52,794 nucleotides of DNA from Massilia mucilaginosa (GTDB lineage: Bacteria > Pseudomonadota > Gammaproteobacteria > Burkholderiales > Burkholderiaceae_D): positions 1 through 52,794 of the forward strand of contig NZ_WHJH01000048.1 of assembly GCF_011682145.1 (NCBI RefSeq), read 5' to 3'. Under the pieces are notes generated by a model. That model did not search any database and was not told where the DNA came from. It saw only the letters and a program-made list of their open reading frames with translations. Both the position numbers and the translations under genes were made by a program. Numbering within the stretch: position 1 is the first letter of the stretch; every line of letters begins with the position of its first letter. Below are positions 1 through 52,794 of the stretch, piece by piece.

Positions 1-505
1 ACATTTCTGCGTCATCCGTTCTTGCCTCGATACCCTGCGAAAACAGGGCCACAACATGCTCGCAGTGCTACAGCGCGCATTTGTCGGCGCGCCTATCCCA
101 TCAGTTGCATAGCGGCTGAATAGTTACCCGAAAATTAGCAATGGAAGGTGGGGTAAATAGACCGCTTACTGAATAGAGCGTTACTTGTTCAGGCTGCGTG
201 GCTCGCGCAGCACGGCCTGCTTCGGCCATTGGTGGAGTATGTCGATTCCAACTTCTTCACCAAGATAGGTCCGCCGTTCGATGGGATTACGTCAGGCAGC
301 AGCTACTTCTCAATGTTGGCGCGTCTGGTCGAGGTGCTTTCGGAGAGATTGGATCCAGCAATCGAAAGACCAATCGTTGTTCAATGGAGTTCGAGCGTCG
401 AAGAAATCCTCGCCCCCTGGTGATTTCCACCTCTTCGTTCCAGGACGAATTTGCTCATTGTGCAACAACAATGTATATTTGCAGAACAAAATAGACTTGT
501 AATCG
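1..505. other. Accessory flank upstream of the SIR2-PIN gene, no convincing gene
   Basis: No convincing complete gene is visible. One plus-strand frame stays open from about 157 to the stop at 421-423 and would encode roughly 88 residues containing LARLVEVLSERLDPAIERP. It has no ATG start, only TTG at 229, and I do not recognise it. It may be the remnant of a gene interrupted at its 5' side. Composition is intermediate between the GC-rich chromosome and the AT-richer gene that follows, which fits an accessory segment. Confidence 0.4.
451..479 (+). promoter_or_regulatory. Possible sigma-70 promoter of the SIR2-PIN gene
   Basis: TTGCTC at 451-456 and TATATT at 474-479 are separated by 17 bases. 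The -10 matches consensus at 5 of 6 positions and the -35 at only 3 of 6. The transcript would begin near 486, about 20 bases before the first in-frame ATG. This is inferred from spacing and similarity only. Confidence 0.35.
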
Positions 506-3145
506 ATGTTCCATTACTTCCCCCCTGTACTGCAACCGAAAAAGCAAAATATGACGCTACCTGTTGAACGCATCGTAAAATTTTTCGACGACGCCAAACG
601 ACCTATTCTTTTTTCTGGAGCGGGAGTATCCGCGAAAGCCGGAATTCCCGTTTGGGGGAAATTGTTAACAAACCTCGCCGAGTGGTTGCGTTCAAAAGAC
701 CCATTAATTGCGAATAAGATAGTAGAGTTAATTGCAAAATACGATTTTTTGCGTGCCGCAGAGTTCTTTTTCCTCAGCGACGCTGTAACCGATAAAGAGA
801 GATTCGGGCAATTACTACAAGAACTCCTGCCGACGCACCCTGAAAAAATAGACATATTATGTTCTCTACCTTTTGTTGCGGCTGTTACAACAAATTTCGA
901 CCGCACACTTCTAGATAGTTTCGCCGCTGTCCGCGGAAAAGCTCCCATCGACTTTAAACGAGGAGACAGTTCGTTTCGACAGGCCCTGCATTCAGACGAA
1001 TTATATGTATGTAGGGTTCACGGATTCGTGGAAGACCCTGAGTCAATTGTCTTGACTAGCCGTCATTTTGACGAAATTGATAAAGATCCTTACTACCGTG
1101 ATTACGTCGCAAGTATATTTACCCGAGCCAACTTATTACTTGTCGGTCTATCATTTTCGGACCCTGCGATCCTTGCGGTGCTACAAGCAGTAAATAACGC
1201 GTATGGCCCCCTTGCTGTAGGTGAGCATTTAGCCGTCGTACCGACAGATGTATCAAGTGATGTACTGAGTCGGTTGAATCGATTAAACATCGAAGTCGTA
1301 TACTATGATCATCCGCCGGGTGATTTTTCCCATTCAGAATTGTGGAATGTGATCGGTGCCGTCGAAAAAGAATTGAAGGACCGTGCTAAGACAACTGTCA
1401 AAATTTCAGAAATTCCCACGGAAATTCGCCCTTTTGATACGGCAAAGAAGTATTTAGCGTCTTGCTACGCTAGATCTACCTTGGGATCACAGATCGGTCC
1501 GTTACGGGAAGCGATAGTCGAGGGTATGGTAAGTGCCATCGTCCAAAGTGCTTCACCGAACTCCGTTTCCACGGCGGATTTGGTGAAACGAATCCATCTA
1601 GACACAAGTCTTAGCATGGAGAATTCGGAAGAATTGGTTAAAACTAGCCTAACCACACTCAGCGACGAAAAACTTTGCATCTGGCATAAGAGGTCGGCCG
1701 AGAAAAAGGTCAATTGGATAGGTGCAACGGACGACAAAAATCAATTAGAGGCAGCAATCAGCAAATTGGTTAGTAATACAGTGGACCGCGCGTTCGTCGA
1801 AGAGGGATATCGTTCGACTACTGATAGCAAGAAGTCTTTAAGTGCATTTTTCACCCAGTTGGTTTTGCAGCGGGGATGGGATCTTGGTGCGGCCTTCGCA
1901 AGTGGAAAGATACCTAAAGGCGCGGACTTCAAAGTACTAATGTTTCAGGTCGCGCGTACTTTGCACACAAGCGACGTAGAGCTTTTATCGCGAGTCTGCG
2001 AACGGATGATTCACAATCCCACCGGCGAAGAGGCAGCTATCTTGGCTGCGCTTGGACGTGCCAGCTTTGGTCTCGAACTAGCTTTGCAGGCCCCAAGGTC
2101 GCAAATGCTGCACTCCTCCACATTACCGTCGAGAATTTATTTAGATGCCAATGTCGTGATGCCGGCGTTTATTGTTGGCCACACATACCACTCTATTTAC
2201 GCTCATACAATCGACTCCTTGAAGACAGCTTCTACGGGAAACGGTCCTCTTCAAATTTGTACTACGTACGGTTATCTGAACGAAATTGTAAGTCATCGTA
2301 AACTTGCGGTCGCTCAGTTTGAGGATAATCCAGAACATTTTCAAAGTGACGTAATCAAAGAGGCGATCTTTTCAGGCTCGACCAACATGAACGTTTTTGT
2401 CGGTGCTTACGCAAATATGGCAAGCTCGAATTCTTCTCTTAGCTTTCCTACATTCATGGCGGAATTTGCGCCGTTTGTGACTGAGATGGAATTGGCTAGA
2501 TGGCTGTCGGATCGAGGTGTCCATTTAATCAAGAAAGAGCAAGTTGCAGGTACTCTAAGTATGTCCGATATTTCTCTCGAACTACAAAAAGGATATGCGT
2601 CTTCCCTAAAATCGAATAAGGACGTGCGGCTCCTCGAACACGATTCCGTGCAGTTGGCCTCCCTATTCCGCGATGTCGAGAATGGCGTTAGAGCTGTTCT
2701 AGTAACTGCAGATCGGCGACTCCGCGAAGTTGTCGGTGCCTCAAAACTAAAGAACCTGGCTAGCCACATGGTTAGTCATGTTGGCCTAACGCAGCTCGTA
2801 GATCTCCTAATTGGTGCAAATTCAGACAATCGATCTCTCGCGCATCTTCTTTGGGATTCTACAATTTCCGAACGATCAAATGAGCTAAGACGCTATTTCA
2901 TCGGACTTGCGCTTCGCCATTATGATGAGGCAATGGCTATGGAGTTGCCAGGCTTAGTTGAAAAGTTTACGGATCAAGTTATGACTGAAGCTAGACGTAA
3001 AGGCATTCATGTCGATAACAGAGTTAATAGCGAACAACGCGATTGGTTTAACATTGCAGGTTCGTTTGAGGACCGATTTTTCGCGGCGATTAGTGAGAAG
3101 ATCCAACTTCGGCAGAAGCAGGCTGAGGCCGATAATGCGGGGTGA
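506..3145 (+). CDS. SIR2-PIN fusion protein, probable anti-phage defence effector
   Basis: The 879-residue protein has an N-terminal SIR2-like domain (about 25-290). Its visible features are the NAD-binding loop GAGVSAKAGIP (38-48), TTNFD with Asn130, VHG with His172, and GLSFSDP (214-220). A middle part (about 310-430) looks like a winged-helix or linker region. A C-terminal PIN-like nuclease domain spans about 543-770, with acidic candidates Asp547 (YLDANV), Glu593, Asp713 and Asp736 (TADRRL). SIR2 domains in defence proteins usually deplete NAD+, and PIN domains are metal-dependent RNases; combining both effectors in one chain is uncommon. The gene is clearly AT-richer than its neighbours and lies next to the glmS 3' end, a classic insertion site. 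An ATG at 551 (MTLPVERIV) is an alternative start; neither start has a strong ribosome-binding site. Domain calls are confident; the defence role is inferred. Confidence 0.8.
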   Translation: MFHYFPPVLQPKKQNMTLPVERIVKFFDDAKRPILFSGAGVSAKAGIPVWGKLLTNLAEWLRSKDPLIANKIVELIAKYDFLRAAEFFFLSDAVTDKERFGQLLQELLPTHPEKIDILCSLPFVAAVTTNFDRTLLDSFAAVRGKAPIDFKRGDSSFRQALHSDELYVCRVHGFVEDPESIVLTSRHFDEIDKDPYYRDYVASIFTRANLLLVGLSFSDPAILAVLQAVNNAYGPLAVGEHLAVVPTDVSSDVLSRLNRLNIEVVYYDHPPGDFSHSELWNVIGAVEKELKDRAKTTVKISEIPTEIRPFDTAKKYLASCYARSTLGSQIGPLREAIVEGMVSAIVQSASPNSVSTADLVKRIHLDTSLSMENSEELVKTSLTTLSDEKLCIWHKRSAEKKVNWIGATDDKNQLEAAISKLVSNTVDRAFVEEGYRSTTDSKKSLSAFFTQLVLQRGWDLGAAFASGKIPKGADFKVLMFQVARTLHTSDVELLSRVCERMIHNPTGEEAAILAALGRASFGLELALQAPRSQMLHSSTLPSRIYLDANVVMPAFIVGHTYHSIYAHTIDSLKTASTGNGPLQICTTYGYLNEIVSHRKLAVAQFEDNPEHFQSDVIKEAIFSGSTNMNVFVGAYANMASSNSSLSFPTFMAEFAPFVTEMELARWLSDRGVHLIKKEQVAGTLSMSDISLELQKGYASSLKSNKDVRLLEHDSVQLASLFRDVENGVRAVLVTADRRLREVVGASKLKNLASHMVSHVGLTQLVDLLIGANSDNRSLAHLLWDSTISERSNELRRYFIGLALRHYDEAMAMELPGLVEKFTDQVMTEARRKGIHVDNRVNSEQRDWFNIAGSFEDRFFAAISEKIQLRQKQAEADNAG

Positions 3146-3221
3146 CAAAACTGAGTTACGAAGCCACGCGTGGGTCACGTATTTGGCACTTCGTGCAAGC
3201 TTGGTTCGTTCGATTGTGGTT

Positions 3222-3294
3222 TGACCAGAAAGTGGTCGGGAGTGGCGTACCTCCCCGACCAACTTTATTGTTTACCGACCGACTTTATTGTTTC
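3222..3294. repeat. Tandem and inverted repeats resembling a Tn7-like transposon end
   Basis: Two adjacent 20-bp units lie at 3255-3274 and 3275-3294. On the minus strand they read AACAATAAAGTYGGTCGG and differ at 2 of 20 positions. A third, degenerate copy in the opposite orientation lies at about 3222-3241 (AGAAAGTGGTCGGG). The ACAATAAAGT core also occurs in the TnsB-binding sites of Tn7 ends. The units stop about 23 bases past the glmS stop codon, where Tn7 inserts. No tns gene is in the window, so this could be a relic or one end of a larger element. Confidence 0.5.
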
Positions 3295-3317
3295 CAATCA
3301 AAAGCCAGCAAGCAGTC

Positions 3318-5147
<1,830 letters not shown>

Positions 5148-5195
5148 GATGACCTCGATGTAGAAATGAATGAATGCGCAGATCGTAGTTGAGCC

Positions 5196-5237
5196 AGCAT
5201 GAAATATGCTTTCTAATTTGATGTATTATTGATACAT
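5196..5237. promoter_or_regulatory. Palindromes in the glmS / lrp divergent region
   Basis: AGCAT-GAAAT-ATGCT (5196-5210) and ATGTAT-TATTG-ATACAT (5221-5237) are short perfect dyads between the divergent glmS and Lrp-family genes. Their 15-17 bp size and 5-base centres fit Lrp/AsnC operators, so autoregulation by the adjacent regulator is plausible. This is inferred from symmetry alone. Confidence 0.4.
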
Positions 5238-5309
5238 AATTTCATCAACCAGTTTGCATGAATTATTCTTTCATTTATCAGTAAAAATCTTTGCGGATCA
5301 TCAAACGCC

Positions 5310-5777
5310 ATGCTTAGCAACGAACTCGACGACGTCGACCGTCGCATCCTCAATATCCTCCAGCTTGATGCATCGCACACCAATGCGGAGCTGGCCGAGC
5401 TGGTCCACGTGTCGCCGCCGACCTGTCTGCGCCGGGTCAAGTACATGAACGAAGGCGGCATCATCGAGCGCCAGGTGGTGATCGTCTCGCCCGAAAAAGT
5501 CGGCGCGCGCCTGACCGCCATCGTCGAGATCACGCTCGATGTGCAGGCCGCAGAGCGCATGGCCGAGTTCGAGCAGCACGTCGCCGCCGAAGCAGCCGTG
5601 CTGCAATGCTACCGGGTCGCGCCCGGCCCCGATTTCGTGCTCATCGTGCAGGTGGCCGACATGCCGGCCTACCACGCGCTGGCGCACCGCCTGTTTGCCA
5701 CGCGCACCAATGTACGTAACGTCAAAGCCTATTTCTCCACCTTCCGCAGCAAGTTCGAAACCCGCATCGCCGTCTGA
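5310..5777 (+). CDS. Lrp/AsnC family transcriptional regulator
   Basis: This 155-residue regulator has the usual Lrp layout: an N-terminal winged-helix DNA-binding domain (about 7-60, with DVDRRILNILQLDASHTNAE and VSPPTCLRRVKYM) followed by an alpha-beta sandwich effector domain (about 70-150). Length is typical. It is divergent from glmS and separated by AT-rich palindromic DNA that probably contains its own operator. The amino acid sensed cannot be told from sequence, and control of glmS is a guess from position. Confidence 0.92.
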   Translation: MLSNELDDVDRRILNILQLDASHTNAELAELVHVSPPTCLRRVKYMNEGGIIERQVVIVSPEKVGARLTAIVEITLDVQAAERMAEFEQHVAAEAAVLQCYRVAPGPDFVLIVQVADMPAYHALAHRLFATRTNVRNVKAYFSTFRSKFETRIAV

Positions 5778-5886
5778 CTATTGCCATTGAGTAATCGCAA
5801 CGGCACCCCGCCCGAAACGGGTTCTACTCGAACGTGGCGCGCGTCCTCCTGGTGATGCGCGCACTGACGAGGCGGGAGGTGGACCG

Positions 5887-6666
5887 ATGGATGTCATTCT
5901 GGAACACGACGGGCCGATGCCCCCGGCGCCCAAGCCCCCGGGCGACCTGGTGCGGCTGGCGCGGGTGCACAAGTATTACGGTGGAGGACTGTCCGGCGTG
6001 CACGCGCTCGATGGCGTCGAGCTGCAAGTGGGCGAAGCCGAGATGGTGGCCATTTGCGGCCCCTCGGGCAGCGGCAAGACCACCTTGCTCAACCTCATCG
6101 GCATGCTCGATCACGCCACCGAAGGCAGTATCGTGATCGCCAAGCTGCTCATTGCGCGCCTGCCGGAACAGGCGCGCGCCGACCTGCGCAATGAAATGAT
6201 GGGCTTCGTGTTCCAGGCGTTTACCCTGATTCCGGTGCTGACCGCGCGCGAAAACGTGCTGCTGCCGCTGATGCTGCGCGAATCGCTCACGCCCAAGGCC
6301 TTGCGCGCCGCCAACGCGCGCGCCGGCGACCTGCTCAACCAGCTTGGCCTGGCCAGCCATGCCGATACCTATCCGCCGCGCCTCGACCCCAGCCAGAGCC
6401 AGCGCGTGGCCATTGCCCGGGCGTTGATGACGCGGCCGCGCCTGGTGCTGGCCGACGAGCCCACCTCGCGCCTGGACAGCGCCAGCATCCGCCTGGTGAT
6501 GGATCTGTTCGTCCAGCAGCAAAACGAGCACGGCACCACCTTCATCATCGCCACGCGCGACCAGCGCCAGCTGGGCCGCAGCACGCGCACCTTGCAGCTG
6601 CAGGAAGGGCGCCTGCACGTCGCGCTGGGCGACCCGGAACGCCAGCCCTTCCGGGTCCGTTTATGA
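5887..6666 (+). CDS. ABC transporter ATP-binding protein, LolD/MacB-like with degenerate motifs
   Basis: This 259-residue ATPase belongs to the LolD/MacB/FtsE group. Walker A is intact (GPSGSGKTT, 58-66), as are Q110 of the Q-loop and Walker B (LVLADEPT, 186-193). Two key motifs are altered: the signature normally LSGGQ reads LDPSQSQRV (166-174), and the switch histidine, normally in THD, is Arg224 (ATRDQ). The D-loop is SRLD rather than GNLD. The stop overlaps the ATG of the permease gene, so the two form an operon and presumably a complex. Such changes suggest altered or slow ATP hydrolysis. A slightly earlier or later start is possible; ATG at 5887 follows GGAGGTGG. Confidence 0.85.
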   Translation: MDVILEHDGPMPPAPKPPGDLVRLARVHKYYGGGLSGVHALDGVELQVGEAEMVAICGPSGSGKTTLLNLIGMLDHATEGSIVIAKLLIARLPEQARADLRNEMMGFVFQAFTLIPVLTARENVLLPLMLRESLTPKALRAANARAGDLLNQLGLASHADTYPPRLDPSQSQRVAIARALMTRPRLVLADEPTSRLDSASIRLVMDLFVQQQNEHGTTFIIATRDQRQLGRSTRTLQLQEGRLHVALGDPERQPFRVRL

Positions 6667-7868
6667 GCCCGTACCGGCTGGCCTTGCGCACCCTGCTGCT
6701 TAACCGTCCACGCAACGTGCTGGCGACCTTGCTGATCGCGGCCAGCCTGTGCGTGCTCGACCTGTTTGCGGGCAGCATCGCCAGCACCCGCGCCGGGATC
6801 GAATACCAGGCCGTCATCGTGGAACGCATGGGCCACCTGACCGTGTTGCCGGGCCCGGTGGCGGGCGCGCCGCGCCAACTGCGGCGCTTCAGTCCGGACG
6901 AAGCAGGGCGCGTGCGCGCCTTGCTGGCCGGCGTGAAAGGGATCGCGCTGGTGGTGCCGGAAATGAGCGTGTCCGGGATCGCCGCCGCCGGCAAACGCTC
7001 GGCCACGTTTGCGGGGCTGGGACTGCGCATGCCGGATGCGCCGGGCGGGGCGCTGTTGCAGGCGGCGCCGGGCAAGCTGCAGGCGGGCGTGGGCAATGGC
7101 GTTGCCATCAGCCAGGCCAAGGCCGCAGCGCTAACGCTGCGCGTGGGCAGCGCGGTCACGCTCACGGCCGCTGTGCCCGATGCGGCGCCACGGCAAGTGG
7201 TGGCGCAGGTGGTCGATGTGTATGCGGCGGGCGCCGGCGACGAGCAGGCCCGTTCGATGCTGATGCCTCTGGCGCTGGCGCAGGACTTGCTCAACACCGG
7301 CGGCAGCGAGCATTTTGTTGTTTTTTTGTCAGACACGGCATTGATGGAACAGCAGCGCGGCGCACTGGCGGCGGCGCTGCGCAAGGCGGGAATCCAGGCC
7401 GAGGTGCGCACCTGGCAGGAGTTGTCGCACACCTACATGCGCGCGCGCAGTGCGTCCGACCTGGCGTTCGACAGCATTGCGGGGATGGTGTTTGCCGTGA
7501 TTGCGGCAAGCATTGCCGCCACCATGTCGATCACTGTGCTGGAACGGCGGCGCGAAGTGGCGACCCTGCGCGCGCTGGGCATGCGTAGTCATTCGGTGTT
7601 TTTGATGCTGGTGGCGGAAGCGCTGGGCATGGCGGTGATGGGGGTGGTGGCGAGCCTGGTCGGCAGCGCCGTGATCGCGTGGGTGATCAACCGGGTGAGC
7701 CTGGCGGACGGCGCGCCGCAGGCGTTGGCGGGGGCGATGCCGGTCGAGCTCGATGTGAACCGGATGATGATGGCCGTGGCGGCGGTGCTGGCGGTGGCCT
7801 TGATGGCGGCGCTGGTGCCGGCGTTCAAGGCGGCAAGGGCGCATGTGGCGGCCGGGCTGGCGGGGTGA
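6663..7868 (+). CDS. FtsX/MacB-like ABC transporter permease
   Basis: The 401-residue protein has the MacB/LolC permease layout. An N-terminal membrane helix (about 14-35) is followed by a large periplasmic domain (about 40-265) and three C-terminal membrane helices (about 275-300, 315-350 and 370-395), the FtsX fold. A coupling-type sequence LERRREVATLRALGMRS precedes the second helix. Its ATG overlaps the ATPase stop by 4 bases. Substrate is unknown; LolCDE-, MacB- and YknZ-type functions are all possible. Confidence 0.85.
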   Translation: MSPYRLALRTLLLNRPRNVLATLLIAASLCVLDLFAGSIASTRAGIEYQAVIVERMGHLTVLPGPVAGAPRQLRRFSPDEAGRVRALLAGVKGIALVVPEMSVSGIAAAGKRSATFAGLGLRMPDAPGGALLQAAPGKLQAGVGNGVAISQAKAAALTLRVGSAVTLTAAVPDAAPRQVVAQVVDVYAAGAGDEQARSMLMPLALAQDLLNTGGSEHFVVFLSDTALMEQQRGALAAALRKAGIQAEVRTWQELSHTYMRARSASDLAFDSIAGMVFAVIAASIAATMSITVLERRREVATLRALGMRSHSVFLMLVAEALGMAVMGVVASLVGSAVIAWVINRVSLADGAPQALAGAMPVELDVNRMMMAVAAVLAVALMAALVPAFKAARAHVAAGLAG

Positions 7869-7926
7869 GGATGCAGCGCTTGCGTCCGCACCGTCGCTAA
7901 CGTCGAAACTTTCGCTAACATTAAGA

Positions 7927-7960
7927 CCGTCTCTCCCGCGCCTTGGCGCGGGAGAGACGG
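7927..7960. terminator. Bidirectional hairpin between the ABC permease and glmU
   Basis: A perfect 15-bp stem (7927-7941 with 7946-7960) closes a 4-base loop between two convergent genes. It lacks a long U-tract on the plus strand. Position and symmetry suggest a shared terminator for both strands. Confidence 0.7.
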
Positions 7961-7965
7961 CGAAC

Positions 7966-9342
7966 TTACTTCTTCACCTTCACCGGCCGCGACCAGTTTT
8001 CAATCGTCGTCTGCCTGGCACGCGAAATGGTCAGCTTGCCGGCCGGCGCATCTTTCGACAAGGTGGTCCCGGCCCCCAGGGTCGCGCCCTTGCCAACCGT
8101 AACCGGCGCGATCAGCTGGCTGTCGCTGCCGATAAACGCATCATCTTCAATCACGGTGCGGAACTTGTTGGCACCGTCGTAATTGCACGTGATCGTGCCA
8201 GCGCCAATGTTCACGCGCGAACCCACCGTGGCGTCGCCCACATACGCCAGGTGATTGGCCTTGCTGTGCGCGGCGATCTGGCTGTTCTTGATCTCGACGA
8301 AGTTACCGATATGAACGTCTTCGGCCAGCTCGGTCCCCGGACGCAAGCGCGCATACGGCCCGATCACCGACTTGGCGCCGACCACCGCATCTTCAATATG
8401 ACAGAACGGTTTGATATTGGTTCCCGCCGCGATGCGCGCGTTGACCAGCACATTGTGCGCGCCCACGCAGACGCCGTCGCCCAGTTCCACGCGGCCTTCG
8501 AACACGCAGCCGACATCGATGGTCACATCGCGTCCGCAGATCAGTTCGCCACGCACGTCGATGCGCGCCGGATCCAGCAGGGTCACGCCTTTTTCCAGCA
8601 GCGCATGGGCAATGTTGAGCTGGTGACGACGCTCCAGCTCGGCCAGTTGCACCTTGCTGTTCACGCCGGCCACTTCCCACTCGGCCGAGGGATTGGCCGA
8701 GACCACCGGCACGCCGTCCAGCACGGCCTGGGCCACGATGTCGGTCAGGTAATACTCGCCCTGCGCGTTGTTGTTCGACAGCGAACCGAGCCATTTTTTC
8801 AGGTGGCGCGTCGGGGCGACCATGATGCCGCTGTTGATTTCGCAGATGGCGCGTTCGGCTTCGTTGGCATCCTTTTCCTCGACGATGCGGGTAATCGTGC
8901 CGCCTTCGCGCACGATGCGGCCCAGGCCGAACGGATTAGCCTGTACCACGGTCAGGATGCCGAGCTTGTCCGTGCCGGCGGCCTCGACCAAACGCTTGAG
9001 CGAGGCCACGGCGGTCAGCGGCACGTCGCCGTACAGGATCAGGGTCGGCGCATTGTCATCGAGCTGCGGCACGGCCTGGCTGACCGCGTGGCCGGTGCCG
9101 AGTTGCGGCTCTTGCAGCGCGGTATCGATAGCGGCGTGGCCGGTGCTGTCCTGGCTTTTCAGCATCTCCGGCACCGCTGCGCCGCCGTGGCCGTAAATAA
9201 CGCATAATTTGCTCGGTGCAAGTGCCCTTGCCGTATCGATCACATGCTGCAGGAGGGGTTTGCCCGCCAGCGGGTGCAGCACTTTCGGCAGCGCAGATTG
9301 CATACGCTTTCCCATTCCAGCGGCAAGAATCACTACGTTCAT
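7966..9342 (-). CDS. glmU: Bifunctional N-acetylglucosamine-1-phosphate uridyltransferase / glucosamine-1-phosphate acetyltransferase
   Basis: GlmU acetylates glucosamine-1-phosphate and then couples it to UTP, giving UDP-GlcNAc. The start at 9342 gives 458 residues, the family length, beginning [14 protein letters not shown] with the nucleotidyltransferase motif [17 protein letters not shown]. The frame stays open further upstream but without homology there. The C-terminal half is a left-handed beta-helix with hexapeptide repeats and the acetyltransferase region around [18 protein letters not shown]. Only 27 bases separate its start codon from that of the divergent lipoprotein gene. Confidence 0.97.
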
Positions 9343-9369
9343 AAGCGTTCGTTCAAAAAGAGTTAATAA

Positions 9370-10266
9370 ATGAAAAAGTTTAACACGCAGGAACCACTTT
9401 CCCGGCGCTTTCGCGTTCTTTGCATGCTCGCCGCGATGGCCGTGCTGACGGCCTGCAGCGGCATCAAACTGGCCTACAACCAGGGCGACACCTTGCTGTA
9501 CTGGTGGCTGGACGCCTATGTCGACCTCGATTCGGAGCAGGCGCCGGAGGTCAAGCAGGATATCAAGGAACTGTTCAAGTGGCATCGCCAGACCCAGTTG
9601 AAGGACTATGTCCACATCCTCACTCATGCCCAGCGCCAACTCGCAGGCAATCTGAGCAAGGCCGACCTGGACGCCGACTACCGCGACATCATGACGCGCA
9701 CAGAATTGCTGGCGCGAAAGGCCTTGCCGGAATTGACCGACCTGGCGCTTTCGATCAAGCCCGAGCAGTTGGCGCACATCGAAAAGAAGTTCGACAAGAA
9801 CAACGAAACCTTCCGCAAGAAGTTTGTGCGCGGCAGCGTCGAGGACTTGCAGGAAAAGCGTTTCAAGAAGTCGATGGAGCAGTTCGACCTGTGGTTCGGC
9901 GACTTCAGCAAGGAACAGGAAGTGCTCTTGCGCAAGGCTTCCGATGCGCGTCCGCTGAACAACCAGCTCTGGCTCGACGAGCGCATCCGGCGCCAGCAAA
10001 AGATCATGGCGGTGCTGCGCAAGATCGATAAGGAGAACCTGAGCAAGGAGGCGGCCGCGCCGCTGGTGCAGGGCCTGGTCAAGGACATGCTGGCGCGCAC
10101 GCAAAGTCCCGAGAACAAGGAGTTTTTCGATACCTACACGGACGGCACGATGCAGATGATCCTGACGGCCGTGAAGATCGCCACGCCGGAGCAGAAAGCC
10201 CATGCGCAAAAACGCATGCAGGGCTGGATCAGCGACTTCAACATCCTCGCTGCCGACACCAGGTAA
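9370..10266 (+). CDS. DUF6279-like lipoprotein
   Basis: The 298-residue protein starts with a signal peptide ending in a lipobox (VLTAC, Cys at about residue 29), so it is probably a lipoprotein. The mature start [21 protein letters not shown] is followed by a long charged helical region and is typical of the DUF6279 family of proteobacterial lipoproteins. Function is unknown. It is divergent from glmU with a very short shared promoter region, and a GC-rich hairpin follows it. Confidence 0.85.
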
Positions 10267-10283
10267 GCGCATCCGCATGACCC

Positions 10284-10309
10284 GCGCACCCGCCGCCCGG
10301 CGGGTGCGC
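10284..10309. terminator. GC-rich hairpin after the lipoprotein gene
   Basis: An 11-bp stem (10284-10294 with 10299-10309) with a 4-base loop lies 18 bases after the stop codon. No U-tract follows, so it may be a weak terminator or an mRNA-stabilising hairpin. Confidence 0.4.
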
Positions 10310-10384
10310 AAGTTCCCCGCCACACCGCAACGCCCATTCCCCCCATGATATAGTGCGCCGGATCAGCAATCCGTCCCCGTCGCC

Positions 10385-11029
10385 ATGCAAAAGAAACCCG
10401 CCAAAGTCCCGGTGCACCGTCCGCCGCCGCCCAAACAAGTCCGCATTATCGGCGGCGCCTGGAAGCGTTCGACGCTGCCGGTGCTCGACGCGCTCGGCCT
10501 GCGTCCCACCCCGGACCGGGTGCGCGAAACGGTCTTTAACTGGATCAGCCACCTGTGGGACGCCAACTGGGCCGGCGCCGACTGCCTCGACCTGTTCGCC
10601 GGCAGCGGCGCGCTCGGTTTCGAAGCGGCCAGCCGCGGCGCCCGCTCGGTCACCATGGTCGACAACCACACGCCCGTGGTGCGCCAGCTCGGCGATGTCA
10701 AGCTCAAGCTCAAGGCCGAGAACGTCCAGGTCGCCCGCGGCGAAGCCCTTGCCACCGCGCAAAACATGGCGCTGCGCGGCCAGCGCTTCCATCTGGTGTT
10801 CCTCGATCCGCCCTACCAGCAAAACCTGCTCGAACGCAGCCTGCCGCTGTGCATCGGCCTGCTCGCCGAGGATGGCCTGGTGTATGCCGAATCCGGCGCG
10901 CCGCTGCCGTTCGAAGCGGAAGACGGCAGCGCCGTGCCCGACTGGCTCGCGCCATGGGAAGCGGTGCGTAACGACAAGGCGGGCATCGTCTTCTATTACC
11001 TGCTCAAGCTGCGCAAAACGGCAGCGTAA
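10385..11029 (+). CDS. rsmD: 16S rRNA (guanine966-N2)-methyltransferase
   Basis: RsmD methylates G966 of 16S rRNA using S-adenosylmethionine. The 214-residue protein shows the family opening VRIIGGAWKRSTLPVL, the RPTPDRVRETVFNWI segment, SAM-binding LDLFAGSGALGFEA (about 70-83) and catalytic LDPPYQ, the N6/N2-methyltransferase motif. The N-terminus carries a short basic extension. It lies upstream of coaD, the usual proteobacterial order. Confidence 0.95.
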   Translation: MQKKPAKVPVHRPPPPKQVRIIGGAWKRSTLPVLDALGLRPTPDRVRETVFNWISHLWDANWAGADCLDLFAGSGALGFEAASRGARSVTMVDNHTPVVRQLGDVKLKLKAENVQVARGEALATAQNMALRGQRFHLVFLDPPYQQNLLERSLPLCIGLLAEDGLVYAESGAPLPFEAEDGSAVPDWLAPWEAVRNDKAGIVFYYLLKLRKTAA

Positions 11030-11140
11030 GCACCATTTGCCAGCGCTTTGTTCGGCCGCGCTCAAGGCCGCCCGATGGCGCTACCGGGGGCGCGCATAAA
11101 TTTCAGGCATAATGCGCGTTCTATATTGGTGCATCTCTAG

Positions 11141-11928
<788 letters not shown>

Positions 11929-12351
11929 CGCGCTTGCGGCAGGCTGAACCGGGTAGCGGGCCGCCTGACCCGCTTTTCAGTTGTCTTGCCAACTTATAAA
12001 GTCATGTGCCTTTACAGCCACACTTTTGTTCTATAACCATCAACTTCCTCGCCTAAAATGCCCTTGCGGCAATTTTTTTGGGAAATTCGATGGTATATTT
12101 GCCTAGTTCCTTAGCGCCCCGCCATGACATTTTCCTCGCAACCCGCATCCCGGCCCTATCTCGACCGCACAAAAAGTCTATAATACCCGCCGCGTAAATA
12201 CGATGGCGGCGATAGTCGTGTCGTCCGTCGTGCCTGCTGCTGCGTTGAAGAAAATGCGGGGTTGCCTTTTGAGAACACAACGCTGGCGAACCGCAGGCCG
12301 GCGCCACGGGGTTTTATGCGGAACAAAAATAGTCAAACCACTGGAGACACC
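11929..12351. other. Intergenic region with a likely -10 box
   Basis: No gene is visible in these 423 bases. A perfect TATAAT lies at 12179-12184; no clear -35 is present at the right distance. A transcript starting there would have a leader of about 160 bases before the ATG at 12352, long enough to hold regulatory structure or a small RNA, although no known riboswitch was recognised. Confidence 0.4.
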
Positions 12352-12948
12352 ATGATCGCAATGAACAGTTTTAGTTTCAAAGGCTTGTTAGCAGGTATCG
12401 TCCTCGCCTGCGCCTTCGGCCAGGGTGCCTCCGCGGCGGAGATCAGCGGCGTCAAGCTCGACGATACCGTCAAGATCGGCGGCAAGGAGCTCAAGCTCAA
12501 CGGCTACGGCATGCGCCAGAAATTCGTGGCCAAGGTATACGTCACCTCGCTGTATCTGCCGGAAAAGAGCAAGTCCCTGGCTGAAATCATGAAGATGGAC
12601 GGCCCGCGCCGCGTCACCCTGGTGATGATGCGCGACCTGACCTCGGACGATTTCGGCGACGCCTTCATGAGCGGGCTGAACAAGAATCTCGACAACAACG
12701 AAAAAGCCAAGATCGTCACCCAGATCAGCAAATTCGGCGAAATGTTCGCCTTGCTGCAAGTGCTGAAAAAGGGCGATGTGCTGCACCTGGACTGGATTCC
12801 CGGTGTCGGCACCCAGTGCGAATTCAACGAGAAGAAAATCGGCGAGGTCGTGCCCGATATCGCTTTCTACAATGCGATCCTGCGCATCTGGATGGGCGAG
12901 CATCCGGTCGATACGCACTTGAAGACAGCTCTGCTCGGCGGCAAATAA
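12352..12948 (+). CDS. Chalcone isomerase-like periplasmic protein
   Basis: The start at 12352 (after CTGGAGACACC) gives 198 residues with a signal peptide ending ASAAEISG. The mature part matches the bacterial chalcone-isomerase-like family: GVKLDDTVKIGGKELKLNGY, then RQKFVAKVYVTSLYL and a late ALLQVLKKGDVLHLDWIPG segment. Bacterial members are secreted or periplasmic, and most have no proven enzyme activity. It is monocistronic, with a strong terminator after it. Confidence 0.88.
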   Translation: MIAMNSFSFKGLLAGIVLACAFGQGASAAEISGVKLDDTVKIGGKELKLNGYGMRQKFVAKVYVTSLYLPEKSKSLAEIMKMDGPRRVTLVMMRDLTSDDFGDAFMSGLNKNLDNNEKAKIVTQISKFGEMFALLQVLKKGDVLHLDWIPGVGTQCEFNEKKIGEVVPDIAFYNAILRIWMGEHPVDTHLKTALLGGK

Positions 12949-12962
12949 AGTCTCCTAGCAAT

Positions 12963-13000
12963 AAAAAAGCGGCGCCGGTGATACCAGGCGCCGCTTTTTT
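12963..13000. terminator. Bidirectional rho-independent terminator
   Basis: A 14-bp stem (12963-12976 with 12987-13000) with a 10-base loop has six A before and six T after it, so it works for both strands. It lies between the convergent chalcone-isomerase-like gene and the small membrane-protein gene. Confidence 0.9.
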
Positions 13001-13028
13001 ATGGGCTGCCGGGGCAACCGCGAGGCAA

Positions 13029-13316
13029 TCAGGAACGGGCCGCCATGGCGCGCAGTTCCGCAGTCAGGCTGGCGTTGCCGGACGACGAATTGGTCATCCG
13101 TTGCAGCAGCTTGGCATTGCGCATATTGCGTTGCGCGGCAATCTGGTCCTTGCTCATGCGTGGTTTGACCACCAGCACCAGCGCGCGGAAAATACCAAGC
13201 AGCAAAGGCTTGAAGAACAGGGCAAGGGCGGCAATCGCCAGGAACAGGCCCGCGCCGCGCACCAGCGGCATCAGCGACAGGGCGACATCGCCGGCGGTTT
13301 GAAGCAGAGTAGACAT
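13029..13316 (-). CDS. Small predicted inner-membrane protein
   Basis: The 95-residue protein has one clear hydrophobic stretch (about 20-52, LFLAIAALALFFKPLLLGIF and onward), possibly forming a hairpin or two short helices. A basic polar tail follows (PRMSKDQIAAQRNMRNAKLL). I do not recognise a family. Codon use is typical of the chromosome and it has a convergent terminator, so it is probably real. Confidence 0.7.
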   Translation of the reverse strand: MSTLLQTAGDVALSLMPLVRGAGLFLAIAALALFFKPLLLGIFRALVLVVKPRMSKDQIAAQRNMRNAKLLQRMTNSSSGNASLTAELRAMAARS

Positions 13317-13460
13317 GATAGTGAAAACACAGGATCAGTTGTTATGTGTCAACTATAGTGCAACGCAACATATAAATCCAATTCCAATATCCAATACCGA
13401 TTATATCAATGGTGAATGGATTGCGGTATGATAGCTAATCGCTAACTCTTTTCGATCATC

Positions 13461-14411
13461 ATGAGCTTTCTGACCCTGGATTTGAACCTGCTGCGCGTGT
13501 TCGACGCGGTGATGACCGAGCAAAACCTGACGCGCGCGGCCGGGCACCTGGCGATGACCCAGCCGGCGGTGTCGAACGCGATCAAGCGCTTGCGCGAGAG
13601 TCTGGGCGATGAATTGCTGATCCGCACGGCCTACGGCGTCAAGCCGACCCCGCGCGCCGAGCTGCTGTGGCCGGCCGTGCGCCAGGCGCTGGCCGGGCTG
13701 GAAGCGGCGGTCACGCCGGAAACGTTCGATGTCTCCAAGGCGCACGCCACCTTCCGCATGGCGATGGCGGACGCCACGGCGGCGTTCTGGCTGCCTTCGC
13801 TGATGCGCTCGATCGAGAGCGAAGCGCCGGGCGTGAACGTGCGCATGGTGCCGCTGACCACGCGCGAACCGCGCCCGATGCTGCTGCGCGGCGATATCGA
13901 CCTGGCGGTGGGGTTTTTCCCCGGGGTGGCGGCGCAGTTGTCGAGCGACACCAGTTCGCCGATCCGCCATGAGCGCCTGTATTCCGGCCATTATGTGTGC
14001 GTGATGCGCAAGAACCATCCGCTGGCCAAGGTCGAGCTGGGGATGGAAAACTATTGCGCGGCGAATCACTTGCTGGTGAGTTTTTCCGGGCGCGCGCATG
14101 GCCTGGTGGACGAGGCGCTGGCCCAGCTGGGCCGCGAGCGGCGCATCTTGCTGACCGTGAATCAATTCTTCACGGCCGGGCGGGTGGTGGCCAATTCGGA
14201 TCTGATCACCGTGCTGCCGAAGCACTTGATCGCCTCGACCGGGATGACCGATGCGCTGGTGTGGCGCGAGCTGCCCTTCAGTTTGCCGGCCGTGCACCTG
14301 GACATGCTCTGGCACGAACGCGACGCCCGCAGCCCGGCGCATAAATGGCTGCGCAAGCATCTGGAGGGGATGAATACGAGTACCCTGAGGGCGGTGGCCA
14401 ACAGCGACTGA
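13461..14411 (+). CDS. LysR-family transcriptional regulator (NodD/PNP-type)
   Basis: The 316-residue protein starts FLTLDLNLLRVFDAVMTEQN, the LysR winged helix-turn-helix (about 5-65), with NLTRAAGHLAMTQPAVSNAI as the recognition region. The effector-binding domain (about 90-310) resembles the type-2 periplasmic-binding fold. The upstream region has imperfect TCCAAT repeats (13377-13396) that may be operator half-sites. No obvious divergent target lies next to it, so its regulon is unknown. Confidence 0.92.
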   Translation: MSFLTLDLNLLRVFDAVMTEQNLTRAAGHLAMTQPAVSNAIKRLRESLGDELLIRTAYGVKPTPRAELLWPAVRQALAGLEAAVTPETFDVSKAHATFRMAMADATAAFWLPSLMRSIESEAPGVNVRMVPLTTREPRPMLLRGDIDLAVGFFPGVAAQLSSDTSSPIRHERLYSGHYVCVMRKNHPLAKVELGMENYCAANHLLVSFSGRAHGLVDEALAQLGRERRILLTVNQFFTAGRVVANSDLITVLPKHLIASTGMTDALVWRELPFSLPAVHLDMLWHERDARSPAHKWLRKHLEGMNTSTLRAVANSD

Positions 14412-14442
14412 GCTGCGGGCTTCACCCCGGTTGCGGCCTGTT

Positions 14443-15060
14443 TCAGTTCGCCGCGGCGCGTTTGAGGTCGGGCGCCAATTTGGCCACGAAACCGTCCATT
14501 GTTTCCTCGCCTAAATCAACCGCCTTGGCGCCGCCGCCGGCAACGAAGGTCACGTCGCTGATACCGATGACACCGAGGATGAGGCGCAGGTATTGCGTGG
14601 CGATATCACGCTCGCGGATGGGCGAACCCTCGGTATAGATGCCGCCCGAGGCGATCAGCACCGTCGCCTTTTTGCCGGTAAGCAGTCCGCGCCCATCGAA
14701 GCCGAGCGTCATCCCCTTGCGGACGATGTGGTCGATCCATGCCTTCAGGACGGCGGGCACATTGTAATTGTAGACCGGCGTCGCAATGACGATCTGGTCT
14801 GCCGCGAGCAGTTCGGCGACCAGTTGATCCGACAGCCGCAGCCTTTCCTTCATCTCGGGCGACTGCTGGGTTGGTGGCGTGAAATACGCTTCCAGCCAGG
14901 GTGCCGTGACAAACGGCAAGCCCGTTTCCATCAGGTCGCGCTCGACGACATCGCCGCCCGGGTGCGCGGCCCGCCATTGCTCCACAAACCGGCGCGTCAT
15001 ATGGCGCGAGATCGACGTATTCCCGCGCGGGCTGGTTTCAACCACCAGAAGTTGGGTCAT
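14443..15060 (-). CDS. azoR: FMN-dependent NADH-azoreductase
   Basis: The 205-residue flavodoxin-fold protein belongs to the AzoR/acyl-carrier-phosphodiesterase-like family, which reduces quinones and azo compounds with NADH using FMN. The phosphate-binding N-terminus is [20 protein letters not shown], and FMN contacts occur at [17 protein letters not shown] and around ASGGIYTEG. It is divergent from a LysR gene, the usual arrangement for induction by electrophiles or quinones. Confidence 0.93.
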
Positions 15061-15189
15061 TTGAATATCTCCTTACAAAAGAATTGGCTGCAGGCGGTCA
15101 CTATACGGCCAGCAATCCCACTGCGGCAGAGATCAAAATATGATACTTTCTATCGGAATTTATGATGAACTATGCAAGGGAGGACTGTC

Positions 15190-16086
15190 TTGATCGGAAC
15201 TTTGACGCTGGACCAGCTGCGGGTCCTGGTAACGATTGCGGATACGGGCAGCTTCTCCGCCGCGGGCAGGCAACTGGGGCGCGTGCAGTCCGCCATCAGC
15301 CAGGCAGTCGCCACGCTGGAAGAAGTGCAGGGCGTGCTGCTGTTCGACCGCGGCGGTCACCGGCCGCGCCTGACTGACACCGGACGCGTCCTTGTCGAGC
15401 AGGCGCGCCTGGTCCTGGCGAGCGCCGGCCGTTTCCAGGCAATAGCGATGAGCACGCACGCCGGCCTGGAACCCGAACTCGTCATAGCGATCGACCCGCT
15501 GGTGCCGACCGCGCCCTTGATCGACAGCTTGCGCGCGTTGGAGGAACGCTTTCCCGATCTTCCAGTGAGCTTCTCGACAGAAGGGCTGGGAGGCTCCTTG
15601 CGGCGCCTGCGCAGCGGTTCGGCGGCCCTCGGCATCTGCCTGCTGCTTCCCGCCGTTCCCGATGACGTCGCCGCCTATCCCTTGCTTAACATCGGCATGC
15701 AGCCCGTGGTCGCGCCCGGGCATCGACTCGCCTCGCTCGGACGTCCCGCAACGCAAAGCGACCTGGAGCCGCATGTGCAGCTGGTGCTGTCGGATCCTGT
15801 CGACCCCGCCGGCGGAGATTATGGGCTGTCGAGCGCCAGGCGATGGCGCTTCGTCGATCTTGGCCGGCGGCTGGACTTCCTGATGGCGGGATTCGGCTGG
15901 TGCCGCATGCCCGCGCATCTGATCGCCGGGCCGATCGCAGCCGGGCAGCTGCAAGCGTTTCAGATCATCGACGACCCGACGCCGCGCGAAGGACTGACGA
16001 TCCATGCGGCGCATATGCGCAACCGCGCACTCGGGCCTGCCGGACGCTGGCTGCTGGAACAACTGAGGGAACGATTATCGGCCTGA
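15190..16086 (+). CDS. LysR-family transcriptional regulator, divergent from azoR
   Basis: The likely start is TTG at 15190, six bases after AAGGGAGGA (15176-15184), giving 298 residues beginning (M)IGTLTLDQLRVLV. An ATG at 15172 in the same frame has no ribosome-binding site. The helix-turn-helix is SFSAAGRQLGRVQSAISQAV; the effector domain spans about 90-295. It probably controls azoR from the 130-bp shared region. Confidence 0.9.
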   Translation: MIGTLTLDQLRVLVTIADTGSFSAAGRQLGRVQSAISQAVATLEEVQGVLLFDRGGHRPRLTDTGRVLVEQARLVLASAGRFQAIAMSTHAGLEPELVIAIDPLVPTAPLIDSLRALEERFPDLPVSFSTEGLGGSLRRLRSGSAALGICLLLPAVPDDVAAYPLLNIGMQPVVAPGHRLASLGRPATQSDLEPHVQLVLSDPVDPAGGDYGLSSARRWRFVDLGRRLDFLMAGFGWCRMPAHLIAGPIAAGQLQAFQIIDDPTPREGLTIHAAHMRNRALGPAGRWLLEQLRERLSA

Positions 16087-16111
16087 TGCGATCCGCGGCG
16101 GCCGTCCGGCG

Positions 16112-17674
16112 CTATGTGGCCGCCGAGCGGTATCCGATGCGAAACCCGCCCCAGTGCTTGCCGTCGACATAAATCGGCGCCGACAGGTCGTGCATCACTT
16201 CCCCCGTGTCGCGCTTGTACGTCTGCAGCAAAAACGCCTTGGTATTCGCGCCGCAGCGCGACCCCGTCCGGTCGTTGAAAATGCGCTTGGTGCGGTTGTT
16301 CACGATATCCACATCGTAATCCCCGGTCAGCGGCTGCGAAAACTTCTTGTTGTGGGTCGGAAAATAGCCCTTGGTATCGACCGCGCCCGCATACGCCAGT
16401 TGCGGCATGCTTGCCAACAGCGCTTCCTGCAAGGCCGGCAGCACCTGATCGGTAAAGCCGTCGAAACGCGTGCTGTGCTTGGGCGGATCGGTATTCGGAA
16501 TCGGCTTGTACCGGCGGTCGAACAGCGCGTCATGGCTGATCTGGCCCGACTTGATCGCCGCGCTGAACAGCTTGCCGATCTGGTCGGCCGCCTGCTGCGC
16601 TGCAATCCGGATCGGATCGTGCGCGGTCGTCAGCGACGATTCGCCCATCGCCCCGGCAATCGATTCGGCCTTCTCGGCCAGCGCCATGGCCGACCCGGTC
16701 GCGCGCGGCAATTCGGCATTGGTCGAGAGCATGCTGTCGCGGATCTCGGACAGCGCCCCGCTAATGCCGCGCGTGGTCTGCACATGGGTCTGCGCGGCAC
16801 CGGCAATCTGCCCGATTTCCGCTTCCGACAGGCTTGAGGAACGTTCGATATTGCCCAGGAAACCGTGCACCCGCTCCACATTGCCGGCCGCCTCGCTGAC
16901 CACGCTCGCCAGCGACGCCATGCCGATGCTGGCCGTTGCCGCCTGCTCATTGATCGCGCGCACCATCATGCTGATTTCGCCGGCGGCCTCGCGGGTGCGA
17001 TGCGCCAGCTGGCGCACTTCACCGGCCACCACCGCAAAGCCGCGCCCGTGCTCGCCGGCGCGCGCCGCTTCGATGGCGGCATTGAGCGCCAGCAGATTGG
17101 TCCTGGCCGAAATTTCGGTAATGACGTCGGTAAAGCCGGTGATGGCCTTGGATTTTTCTTGCAGCGCGCTCATGGTGCTGGCGGCCTGCTGGGCGTCCAC
17201 GCGGGCGCTGCTGATACGTTTGAGCCCTTCGGCCACCTCAGCCCGTCCGGCCACGCTTTCGCTGCGCACGTCGGCCGCCACTTTGGCGGCGCGTCCGGCG
17301 TTGATGGCGATCTGTTCGGTGGTGCGGGCCACGTCTTCGGCGCTGGCAACGATGCCGACGGCGGTTTTCACGTCTTTTTCGATCTTCTTCTTCACCGAAT
17401 CGACAAAATACGCCGTTTCGGCGGCGCCGATCATGATGTCGTCGATGGAGTGGCCGACAACGGCGATGAACTTCGCGCTATCGTCGCCATTGCCGTTCCT
17501 TTGCAGGAGGAGGAACAGACCGAGGCTGGTCGCGCCCGACAGCGCGGCGGCCAGTAGCGGTCCCAGCGCGGGTCCGGCGGCCAGGCCGATCAGGTAAACC
17601 ACAAGCACACCACCAGCGGCAGCGCCGCAACAGGCGAGCACGCGCCGCCCTGTCCTGGATTGAAGTTGCTTCAT
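16112..17674 (-). CDS. Methyl-accepting chemotaxis protein with C-terminal sensor domain
   Basis: The 520-residue receptor has two N-terminal membrane helices (about 12-32 and 37-57) with almost no periplasmic loop. A cytoplasmic signalling domain with the conserved hairpin [20 protein letters not shown] lies around 188-207. A C-terminal globular domain (about 350-520) ends in [16 protein letters not shown], which resembles a cytoplasmic Cache/PAS-like sensor. The sensor therefore sits inside the cell, after the signalling hairpin. No CheR-binding pentapeptide is visible at the C-terminus. Ligand unknown. Confidence 0.9.
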
Positions 17675-17822
17675 GTGTCCCCTCGGCCGGTCGAATCGCC
17701 AGGAGATCCTCAGTAGGGATCGCTTCCTTGGTATTCGTTACTCATAACCTACAGCATAAGCCTGGGAAGCTCAATGCATTTGAGACACAATGTATCCAAA
17801 CTAAAACATTTCTGCGGAGTGC

Positions 17823-18278
17823 TTATTTGATCGGCAGTTTGGTGGTATTTTTCACTTCTTCCATGACGGCGTAGGTATGGGTTTCGCGCACGCCTTTCTG
17901 GAGCAGGGTTTTGCCCAGGAATTCGCGGTAGGCGGCCATGTCCTTGACGCGGGCCTTGACCAGGTAGTCGAAACCGCCCGCCACCATATGGCATTCGAGC
18001 ACTTCGGGGATCAGCTGGACGCTGTTTTTGAAGGCATCGAAGACTTCCGGGGTGGTGCGGTCGAGCACTACCTCGATGAAGACGAGCAGGGAAACGTCGA
18101 GCAACTGGGGATTGAGCTGGGCCGTGTAGCCCATGATATAGCCCGATTCGTGCAATTTGCGCACGCGCTCGAGGCAGGCGGCAGGCGACAGGTTCACCCG
18201 CGCCGCGAGTTCCACGTTGCTGATCCGGCCGTCGCTTTGTAGTTCCGACAGAATTTTCTTGCTAATCTTGTCCAGCAT
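17823..18278 (-). CDS. Lrp/AsnC family regulator, probable PutR
   Basis: The start at 18278 follows GGAGATCTCA and gives 151 residues beginning MLDKISKKILSELQSDGR. The winged helix (about 3-60) and alpha-beta effector domain are complete. It is divergent from putA, and that PutA lacks its own DNA-binding domain. Alphaproteobacterial PutR and related Lrp proteins activate putA in response to proline, so the same job is likely here. Confidence 0.93.
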   Translation of the reverse strand: MLDKISKKILSELQSDGRISNVELAARVNLSPAACLERVRKLHESGYIMGYTAQLNPQLLDVSLLVFIEVVLDRTTPEVFDAFKNSVQLIPEVLECHMVAGGFDYLVKARVKDMAAYREFLGKTLLQKGVRETHTYAVMEEVKNTTKLPIK

Positions 18279-18301
18279 TGAGATCTCCGCAATAAATTTT
18301 A

Positions 18302-18371
18302 TTTGGTGAAATTGTCTCACCAAAAACTATCTATTGCTAGTCTTCTGTAATACCAGAATTAATCCAGAAGA
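18302..18371. promoter_or_regulatory. Probable Lrp-type operators upstream of putA
   Basis: TTTGGTGA-N7-TCACCAAA (18302-18324) is a perfect 8-bp dyad. A second dyad, TCTTCTG-N17-CAGAAGA, lies at 18341-18371. Both lie between the divergent Lrp gene and putA. Size and position fit binding by the adjacent regulator. Confidence 0.5.
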
Positions 18372-18493
18372 ATTCACTCTACAATCGAATCATCTTTTCG
18401 CGTACGCCGCAACATCGTTTCCTTAACGGAAAGCAATGTTGACGTGCGCGGAATCGTCATTCCGATTCGTTTAATCCAAGTAAAGAGTCCTCA

Positions 18494-21400
18494 ATGCAAA
18501 CTGCCGCTGCTTCGGCCATCCCCTTCGTTCCCTTCTCTGCGCTCCAGGCTGAAATCAAGCCGGAGCAGACGCCCTTGCGCGCCGCCATCACCGCCGCTTA
18601 CCGGCGTGATGAAGCCGAGGCCGTCGCCTGGCTGCTGGGGCAGGGCAACGTAGCCCATCCGGATGCGCACGCGCTGGCGCACAAGCTGGTCTCGGCGGTA
18701 CGCGAAAAACGCACGCGCTCGTCCGGCGTGGATGCGCTGATGCATGAATTCTCGCTGTCTTCCGAAGAAGGTGTCGCACTGATGTGTTTGGCCGAAGCGC
18801 TGCTGCGCATTCCCGACAGCCAGACCGCCGACCGCCTGATCGCCGACAAGATCAGCAAGGGCGACTGGCGCAAGCACCTGGGCGAATCGCCCTCGCTGTT
18901 CGTGAACGCCGCGACCTGGGGTTTGTTGATTACCGGCAAGCTGGTCGGCACCAGCAGCGAAACCGGGCTCGGCTCGGCGCTGACGAAACTGATCGGCAAG
19001 GGCGGCGAGCCGCTGATCCGCAAGGGCGTGGACCTGGCGATGCGCATGCTGGGCAACCAGTTCGTGACCGGCCAGACCATCGGCGAAGCGATCAAGAACA
19101 GCCGCGACAATGAACAGCGCGGCTACCGCTATTCCTACGACATGCTGGGCGAAGCGGCCCTGACCGAAGCCGATGCGAAGAACTATTACGCCTCGTACGA
19201 AACGGCGATCCATGCGATCGGCAAAGCATCTGCCGGACGCGGCATCAAGGATGGGCCGGGCATTTCGGTCAAGCTGTCGGCCCTGCATCCGCGTTACAGC
19301 CGGGCCCAGCATGCGCGCATGATGAGCGAATTGCTGCCGCGCGTGAAAAGCCTGGTATTGCTGGCCAAGCAATACAACATCGGCATCAATATCGATGCGG
19401 AAGAAGCCGACCGCCTGGAAATCTCGCTCGACATGATGGAAGCGATGGCGTTCGACCCCGACCTGGCCGGCTTCGAGGGCATCGGTTTCGTGGTGCAGGC
19501 CTACCAGAAGCGCTGCCCGTTCGTGATCGATTACCTGATCGACCTGGCGCAGCGCAGCGGCCGCAAATTCATGGTGCGCCTGGTCAAGGGCGCGTATTGG
19601 GATGCCGAAATCAAGCGTGCGCAAGTCGACGGCATGCCCGGTTATCCGGTCTATACGCGCAAGGTATATACCGACGTGTCCTACCTGACCTGTGCCAAAA
19701 AACTGTTGAAAGCAAGCAGTCTGCTGTATCCGCAATTCGCCACCCATAATGCGCACAGCCTGTCGGTGATCTATACCTGGGCACAGCAGGACGGCATCAA
19801 GGATTATGAATTCCAGTGCCTGCACGGCATGGGCGAAACCTTGTACGACCAGGTCGTCGGCAAGGACAATCTGGACAAGCCGTGCCGCATTTACGCGCCG
19901 GTCGGTTCGCACGAAACGCTGCTGGCCTACCTGGTGCGCCGCCTGCTGGAAAACGGCGCCAATTCGTCCTTCGTCAATCAGATCGTCGACGAAAAAGTGA
20001 AAATCGAATCGCTCATCGCCGACCCGTTCGAGGCATCGCGCGCGCAGGGCGGCGCGCCCCATCCGGGCATCGCTTTGCCGCTTGCCTTGTTCAATGCGGA
20101 ACGCAAGAATTCGGCCGGCCTCGATCTGTCCAATGAGGACGTGCTGCGCGCTATCGGCACCGCATTGGCGCAGCCGCGCAATTACCACGCCGCGCCATTG
20201 ATCGACGGCCCCGTGGTGGCGGGCACACCGGCGTCGATCCGCAATCCGGCGCTGCACCTTGATGTCGTCGGCAAAGTCAGCGACGCCAGCGCGGCCGATG
20301 TGGAAACGGCGCTGCACAGCGCCAGCAATTACGCCATGGACTGGCAAACCACCGGACCGACGGCGCGTGCCGCGATGCTCGCGCGCGTGGCCGATCTGTT
20401 TGAAGAAAACTATGCGGAACTGATGGCGCTGGCCATTCGCGAAGCCGGCAAATCGCTGCCGAACGCGATCGCCGAAATCCGCGAAGCGATCGATTTCCTG
20501 CGCTATTACGCGGCCCAGGTGCATGGCACCCAGCATGTGCTGGCACTCGGTCCGGTCACCTGTATCAGCCCGTGGAATTTCCCGCTTGCGATCTTTACCG
20601 GCCAGGTGGCGGCGGCGCTTGCCGCCGGCAACGTGGTGCTGGCAAAACCGGCGGAACAAACGCCGCTGATCGCGTATCGCGCGGTGCAGTTGTTCCATGA
20701 AGCGGGCATTCCGGCCGCGGCCCTGCAATTCCTGCCCGGCCGCGGCGAAGTCGTTGGCGCCGGTCTGACCGCCGATGCGCGCGTCAAAGGCGTCATTTTC
20801 ACCGGCTCCACCGAAGTCGCGCAATTGATCAACCGCACCCTGGCGGCGCGCTCGGTAAAAGAATCGTGCGATATTGCGCTGATCGCCGAAACCGGCGGCC
20901 AGAATGCCCTGATCGTCGATTCCTCGGCCTTGCCGGAACAGGTAGTACAGGATGTGATGACGTCGGCGTTCGACAGCGCCGGCCAGCGTTGTTCCGCCTT
21001 GCGCGTCCTGTTCCTGCAGCAGGAAATCGCCGATAAAACCATCAAGATGCTCAAGGGCGCAATGCAGGAATTGCGCGTGGGCGTACCCGATCGCCTGGCG
21101 ACCGATATCGGCCCGGTGATCGATGCGGAAGCGCAGCAAAACCTGCTCAAACATATCGAGCGCATGAAGTCCACCGCGAAAAACCACTTTGCGCTGGAAG
21201 TGCCGGCGGCGGTGGCGTCGCAAGGCACTTTTGTCGCGCCGACCGTGCTCGAAATCGGCTCGCTGGCGGAACTGACGCACGAAGTATTTGGCCCGGTACT
21301 GCACATCATCCGCTATCGCCGCGACGATTTGCCAAAACTGATCGAGTCGATCAATGCCACCGGTTTCGGCCTGACCCTGGGCGTCCATTCGCGCATCGAT

Positions 21401-22141
21401 GAAACGATTGATTTCATCACCTCGCGCGCCCATGTCGGCAATATCTACGTGAACCGCAATATCGTCGGCGCCGTGGTCGGCGTGCAGCCGTTCGGCGGCG
21501 AAGGCCAGTCCGGCACCGGTCCGAAAGCCGGCGGTCCGCTCTACCTCAAGCGCCTGCAGCGCGCCGCGCCGCCGCTGCTGCAACATGATCGCCAGGGCAC
21601 GCCGGGGCTGGACGCCTTGCTGGTCTGGGCCAAAACCCACGGCCACGAGCACGTTGTCAGCCTGGCCGAAGAGTACATGCGCACCACCCTGGCCGGCACC
21701 AGCCTGATCCTGCCCGGCCCGACCGGCGAGCGCAACGGCTTGTCGTTCGCCCCGCGCGGCGCCATTTTGTGTGCGGCGGCAACGCCTGGCGTGTTGCTCA
21801 ATCAACTGGCAGCATGCCTGGCGACAGGCAACCAGGCGATTGTGCTGGCGCGTGCGAAAGAAGTGATTCCCGAAGGCTTGCCGCCGGAAGTCACGGACCG
21901 CATTACCTTTGTAAAAGGGGCCGATACGGCGGAATGCCATTTCCAGATTGCCCTGGTGGAAGCGTCGCTGACGGCCGAATTGTGGCCCGTGCTGGCAAGC
22001 CGCCAGGGAGCGATTGTCGGCGTGATCGATACCTCGGAAGAAGGTGCGATTGCGCTGTGGCGCATGGTGGCCGAGCGCGCACTGTGCGTCAATACCACTG
22101 CGGCTGGCGGAAACGCAAGCCTGATGACCTTAGGTCTGTAA
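18494..22141 (+). CDS. putA: Bifunctional proline dehydrogenase / glutamate-semialdehyde dehydrogenase (type B PutA)
   Basis: PutA oxidises proline to glutamate in two steps. The 1215-residue protein has a PRODH barrel (about 130-480, with FMVRLVKGAYWDAEIK) and an ALDH domain (about 560-1030) with general base Glu799 (ETGGQN) and nucleophile Cys833 (GQRCS). A C-terminal extension of ALDH-like fold spans about 1040-1215. The N-terminal ribbon-helix-helix found in autoregulating PutAs is absent, since the protein begins directly with PRODH arm sequence. That matches type B PutA and fits regulation by the divergent Lrp protein. FAD and NAD+ are the expected cofactors; it is membrane-associated when reduced. 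Confidence 0.96.
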   Translation: MQTAAASAIPFVPFSALQAEIKPEQTPLRAAITAAYRRDEAEAVAWLLGQGNVAHPDAHALAHKLVSAVREKRTRSSGVDALMHEFSLSSEEGVALMCLAEALLRIPDSQTADRLIADKISKGDWRKHLGESPSLFVNAATWGLLITGKLVGTSSETGLGSALTKLIGKGGEPLIRKGVDLAMRMLGNQFVTGQTIGEAIKNSRDNEQRGYRYSYDMLGEAALTEADAKNYYASYETAIHAIGKASAGRGIKDGPGISVKLSALHPRYSRAQHARMMSELLPRVKSLVLLAKQYNIGINIDAEEADRLEISLDMMEAMAFDPDLAGFEGIGFVVQAYQKRCPFVIDYLIDLAQRSGRKFMVRLVKGAYWDAEIKRAQVDGMPGYPVYTRKVYTDVSYLTCAKKLLKASSLLYPQFATHNAHSLSVIYTWAQQDGIKDYEFQCLHGMGETLYDQVVGKDNLDKPCRIYAPVGSHETLLAYLVRRLLENGANSSFVNQIVDEKVKIESLIADPFEASRAQGGAPHPGIALPLALFNAERKNSAGLDLSNEDVLRAIGTALAQPRNYHAAPLIDGPVVAGTPASIRNPALHLDVVGKVSDASAADVETALHSASNYAMDWQTTGPTARAAMLARVADLFEENYAELMALAIREAGKSLPNAIAEIREAIDFLRYYAAQVHGTQHVLALGPVTCISPWNFPLAIFTGQVAAALAAGNVVLAKPAEQTPLIAYRAVQLFHEAGIPAAALQFLPGRGEVVGAGLTADARVKGVIFTGSTEVAQLINRTLAARSVKESCDIALIAETGGQNALIVDSSALPEQVVQDVMTSAFDSAGQRCSALRVLFLQQEIADKTIKMLKGAMQELRVGVPDRLATDIGPVIDAEAQQNLLKHIERMKSTAKNHFALEVPAAVASQGTFVAPTVLEIGSLAELTHEVFGPVLHIIRYRRDDLPKLIESINATGFGLTLGVHSRIDETIDFITSRAHVGNIYVNRNIVGAVVGVQPFGGEGQSGTGPKAGGPLYLKRLQRAAPPLLQHDRQGTPGLDALLVWAKTHGHEHVVSLAEEYMRTTLAGTSLILPGPTGERNGLSFAPRGAILCAAATPGVLLNQLAACLATGNQAIVLARAKEVIPEGLPPEVTDRITFVKGADTAECHFQIALVEASLTAELWPVLASRQGAIVGVIDTSEEGAIALWRMVAERALCVNTTAAGGNASLMTLGL

Positions 22142-22176
22142 TGATGCAGGAATAAATTTACCCCTTGGAGGATGAC

Positions 22177-23292
22177 ATGATCGTAGGCGTTCCAAAAGAG
22201 ATCAAGAATCACGAATACCGGGTCGGCTTGACGCCGCCGAGCGTGCGCGAATTGAGCTCGCGCGGGCACCAGGTACTGGTTCAGAAAAATGCGGGCGCCG
22301 AGATCGGCTTATCCGACGAGCAGTATGTGGCCGCCGGTGCGAGCATCGTCGACGACGCGACAACCATTTTCGCGCGCGCCGACATGATCGTCAAAGTCAA
22401 GGAGCCGCAGGCGGTTGAATGCGCGATGCTGCGCGACGGCCAGATTCTGTACACCTATCTGCATCTGGCCCCGGATCCGGAGCAAACGGCGGCGCTGGTC
22501 AAATCGGGCGCCGTATGCATCGCGTACGAAACCATTACCGGCGCCGGCGGCGGTTTGCCGCTGCTCGCTCCCATGAGCGAAGTGGCGGGGCGCATGGCGA
22601 TCCAGGCCGGCGCGGCGCATCTGGAAAAATCCAAAGGCGGCATGGGATTGCTGCTCGGCGGCGTGCCCGGCGTTGCGGCCGGCCATGTGGTCATTATCGG
22701 CGCCGGCGTGGTCGGTACCAATGCGCTGCAAATGGCGATTGGCACGGGGGCGCGGGTGACGGTGCTCGATAAGAGCATCGACCGTTTGCGCCAGCTCGAC
22801 CTGGTATTCGGCAACCGCATTTCGACCCAGTATTCGAATGCGCATGCGATCGAAGAAGCGGTGCTGTCGGCCGACCTGGTCATCGGCGGCGTGCTGGTAC
22901 CGGGCGCCGCCGCGCCCAAGCTGGTCACGCGCGCCATGATTGCGAAAATGAAGGCGGGCGCGGTGGTGGTCGATGTGGCGATCGACCAGGGCGGCTGTTT
23001 TGAAACCTCGCATGCGACCACGCACGCCGATCCGACCTATATCGTCGACGGCGTGGTGCATTACTGCGTGGCGAACATGCCGGGCGCGGTGGCGCGCACC
23101 TCGACCTTTGCCTTGAATAACGCGACCATCGGCCACGCCGTGGCGCTGGCCGAAAAGGGCTGGAAAAAAGCCCTGGGCGACGACGTTCATCTGAAAAACG
23201 GCCTGAATGTCTGCAACGGCAAAGTCACTTACGCGGCCATTGCCCAGGCACTCGGGTACGACTACACGCCGGCCGATTCCCTGCTGGCTTGA
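22177..23292 (+). CDS. ald: Alanine dehydrogenase
   Basis: Ald interconverts L-alanine and pyruvate plus ammonia with NAD+. The start at 22177 lies after GGAGG (22167-22171) and gives the typical 371 residues, beginning [20 protein letters not shown]. Lys75 (VKVKEP) and His96 (YLHLAPD) are in the family's substrate-binding positions; the Rossmann domain has [19 protein letters not shown]. It follows putA by 35 bases and is probably cotranscribed. Its 3' end overlaps the convergent nucleosidase gene by 31 bases. Confidence 0.96.
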
Positions 23293-24074
23293 ACCCGGCC
23301 GCGTTTCAGCTCGGCGCAGAAACGCGTGACGATATGAAAAGCATAACGGGAGGCGACTGATTTCACGAAACGCATGAAATCGGTCGCCGCCTCTTCATTC
23401 GCGTTATCCGAAATCGTCCGGATCACCGCAAACGGAATGCCCAGCTCGAAACACACCTGGGCCACTGCCGCTCCTTCCATTTCCACCGCCAGCAAACCAG
23501 GCAGCGCACCGTTCAGCTGCGCCAGGTGCGCGCGTTTGCTGATGAACTGATCGCCGCTGGCGATCAGCCCGCGATGCACCCGTGGCCGTTCCAGGCCGAA
23601 TTCGGCGCGTTCCGCCTCGTCGATCACCGTTTCAAAATCCCTGTCCAGGAAATCGAGGGCCGCACTGGCGGCGCGCTGGCTCATCTGCAAGTCGGACTGG
23701 AAGTGCGACAAACCGGTCAGCGGCACCTCGAAGCGGGGAAACAGGGGACTGGCATCGATGTCGTACTGGACCAGCGATTCGGCCACCACGATGTCGCCCA
23801 CCTTCACGCCCGCATCGCCGGCGCCGGCAACGCCGGTGAACAGGATGTGGGTAACTCCGTACTTTTCCACAAGCGTTGTCGCGGTCATGGCGGCGGCAAC
23901 CTTGCCAATCCGCGACAGGACGCACACAGCGTCGATGCCGGCGACTTGTCCTGATGCGTAGGTGCGCATGCCATGGATGAGCGTGGCGGGGCCTTGCATG
24001 CCTTCCACGAGCCCTTCCTGTTCTTCGTGCAAGGCGCTAATGATGCCTAAACGTATATTTTTTCCTGAATTCAT
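23262..24074 (-). CDS. mtnN: 5'-methylthioadenosine/S-adenosylhomocysteine nucleosidase
   Basis: The protein cleaves adenine from methylthioadenosine and S-adenosylhomocysteine. From ATG 24074 it has 270 residues: NIRLGIISALHEEQEGLVEG, a nucleoside-phosphorylase-fold core with FTGVAGAGDAGVKVGDIVV, then AVEMEGAAVAQVCFELGIPF and RTISDNAN with the catalytic Asp. It is longer than the 232-residue E. coli enzyme, with an insertion around ERAEFGLERPRVHRG. Longer in-frame starts exist at 24107 and 24155 without better signals. It is convergent with ald. Confidence 0.9.
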   Translation of the reverse strand: MNSGKNIRLGIISALHEEQEGLVEGMQGPATLIHGMRTYASGQVAGIDAVCVLSRIGKVAAAMTATTLVEKYGVTHILFTGVAGAGDAGVKVGDIVVAESLVQYDIDASPLFPRFEVPLTGLSHFQSDLQMSQRAASAALDFLDRDFETVIDEAERAEFGLERPRVHRGLIASGDQFISKRAHLAQLNGALPGLLAVEMEGAAVAQVCFELGIPFAVIRTISDNANEEAATDFMRFVKSVASRYAFHIVTRFCAELKRGRVQASRESAGV

Positions 24075-24421
24075 GCTTTGTAGAACCTTTTTTTGGTGAA
24101 CGTGCATGTGGGTAAGTCCGGAGTTTTCCACAAGGATAAACCGTTCTGCGTGCACTGCAAGCTTCGCAAGGCGCGCAGGAGGCCGCCAGCGTCGATTTCT
24201 GCAGACAGTCCCGGCTTGCGGTCCACTGGCGCGCTCGTGGCCGTGGCGGTGCCTCCAGGGGCTTCCCAGTGCATTGGCGGTTCCGGGTTTTTGCCTGGAT
24301 CAACTTGTAAACGCTTGTTTTTCCGGGTTTTTGGCTTTTGGAGGATGTTGCTGTGGATGACTTCGAGGTTATGCACTGCTTTGCCGGGGTTTAGGGTTTT
24401 ATATAAGTAGTATGTATACAA

Positions 24422-24461
24422 ATTTAGTAGTGATAGTAAACGGCCGTTTTTGTGTGGATAA
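24422..24461. repeat. Unwinding-like module 1: TAG repeats plus DnaA box
   Basis: ATTTAGTAGT (24422-24431) is followed by further TAG-like triplets to 24439, then CGTTTTTG and a perfect DnaA box (TGTGGATAA, 24453-24461). The DnaA-trio of other bacteria has this orientation: AT-rich DNA, TAG triplets, a spacer, then the box. It shares its ends with module 2. Confidence 0.55.
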
Positions 24462-24822
24462 GTCCGCTTTTATCAACAGGATCAAGCGTTTACGCGTCGA
24501 AAAAGTCGCTGGAAAACGCCTGTACTTTCAAAGGATGACTGTTGGACAAAAATTTGCCTGTGTACAAAGTCGACGGTTTTGCACATCTCATCCTGTGGAT
24601 ATCCATCGACTTATCCACATGTCCTGCCTTTCAGAGAAGCCGTTCGCGGCATTTTTTTCGTCTTCAACAAAGTGACTCGCACGTTTTTGTGGCCGATTCT
24701 TTTTTTTGGGAAACCTTGAGTTTTTGTTCAGCAAAGAAAATTTTTTTGGCTTTTTGGCCTTTGGCGTTGTTGACTTCGTTTTTCAAAGGTCTTGATGGTT
24801 TACCTAAAAAGGTTAAATATAG

Positions 24823-24864
24823 ATTTAGTAGTAGTTGTTAACAGGTGCGTTTTTCTGTGGATAA
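24823..24864. repeat. Unwinding-like module 2: TAG repeats plus DnaA box
   Basis: ATTTAGTAGT (24823-24832) forms part of TAGTAGTAG (24826-24834); a 21-base spacer ending CGTTTTTC leads to a perfect DnaA box (24856-24864). The arrangement copies module 1 about 403 bases away. AT-rich DNA lies immediately before it. Confidence 0.55.
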
Positions 24865-25049
24865 TGGCAAAAATGCGCTAGAAATCATGAGCTTGCGAGA
24901 GGTATAAGTCGGTGATCAGCTCTGTATCCGGCTGGTACCAATCTGGGACAAATTTTGGCCTGTGAATAAAGTCGCGTTTATCCACAAACGGTGCCTGTGG
25001 ATATCAATAGGCTTATCCACAGGTCGTTTCGAACCTTGACGGAGGTGGT

Positions 25050-26087
25050 ATGGATCTGCACGCGTTGTTTAAGTTTCCAATTTTGCAAGGACCGATGGCC
25101 GGCGGTGCCAGCCGGGCCGAGTTGGTGGCCGCTGTATCGAATGCCGGCGGCCTCGGTTGCATGGCCGGATCGTTGTTGTCGCCCGCAGCGCTGCGCGACG
25201 AGGCCGGCCGGATCAGGTCGATGACCGATCAGCCCTTCCTGATAAATTTTTTTGTGCTCCAGACACCGTCGCCGACGCTGGACGAGGTCGGTGCCGCCGT
25301 TGAACTGCTGCGCCCGGTCTGGGAAAGCCTCGGCTGGGACAACTTGCCGGTGCCGAAACAGTGGTGCCAGGACTTCGATGCCCAGTTCGAGACCTTGATC
25401 GAACTGCGTCCGGCGGCTGCCAGTTTTACTTTCGGCATCCTGACCCCCATCCAGGTCGAGCGTTTGCACGATGCCGGCATCCATGTCATCGGCACGGTCA
25501 CCACGATCGATGAAGCGCTGGCCTGGGAAAATGTGGGCGCCGATGCCGTGATCGCATCGGGAATCGAGTCCGGCGGCCATCGCGGCACCTTTCTTGGACC
25601 GCAAGAGGACGCCACCCTGGGCGGAAAGGAACTCTGGCCCCAGGTGGCCGCAGCCGTCAAGATTCCTGTCATTGCCGCCGGCGGCATCATGACCGGGGTC
25701 GACATTACCGAAGCGCTGGCGCTGGGTGCCCAGGCCGTGCAAATGGGCAGCGCCTTCATCGTGACCGACGAGTCCGGCATTCATCCGGCCTACAAACAGC
25801 GGCTGATCGAAGCGCGCGACACGCCGACCCGCCTGACGCGCGCCTTCAGCGGCCGTTACGCGCGCGGCCTGGAAAACACCTTCATGCGCAAGATGGAAAG
25901 TGTTGAGAAGCAAGTTCCAGCGTATCCTGTCCAAAACGCACTGACCACGGGCATCCGCGCAGCTGCTGCCGAACGGGGCGACACCGAACTGATGTCGCTC
26001 TGGGCGGGCGCCGACATCCGCCGGGCGCGGCCGATGCCGGTCGCCAAACTGATGCAAATGCTGGTGGCCGAGATGCGTACTATCTAA
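25050..26087 (+). CDS. Nitronate monooxygenase
   Basis: The 345-residue FMN enzyme belongs to the 2-nitropropane dioxygenase family, which oxidises alkyl nitronates such as propionate-3-nitronate to non-toxic products. The TIM-barrel protein begins FKFPILQGPMAGGASRAELV, carries the catalytic His in GIESGGHRGTF (around 175), and has phosphate-binding loops AAGGIMTG and ALGAQAVQMGSAFI. It starts 28 bases after the last DnaA box and precedes a GMC oxidoreductase by 34 bases, probably in one operon. Confidence 0.92.
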   Translation: MDLHALFKFPILQGPMAGGASRAELVAAVSNAGGLGCMAGSLLSPAALRDEAGRIRSMTDQPFLINFFVLQTPSPTLDEVGAAVELLRPVWESLGWDNLPVPKQWCQDFDAQFETLIELRPAAASFTFGILTPIQVERLHDAGIHVIGTVTTIDEALAWENVGADAVIASGIESGGHRGTFLGPQEDATLGGKELWPQVAAAVKIPVIAAGGIMTGVDITEALALGAQAVQMGSAFIVTDESGIHPAYKQRLIEARDTPTRLTRAFSGRYARGLENTFMRKMESVEKQVPAYPVQNALTTGIRAAAAERGDTELMSLWAGADIRRARPMPVAKLMQMLVAEMRTI

Positions 26088-26121
26088 ATATAACCAGAAG
26101 AACAGAGACGAGGAGCTGCAT

Positions 26122-27756
26122 TTGGAATCGGCAGGAGAATACGACTACATCATCATCGGCGGCGGCACCGCCGGCTGCGTACTGGCCAACCGCCTGACCC
26201 GGCGCCGCGACATCAACGTGCTGCTGATCGAAGCGGGCGGACGCGACGACTATGTCTGGATTCACATTCCGGTCGGCTATTTGCACTGCATCGGCAATCC
26301 GCGCACCGACTGGCTGTATAAAACCGAAGCGGATGCCGGCCTGAACGGCCGCTCGCTGATTTATCCGCGCGGCAAAGTGCTCGGTGGCAGCTCCTCGATC
26401 AATGGCATGATCTACATGCGCGGACAGTCGCAGGATTACGAGCGCTGGGCCGAACTGACCGGCGACGCTGGCTGGGCCTGGGACAAGGTATTGCCACTTT
26501 TCAAAAAGAGCGAGGATTACCACGGCGGCGCCAGCGAACTGCACGGCAGCGGCGGCGAGTGGCGCGTCGAGAAGCAGCGCCTCTCCTGGGAATTGCTCGA
26601 TGCATTCCGCGATGCCGCCGAACAGACCGGCATCCGCAAAATTGACGATTTCAACGGCGGCGACAATGACGGTTGCAACTATTTCGACGTCAACCAGAAG
26701 CGCGGCATTCGCTGGAACACCGCCAAAGCCTTCCTCAAGCCGGCCGCCAAACGTCCCAACCTGACCATCATGACCGGTTGTCACGTGGAACGTTTGATCA
26801 TCGAAAACACAGAACACGGCAAAGTCTGCCGCGGCGTTCAATTTTCCGGCGGCGGCACGGCTTTTAGCGCCACCGCCGTGCTCGAGACCGTGCTGACCGC
26901 CGGCGCGGTCGGCTCACCGCAGATTTTGCAACTGTCCGGGATCGGCCCGGCGGCGGTGCTGCGCGACGCCGGCGTGACGGTGCAGGTCGACTCTCCCGGG
27001 GTTGGGGGTAACTTGCAGGATCATTTGCAGCTGCGCATGATCTACAAAGTCAGCAATGCGCGCACCTTGAACACCACGGCGGCCAGCTGGTTCGGCAAGA
27101 TGAAAATCGGCATCGAATACGCGATGTTCCAGAGCGGGCCGATGTCGATGGCGCCATCGCAACTGGGCGCGTTCGCCCGCTCCGATCCGGGCCAGGCCAC
27201 GCCGGATTTGCAGTATCACGTGCAGCCTTTGTCGCTGGAGAAATTCGGCGACCCTTTGCACCCGTTTCCGGCGTTCACGGCGAGCGTGTGCAACCTGCGG
27301 CCCACCTCGCGCGGGCATGTGCGCATTGCGTCCGCCGATTCCTACGCCGCGCCGAAAATCACGCCGAATTACCTGAGCACGGAGCAAGACCGCAAAACCG
27401 CGGCGGCGGCCTTGAGCCTGACGCGCAAGATCGTGGCCGCGCCAGCCCTGGCGCGCTATGCGCCGCAGGAATTCACACCGGGCATGTCGTTCCAGACGGA
27501 AGAAGAACTGGCCGCCGCCGCCGGCCAGATCGGCACCACGATTTTCCACCCGGTCGGCACTTGCAAGATGGGCCGGGCAGGGGACCCGCTGGCCGTGGTC
27601 GATAGTGAACTGCGCGTGAACGGCGTGCAAAAACTGCGCGTGGTCGATGCCTCGGTAATGCCGTTAATCACCTCCGGCAATACCAACAGTCCGACCATCA
27701 TGATCGCGGAACGGGCGTCCGAGCTGATTGCGCAGGCGGCCAAGCGGGCGTCTTAG
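26122..27756 (+). CDS. GMC-family FAD oxidoreductase (choline/alcohol dehydrogenase type)
   Basis: The start is TTG at 26122, preceded by GAGGAGC. The 544-residue protein has the FAD-binding N-terminus YDYIIIGGGTAGCVLANRLT, the GMC signature around YPRGKVLGGSSSINGMIYMR, a second signature near GSPQILQLSGIGPA, and the active-site His in FHPVGTCKMG followed by NTNSPTIMIAERASELI. It oxidises an alcohol to aldehyde using FAD; the substrate is not evident. Membership of the nitronate monooxygenase operon is likely from the short spacing. Confidence 0.93.
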   Translation: MESAGEYDYIIIGGGTAGCVLANRLTRRRDINVLLIEAGGRDDYVWIHIPVGYLHCIGNPRTDWLYKTEADAGLNGRSLIYPRGKVLGGSSSINGMIYMRGQSQDYERWAELTGDAGWAWDKVLPLFKKSEDYHGGASELHGSGGEWRVEKQRLSWELLDAFRDAAEQTGIRKIDDFNGGDNDGCNYFDVNQKRGIRWNTAKAFLKPAAKRPNLTIMTGCHVERLIIENTEHGKVCRGVQFSGGGTAFSATAVLETVLTAGAVGSPQILQLSGIGPAAVLRDAGVTVQVDSPGVGGNLQDHLQLRMIYKVSNARTLNTTAASWFGKMKIGIEYAMFQSGPMSMAPSQLGAFARSDPGQATPDLQYHVQPLSLEKFGDPLHPFPAFTASVCNLRPTSRGHVRIASADSYAAPKITPNYLSTEQDRKTAAAALSLTRKIVAAPALARYAPQEFTPGMSFQTEEELAAAAGQIGTTIFHPVGTCKMGRAGDPLAVVDSELRVNGVQKLRVVDASVMPLITSGNTNSPTIMIAERASELIAQAAKRAS

Positions 27757-27842
27757 CCAGACCTCAAAACTGCCGCAAAGTTGCACTTCCATGTCGCTTG
27801 CCTGATAGGCATCAGGGCTGGCAGCATGGTAGTTATACTGTA

Positions 27843-27871
27843 TTGTGAGCAAAATCCAATCTGTGTATAGT
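27843..27871 (+). promoter_or_regulatory. Sigma-70 promoter of the liv operon
   Basis: TTGTGA (27843-27848) and TATAGT (27866-27871) are 17 bases apart, close to consensus at both boxes. The transcript would start near 27878, about 40 bases before the livG ATG, which has CCGGAGACACA in front of it. Confidence 0.7.
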
Positions 27872-27918
27872 CGAACAAAAAAGTTTTCAAAGCGGTATGA
27901 AAATAAACCGGAGACACA

Positions 27919-28689
27919 ATGACAGATGTCATATTGGAAACAAGAGCCCTGACCAAAGAGTTCAAGGGCTTTACCGCAGTCAATGATGTTAACCTTGCCG
28001 TCCAGCGTGGACACATCCACGCGCTGATCGGTCCCAACGGCGCCGGCAAGACCACCTGTTTCAATCTGCTGACCAAATTCCTGGTGCCCACCTCGGGCAA
28101 GATTTTGTTCAACGGAAAAGATATCACCGATGCGCGCCCGGCGCAGATCGCCCGCATGGGCATCATCCGCTCATTCCAGATTTCGGCCGTGTTTCCGCAC
28201 CTGACAGTGCTGCAGAATGTGCGGATCGGCCTGCAGCGCGAGCTGGGGACCTCCTTTCATTTCTGGCGCAGCGAAAAGTCGCTCTCGAGCCTGGACGACC
28301 GCGCCATGGAATTGCTGGCCGAGGTCGACCTGACCGAGTTCGCCGATACCGTGACGGTCGACATGCCCTACGGCCGCAAGCGCGCGCTCGAAATCGCCAC
28401 CACCCTGGCCATGAAGCCCGAGCTGATGCTGCTCGACGAGCCGACCCAGGGCATGGGCCACGAAGATGTGCACCGGGTCACCGAGCTGATCAAAAAAGTC
28501 TCGGCCGGCCGCACCATCCTGATGGTGGAACACAATATGAATGTGGTATCCGGCATCTGCGACAAGATTACCGTCTTGCAGCGCGGCGCCTTGCTGGCCG
28601 AGGGCAGTTACGCCGAAGTCTCGACCAATGCGCAGGTGATGGAAGCCTATATGGGCACCACCAGCGCCGAGCTCGAAGGAGCGCATTGA
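27919..28689 (+). CDS. livG: Branched-chain amino acid-type ABC transporter ATPase LivG
   Basis: The 256-residue ATPase has Walker A GPNGAGKTT (near 39), Walker B LMLLDEPTQG and H-loop VEHNMNV. Its signature region reads MPYGRKRALEIA rather than canonical LSGGQ; I recall that variant from many betaproteobacterial LivG-like proteins. It pairs with LivF to energise LivHM. It is the first gene of a five-gene operon; the stop overlaps the livF ATG by one base. The true substrate (branched-chain or other amino acid, amide or aromatic acid) is undetermined. Confidence 0.93.
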   Translation: MTDVILETRALTKEFKGFTAVNDVNLAVQRGHIHALIGPNGAGKTTCFNLLTKFLVPTSGKILFNGKDITDARPAQIARMGIIRSFQISAVFPHLTVLQNVRIGLQRELGTSFHFWRSEKSLSSLDDRAMELLAEVDLTEFADTVTVDMPYGRKRALEIATTLAMKPELMLLDEPTQGMGHEDVHRVTELIKKVSAGRTILMVEHNMNVVSGICDKITVLQRGALLAEGSYAEVSTNAQVMEAYMGTTSAELEGAH

Positions 28690-29396
28690 TGACCGCCGCG
28701 CTCGAAATTTCGCATCTGCAAGCCTGGTACGGCGAATCGCACATTCTCCACAACGTCAATTTGCGGGTCGAGAAGGGCGAAGTCGTGACCCTGCTGGGCC
28801 GCAACGGCGCCGGCCGCACCACGACATTGCGCGCCATCATGGGCCTGACCGGAGCGCGCACCGGCTCGATCAAGGTCAACGGAGTCGAGTCGATCGGCAT
28901 GCCGACGCACAAGATCGCCCACCTGGGCATCGGCTATTGCCCGGAAGAGCGGGGCATCTTTTCGTCGCTCTCGACCGAAGAAAACCTGATGCTGCCGCCG
29001 CAGCTCGCCGGTGGCGATGCCGGCATGTCGGTGGCCGAGATCTACGAGATGTTCCCGAATTTGCTGGAACGAAAAAACAGCCAGGGCACGCGCCTGTCCG
29101 GCGGCGAGCAGCAGATGCTGGCGGTGGCGCGCATCTTGCGCACCGGCGCGCGCCTCTTGCTGCTCGATGAAATTTCCGAAGGCCTGGCGCCGGTGATCGT
29201 GCAAGGTCTGGCGCGCATGATTACCACGCTCAAGGCCAAGGGCTACACCATCGTCATGGTGGAACAGAATTTCCGCTTCGCCGCACCGTTGGCGGACCGG
29301 TTTTACGTGGTGGAGCACGGTCAGATCGTGGAAACCTTTGCTTCGTCGGAACTGAGCGCCAAGATGCCGATTCTGACGGAACTGCTGGGCGTATAG
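28689..29396 (+). CDS. livF: Branched-chain amino acid-type ABC transporter ATPase LivF
   Basis: The start is ATG 28689, overlapping the livG TGA, with GAAGGAG upstream; 235 residues. Walker A reads GRNGAGRTT: the normally invariant lysine is Arg43. Signature LSGGEQQMLAVARIL and Walker B LLLLDEISEGLAP are good and the H-loop position is VEQNF, as in other LivF proteins. Arg in place of Walker A Lys normally weakens ATP hydrolysis, although similar LivF sequences may exist in related bacteria. Confidence 0.92.
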   Translation: MTAALEISHLQAWYGESHILHNVNLRVEKGEVVTLLGRNGAGRTTTLRAIMGLTGARTGSIKVNGVESIGMPTHKIAHLGIGYCPEERGIFSSLSTEENLMLPPQLAGGDAGMSVAEIYEMFPNLLERKNSQGTRLSGGEQQMLAVARILRTGARLLLLDEISEGLAPVIVQGLARMITTLKAKGYTIVMVEQNFRFAAPLADRFYVVEHGQIVETFASSELSAKMPILTELLGV

Positions 29397-29450
29397 CAGG
29401 ATAGCGACAGCCCAAAGCAAGACCATACCAATACCCTAAATGGAGACAAT

Positions 29451-30656
29451 ATGAAACGTAACATCATTGCTTTAGCAGCCAGCGTCGCATGCCTCGGGTT
29501 CGCCTTGCCGGCGCACGCGCAGATATCGAACGACACCATCAAGATCGGCATGCTGACCGACGTGTCCGGCGTGTATGCCGACGTCGATGGCGCCGGCGGC
29601 GCGGAAGCGGTCAAGATGGCGATCGCCGACCTGGGCGGCAACATCAACGGCAAGAAAATCGAATTCGTTTTCGCCGACCACCAGAACAAGGCCGACATCG
29701 CCGCCAGCAAGGCGCGCGAATGGTTCGACCAGCAGGGTGTCGACATGCTGATCGGCGGCACCAATTCGGGCGCCAACCTGGCCATGGCCAAGATTGCGGC
29801 CGAGAAGAAAAAAGTCTTCATCTCGATCGGCGCCGGCACGGCCCGCCTGACCAATGAAGAATGCTCGCCGTTCACCGTGCATTACGCCTACGACACGGTG
29901 GCCCTGGCACGTGGAACGGGCGGCGCGATTGTGAAGCAGGGCGGCAAGTCCTGGTATTTCCTGACCGCCGATTACGCCTTCGGCCAATCGCTCGAAAAAG
30001 ACACGACCGACGTGGTCAAGGCCGCTGGCGGCACGGTGGCGGGCACCTCCAAGCATCCGCTGTCGGCCTCGGATTTTTCGTCCTTTCTGCTGAAGGCGCA
30101 AGGCTCGAAGGCGCAGATTCTGGGTCTGGCCAATGCCGGCGGCGACATGATCAACGCGGTCAAGGCGGCCAACGAGTTTGGTGTCGGCAAGTCGATGAAG
30201 CTGGCCGGTTTGCTGGTGTTCATCAACGATATTCACACCCTGGGCTTGAACATGACCCAGGGCATGTATCTGACCGATGGCTGGTACTGGGATCAAAGCC
30301 CGGAAAGCCGGGCCTGGTCGAAGCGCTATTTCGCCAAGATGAAGAAATCGCCGTCCATGCTGCAGGCCGCCGATTACTCGGCCGCGACGACCTACCTGAA
30401 CACGGTCAAGGCGCTCGGGACCGACGACAGCGAGAAGGTCATGGCGCAGTTGAAGAAGACCAAGATCAACGACATGTTCACCAAGGGCGGCGAAATTCGT
30501 CCGGACGGCCGCATGGTGCACGACATGTATCTGATGGAAGTGAAGAAGCAGGCGGAATCGAAGTATCCGTGGGATTACTACAAGGTCGTCGCGACCATTC
30601 CTGGCGCGCAGGCGTATACGACCAAGGCGGAGACCAAGTGCGCGTTGTGGAAGTAA
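29451..30656 (+). CDS. livJ: Periplasmic substrate-binding protein of the Liv-type transporter
   Basis: The 401-residue protein has a signal peptide (MKRNIIALAASVACLGFALP, cleavage after AHA) and the type-1 periplasmic-binding fold: ISNDTIKIGMLTDVSGVYAD, GGTNSGANLAMAKIAAEKKK and a ligand-binding hinge region. It captures the substrate and delivers it to LivHM. It sits between livF and livH in the operon; a REP-like palindrome follows it. Confidence 0.93.
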   Translation: MKRNIIALAASVACLGFALPAHAQISNDTIKIGMLTDVSGVYADVDGAGGAEAVKMAIADLGGNINGKKIEFVFADHQNKADIAASKAREWFDQQGVDMLIGGTNSGANLAMAKIAAEKKKVFISIGAGTARLTNEECSPFTVHYAYDTVALARGTGGAIVKQGGKSWYFLTADYAFGQSLEKDTTDVVKAAGGTVAGTSKHPLSASDFSSFLLKAQGSKAQILGLANAGGDMINAVKAANEFGVGKSMKLAGLLVFINDIHTLGLNMTQGMYLTDGWYWDQSPESRAWSKRYFAKMKKSPSMLQAADYSAATTYLNTVKALGTDDSEKVMAQLKKTKINDMFTKGGEIRPDGRMVHDMYLMEVKKQAESKYPWDYYKVVATIPGAQAYTTKAETKCALWK

Positions 30657-30713
30657 GTTGAGCGGGTTTTCGCTCGGTCGCTAAGCCATTAGCGCCGTTG
30701 TTCCCACCAGCCT

Positions 30714-30741
30714 CGTCGTTCCCGCCTGCGCGGGAACGACG
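30714..30741. repeat. REP-like palindrome between livJ and livH
   Basis: CGTCGTTCCCGC (30714-30725), loop CTGC, then the exact inverted copy (30730-30741). The same CGTCGTTCCCGC sequence recurs near the window end (about 52684-52695), so it may be a dispersed REP-type element. In the operon it could stabilise the upstream mRNA and raise binding-protein output. Confidence 0.65.
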
Positions 30742-30776
30742 GATCGTCCCCAGTCCCTTTTATGAACTGAGATGCC

Positions 30777-31661
30777 ATGGAAATATTCGGCGTTCCCCTG
30801 CAGGCGATGGTCAGCCAGCTCTTGCTCGGCCTGGTCAACGGCTCCTTCTACGCCATGCTCTCGCTTGGCCTGGCCGTCATCTTCGGCCTGCTTAATGTCA
30901 TCAACTTTTCCCACGGCGCCCTGTACATGATGGGCGCTTTTGCCGCCTACATCGGCGTCACCACCTTCGGCCTGAGCTACTGGACCATGCTGGCGCTGGC
31001 ACCCTTGCTGGTCGGCGTGTTCGGCATCATCATCGAAAAATCGATGCTGCGCTGGCTCTACAAGCTCGACCATCTGTACGGCTTGCTGCTGACCTTCGGC
31101 ATCACCTTGCTGCTCGAAGGCGTGTTCCGCTCTTTCTTCGGCAACTCCGGCCAGTCGGTCAGCGTGCCGGAACTGCTCCAGGGCCGGACCGACCTCGGCT
31201 TCATGGAATTGCCCAACTACCGTCTGTGGGTCGTGTTCGCCTCGTTATCAGTTTGCCTGGCAACCTGGTTCGTCATCGAAAAGACCAAGCTCGGCGCCTA
31301 CCTGCGGGCCGGGACCGAAAACCCGAAACTGGTCGAAGCCTTCGGCATCAACGTGCCGCTGATGGTCACGCTCACCTACGGCTTCGGCGTCGCCCTGGCC
31401 GGCTTTGCCGGGGTGCTGGCGGCGCCGATCGTCAACGTCACACCACTGATGGGCTCGAACCTGATCATCGTCGTGTTCGCCGTTGTGGTGATCGGCGGCA
31501 TGGGCTCGATCATGGGGTCCATCCTCACCGGCCTCGGCCTCGGCGTGATCGAGGGCCTGACCCGCGTCTTCTATCCGGAAGGCTCGGAAGTGGTGGTGTT
31601 CGTGGTCATGGTCATCGTGCTGCTGCTCCGTCCCGCCGGCTTGTTCGGCAAAGAGAAGTAA
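30777..31661 (+). CDS. livH: Branched-chain amino acid-type ABC transporter permease LivH
   Basis: The 294-residue integral membrane protein has about eight hydrophobic helices. Family hallmarks are LVNGSFYAMLSLGLAVIFGL, NVINFSHGALYMMGAF, the cytoplasmic EAFGIN coupling segment and GVLAAPIVNVTPLMG. It forms the channel with LivM. Length is typical. Confidence 0.94.
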   Translation: MEIFGVPLQAMVSQLLLGLVNGSFYAMLSLGLAVIFGLLNVINFSHGALYMMGAFAAYIGVTTFGLSYWTMLALAPLLVGVFGIIIEKSMLRWLYKLDHLYGLLLTFGITLLLEGVFRSFFGNSGQSVSVPELLQGRTDLGFMELPNYRLWVVFASLSVCLATWFVIEKTKLGAYLRAGTENPKLVEAFGINVPLMVTLTYGFGVALAGFAGVLAAPIVNVTPLMGSNLIIVVFAVVVIGGMGSIMGSILTGLGLGVIEGLTRVFYPEGSEVVVFVVMVIVLLLRPAGLFGKEK

Positions 31662-31691
31662 AAGACAAGTAAACGAGAACTGGAGCCATTG

Positions 31692-32675
31692 ATGAACAAG
31701 AACATCGCTTACGGCGTCGCGCTGGTCATTGCGCTGGCGGCGCCTTTTGTCGGCTATCCCGTGTTCCTGATGAAGTTGCTGTGCTTCGGGCTGTTCGCCT
31801 GCGCCTTCAACTTGCTGATCGGTTACACGGGCCTGCTGTCCTTCGGCCATGCCGCTTTCTTCGGCGCGGCCGGCTACGTGACCGGCCACGCCCTGACCGT
31901 GCTCGGCTTGCCGACCGAAGCCGGCATCGTGCTGGGCGTGGCGGCCAGCGCGCTGGTCGGCCTGGTCATGGGCATGGTGGCGATTCGCCGCCAGGGCATC
32001 TACTTTTCCATGATCACCCTGGCGCTGGCGCAAATGGTGTACTTCGCCGCACTGCGCGCACCCTTCACGCACGGCGAGGATGGCTTGCAGGGCGTTCCAC
32101 GTGGCAAGCTGTTCGGCGTGATCGACCTCGGCAACGACCTGACCCTGTACTTCGTGGTGCTGGCCATTGCCGTGGCGGGCTTCGCCATCATCGTGCGCAC
32201 CGTGCATTCGCCCTTCGGCCAGGTACTCAAGGCCATCAAGGAAAACGAGCCGCGCGCCATGTCGCTGGGCTACGACGTCGACAAGTACAAGCTGCTCGCC
32301 TTCGTGCTGTCGGCGGCGCTGGCGGGGCTGGCCGGCGCCACCAAGACGCTGGTGCTGGGCTTCGAGACGCTGACCGACGTGCACTGGACCATGTCGGGCC
32401 TGGTGATCCTGATGACCCTGGTGGGCGGCATGGGCACGCTGTCGGGACCGATCATCGGCGCCTTCATCATCATCACCCTGGAAAACAAGCTGGGCGATAT
32501 CGGCACCTTCCTGGCGACGCATACCGGCGTGGAATGGTTCAACACCTTGGGCGAATCGGTCGGCATGGTGACCGGGCTGATCTTCATCCTGTGTGTGCTG
32601 CTGTTCCGGCGCGGCATCGTCGGCGAAATCGGTGCGGCGCTGGCGGCCTCCGGCGTTCGTAAAAAATCCGTATGA
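31692..32675 (+). CDS. livM: Branched-chain amino acid-type ABC transporter permease LivM
   Basis: The start is ATG 31692 behind CTGGAGCC, giving 327 residues with about nine membrane helices. LLIGYTGLLSFGHAAFFGAA and VKAIKENEPRAMSLGYDVDK-type coupling sequence mark it as LivM. It is the last gene of the operon; a strong terminator follows 26 bases later. Confidence 0.94.
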   Translation: MNKNIAYGVALVIALAAPFVGYPVFLMKLLCFGLFACAFNLLIGYTGLLSFGHAAFFGAAGYVTGHALTVLGLPTEAGIVLGVAASALVGLVMGMVAIRRQGIYFSMITLALAQMVYFAALRAPFTHGEDGLQGVPRGKLFGVIDLGNDLTLYFVVLAIAVAGFAIIVRTVHSPFGQVLKAIKENEPRAMSLGYDVDKYKLLAFVLSAALAGLAGATKTLVLGFETLTDVHWTMSGLVILMTLVGGMGTLSGPIIGAFIIITLENKLGDIGTFLATHTGVEWFNTLGESVGMVTGLIFILCVLLFRRGIVGEIGAALAASGVRKKSV

Positions 32676-32701
32676 TTGCTTAAAATGCACGGTTGCCGCG
32701 C

Positions 32702-32731
32702 AAGCCGGGTCGCATGACCCGGCTTTTTTTA
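32702..32731 (+). terminator. Rho-independent terminator of the liv operon
   Basis: A perfect 10-bp stem (32702-32711 with 32716-32725), GCAT loop and a T run follow livM. This is a canonical intrinsic terminator. Confidence 0.93.
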
Positions 32732-32753
32732 TCCCATTTTTTGCGGAGGAACG

Positions 32754-33596
32754 ATGGAACAAACACTTGCCGTCAACGGTATTGCGATGCACGTCGTGAG
32801 CGAAGGCGAGGGGCCGCCCGTGCTCTTGCTGCATGGATTTCCGGATACGCATGCGGTGTGGCGCTTGCAGATCGATGCGCTGGTGGCCGCCGGCTACCGC
32901 GTCATCGCGCCCGACCTGCGCGGCTATGGCCGGACCGAAGCACCTGGCAACGAAGATGCTTACAGCATGGATGCGCTGCGCGCCGACGTGGTGGGTTTGC
33001 TCGATGCGCTCGGCATCGAGCGCGTGCTGCTGGCCGGCCACGACTGGGGCTCGGTGGTCGGCTGGAACGTGTGCATGCATGCGCCGGAGCGCGTGGAACG
33101 CTTCGTGGCGCTGTCGGTAGGCCATCCGGCCGCCTATACCGAGGGCGGGCCGTTGCAGCTGCTCAAAGGCTATTACGTGCTGGTATTCCAGCTGCGCGGC
33201 ATTGCCGAATCGATGATCAAGGCGTTCGACTGGCATTCGCTGCGCGGCCTGGCCAGCACGCCAGCCCAGTTTGAAGAATGGCGTACGCACCTCGACCGTC
33301 CCGGCCGCCTGACCGCCGCCCTGAACTACTACCGCGCCAACCTGAAAATGTTCAACGCAAGCACCTGGCCGACCGTCAATGTGCCGGTGCTGGGCGTGTG
33401 GAGCTCGGGCGACGTGGCCTTGACCGAAGCGCAGATGCGCGGCTCTGAAAAATATGTCGGCGACAGCTTCGAGTATCAACGCATCGAAAAAGCGGGTCAC
33501 TGGCTTCAGCTGGAAGCAGCCGGAGAGGTAAATGCCTTGCTACTCAAGTTTTTCCAGGAACAGCCTCAAAATGCTTCACGTGAAACAATGTCGTAA
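32754..33596 (+). CDS. Alpha/beta hydrolase, epoxide hydrolase-like
   Basis: The 280-residue protein has the oxyanion motif HGFP (27-30), nucleophile Asp97 in GHDWGS, probable acid Asp220 (WSSGD) and base His249 (KAGHWLQ). An Asp nucleophile indicates epoxide hydrolase or haloalkane/fluoroacetate dehalogenase rather than esterase. GGAGG precedes the ATG. The last codons overlap a near-perfect parS sequence (33572-33587), which constrains the C-terminus (MLHVKQ in one frame, ASRETMS in the coding frame). Confidence 0.9.
   Translation: MEQTLAVNGIAMHVVSEGEGPPVLLLHGFPDTHAVWRLQIDALVAAGYRVIAPDLRGYGRTEAPGNEDAYSMDALRADVVGLLDALGIERVLLAGHDWGSVVGWNVCMHAPERVERFVALSVGHPAAYTEGGPLQLLKGYYVLVFQLRGIAESMIKAFDWHSLRGLASTPAQFEEWRTHLDRPGRLTAALNYYRANLKMFNASTWPTVNVPVLGVWSSGDVALTEAQMRGSEKYVGDSFEYQRIEKAGHWLQLEAAGEVNALLLKFFQEQPQNASRETMS
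33572..33587. promoter_or_regulatory. parS site inside the hydrolase gene
   Basis: TGCTTCACGTGAAACA differs from the parS consensus TGTTTCACGTGAAACA at one base. It lies in the last codons of the alpha/beta hydrolase, 14.5 kb from the parS cluster before mnmG. ParB, encoded in this window, would be the ligand. Confidence 0.8.
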
Positions 33597-33600
33597 ATTG

Positions 33601-34080
33601 GTTGCATAGCGAACTATCATCGGCTACAGTGGATGCATGTTTGATCACTGCCTCTATTTCAACACCACTGCGCTGGCCCGGGTTCTCGAGCGCGAATGGA
33701 CGCGCGCGTTCAAGCCGTTCGGATTAACGCCGTCGCAGGCGTTCATGCTGCGCGCGATCCTGGTTCGGCCGGGCTTGCTGCAAAGCGAACTGGCCAGGGA
33801 ACTGGTGATCAGCCGCCCGACCGCCACGCGCTCGCTCGACGGCTTGCAGAAGCTGGCGCTGATCGACCGCCGCGCCACCGGCGGCGATGGGCGTGAATGC
33901 GCGGTGTTTCCCGAACTGGCCGCGCGCGCCATGCATGACGATCTCGACGCAGCGAGCGGGGCCGTCACCGCGCGCCTGAAACAGCTTCTGGAACCGGAAC
34001 AGTTCGCCGCCATCGTCGGTTCGCTCAAGCAGGCGCGCGCGGCAGTAGTGTGATATTTTTTACCCAAGTAGTTGCATAGC
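33601..34080. promoter_or_regulatory. Repeated GTTGCATAGC motif before marR and the tautomerase gene
   Basis: GTTGCATAGC occurs at 33601-33610 upstream of marR and again at 34071-34080 upstream of the tautomerase gene, each followed by AACTA or TAACCA-type sequence. Two copies in front of adjacent coregulated genes fit an operator half-site for the MarR protein. The coordinates span both copies; the DNA between them is marR. Confidence 0.45.
33637..34053 (+). CDS. MarR-family transcriptional regulator
   Basis: The 138-residue winged-helix regulator begins FDHCLYFNTTALARVLEREW, then AFKPFGLTPSQAFMLRAIL and a recognition segment ELARELVISRPTATRSLDGL, with a basic wing RRATGGDGREC. These proteins usually repress adjacent genes and respond to small aromatic or electrophilic ligands. 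A tautomerase gene follows by 45 bases and is the likely target. Both have GTTGCATAGC-type sequence upstream (33601 and 34071), a possible shared operator. Confidence 0.9.
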   Translation: MFDHCLYFNTTALARVLEREWTRAFKPFGLTPSQAFMLRAILVRPGLLQSELARELVISRPTATRSLDGLQKLALIDRRATGGDGRECAVFPELAARAMHDDLDAASGAVTARLKQLLEPEQFAAIVGSLKQARAAVV

Positions 34081-34098
34081 TAACCAATGGAGATCCAC

Positions 34099-34497
34099 AT
34101 GCCCATCATCAATGTCAAAGTCAGTGCCGTGAAATCCCCCGCCATGATCCGCCAGATTGCCGACCTGGTGCAGGACAAGACCGTTGGCATCCTGAGGAAG
34201 AAGAAGGAGCTCATTTCCATCGCCATCGATTTTGTCGATCCGGACTGCTGGATCGTCGCTGGCGAGTCCTTGAGCGCGCAAGGCAAGCACAGCGTCTACG
34301 TGGACGTGAAGGTGACCGACGAAACCAACACCAAGGATGAAAAGGCGGCCTATATCGCCGAGGTATTCGCGGGCTTCGGCGCGCTGCTCGGCGAGCTGCA
34401 TGAGGAAAGCTACATCTACGTCGACGACGTGCGCGCAGCGGCGTACGGCTATGGCGGGCGGACGCAGGAGTACCGTTACCAGCATCCGGCCGGCTAG
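34099..34497 (+). CDS. 4-oxalocrotonate tautomerase-family protein
   Basis: The start is ATG 34099 after GGAGATCCAC, not 34087, because tautomerases need Pro as second residue: MPIINVKVSAVKSPAM gives catalytic Pro2. The 132-residue length is about twice the classical 62-residue 4-OT, with the N-terminal half homologous to it. It likely performs keto-enol chemistry on a small acid. Its stop overlaps the convergent araC-type gene by 4 bases. Confidence 0.88.
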   Translation: MPIINVKVSAVKSPAMIRQIADLVQDKTVGILRKKKELISIAIDFVDPDCWIVAGESLSAQGKHSVYVDVKVTDETNTKDEKAAYIAEVFAGFGALLGELHEESYIYVDDVRAAAYGYGGRTQEYRYQHPAG

Positions 34498-35429
34498 CCG
34501 TCCGCCTCCCTGGCGGCACCGGCGCCGAAACGTCCGCCCGCCTGGCGCCGGAACTCCTTGGGCGTCACGCCCTTGATCTGCAGGAAGCGGCGGTTGAAAT
34601 TGGCCACATTCTGGAAACCGACGTCGTAGCAGACATTGGTGACATAGTGGTCGGTGTTCATCAGCAACTGGCACGCCTTGTTGACGCGCAGCCGGGTCAC
34701 GAAGTCGGTGAAACTGTTTCCCGTGGTCTTGCGGAAGAAGCGCGAGAATTTGCTCAGCGACATGCCCAGCTGATCCGCCACTGCCTCGGCCGAGATCGGG
34801 TCGCGATAGTTGTCGGTGATGTAGCTCAGGACCGCGTTGACCTTGGCCAGTGTTCCCTCGTCGTCATACGAACGCATGGTGGCGCTCGACAGCAGCCGGT
34901 ATTTGTTGTTGCGCGCCAGCCGGCACATGAAGTTGACGAAGTAGCCGAAACGCTCGGCGCCGCCGCTGCCGCGAATGCGCAGGAAATCCTGTTCGGCCTC
35001 GGCGCCGATGTCGAGGAATTCGATGCCGTAGATCGAGCGCTCCAGCAGGGGCAGCAATTCGCGCAGCTCGGGGATCAGCCGCGCGGCCTGCTCCAGCGGC
35101 TCGTGGGCGAACTGCAGGATCATGTCGCGCAGCAGGACGCCTTCGTCCGGCACGCTGCTCGATATCCAGTTGTGCGGCAGGCGCGGCCCGGTCAGCACCA
35201 GGTGGCCGGGCGAGAATTCGCCGATGTAGTCGCCCACGAACAGCTTGCCGCTGGTCGAGACGATCAGGTGCAGCTCGTACTCGTCGTGGCAGTGCCAGCG
35301 CACGCGCGGGCTGGGGTAGCCATGCTCGATGTAATGGACGATGCCGTCGTAGTTTTCGCGTTCCAGCTCGGGCGGCTTGAGCTGGAAGCGCTGCGCTTCC
35401 ACGTGGCGCATCTGAGGCAAAGTGGTCAT
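34494..35429 (-). CDS. AraC-family regulator of the polyol locus
   Basis: From ATG 35429 (GGGGAGCACGCACC upstream) the protein has 311 residues. A cupin-like N-terminal sensor (RWHCHDEYELHLIVSTSGKL) is followed by an AraC double helix-turn-helix in the last about 100 residues (AEAVADQLGMSLSKFSRFFR and DVGFQNVANFNRRFLQIKGV). Two in-frame upstream ATGs exist (35465 and 35471). It lies downstream of mannitol dehydrogenase on the same strand. It resembles MtlR-type activators in pseudomonads and probably binds the CGATACTTT repeats before smoE. Confidence 0.9.
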   Translation of the reverse strand: MTTLPQMRHVEAQRFQLKPPELERENYDGIVHYIEHGYPSPRVRWHCHDEYELHLIVSTSGKLFVGDYIGEFSPGHLVLTGPRLPHNWISSSVPDEGVLLRDMILQFAHEPLEQAARLIPELRELLPLLERSIYGIEFLDIGAEAEQDFLRIRGSGGAERFGYFVNFMCRLARNNKYRLLSSATMRSYDDEGTLAKVNAVLSYITDNYRDPISAEAVADQLGMSLSKFSRFFRKTTGNSFTDFVTRLRVNKACQLLMNTDHYVTNVCYDVGFQNVANFNRRFLQIKGVTPKEFRRQAGGRFGAGAAREADG

Positions 35430-35477
35430 GGTGCGTGCTCCCCGTTTTTCATCCCCGTTGATCATTCCCATCGTCGT

Positions 35478-38014
<2,537 letters not shown>

Positions 38015-38044
38015 GATCTTGATGTCCTTTGATGTTCTTTTGTC

Positions 38045-38863
38045 TTATTTGACCGCGCCGAATGTCATGCCTTGCACCAGCTGCTTCTGGCAGAACCAGC
38101 CCAGCGCCATGATCGGTGCGATCGCCATCAGCGAGGCGGCCGACAGCTTGGCCCAGAACAGCCCTTCGGGACTGGAGTAGGAGGCGATCAGCCACGCCAG
38201 CGTGCCGGCGTTCGAGGCGCCCAGGTTGAGCGACCAGAACGACTCGTTCCAGGCCCACACCATGCACACCAGCGCGGTCGAGGCGATGCCGCCCACCGAC
38301 AGCGGCAGCACGATGTAGCGGAACTCGTGGAAGACGGTGGCGCCGTCCATGCGCGCCGCTTCCAGGATGTCGCGCGGGAGTTCGCGCAGGCTGGTGTAGA
38401 GCAGCCAGATCATGATCGGCAGGTTCATGAGCATGAACATGATGGTCAGGCCGACGCGCGTGTCGAGCAGGCCGGCATACTGGAAGCAGACGTAGATCGG
38501 CATCAGCGCCCCCACACCCGGCATGTAGCGCGAACTCAGAATGAACTTGAGCAGGCCGACCGTGCCGCCGGTCGGAAAGAACGCCATCGAGTACGCCGCG
38601 GGAATGGCGATGGCCAGCCCGAACACGGTCGAGAGCACGCTGGTGATGAGCGAATTGAACGCATAGCCGGCGTAGTGGTCGCGCGCCATCACCTCCTGGA
38701 AGCTTTGCAGGGTCGGCTCGAAAAACAGCAGCGGCGGCGTGGCGATGGCCTGGCCCTCGGTCTTGAAGGCCATCAGGGCGAGCCAGAAGATCGGGAAGAA
38801 CAGCAGCAGCGCGAAAAACCAGGCGGCTGCCGTGCGGGTGTGCAGTGCGAGTTTGTTGGTCAT
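38045..38863 (-). CDS. smoG: Polyol ABC transporter permease (SmoG/MalG type)
   Basis: The start is ATG 38863 (GGAGACCTTG before it), giving 272 residues with six membrane helices. The binding-protein-dependent transport signature EAARMDGATVFHEFRYIVLP is present. Pairs with the upstream permease. Stop lies 30 bases before smoK. Confidence 0.93.
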   Translation of the reverse strand: MTNKLALHTRTAAAWFFALLLFFPIFWLALMAFKTEGQAIATPPLLFFEPTLQSFQEVMARDHYAGYAFNSLITSVLSTVFGLAIAIPAAYSMAFFPTGGTVGLLKFILSSRYMPGVGALMPIYVCFQYAGLLDTRVGLTIMFMLMNLPIMIWLLYTSLRELPRDILEAARMDGATVFHEFRYIVLPLSVGGIASTALVCMVWAWNESFWSLNLGASNAGTLAWLIASYSSPEGLFWAKLSAASLMAIAPIMALGWFCQKQLVQGMTFGAVK

Positions 38864-38872
38864 CAAGGTCTC

Positions 38873-39733
38873 CTATTTCGCCAGGTTCTTGCCGATGACG
38901 CGCATCAGGAAGAAGGCCGCGATGTTCGCCAGCAGCACCGCGAACAGGGCGCCGGCCGATGCCGCGCCGATGTCGTAGGACTGCAAGGCCTGCTGATAGA
39001 TCATGAAGGTGATGGTGGTGGTCTCGAAGCCCGGACCGCCGCCGGTGGTGGTGAAGATCTCGGCGAACACCGACAGCAGGAAGATCATTTCGATCATCAG
39101 CACCACCGACACCGCGCGCCCCAGGTGCGGCAGGTACAGGTAGCGCAGCTGCTGCAGGTAGTTGGCGCCGTCCATGCCGGCCGCTTCCAGCTGTTCCTTG
39201 TCCATCGACTGCAGCGCCGTCATGAAGATCAGGCAGGCGAAGGGGAGCCACTGCCAGGACACCATCATCACGATCGACAGCAGCGGGTATTGCGACAGCC
39301 AGTCGATGGGCGTGGCGCCGAAGAAGATGCTGACGTGCGCGAACAGGCCGTAGATGGGATTGAGCAGCATGTTCTTCCACATCAGCGCGTTCACCGCCGG
39401 CATGATCAGGAACGGGGAAATGAGCAGCACGCGCACGACGGCGCGCCCCGGGAAGGCGTCGTTGATCAGCAGGCCGAGCGCAATGCCCAGCACCACCGTG
39501 ATCGCCATGACGGAAAACATCAGCACAAAGGTGTTTGCCAGCGCCGGCAGAAAAGCGCCGTCGGTGAAGAAAAAGATGAAGTTGTCGAGCCCGTTGAAGT
39601 CATGTTCGCCGGGAGCGAGCATGCTGTAGCGGACAAAGGAGTAGTACAGGGTGATCAACAGCGGGACGATGGAAATGACGGTGATGGCGAACACCGCAGG
39701 GGTGAGCAAGGTCCGGGGCAGGAGTCGGGTCAT
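38873..39733 (-). CDS. smoF: Polyol ABC transporter permease (SmoF/MalF type)
   Basis: The 286-residue permease has six membrane helices and the EAA loop EAAGMDGANYLQQLRYLYLP that docks the ATPase. Nine bases separate it from smoG. Substrate is inferred from the dehydrogenases of the locus. Confidence 0.93.
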   Translation of the reverse strand: MTRLLPRTLLTPAVFAITVISIVPLLITLYYSFVRYSMLAPGEHDFNGLDNFIFFFTDGAFLPALANTFVLMFSVMAITVVLGIALGLLINDAFPGRAVVRVLLISPFLIMPAVNALMWKNMLLNPIYGLFAHVSIFFGATPIDWLSQYPLLSIVMMVSWQWLPFACLIFMTALQSMDKEQLEAAGMDGANYLQQLRYLYLPHLGRAVSVVLMIEMIFLLSVFAEIFTTTGGGPGFETTTITFMIYQQALQSYDIGAASAGALFAVLLANIAAFFLMRVIGKNLAK

Positions 39734-39832
39734 AATGTTCTCGGGTGCGACAGGGGAACGCCGCCTGCCCGCAGGGGAGGCGACGACCGAAGAAGTCGGA
39801 TGGGGCTGGCGCGTGGGGCGCCAGCGGCGTGC

Positions 39833-41143
39833 CTACTTGTAGTAGCCGCCCTTGCGCATCTCGCGCTCGGCCGCCTGCTGGGTAAGCGCCAGCGCCTGCT
39901 CGACCGTGACCTTGCCCAGAAGAGCCGCGCTCATCTGCTGTCCGGCCGCCACGCCGATGGTCTGGAATTCCGGGATCGCGGCGTATTGCACGCCGACGTA
40001 GGGCGACGGCGGCAGGGTGCTCTGGTTGGGACGGCTGCTGGCAATCGCCGCGCCCTCGGCGGCGGCGAATTTGGCGGCCTTGACGAACTCGGGCGCGGCG
40101 TAGGTCGACTTGCGGGTGCCGGTCGGCACGCTGGCCCAGCCGGACTCCCTGGCGACCAGTTTGATGTATTCCTTCGAGGTGGCCCAGTTGATGAACTTTT
40201 GCGCCGCCTCGGGCTGTTTGGAGCTGCGTGGAATGGCCAGCGACCAGGCCCACAGCCAGTTGGCGCCGCGCTCGGTGGTGGCGACCGGCGACTGTGCGAA
40301 GGCGACCTTGTCGGCCACCTTGCTCTGCTTCGTATCGGTGATGAAGGAGGCGGCGATGGTGGCGTCGATCCAGATGCCGCACTTGCCTTCGTTGTACAGC
40401 GCCAGGATTTCATTGAAGCTGTTCGAGGACGAGCCCGGCGGGCCGTAGTTCTTGAGCAGGTCGACGTAGGTGGTGACGGCGTCTTTCCACGGTTTGCTGG
40501 TGAACTGCGGCTGCCATTTCATGTCGAACAGCTGGCCGCCGAAGGAGTTGGCGATGGTGGTGATCAGTGCCATATTGTCGCCCCAGCCCGGTTTGCCGCG
40601 CAGGCAGATGCCGTACACGCCGTTGGCCGGGTCGTGGATCTTGGCGGCCACGGCGCGGATGTGGCTCCAGGTGGGGCGGTCTTCGATGCTCATGCCGGCC
40701 TTTTTGACCAGGTCGCTGCGGTACATGATCATCGAGCTTTCGCCGTAGAACGGCGCGGCATACAGCTTGCCGTTCAGCGACAGGCCGTCGCGAATCGATG
40801 GCAGCAGGTCGTCGATATCGTAGGCGCTATCGGCCTTGAGCGGAATCAGCCAGTCCTTTTTGGCCCAGATCGGCGCTTCATACATGCCGATGGTCATCAC
40901 GTCGAACTGCCCGCCCTTGGTGGCGATGTCGGTGGTCATGCGCTGGCGCAGTACGCCTTCTTCCAGGGTCACCCATTTGAGCTTGATATCGGGATTGGCC
41001 TGCTCGAAGAACTTGCTCATCTTCTGCATTTCGATCATGTGGCCGTTGTTGACGGTGGCGATCACCAGGTTGGTGGCTGCCAGGGATGCGCTGCTGACAC
41101 AGAGTAGGGCCGTGCACAAGGCACTGCTTGCGATACGTTTCAT
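39833..41143 (-). CDS. smoE: Polyol-binding periplasmic protein (SmoE type)
   Basis: The 436-residue family-1 solute-binding protein has a signal peptide (MKRIASSALCTALLCVSSAS, cleavage near SLAA). The mature start is TNLVIATVNNGHMIEMQKMS. It is the first gene of the minus-strand operon and faces the smoS gene across a 261-base regulatory region. Order smoE-smoF-smoG-smoK-mtlK matches known sorbitol/mannitol loci of Rhodobacter and pseudomonads. Confidence 0.92.
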   Translation of the reverse strand: MKRIASSALCTALLCVSSASLAATNLVIATVNNGHMIEMQKMSKFFEQANPDIKLKWVTLEEGVLRQRMTTDIATKGGQFDVMTIGMYEAPIWAKKDWLIPLKADSAYDIDDLLPSIRDGLSLNGKLYAAPFYGESSMIMYRSDLVKKAGMSIEDRPTWSHIRAVAAKIHDPANGVYGICLRGKPGWGDNMALITTIANSFGGQLFDMKWQPQFTSKPWKDAVTTYVDLLKNYGPPGSSSNSFNEILALYNEGKCGIWIDATIAASFITDTKQSKVADKVAFAQSPVATTERGANWLWAWSLAIPRSSKQPEAAQKFINWATSKEYIKLVARESGWASVPTGTRKSTYAAPEFVKAAKFAAAEGAAIASSRPNQSTLPPSPYVGVQYAAIPEFQTIGVAAGQQMSAALLGKVTVEQALALTQQAAEREMRKGGYYK

Positions 41144-41220
41144 GCTGTCGTCTCCAAGTTTTTTTGCTTTTTATGTTCAATGCAAGGTTTGCACCGTGTA
41201 CAGAATGTAGCACCAGACTC

Positions 41221-41328
41221 CGATACTTTCTGATACTGCAACTCCTAGTGTCGATACTTTTTTGCAATGGGCGCATGCCTGTCCGCCGCTGTATGGAGCG
41301 CTGATGCCGCTTGGATAAAAGTATCGAC
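41221..41328. promoter_or_regulatory. CGATACTTT operator repeats between smoE and smoS
   Basis: CGATACTTT occurs at 41221-41229 and 41252-41260 (31 bp apart, about three helical turns), with a partial copy GATACT at 41232. An exact inverted copy (AAAAGTATCGAC, 41317-41328) is the mirror of GTCGATACTTTT at 41250-41261. Arrangement fits AraC-type activator binding for the two divergent promoters. Confidence 0.6.
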
Positions 41329-41404
41329 TATTGCGTTGGCCGTATCAGGCGCGCCGCCTGATCGTTGCTAGACTTTTCGGCATCACCCACACCCAAGGAG
41401 ATTG

Positions 41405-42214
41405 ATGATGATGTCGACCCAGCACGCAAGCATGAACCGGCTTACATCCAGGCATGCCCTGCTGACCGGAGCCGGTGGCGGGATCGGTCTGGCGGTGGCC
41501 GAGGCTTACCTGACCGAGGGAGCGCGTTGCAGCGTGGTCGACCTGGCCGGCGCGCCGCCGCCCGCGCTGGCGCCGCTGCTGGCGCGCTACCCGGACCGGC
41601 TGCACTACCTGAGCGCCGACGTGCGCGACGCCGGCGCGGTCGCCGCCGTGCTGGCGCTGGCCGCCGAACGCTTCGGCCCGGTCGATATCCTCTTCAATAA
41701 TGCGGCCGTGTTCGACATGGCACCCTTGCTGGAATCGGACCTGGTGATGTACGAACGCATCTTCGACGTCAACGTCAAAGGCATGTTCATCGTGATGCAG
41801 CAGGTGCTGCGGGCGATGGTGGACGCGGGCCGCAGCGGCGCCATCATCAACCTGGCGTCCCAGGCCGGACGGCGCGGCGAAGCGCTGGTGGCGCACTATT
41901 GCGCGAGCAAGGCGGCGGTGATCAGCTATACCCAGTCGGCCGCGCTGGCGATGGCGCCGCACGGCATCCGCGTCAACGCCATTTCGCCGGGGGTGGTGGA
42001 CACGCCCATGTGGGACCATGTGGACGCGCTGTTCGCGCGCTACGAACAGTTGCAGCCGGGCGAGAAGAAGCGGGCGGTGGGACTGGCCGTGCCGCTGGGA
42101 CGCATGGGCACGCCGGGCGACCTGGCCGGCGCGGCGATTTTCCTTGCCAGCGACGAGTCAGCGTACATCACGGCCCAGACGCTGAACGTCGACGGTGGCG
42201 CCGTGATGAGCTAA
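41405..42214 (+). CDS. smoS: SmoS-type sorbitol (L-iditol) 2-dehydrogenase, SDR family
   Basis: The start is one of three consecutive ATGs at 41405-41413 after AAGGAGATTG; 269 residues from the first. It is a classical short-chain dehydrogenase: TGAGGGIGLAVAEA cofactor loop, NNAA, catalytic Ser in ASQAGRRGEA, and YCASK with Tyr and Lys. NLASQAGRRGEALVAHYCAS and the PGVVDTPMWDHVDA region closely match sorbitol dehydrogenase SmoS/PolS. It would oxidise sorbitol to fructose, complementing mannitol dehydrogenase. It is divergent from the transporter operon. Confidence 0.92.
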   Translation: MMMSTQHASMNRLTSRHALLTGAGGGIGLAVAEAYLTEGARCSVVDLAGAPPPALAPLLARYPDRLHYLSADVRDAGAVAAVLALAAERFGPVDILFNNAAVFDMAPLLESDLVMYERIFDVNVKGMFIVMQQVLRAMVDAGRSGAIINLASQAGRRGEALVAHYCASKAAVISYTQSAALAMAPHGIRVNAISPGVVDTPMWDHVDALFARYEQLQPGEKKRAVGLAVPLGRMGTPGDLAGAAIFLASDESAYITAQTLNVDGGAVMS

Positions 42215-43196
42215 GTAGGTAAGCAAAATTTATCCTAAATTTTGCTCCGAAACCTTTCATCAGTGATTCAATTTCATCGAGCAACTGGGCTCCGTTCAGG
42301 CTGACGAAACGCCCAAAAATGTTTGGCATGTTTCCACGAGTTTCGATGCGGTTCAGTTCCGGCTGTAGGGCGGCAGGTAATACAGGTGAAGCGCTTGCCT
42401 TGCCCACTTCCGGCGTTTGCTCTCCACGACATCGCCTTTGTGCATCGCGGCATTATCCATTAACACAATGCGGGGCACCGGTGCGCTTGAGGTTCTACGG
42501 CACGCGACTGGCCAAGCTGTGACCATCGGTATTCACCGGCGGGTTTGGGCTGAAGCCTGATTCGTCAAAATACAGTAGTTCGCACTGGCCGTTTGGGTCC
42601 AGCTTGCCCAACGATGCAATTAGCTGAAGGGCGCGCTCAAGAGCATCCTCGCTGCGCTTTTTTAGACCGTACCGGTAACGTTTGTAGCTGAAATTCATTT
42701 CCTTGAGATAGCGTTTGACGCTGCTTTCGCTAATCGATACCGCCTATTTGCGCTGCCCGCTGTGATGCAGCACGACTGCTCCCGTTCCGCCCTCCGACTG
42801 CGCCAACGCGCGTAGCGCGTGTCGCTGTCGCGCGGTCCATTTCGGCTGGCGTCCCGTATGGCGACTTTCATATAGCCCGGCCAGCCCCAACCTGTTTCAA
42901 AAATCCCCTGCGCGCGCATTCGAGTGCGTGGGTGGCTATGGAAAATTCCCATCTCTTGCAACGTCCGCCACTCGTTCTCGCCCAACCCGCTGAGGTGCAA
43001 GAATTGCTGCCGTGATGGTTGAAAGTCGCCGGCGGCACTGCCAGGCCGACCTGGCAGTGCCACGCGCGAAAGGCACAAGTAACAGCGGCGCCGTTACCTT
43101 AGAGATACTTCTTTTAGACCTTCAATGCCTTTACGATGAATTCATGCACGCACGCCGCGATGCACAGCGATCAACCTCACATCCAAAGGAAACCCC
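42215..43196. pseudogene. Decayed IS630-family transposase (minus strand) and flank
   Basis: Minus-strand fragments, in different frames, read as one IS630-type transposase. The N-terminal part is at about 42700-43060 (GENEWRTLQEMGIFHSHPRT). The DDE part is at 42495-42698 (SYKRYRYGLKKRSEDALERA, ELLYFDESGFSPNPPV). The C-terminal part is at 42240-42407 (LQPELNRIE, NIFGRFVSLNGAQLLDEIES). Frameshifts and stops separate them, so it is inactive. A perfect 9-bp dyad with a 5-base loop (42223-42245) marks the left edge. The remaining 43060-43196 holds the promoter region of the next gene; nothing else is visible. Confidence 0.85.
42223..42245. repeat. AT-rich hairpin at the edge of the IS630 remnant
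   Basis: GCAAAATTT, spacer ATCCT, AAATTTTGC is a perfect inverted repeat. It overlaps the 3' end of the transposase remnant and may be the former insertion-sequence end or a terminator for smoS. Confidence 0.5.
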
Positions 43197-43784
43197 ATGT
43201 CTGCCAATTTTATCAATGCCATGAACGCGATGAATGCCCACTACAAAACCGGCACGCTCCAGGCTTTTGCAATCGACGATCATCTGGAACATTTTCCTCT
43301 GGCGGCCACCGCCAATATGGTGATGCTGAGTGCGACAGCAGATGACACTGCTGATGTCACGGCAGCCATTGCAAAGATCACGGGCGATGCCAAGGCGGCG
43401 GTGTCCACCTCGACGTCGACCCAGCAAACGGGCATCACTACCGCATGCACGGCGCTGTCCGATAACAAAACTAGCTCAGCCGCGCCAAATGACTTCATTA
43501 CGCGCATGACCGCGCAAAGGGATCAGGCCAAGGCAGACGCGGCCAAGACCATCGACACGGCCTACCAGGCAGCGATCGATCTTGGCAAGAACGCCCCGGA
43601 GGCACAGCAAAATTCAATTATTTCCGGTATGCAGACGCTGTCGTCGACGATCAATAACGTCTTCTCGACGATCACCAATTTCGTTTCCGGACTGATTGAA
43701 AAGGTCATGAACATCATCAATGGTATTTACGATTTCTTGAAAGGAATCCAAGACACGTTCAAATCCATCGCCAGCATTTTCTAA
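43197..43784 (+). CDS. Unrecognised small protein A of a paired system
   Basis: The 195-residue protein follows AAAGGAAACCCC and has no signal peptide or known domain. It is Ala/Thr/Ser-rich. A central segment, about 103-160 (MTAQRDQAKADAAKTIDTAY through APEAQQNSIISGMQTLSS), resembles the same segment of the next protein. The last 40 residues (NFVSGLIEKVMNIINGIYDF onward) form a hydrophobic amphipathic helix that could insert in or bind membranes. It is the first gene of a three-gene group with a similar protein and a flavoenzyme. Confidence 0.75.
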   Translation: MSANFINAMNAMNAHYKTGTLQAFAIDDHLEHFPLAATANMVMLSATADDTADVTAAIAKITGDAKAAVSTSTSTQQTGITTACTALSDNKTSSAAPNDFITRMTAQRDQAKADAAKTIDTAYQAAIDLGKNAPEAQQNSIISGMQTLSSTINNVFSTITNFVSGLIEKVMNIINGIYDFLKGIQDTFKSIASIF

Positions 43785-43843
43785 TAACGGCGAGGCGGCC
43801 GAACAATGCCGGCTTTGCACACTGATCAACCGGGGAGAAAATC

Positions 43844-44422
43844 ATGTCAACAGAAGTGTTCGTAAATCAAATGCGGTCCTTGCAGGCGAACCGCGGGAAG
43901 CCACAACGATCAGGCATGTTCGATATCATGGAACATTCGCTCCAGAATCTCACCAATCGCCCGTCTGAAATTGACCAGGTCGTAGCGGACCTGAACAACG
44001 CGATGCAAGGCGTGGAGGCGACCCAGTCGGCACAATTGCAATTGGCCCAAGCCGCCCTGGCGAACAAGCAGCAGTCCTCCTTCGAGAGCCTGATGGAAGC
44101 ATCCAAGGCGCAGGCAAAGGCCGATGTCAACGCCGCGATCGACAAGGCATATGCCACGCTGACAACGATTGGGCAGCAGCACCCCGAATCGCAAAGCGCC
44201 ATCGTGGCCGCCATGGCTCAGTGTAATCGTATTGCGGACACAACGATTTCGGGTGTCAATGCAGCGCTCGACACCTTGTCCGACACCGCCAGAACGGTGT
44301 TCAACGGGGTGGCGGATGCGGCAACGACAGTCGCCGGTGGCGTGACGACGGCCGCAGGGGCAGTGGGCACCGTCGTGAACGATGCTGGCAATGCCATCGC
44401 CAAAGTGTTCTCCGGCTGGTAA
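43844..44422 (+). CDS. Unrecognised small protein B, related to A
   Basis: The 192-residue protein follows GGGGAGAAAATC. It shares with protein A the pattern F-x3-M-x-A-x3-QAKAD-x4-ID-x-AY-x6-G-x3-PE-x-Q-x2-I-x3-M (about 82-130). It ends in an Ala/Gly/Val-rich amphipathic stretch with TTVAGGVTTAAGAVGTVVND. No signal peptide, cysteine pair or catalytic motif is visible. The stop is 4 bases before the flavoprotein ATG, so translation is probably coupled. Function unknown; phasin-like, membrane-active or substrate-protein roles are possible. Confidence 0.75.
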   Translation: MSTEVFVNQMRSLQANRGKPQRSGMFDIMEHSLQNLTNRPSEIDQVVADLNNAMQGVEATQSAQLQLAQAALANKQQSSFESLMEASKAQAKADVNAAIDKAYATLTTIGQQHPESQSAIVAAMAQCNRIADTTISGVNAALDTLSDTARTVFNGVADAATTVAGGVTTAAGAVGTVVNDAGNAIAKVFSGW

Positions 44423-44426
44423 GCAT

Positions 44427-45968
44427 ATGCTCCACCATTTTTCCTGTTCGGGCGCGCCTGCGCGCCGCGATGACCTGGACGCTGCGCTGGCAGCCTGGGA
44501 GGCCGTGGTGGGGCCGCTGCGCGTGAGCGTGGCTCTGGACGTGATCGCGGCAGCCGGAATGGCGACGCTGCACGCGCCGGGCCGCATCGATGTCACCATT
44601 GCGCCCGGATCTGTCGATGAACTGCGCGCTTGCCTTGCGATTGCAACACGGTATGTTGTGCCTGTTTATCCCGTCAGTGGGGGCAAGAACTGGGGATTGG
44701 GATCGAAGCTGCCGCCACGGGGGCGTTGCGTGCTGGTGGAGCTGTGGCGTCTCAATGAGATAATCGACTTCGATGAGGAACTGGCGGTCATCACCATACA
44801 ACCGGGCGTTACGTTCAGGCAGATTTCGGTATTTCTGGCCGAACGAAAGTCCACGTTGTTCTTGCCCGTGATCGGCGGCTCGCCCGACGCCAGTGTGATC
44901 GGAAACGCGGTCGAACGCGGTTCAGGCATAGGGCCGTCGGGCGAACGTGCCAATGCCATCGGCGGGCTGGAAATCCTGACACCACAGGGCCACATCCTGC
45001 GCACCGGCTTCAGCCGATTCCCGCACGCGCGCACGGCGCGCCTGTCACAGCACGGAGTGGGCCCCTCCCTGGATGGCCTGTTCTTACAATCAAATCTTGG
45101 TGTCGTTACGCAGCTCAGTGTATGGTTGACGCCACGTCCCGCGATACTGTCGCTCTACCAAGGACAAGCACTCGATGCCCACTGGCTGGGGATGGCGGTC
45201 GATGCCTTGCGGCCTTTGGTACTCAACGACGCGCTCGGGCCTTGCGCGATCACCTTCTGGAACACCGTCAAGCTGCTCGCTCGCCAATCCCAATATTCGC
45301 CGCTGCACGCGATCACGGACCCTTCCTGGTTCGTTTCGGCCGCATTGTATTCGTCCAGCATGAGCGCTGCCGCTGCGGCCACCTCGGCAATCAGGACCTG
45401 CCTGGATGGCGTTCTTGACGGTGCTGCTGTGCGCTGCGTCGACCCGGTCGCGATGACAGAGCACGAGGCGATGTTTGTCGGGGTACCGAATAGCGGCAAC
45501 GTGGGCAGTACCTACTGGCGCAAACAGATGGCGGTGCCGCCAGAACCCGACCCCGACCGGGACCGGTGCGGTCTGATCTGGCTCTGTCCCACCTTGCCGT
45601 TTCTTGGTCGCGACTGCGTTGCTGCGATTGGGATGATCGAATCCACATTCGCAAAATACCGCTTTGAAGCGAATATTGGTTTTAATGTGTTCAATGCGAG
45701 AACGCTAGATTTCTTCGTTGTGATTGCGTATGACCGGGATATCGCGGGCGATGACGAGCGCGCCATGGCATGCCACGATGAATTGATGGGCAAGCTCATT
45801 GCGCGCGGATATCTCCCGTCGCGGCTGGGCATCCATTCGATGACATCGTTACCCGACACGAACGACGATTCGGACGCCTTCATCGATGCCATTAAGAAGA
45901 TCGCCGATCCCGCGAATATTCTGTCGCTCGGAAGGTACACCACACGCGATTCATCCCGACCAGGTTAG
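44427..45968 (+). CDS. VAO/PCMH-family FAD-dependent oxidoreductase
   Basis: Start ATG 44427, 513 residues. The FAD-binding loop is PVSGGKNWGLGSKLPPRGRC (about 82-101), with FAD_binding_4 fold to about 230, and the C-terminus ADPANILSLGRY. It resembles 4-cresol dehydrogenase / vanillyl-alcohol oxidase enzymes, which oxidise para-substituted phenols. The usual covalent FAD His or Tyr cannot be assigned with certainty from sequence alone. Coupling to the two small proteins suggests a shared pathway or substrate; that is inference. Confidence 0.88.
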   Translation: MLHHFSCSGAPARRDDLDAALAAWEAVVGPLRVSVALDVIAAAGMATLHAPGRIDVTIAPGSVDELRACLAIATRYVVPVYPVSGGKNWGLGSKLPPRGRCVLVELWRLNEIIDFDEELAVITIQPGVTFRQISVFLAERKSTLFLPVIGGSPDASVIGNAVERGSGIGPSGERANAIGGLEILTPQGHILRTGFSRFPHARTARLSQHGVGPSLDGLFLQSNLGVVTQLSVWLTPRPAILSLYQGQALDAHWLGMAVDALRPLVLNDALGPCAITFWNTVKLLARQSQYSPLHAITDPSWFVSAALYSSSMSAAAAATSAIRTCLDGVLDGAAVRCVDPVAMTEHEAMFVGVPNSGNVGSTYWRKQMAVPPEPDPDRDRCGLIWLCPTLPFLGRDCVAAIGMIESTFAKYRFEANIGFNVFNARTLDFFVVIAYDRDIAGDDERAMACHDELMGKLIARGYLPSRLGIHSMTSLPDTNDDSDAFIDAIKKIADPANILSLGRYTTRDSSRPG

Positions 45969-46033
45969 CGCTCTGATCTATTGACAGCGATTGCGCGAGC
46001 CGACCACGGTGGCATGCGACTTCGGCCATGCCT

Positions 46034-47200
46034 TTAGTACGCGGCGCTGTAGATGCTGTGGATATCTTCGCGCGTCAGCTCGCGCGGGTTGTTGCCGAGC
46101 AGGCGGGTTTGCAGCATCGCATCGTCGGCCAGCTTGTCGATGTCGGCTGCGCTCACGCCGACCTGGCGCAGCGTGGTCTGGATGCCGGTCTTTACCGCAA
46201 TCTGTTCCATCGCATTGACCAGCGCATTGGCGCGCGCCTCTTCGCTGCCGCTCACGCCCGGATCGATCAGGCCGGCCAGCTCGGCGTAATGCGCGCTCGC
46301 GTGCGACAGATTGAAGCGCAGCACATGCGGCAGCACCAGTGAATTCGACAAGCCATGTGGCACGTGAAATATGCCGCCGATCGGGTAGGCGAGGGCATGC
46401 ACGGCCGCCACCGGCGCGTTGGAAAATGCCTGCCCGGCAAAGCACGCGCCGAGCAGCATGGCTTGGCGCGCTTCCAGATCGCCGCCGTGTTCGCAAGCGC
46501 GCAGCAGGTTGCGCGACAGCAGCGACAGCGCCTGGCGCGCCAGATTGTCCGACATCGGGTTCTTCTTGTGCTTGCTGGTAAAGGCTTCGATGGCGTGCAC
46601 CATCGCATCGATGCCGGTCGCCGCCGTCACCAAGGGCGGCAGGCCGAGCGTGAGTTGCGCGTCCAGGATCGCCAGGTCGGCATACAGCTGCGGGGCGACC
46701 ACGCCCATCTTGGTGGTCGCGCCGGTGGTGACGATGGCGATGTTGGTCACCTCCGAACCGGTGCCGGCCGTCGTCGGAATCTGCACCAGCGGCAGCCGTT
46801 TGCCGCGCACATTGCCGATGCCGTAAATCTGGCTGAGCGGCTGCTCGCTGCCGGCCAGCACCGCGATCAGCTTGGCCACATCCATCGAACTGCCGCCGCC
46901 CAAGCCGATGACGAGATCGGTATCGTGGCGGCGCGCCACCTCTACAGCCTGCTGCACCACCGACTCCGGCGGGTCGGCAACGACCTCGGACCAGACCTGA
47001 ACCGCCACATTTTCCTGTTCCAGCGAGCGCTGCGGAGCGCCGACCAGGCCGGTGCCGAGGAAGCCGGGGTCGGTCACGATGAGCGCGCGGCGGGCATCGG
47101 GGAAGTGGCTGCGGACCAGGGAACCGAGCCGGCTGCTGGCGCCAGGGCCGGAAACAAGGTGGGGAACGGTACTGAAGCTGAACTCGGCGGACTCGGTCAT
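46034..47200 (-). CDS. Iron-containing alcohol dehydrogenase
   Basis: The 388-residue group III alcohol dehydrogenase has the NAD motif GLGGGSSMDVAK (99-110) and all four iron ligands: Asp198 and His202 (GIDAMVHAIEA), His268 (VHALAYPIGG) and His282 (PHGLSN). It oxidises or reduces a small alcohol or aldehyde; the specific substrate is unknown. It is convergent with the flavoprotein gene and divergent from the TauE-like gene. A near-parS sequence lies inside it (46356-46371). Confidence 0.94.
   Translation of the reverse strand: MTESAEFSFSTVPHLVSGPGASSRLGSLVRSHFPDARRALIVTDPGFLGTGLVGAPQRSLEQENVAVQVWSEVVADPPESVVQQAVEVARRHDTDLVIGLGGGSSMDVAKLIAVLAGSEQPLSQIYGIGNVRGKRLPLVQIPTTAGTGSEVTNIAIVTTGATTKMGVVAPQLYADLAILDAQLTLGLPPLVTAATGIDAMVHAIEAFTSKHKKNPMSDNLARQALSLLSRNLLRACEHGGDLEARQAMLLGACFAGQAFSNAPVAAVHALAYPIGGIFHVPHGLSNSLVLPHVLRFNLSHASAHYAELAGLIDPGVSGSEEARANALVNAMEQIAVKTGIQTTLRQVGVSAADIDKLADDAMLQTRLLGNNPRELTREDIHSIYSAAY
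46356..46371. promoter_or_regulatory. Degenerate parS-like sequence in the alcohol dehydrogenase gene
   Basis: TGTGGCACGTGAAATA agrees with TGTTNCACGTGNAACA at 14 of 16 positions, with the full CACGTG centre. It may be a weak ParB site or chance, as it lies in coding DNA. A weaker one, TTTCACGTGAAA, lies at 47450-47461 in the next gene. Confidence 0.3.
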
Positions 47201-47343
47201 TGCGCACCTGTTGGTCGATGGGAGATGTCAAAAGCTTACACCATTGGCGCGCCGGGCAGGAAAATGGCGGCCGGGAACGTGGATCAGATTTCTTACGTAC
47301 AATATCCGACTGTGCTGTTCAGTCCTCCCTTTCTGGAAAACCC

Positions 47344-48108
47344 ATGGTCGATTTTGCCTTACTCGGATGTGCGGCGTTCCTCGCCGGCTTGGTCGATGCT
47401 GTTGTGGGCGGAGGCGGATTGATCCAGGTGCCGGTGCTGTTCTCGGTGTTTTCACGTGAAATCCCCGCGACCTTGCTGGGGACGAGCAAGTTTGCCGGCA
47501 TCTTCGGCACCGGCGCGGCGGCCGTCAATTATGCGCGCAAGGTCAGGGTGGCGTGGAGCGCGGCGGCGCCGGCGGCGGTGTCGGCCTTGCTGCTGTCGTT
47601 CGCCGGTGCCTACACGGTGACCAAGGTGCCGGCCGATTTCGTGCGGACCTTGCTGCCGTTTGTTCTGGTCGCGGTGGCGGTGTACACCTTCCGCAAGAAG
47701 GACTTCGGCAGCGTCCACGCGCCGCTGCACAGCGGCTCGACCGAGCGCTGGGTGGCAGTGGGCATCGGCGCCGCGATTGGTTTCTATGACGGCTTCTTCG
47801 GTCCCGGTACCGGCAGCTTCCTGCTGTTCCTGTACGTGCGGTTTTTCGGATTCGATTTTCTCAGCGCTTCCGCTGCGGCCAAGGTGGTCAACGTGGCGTG
47901 CAATCTGTCGGCGCTGATGTGGTTTGGCTACAGCGGCCACATCCTCTGGCAACTCGGTTTGATGATGGCGGTGTGCCAGGTGGCCGGTTCTTTGGTCGGT
48001 ACCAGGCTGGCGATCAAGCATGGCAGTGCGTTTGTGCGCAAATTGTTCCTGGTCGTGGTCAGCCTGCTGATCGTGAAGACGAGCTATGACGCCATCGTGA
48101 AGTGGTAG
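47344..48108 (+). CDS. TauE/SafE-family membrane permease
   Basis: From ATG 47344 the protein has 254 residues and about eight hydrophobic helices. Family hallmarks are the N-terminal AGLVDAVVGGGGLIQVPVLF and the internal repeat GFYDGFFGPGTGSFLLFLYV. TauE/SafE proteins export or import sulfite or sulfonate-type anions, but most members are uncharacterised. The earlier in-frame ATG at 47200 is less likely. The CDS contains one parS-like dyad. Confidence 0.92.
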   Translation: MVDFALLGCAAFLAGLVDAVVGGGGLIQVPVLFSVFSREIPATLLGTSKFAGIFGTGAAAVNYARKVRVAWSAAAPAAVSALLLSFAGAYTVTKVPADFVRTLLPFVLVAVAVYTFRKKDFGSVHAPLHSGSTERWVAVGIGAAIGFYDGFFGPGTGSFLLFLYVRFFGFDFLSASAAAKVVNVACNLSALMWFGYSGHILWQLGLMMAVCQVAGSLVGTRLAIKHGSAFVRKLFLVVVSLLIVKTSYDAIVKW

Positions 48109-48109
48109 T

Positions 48110-48197
48110 TGTTTCACGTGGAACAGCGCAGAGGACTCAGCCGATGTTCCACGTGAAACCATAGAAGTTCGTCAAATAGTACGTTCCACGTGAAACA
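48110..48197. promoter_or_regulatory. Cluster of three parS centromere sites
   Basis: TGTTTCACGTGGAACA (48110-48125), TGTTCCACGTGAAACC (48145-48160) and CGTTCCACGTGAAACA (48182-48197) match the parS consensus TGTTNCACGTGNAACA with 0, 1 and 1 mismatches. Centres are about 35 bases apart. ParB (encoded 3.6 kb away) loads here and spreads, which positions the origin and recruits SMC. The sites also lie in the mnmG promoter region. Confidence 0.92.
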
Positions 48198-48296
48198 CTC
48201 CGTTGCGAGAAAATCGCGGATTCGCGGGGTAAAAGAGTGGAGGGTCTGAAAAGACTCTATAATCGGGCCTCATATCCCCTCGCTCTACACTCCATC

Positions 48297-50228
48297 ATGC
48301 TATTTCCAACTGAATTCGACGTCATCGTCGTCGGCGGCGGCCATGCCGGCACCGAGGCTGCGCTCGCTTCTGCCCGCATGGGCCAGAAGACTTTGCTGCT
48401 CACCCATAACATCGAGACGCTCGGCCAGATGTCTTGCAACCCATCCATCGGCGGCATCGGCAAGGGACACCTGGTCAAGGAAGTCGACGCCATGGGCGGC
48501 GCCATGGCGATTGCCACGGACGAATCCGGTATCCAGTTTCGTATCCTGAACTCGTCCAAAGGTCCAGCCGTCCGCGCCACCCGCGCGCAAGCCGACCGCA
48601 TCCTGTACAAGCAAGCCATCCGTTCGCGCCTGGAAAACCAGCCGAACCTGTGGCTGTTCCAGCAGGCGGTTGACGACCTGATGCTCGAAGGCGACCGCGT
48701 GGTCGGCGCCGTGACCCAGATCGGCATCAAGTTCCGCGCCCGCGCGGTGGTGCTGACGGCGGGCACTTTCCTCGACGGGAAGATCCACGTCGGCCTGCAA
48801 AACTACTCGGCCGGCCGCGCTGGCGATCCGCCGGCGATTTCGCTCTCGGCGCGCCTGAAGGAAATGAAGCTGCCGCAAGGCCGCCTGAAGACCGGCACGC
48901 CGCCGCGTATCGACGGCCGCAGCATCGATTTTTCGCAGATGGCCGAGCAGCCGGGCGACCTCGATCCGGTGCCGGTCTTCTCGGTCATGGGCAATACCGC
49001 CATGCACCCGCGCCAGGTGCCATGCTGGGTTACGCATACCAATGCGCAAACGCACGACATCATCCGTGCCGGCCTGGACCGCAGCCCGATGTACACCGGC
49101 GTCATCGAAGGTGTAGGCCCGCGTTACTGCCCGTCGATCGAAGACAAGATCCACCGCTTCTCGGGCAAGGAATCGCACCAGATTTTCCTGGAGCCGGAAG
49201 GCCTGACGACCAACGAATTCTATCCAAACGGTATCTCGACCAGCCTGCCGTTCGACGTGCAGATCGCCCTGGTGCGCTCGATGAAGGGCATGGAAAACGC
49301 CTTCATCCTGCGCCCCGGCTACGCCATCGAATACGACTACTTCGACCCGCGCGGCCTGAAAACCTCGCTCGAAACCAAGGCCGTGCAGGGCTTGTTCTTT
49401 GCCGGCCAGATCAACGGCACCACCGGCTACGAAGAAGCGGCGGCGCAAGGCATGCTGGCCGGGATCAACGCGGCGCTGCTGACGAAGGGCGTTGACGCCT
49501 GGATTCCGGGCCGTTCCGAAGCCTACCTCGGCGTGCTGGTGGATGACTTGACGACGCAAGGCGTGGCCGAGCCGTACCGCATGTTCACCAGCCGCGCCGA
49601 GTTCCGCCTGAGCCTGCGTGAAGACAATGCCGACATGCGCCTGACCGAAATCGGTCGCAAACTCGGCTGCGTCGGTGACGCCCAGTGGGAAGCCTTCGAG
49701 CGCAAGCGCGAAGCGGTCGCGGTGGAACTGGAGCGCCTGCGCACCACCTGGGTCAACCCGCGCATCCTTGCCAGCACCGAATCGGAACGGGTGATCGGCC
49801 AGGCCATCGAGCGCGAATACTCGCTGGCCGACCTGCTGCGCCGTCCGGGCGTGGACTACGACAAGCTGATGGGCTTGAGCGGCGTGGAAGGCCAGGCGCT
49901 GGCCGGCCCCGGCGTGGCGGATCCGGCGGTCAAGGAACAGGTCGAAATCCAGCTCAAATACGCCGGCTATATCGACCGCCAGGCCAAGGAAGTGGAGCGC
50001 CACGACCACTACGAAAACTTGAAATTGCCTGCCGGATTCGACTACCTCGACATCACCGCGCTGTCGATCGAGGTGCGCCAGAAGCTCGACAAGCAGCGTC
50101 CTGAAACCCTGGGACAGGCATCGCGTATCTCGGGCGTCACGCCGGCGGCCATCTCGCTGCTGCTGGTGCATTTGAAAAAACGTGGTGCGAAAGGCTTCAC
50201 CACCCTGAATGAGGAATTGGCAGGATGA
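48297..50228 (+). CDS. mnmG: tRNA uridine 5-carboxymethylaminomethyl modification enzyme
   Basis: MnmG (GidA), with MnmE, puts cmnm5 on the wobble uridine of tRNAs, using FAD and NADH. The start at 48297 gives 643 residues beginning [20 protein letters not shown]; the FAD dinucleotide fold is evident, followed by [32 protein letters not shown] and [13 protein letters not shown]. Length is normal. The longer frame to 48237 is not preferred. It is followed at 4-base overlap by rsmG. Confidence 0.97.
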
Positions 50229-50872
50229 AGTTTTTCGACCGTAACGCCATTGCGCCAGTGCTGGCCAATGGCGTCAAAGAACTCAAGCTCGACCTGAACG
50301 AACAGCAGCACGCGCAATTGCTCGACTACCTGGCACTGCTGGCGAAGTGGAATTCGGTCTACAACCTGACCTCGGTGCGCGATCCGATGCAGATGGTGAC
50401 CCACCACGCGCTCGATTCGCTGGCCGCCGTATCCGCCTTTGAAGGCGCGACAAGGGTGCTGGACGTCGGGGCAGGGGGCGGCTTGCCCGGCATCGTGCTG
50501 GCGATTGCCCGGCCGGACATGAAAGTAGCGCTGATCGACACCGTGCACAAGAAAACCGCCTTTCTCACGCAAGTCAAAGCCGAACTGGGCCTGGCCAATG
50601 TCACCGTGCACACGGCGCGCGTGGAGCAGTTGCAGGTGCCGCACAAATTCGACGTCATCACCTCGCGCGCTTTCGCCGACCTGTCGGATTTTGTGAACTG
50701 GTCCGGACACCTGCTGGCCGAGGGCGGCAAATTCATCGCCCTGAAAGGCACGGCGCCGGCGGACGAACAGGAGCGGCTGCCGAGCGACTGGAAAGTGAGC
50801 GAATTGCGGCCTATCCAGGTTCCAGGGCTGCAAGCGGAGCGGCATCTGGTTTTCATCGAAAAGAACCTGTAA
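50225..50872 (+). CDS. rsmG: 16S rRNA (guanine527-N7)-methyltransferase
   Basis: RsmG (GidB) methylates G527 of 16S rRNA; its loss gives low-level streptomycin resistance in other bacteria. The 215-residue protein has [20 protein letters not shown], the SAM-binding [20 protein letters not shown] and the [11 protein letters not shown] region. It overlaps mnmG by 4 bases. Confidence 0.97.
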
Positions 50873-50873
50873 A

Positions 50874-50956
50874 CAGTATAAATCATATAAACGGTTTATA
50901 TCATTTAAACCATATAAATCGAATAAACGGTTTATACTATTAAAACAGTATAAATC
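50874..50956. repeat. AT-rich palindromic repeats upstream of parA
   Basis: TATAAAC-G-GTTTATA (50886-50900) and ATAAAC-G-GTTTAT (50923-50935) are two dyads 36 bases apart, flanked by a direct repeat CAGTATAAATC (50874-50884 and 50946-50956) and further ATATAAA or TTTAAAC half-sites. They fill the 114-base gap before parA. They may be a parA operator for ParA autoregulation or another regulator, or an AT-rich structural element. Confidence 0.55.
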
Positions 50957-50986
50957 GTTTGCATCAAAACCATCATAAGAGCATAT

Positions 50987-51757
50987 ATGGCGAAAATATT
51001 TTGCGTTGCAAATCAAAAGGGCGGCGTAGGCAAGACCACCACCAGCGTTAACCTGTCGGCGGGGCTGGCCAAACTGGACCAGCGCGTGCTGCTGGTCGAC
51101 CTGGACCCGCAGGGCAACGCGACCATGGGCGCAGGCATCAACAAGGCCGGGCTCAAGGCATCGACCTATGAAGTGCTGCTGGGCGAGGCCGAGGTGAGCG
51201 AAGCGCGCACGCGTTCGGAAGCGGGGCGTTTCGACGTGCTGCCGTCGAACCGCGAACTGGCCGGCGCCGAAGTCGAGATGGTCGAACTGGAAAACCGCGA
51301 GCGCCGCCTGAAGGATGCGCTGGCCTCGGTCGACAAGGACTACGACTTCATTTTGATCGACTGCCCGCCGGCCTTGTCGATGCTGACCCTGAACGGCCTG
51401 TGCGCCGCGCATGGCGTGATCATTCCGATGCAGTGCGAGTACTACGCGCTGGAAGGTTTGTCGGACCTGGTCAACACCATCAAGAAGGTGCACGCCAACC
51501 TGAACACCGATTTGAAGATCATTGGTCTCTTGCGCGTCATGTTCGATCCGCGCATGACGCTCTCGCAGCAGGTGTCGGCCCAGCTGGAGCAGCACTTCGG
51601 CGACAAGGTCTTCAATACCATCATCCCGCGCAACGTGCGCCTGGCCGAAGCGCCGTCGTACGGCGTGCCGGGCGTGGTGTTCGATCCGTCCTCGAAAGGG
51701 GCGCAAGCCTACATCGCCTTTGGCGCCGAGATGGTCGAACGCATCAAGACAATGTAA
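50987..51757 (+). CDS. parA: Chromosome-partitioning ATPase ParA/Soj
   Basis: The 256-residue Walker-type ATPase has the deviant Walker A QKGGVGKTT (10-18), then VDLDPQGNATMG and DFILIDCPPALSMLT. Small size without an N-terminal DNA-binding domain marks it as a chromosomal Soj/ParA. It moves ParB-parS complexes along the nucleoid and influences DnaA activity. It is the first gene of a two-gene operon, 33 bases before parB. Confidence 0.97.
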   Translation: MAKIFCVANQKGGVGKTTTSVNLSAGLAKLDQRVLLVDLDPQGNATMGAGINKAGLKASTYEVLLGEAEVSEARTRSEAGRFDVLPSNRELAGAEVEMVELENRERRLKDALASVDKDYDFILIDCPPALSMLTLNGLCAAHGVIIPMQCEYYALEGLSDLVNTIKKVHANLNTDLKIIGLLRVMFDPRMTLSQQVSAQLEQHFGDKVFNTIIPRNVRLAEAPSYGVPGVVFDPSSKGAQAYIAFGAEMVERIKTM

Positions 51758-51790
51758 ACATCCGCATCACACAAAATAGGCAGCACACAT

Positions 51791-52669
51791 ATGGCAACCA
51801 AAAAACTCAAGGGGCTCGGTCGCGGGCTCGACGCGCTGCTGGGCGGCGACGGCGAGGGCGCCAAGCCCGATGCGCCGTCGGTCCTGGCCGTGCACCAGAT
51901 GCAGGCCGGTAAATACCAGCCGCGCACGCGCATGGACGAAGGCGCGCTCAACGAACTGGCCGCCTCGATCAAAACCCAGGGCATCATGCAGCCGGTGCTG
52001 GTGCGCCCGATCGGGCAGGACACGCTGACCGGCGCGCTGCGCTACGAGATCATCGCCGGCGAACGGCGCTTCCGCGCGGCGCAGCTGGCCGGGCTGAACG
52101 AGATCCCGGTGCTGGTGCGCGATGTGGACGACCAGGCCGCCGCCGCGATGGCGCTGATCGAGAACATCCAGCGCGAAGACCTCAATCCGCTGGAAGAGGC
52201 GCAGGGGATTCATCGCCTGATCTCGGATTTCAATTTCACGCACGAACAGGCGGCCACCGCGGTGGGGCGCTCGCGCAGCGCGGTGTCGAACCTGCTGCGC
52301 CTGATGAACCTGGCCGCGCCGGTGCAAACCATGCTGATGGCGGGCGACGTGGACATGGGCCACGCGCGCGCCTTGCTGGCGGTGGACCCGGCCAGCCAGA
52401 TCGCACTGGCCAACCAGGTGGTGGCAAAACGCCTGTCGGTACGCGAGACCGAAAAGCTGGTGGCCAGGGAGCTGGAAGAGCAGGCCAACCCGAGCACCAC
52501 CCGCCAGAAGGAAAAATCGGGTGATATTGCCCGGTTGGAAGAAGAGCTGTCCGACAAGCTGGCCACGCCGGTGTTGTTCAAGATGGGTGCGAAGGGCAGG
52601 GGACAGATGATCATCGACTTTGCCGATCTGGATATCTTGGACGGGGTACTGGCCCGTTTGCGAGCATAA
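51791..52669 (+). CDS. parB: Chromosome-partitioning CTPase ParB/Spo0J
   Basis: The 292-residue protein has the N-terminal ParA-interacting GLGRGLDALLGG, the CTP-binding motif GERRFRA (90-96) and ENIQRED (124-130), a helix-turn-helix (about 147-172, AVGRSRSAVSNLLRL) and a C-terminal dimerisation domain. It loads at the parS sites found in this window (48110-48197 and 33572) and spreads as a CTP clamp. Confidence 0.97.
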   Translation: MATKKLKGLGRGLDALLGGDGEGAKPDAPSVLAVHQMQAGKYQPRTRMDEGALNELAASIKTQGIMQPVLVRPIGQDTLTGALRYEIIAGERRFRAAQLAGLNEIPVLVRDVDDQAAAAMALIENIQREDLNPLEEAQGIHRLISDFNFTHEQAATAVGRSRSAVSNLLRLMNLAAPVQTMLMAGDVDMGHARALLAVDPASQIALANQVVAKRLSVRETEKLVARELEEQANPSTTRQKEKSGDIARLEEELSDKLATPVLFKMGAKGRGQMIIDFADLDILDGVLARLRA

Positions 52670-52683
52670 ACAACTGTATTGGC

Positions 52684-52794
52684 CGTCGTTCCCGCCACTG
52701 CCTCCGTCGGTACCCCGCCCGCGGGGACGCCCCGGGGGCCCCCAGTTTAACGCCACCCGGTGGGTTTTGGTTAACCGTTGCCCCAAACCCCCGG
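52684..52794. other. Low-quality contig end with REP-like start
   Basis: CGTCGTTCCCGC (about 52684-52695) repeats the REP-like sequence of 30714-30725. After it, runs of C and G with no readable gene structure suggest sequencing or assembly noise at the contig end. The atp operon often follows parB in this group but is not visible. Confidence 0.5.

Follow-up and report, generated by a model that had tools for sequence, protein, structure and literature searches.

The DnaA-box cluster beside mtnN

The stretch of DNA analysed here (the window; G000:C359) is 52,794 nt long and belongs to the 7.7 Mb draft genome of Massilia mucilaginosa, which is held in 416 contigs. Near the middle of the window a gap separates mtnN, coding for an MTA/SAH nucleosidase (23262..24074, minus strand), from a FabK/nitronate-monooxygenase-like gene (25050..26087, plus strand). 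Both flanking genes had been named in an earlier note on this DNA; the mtnN match lies above the NCBIfam cut-off, while the nitronate monooxygenase was matched only below the cut-off of its model. The gap itself (24098-25049) was correctly described there as AT-rich, with 46% G+C against 61% in the window, and is likely to be gene-free; mechanically called ORFs of 84–116 aa are present within it. The origin-type genes and parS sites reported around it are also in place: a parS-like site with one mismatch (33572..33587) lies 8.6 kb from the box cluster described below, three more with 1–2 mismatches each (48110..48197) lie 23 kb from it, and mnmG, rsmG, parA and parB are found on the plus strand at 48237..52669. 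Elsewhere in the window, the A+T-richer left end specifies an 879 aa protein with a SIR2-like domain (506-3142), perhaps an anti-phage defence gene, and six ORFs chosen from 34647-43781, some of them probably on the wrong strand, gave no Pfam matches at 1e-8.

Twelve DnaA boxes occur within 915 bases of the gap (24107..25021), five of them perfect and seven with one mismatch relative to TTATCCACA. The span first proposed is exact, as the first box starts at 24107 and the last ends at 25021, and the seven one-mismatch boxes were recovered, but a sixth perfect box was not, and the total falls from 13 to 12. About 0.2 boxes would be expected (Markov model of the gap: mean 0.18, maximum 3 among 2000), and the whole window carries 20 boxes with no more than one mismatch, whereas 100 shuffled versions averaged 4.9 (sd 2.2) and never exceeded 11. 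The gap thus holds the dense box cluster in mainly intergenic DNA that is looked for in an oriC. Also looked for is an A+T-rich stretch beside the boxes, and two 60 bp stretches of 70% A+T are present: one at 24398..24457, a possible melting region that overlaps the first of the two BUS modules described below, and one at 24698..24757, between the modules.

Many of the boxes are arranged as inverted pairs with a common geometry (9-8-9, 17 bp from start to start). Five such pairs lie in the cluster, at 24107..24132 (one mismatch in each box), 24453..24478, 24594..24619, 24961..24986 and 24996..25021, the third and fifth of which match the pattern TGTGGATATnnATnnnnTTATCCACA. A sixth pair, absent from the earlier note, is found within the mtnN coding region at 23846..23871. 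Between 23845 and 24196, parts of the 5' end of mtnN, including this box pair, have degenerate copies in the gap some 260 bp away, and it looks as if the cluster had grown into mtnN by duplication.

Two BUS modules, each a perfect DnaA box followed by a spacer and DnaA-trios, are present on the minus strand. In module 1 (24422..24461), the box at 24453-24461 is followed by a 13 bp spacer and the series TTA CTA TCA CTA CTA AAT, which is broken by TCA and too interrupted for our strict scan (a DnaA box with at least three strict trios). Module 2 (24823..24864) has its box at 24856-24864, a 21 bp spacer and three uninterrupted trios, CTA CTA CTA, and is the sole strict-scan match in the window. 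The published BUS program allows spacers of up to 16 bp, fewer than in module 2, and in the accessible part of that account the commonest trio is 3'-GAT-5' and spacer lengths peak at 10–13 bp (PMC8287927). Judged by a box no more than 16 bp from at least three trios, the window offers a run of three at a distance of 21 bp and a broken series at 13 bp, and boxes with at least three trios at 13 bp are present in relatives such as L015, L021, L026 and L028; in L015 and L021 the uninterrupted module reads box-13 bp-TTACTATTACTACTA.

Conservation and distribution of the cluster

Conservation in related strains had been suggested as a check. By DNA similarity, the cluster was found in all 17 genomes of the genus (the host included), in 10 of 19 genomes from other genera of the family and in 0 of 24 from other families. 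When seven genomes of the same genus were aligned, 105 of 108 box columns and 35 of 36 trio columns were invariant, compared with 548 of the 808 remaining columns.

Of 145 family genomes, 88 matched the strict BUS pattern; the reversed control matched none. The other 57 gave no match, and 88 is a lower bound because clusters whose trios are interrupted, such as that of G017, escape this pattern. Locus by locus, the strict scan was positive at 29 of the 30 cluster loci, which came from 27 genomes, and at 0 of 16 other loci, which included six priA and seven dnaA loci. In 120 stretches taken from G012, G011 and G017 (2.4 Mb, clusters included) it gave four matches, all in the cluster, and found no BUS module in the remainder of this sample.

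The inverted-pair pattern retrieved 110 stretches in named genomes, mostly of Massilia, Duganella, Janthinobacterium, Pseudoduganella, Rugamonas or Undibacterium. Ten of these loci were excluded from the count, eight from unrelated taxa, all lacking BUS, and two from MAGs (L229 and L245) that do carry it. A looser rule detected a BUS-like module at 77 of the 100 loci kept and none at the other 23; a relative of mtnN in the same stretch (within 8 kb) was likewise present at 77 of the 100, the two properties being counted separately.

parS sites and ParAB near the origin are another feature looked for in an oriC; both are present in the window, and parS-like sites were listed in six relatives. 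In those relatives, 16 of 17 parS-like sites lie 6–20 kb from the cluster or its BUS, and one lies at 61 kb. A reversed parS pattern, used as a control, also matched in three of the six genomes, so single parS-like sites are weak evidence, but their grouping is not.

dnaA, other DnaA-box clusters and strand polarity

In many relatives oriC had been expected to lie beside dnaA, an expectation that fails in the genomes compared here. The dnaA gene of the host is on a contig other than that of the window, and in complete relatives with the cluster the two are 314–719 kb apart (419 kb in G012, 314 kb in G011, 386 kb in G009, about 345 kb in G033 and 719 kb in G017). In Janthinobacterium sp. LM6 the distance is about 354 kb, and in G005, whose one contig was rated as 48% complete, it is about 352 kb; in G030, from another genus, the BUS lies 32 kb from dnaA. 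Within up to 1.5 kb of dnaA, 1–3 DnaA boxes were found at 9 of 11 loci, and none at the two loci that start at the start of their records. In G017, 15 of the 50 perfect boxes of the genome fall within 85 kb around the cluster (C1:5365840-5451044). DnaA boxes also gather near the E. coli origin, according to the accessible part of one study (PMC12371093).

Besides the mtnN cluster, the host genome carries several other intergenic DnaA-box clusters. The site between priA and hemE has 7–9 boxes in four relatives (eight in G017, four of them perfect) and lies 0.2–0.33 Mb from the mtnN cluster in the five relatives compared. It shares with the exbB-xseA cluster and a cluster on contig C88 a three-box module of the form box-N5-inverted box-N3-inverted box; priA was confirmed by search, and we take the other genes to be hemE, exbB and xseA from a reading of their sequences. 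The modules in the host are at C88:51652-51685, C88:55102-55135, C22:129440-129473, C416:37440-37473 and C416:37685-37718, and others occur in the relatives' loci L131, L125, L147 and L149. Altogether, 48 of 60 genomes have the module (17 of 17 in the genus, 16 of 19 from other genera of the family and 15 of 24 from other families), with zero control matches. No three-box module with spacings of 5 and 3 was found in the window. A repeated intergenic unit at G000:C122:6356-6493 (L005) contains two more perfect boxes and fails the three-box scan.

Three regions of the E. coli genome were scanned in the same way, with spacings of 0–8 and 0–6 allowed and no shuffle control. The region downstream of bioD and the interval from rppH to mutH each gave one match, with spacings of 5 and 3 in both, and the surroundings of oriC gave none. 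From their positions, we take the two matches to be DARS1 and DARS2. A conserved three-box core in DARS sites, and the restriction of the DARS2 core to relatives of E. coli, are described in the part of the DARS literature available to us (PMC4245941). Lacking a BUS module and having DARS spacing, the priA-hemE cluster looks like a DnaA-reactivating array, a function that we infer for the three-box modules from geometry alone.

The switch in strand polarity could not be located from plain GC skew, whose signal was too weak, so KOPS-like motifs and k-mer log-odds were used. In leave-one-out trials, 34, 35, 36 and 36 of 42 arm stretches were correctly assigned for k = 5, 6, 7 and 8, with arm labels derived from the same skew data, and single stretches therefore mean little. 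A GC-skew shift had been proposed earlier as a check; with the k-mer measure the polarity switch fell at the cluster in G017 for k = 6 and 7, for k = 8 it lay about 100 kb away, and counts of KOPS-like motifs near the cluster were mixed. In the other relatives it was displaced by 56–280 kb, in every case towards dnaA: by about 165 kb in G012 and about 120 kb in G011, which are collinear in the origin region and therefore treated as a single case, by 56–127 kb in G033, where the KOPS-like motif is otherwise perfectly polar among 100 of 108 places listed, and by about 185–280 kb in LM6 (100 of 128 places listed). Polarity places the origin somewhere from the mtnN cluster to the priA-hemE cluster but does not say at which end. 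The offset would be explained either by a second site of initiation or by an ancient event that moved or inverted the segment carrying the origin. The displaced switches (G033:C1:1911090-1982492, G060:C1:76915-171310, G012:C1 at about 1.62 Mb and G011:C1 at about 2.02 Mb) lie apart from any DnaA-box cluster that we found, between the oriC candidate and dnaA.

Genes for rRNA usually run away from the origin. The rRNA operons of G033 point away from a place between 1.114 and 2.056 Mb, and dnaA, at 2.20 Mb, is excluded as the origin on that premise. A block at 1.533-1.550 Mb in G012 had been considered as a ribosomal-protein operon, but its protein starts read as his, tat, murA and glt, and the argument for excluding priA that depended on it was dropped.

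A candidate chromosomal origin

The mtnN-side cluster is very probably the chromosomal oriC. The earlier proposal of an origin here is, on sequence grounds, the best-supported reading, resting on the BUS modules, the constrained boxes and trios, the conservation across the family and the proximity of parS. DnaA would bind the strong boxes and the 26 bp inverted pairs, and a DnaA filament starting at the two perfect boxes, 24453 and 24856, would run over the short spacer onto the DnaA-trios, stretching one strand and melting the adjoining A+T-rich DNA. Helicase could then be loaded in both directions on the melted DNA, replication would start here, and the nearby parS sites and ParAB would segregate the new origins.

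The main competitor is the priA-hemE box cluster, which might be the true origin, with the mtnN cluster an accessory or former one. In its favour are its 7–9 boxes in four relatives and, in G012 and G011, its closeness to the polarity switch, to which it fits slightly better there than the mtnN cluster for k = 6, 7 and 8, and rRNA direction is compatible with it in G012, G011, G009, G017 and G033. However, the strict scan found no BUS module at any of the six priA loci, its modules are spaced like those at the DARS sites of E. coli, it lies about 0.2–0.34 Mb from parS in five genomes, and polarity in G017 favours the mtnN cluster far more strongly. We regard this arrangement as unlikely; given the resemblance of priA-hemE to a DnaA-reactivating array, the BUS cluster remains the better origin. 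Slightly less probable again is a joint role, in which the BUS cluster and the DARS-like priA-hemE array, 0.2–0.33 Mb apart, form a two-part origin zone and act together or alternately. If so, the DNA between the sites would keep little net replication polarity, and firing would be coupled to nearby DnaA reactivation.

The earlier note itself offered a DnaA-titrating locus as an alternative, and the existence of other intergenic box clusters in the genome means that a cluster alone is no proof of an origin. A titrating or regulatory role (datA- or DARS-like) in place of an origin fits those other clusters better than the mtnN cluster, where trios adjoin the perfect boxes, the three-box module of the others is lacking, and parS is nearby in all six genomes with parS listed; we give it about as small a chance as the two-part zone. 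That the origin adjoins dnaA, as submitters usually assume, is hardly credible here. In its favour, the LM6 record begins with rpmH-dnaA (dnaA at 701-2074), as records commonly do. Against it, the dnaA locus of the host has one DnaA box, dnaA in G033 lies on the far side of rRNA operons directed away from the origin, and in G012, G011 and G017 dnaA fits polarity worse than either the cluster or priA.

With the mtnN cluster as oriC, Massilia, Duganella, Janthinobacterium and their relatives have a precise, testable candidate origin, marked by a strict sequence pattern in the 88 family genomes counted above and told apart from a second class of DnaA-box clusters with E. coli DARS core spacing. 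The occurrence of that spacing here suggests, by analogy, that reactivation of DnaA by DNA sites extends beyond the relatives of E. coli.

No title or abstract describing this origin was found for Oxalobacteraceae, Massilia, Burkholderiales, Janthinobacterium or Bordetella, nor one describing these DARS-like sites for Burkholderia or Betaproteobacteria, in searches that covered few subscription journals. In the accessible parts of two reports, the skew switch of Cupriavidus metallidurans CHR1 lies about 90 kb from dnaA beside three perfect boxes (PMC2864759), and the exact place of the origin on chromosome 1 of Burkholderia cenocepacia is called unclear, with parS adjacent to the origin (PMC4948915). 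As far as those accounts extend, the BUS modules and inverted pairs set the present locus apart, and dnaA is much farther from the origin here. The E. coli oriC is not beside dnaA either. It likewise has mnmG nearby, but here mnmG is 24 kb away and the box layout differs, and the trio scan found no run of three trios at the E. coli oriC. Like the BUS oriC, as described in the available text (PMC8287927), the cluster combines a DnaA box, a spacer and 3'-GAT-5' trios, with a 13 bp spacer in module 1 and many relatives; it differs from that description in having two modules, interrupted trios in module 1, a 21 bp spacer in module 2 and exact inverted box pairs. With DARS1 and DARS2 of E. coli, in the portions of the literature available (PMC4245941, PMC4585315), it shares a DnaA-box cluster in an intergenic region, but the three-box 5/3 core is carried by other clusters of the host and not by this one. 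The candidate oriC, with its two unwinding modules and conserved inverted pairs, belongs to a known kind of element and sits where few would search for one; the DARS-like modules elsewhere in the genome are more surprising.
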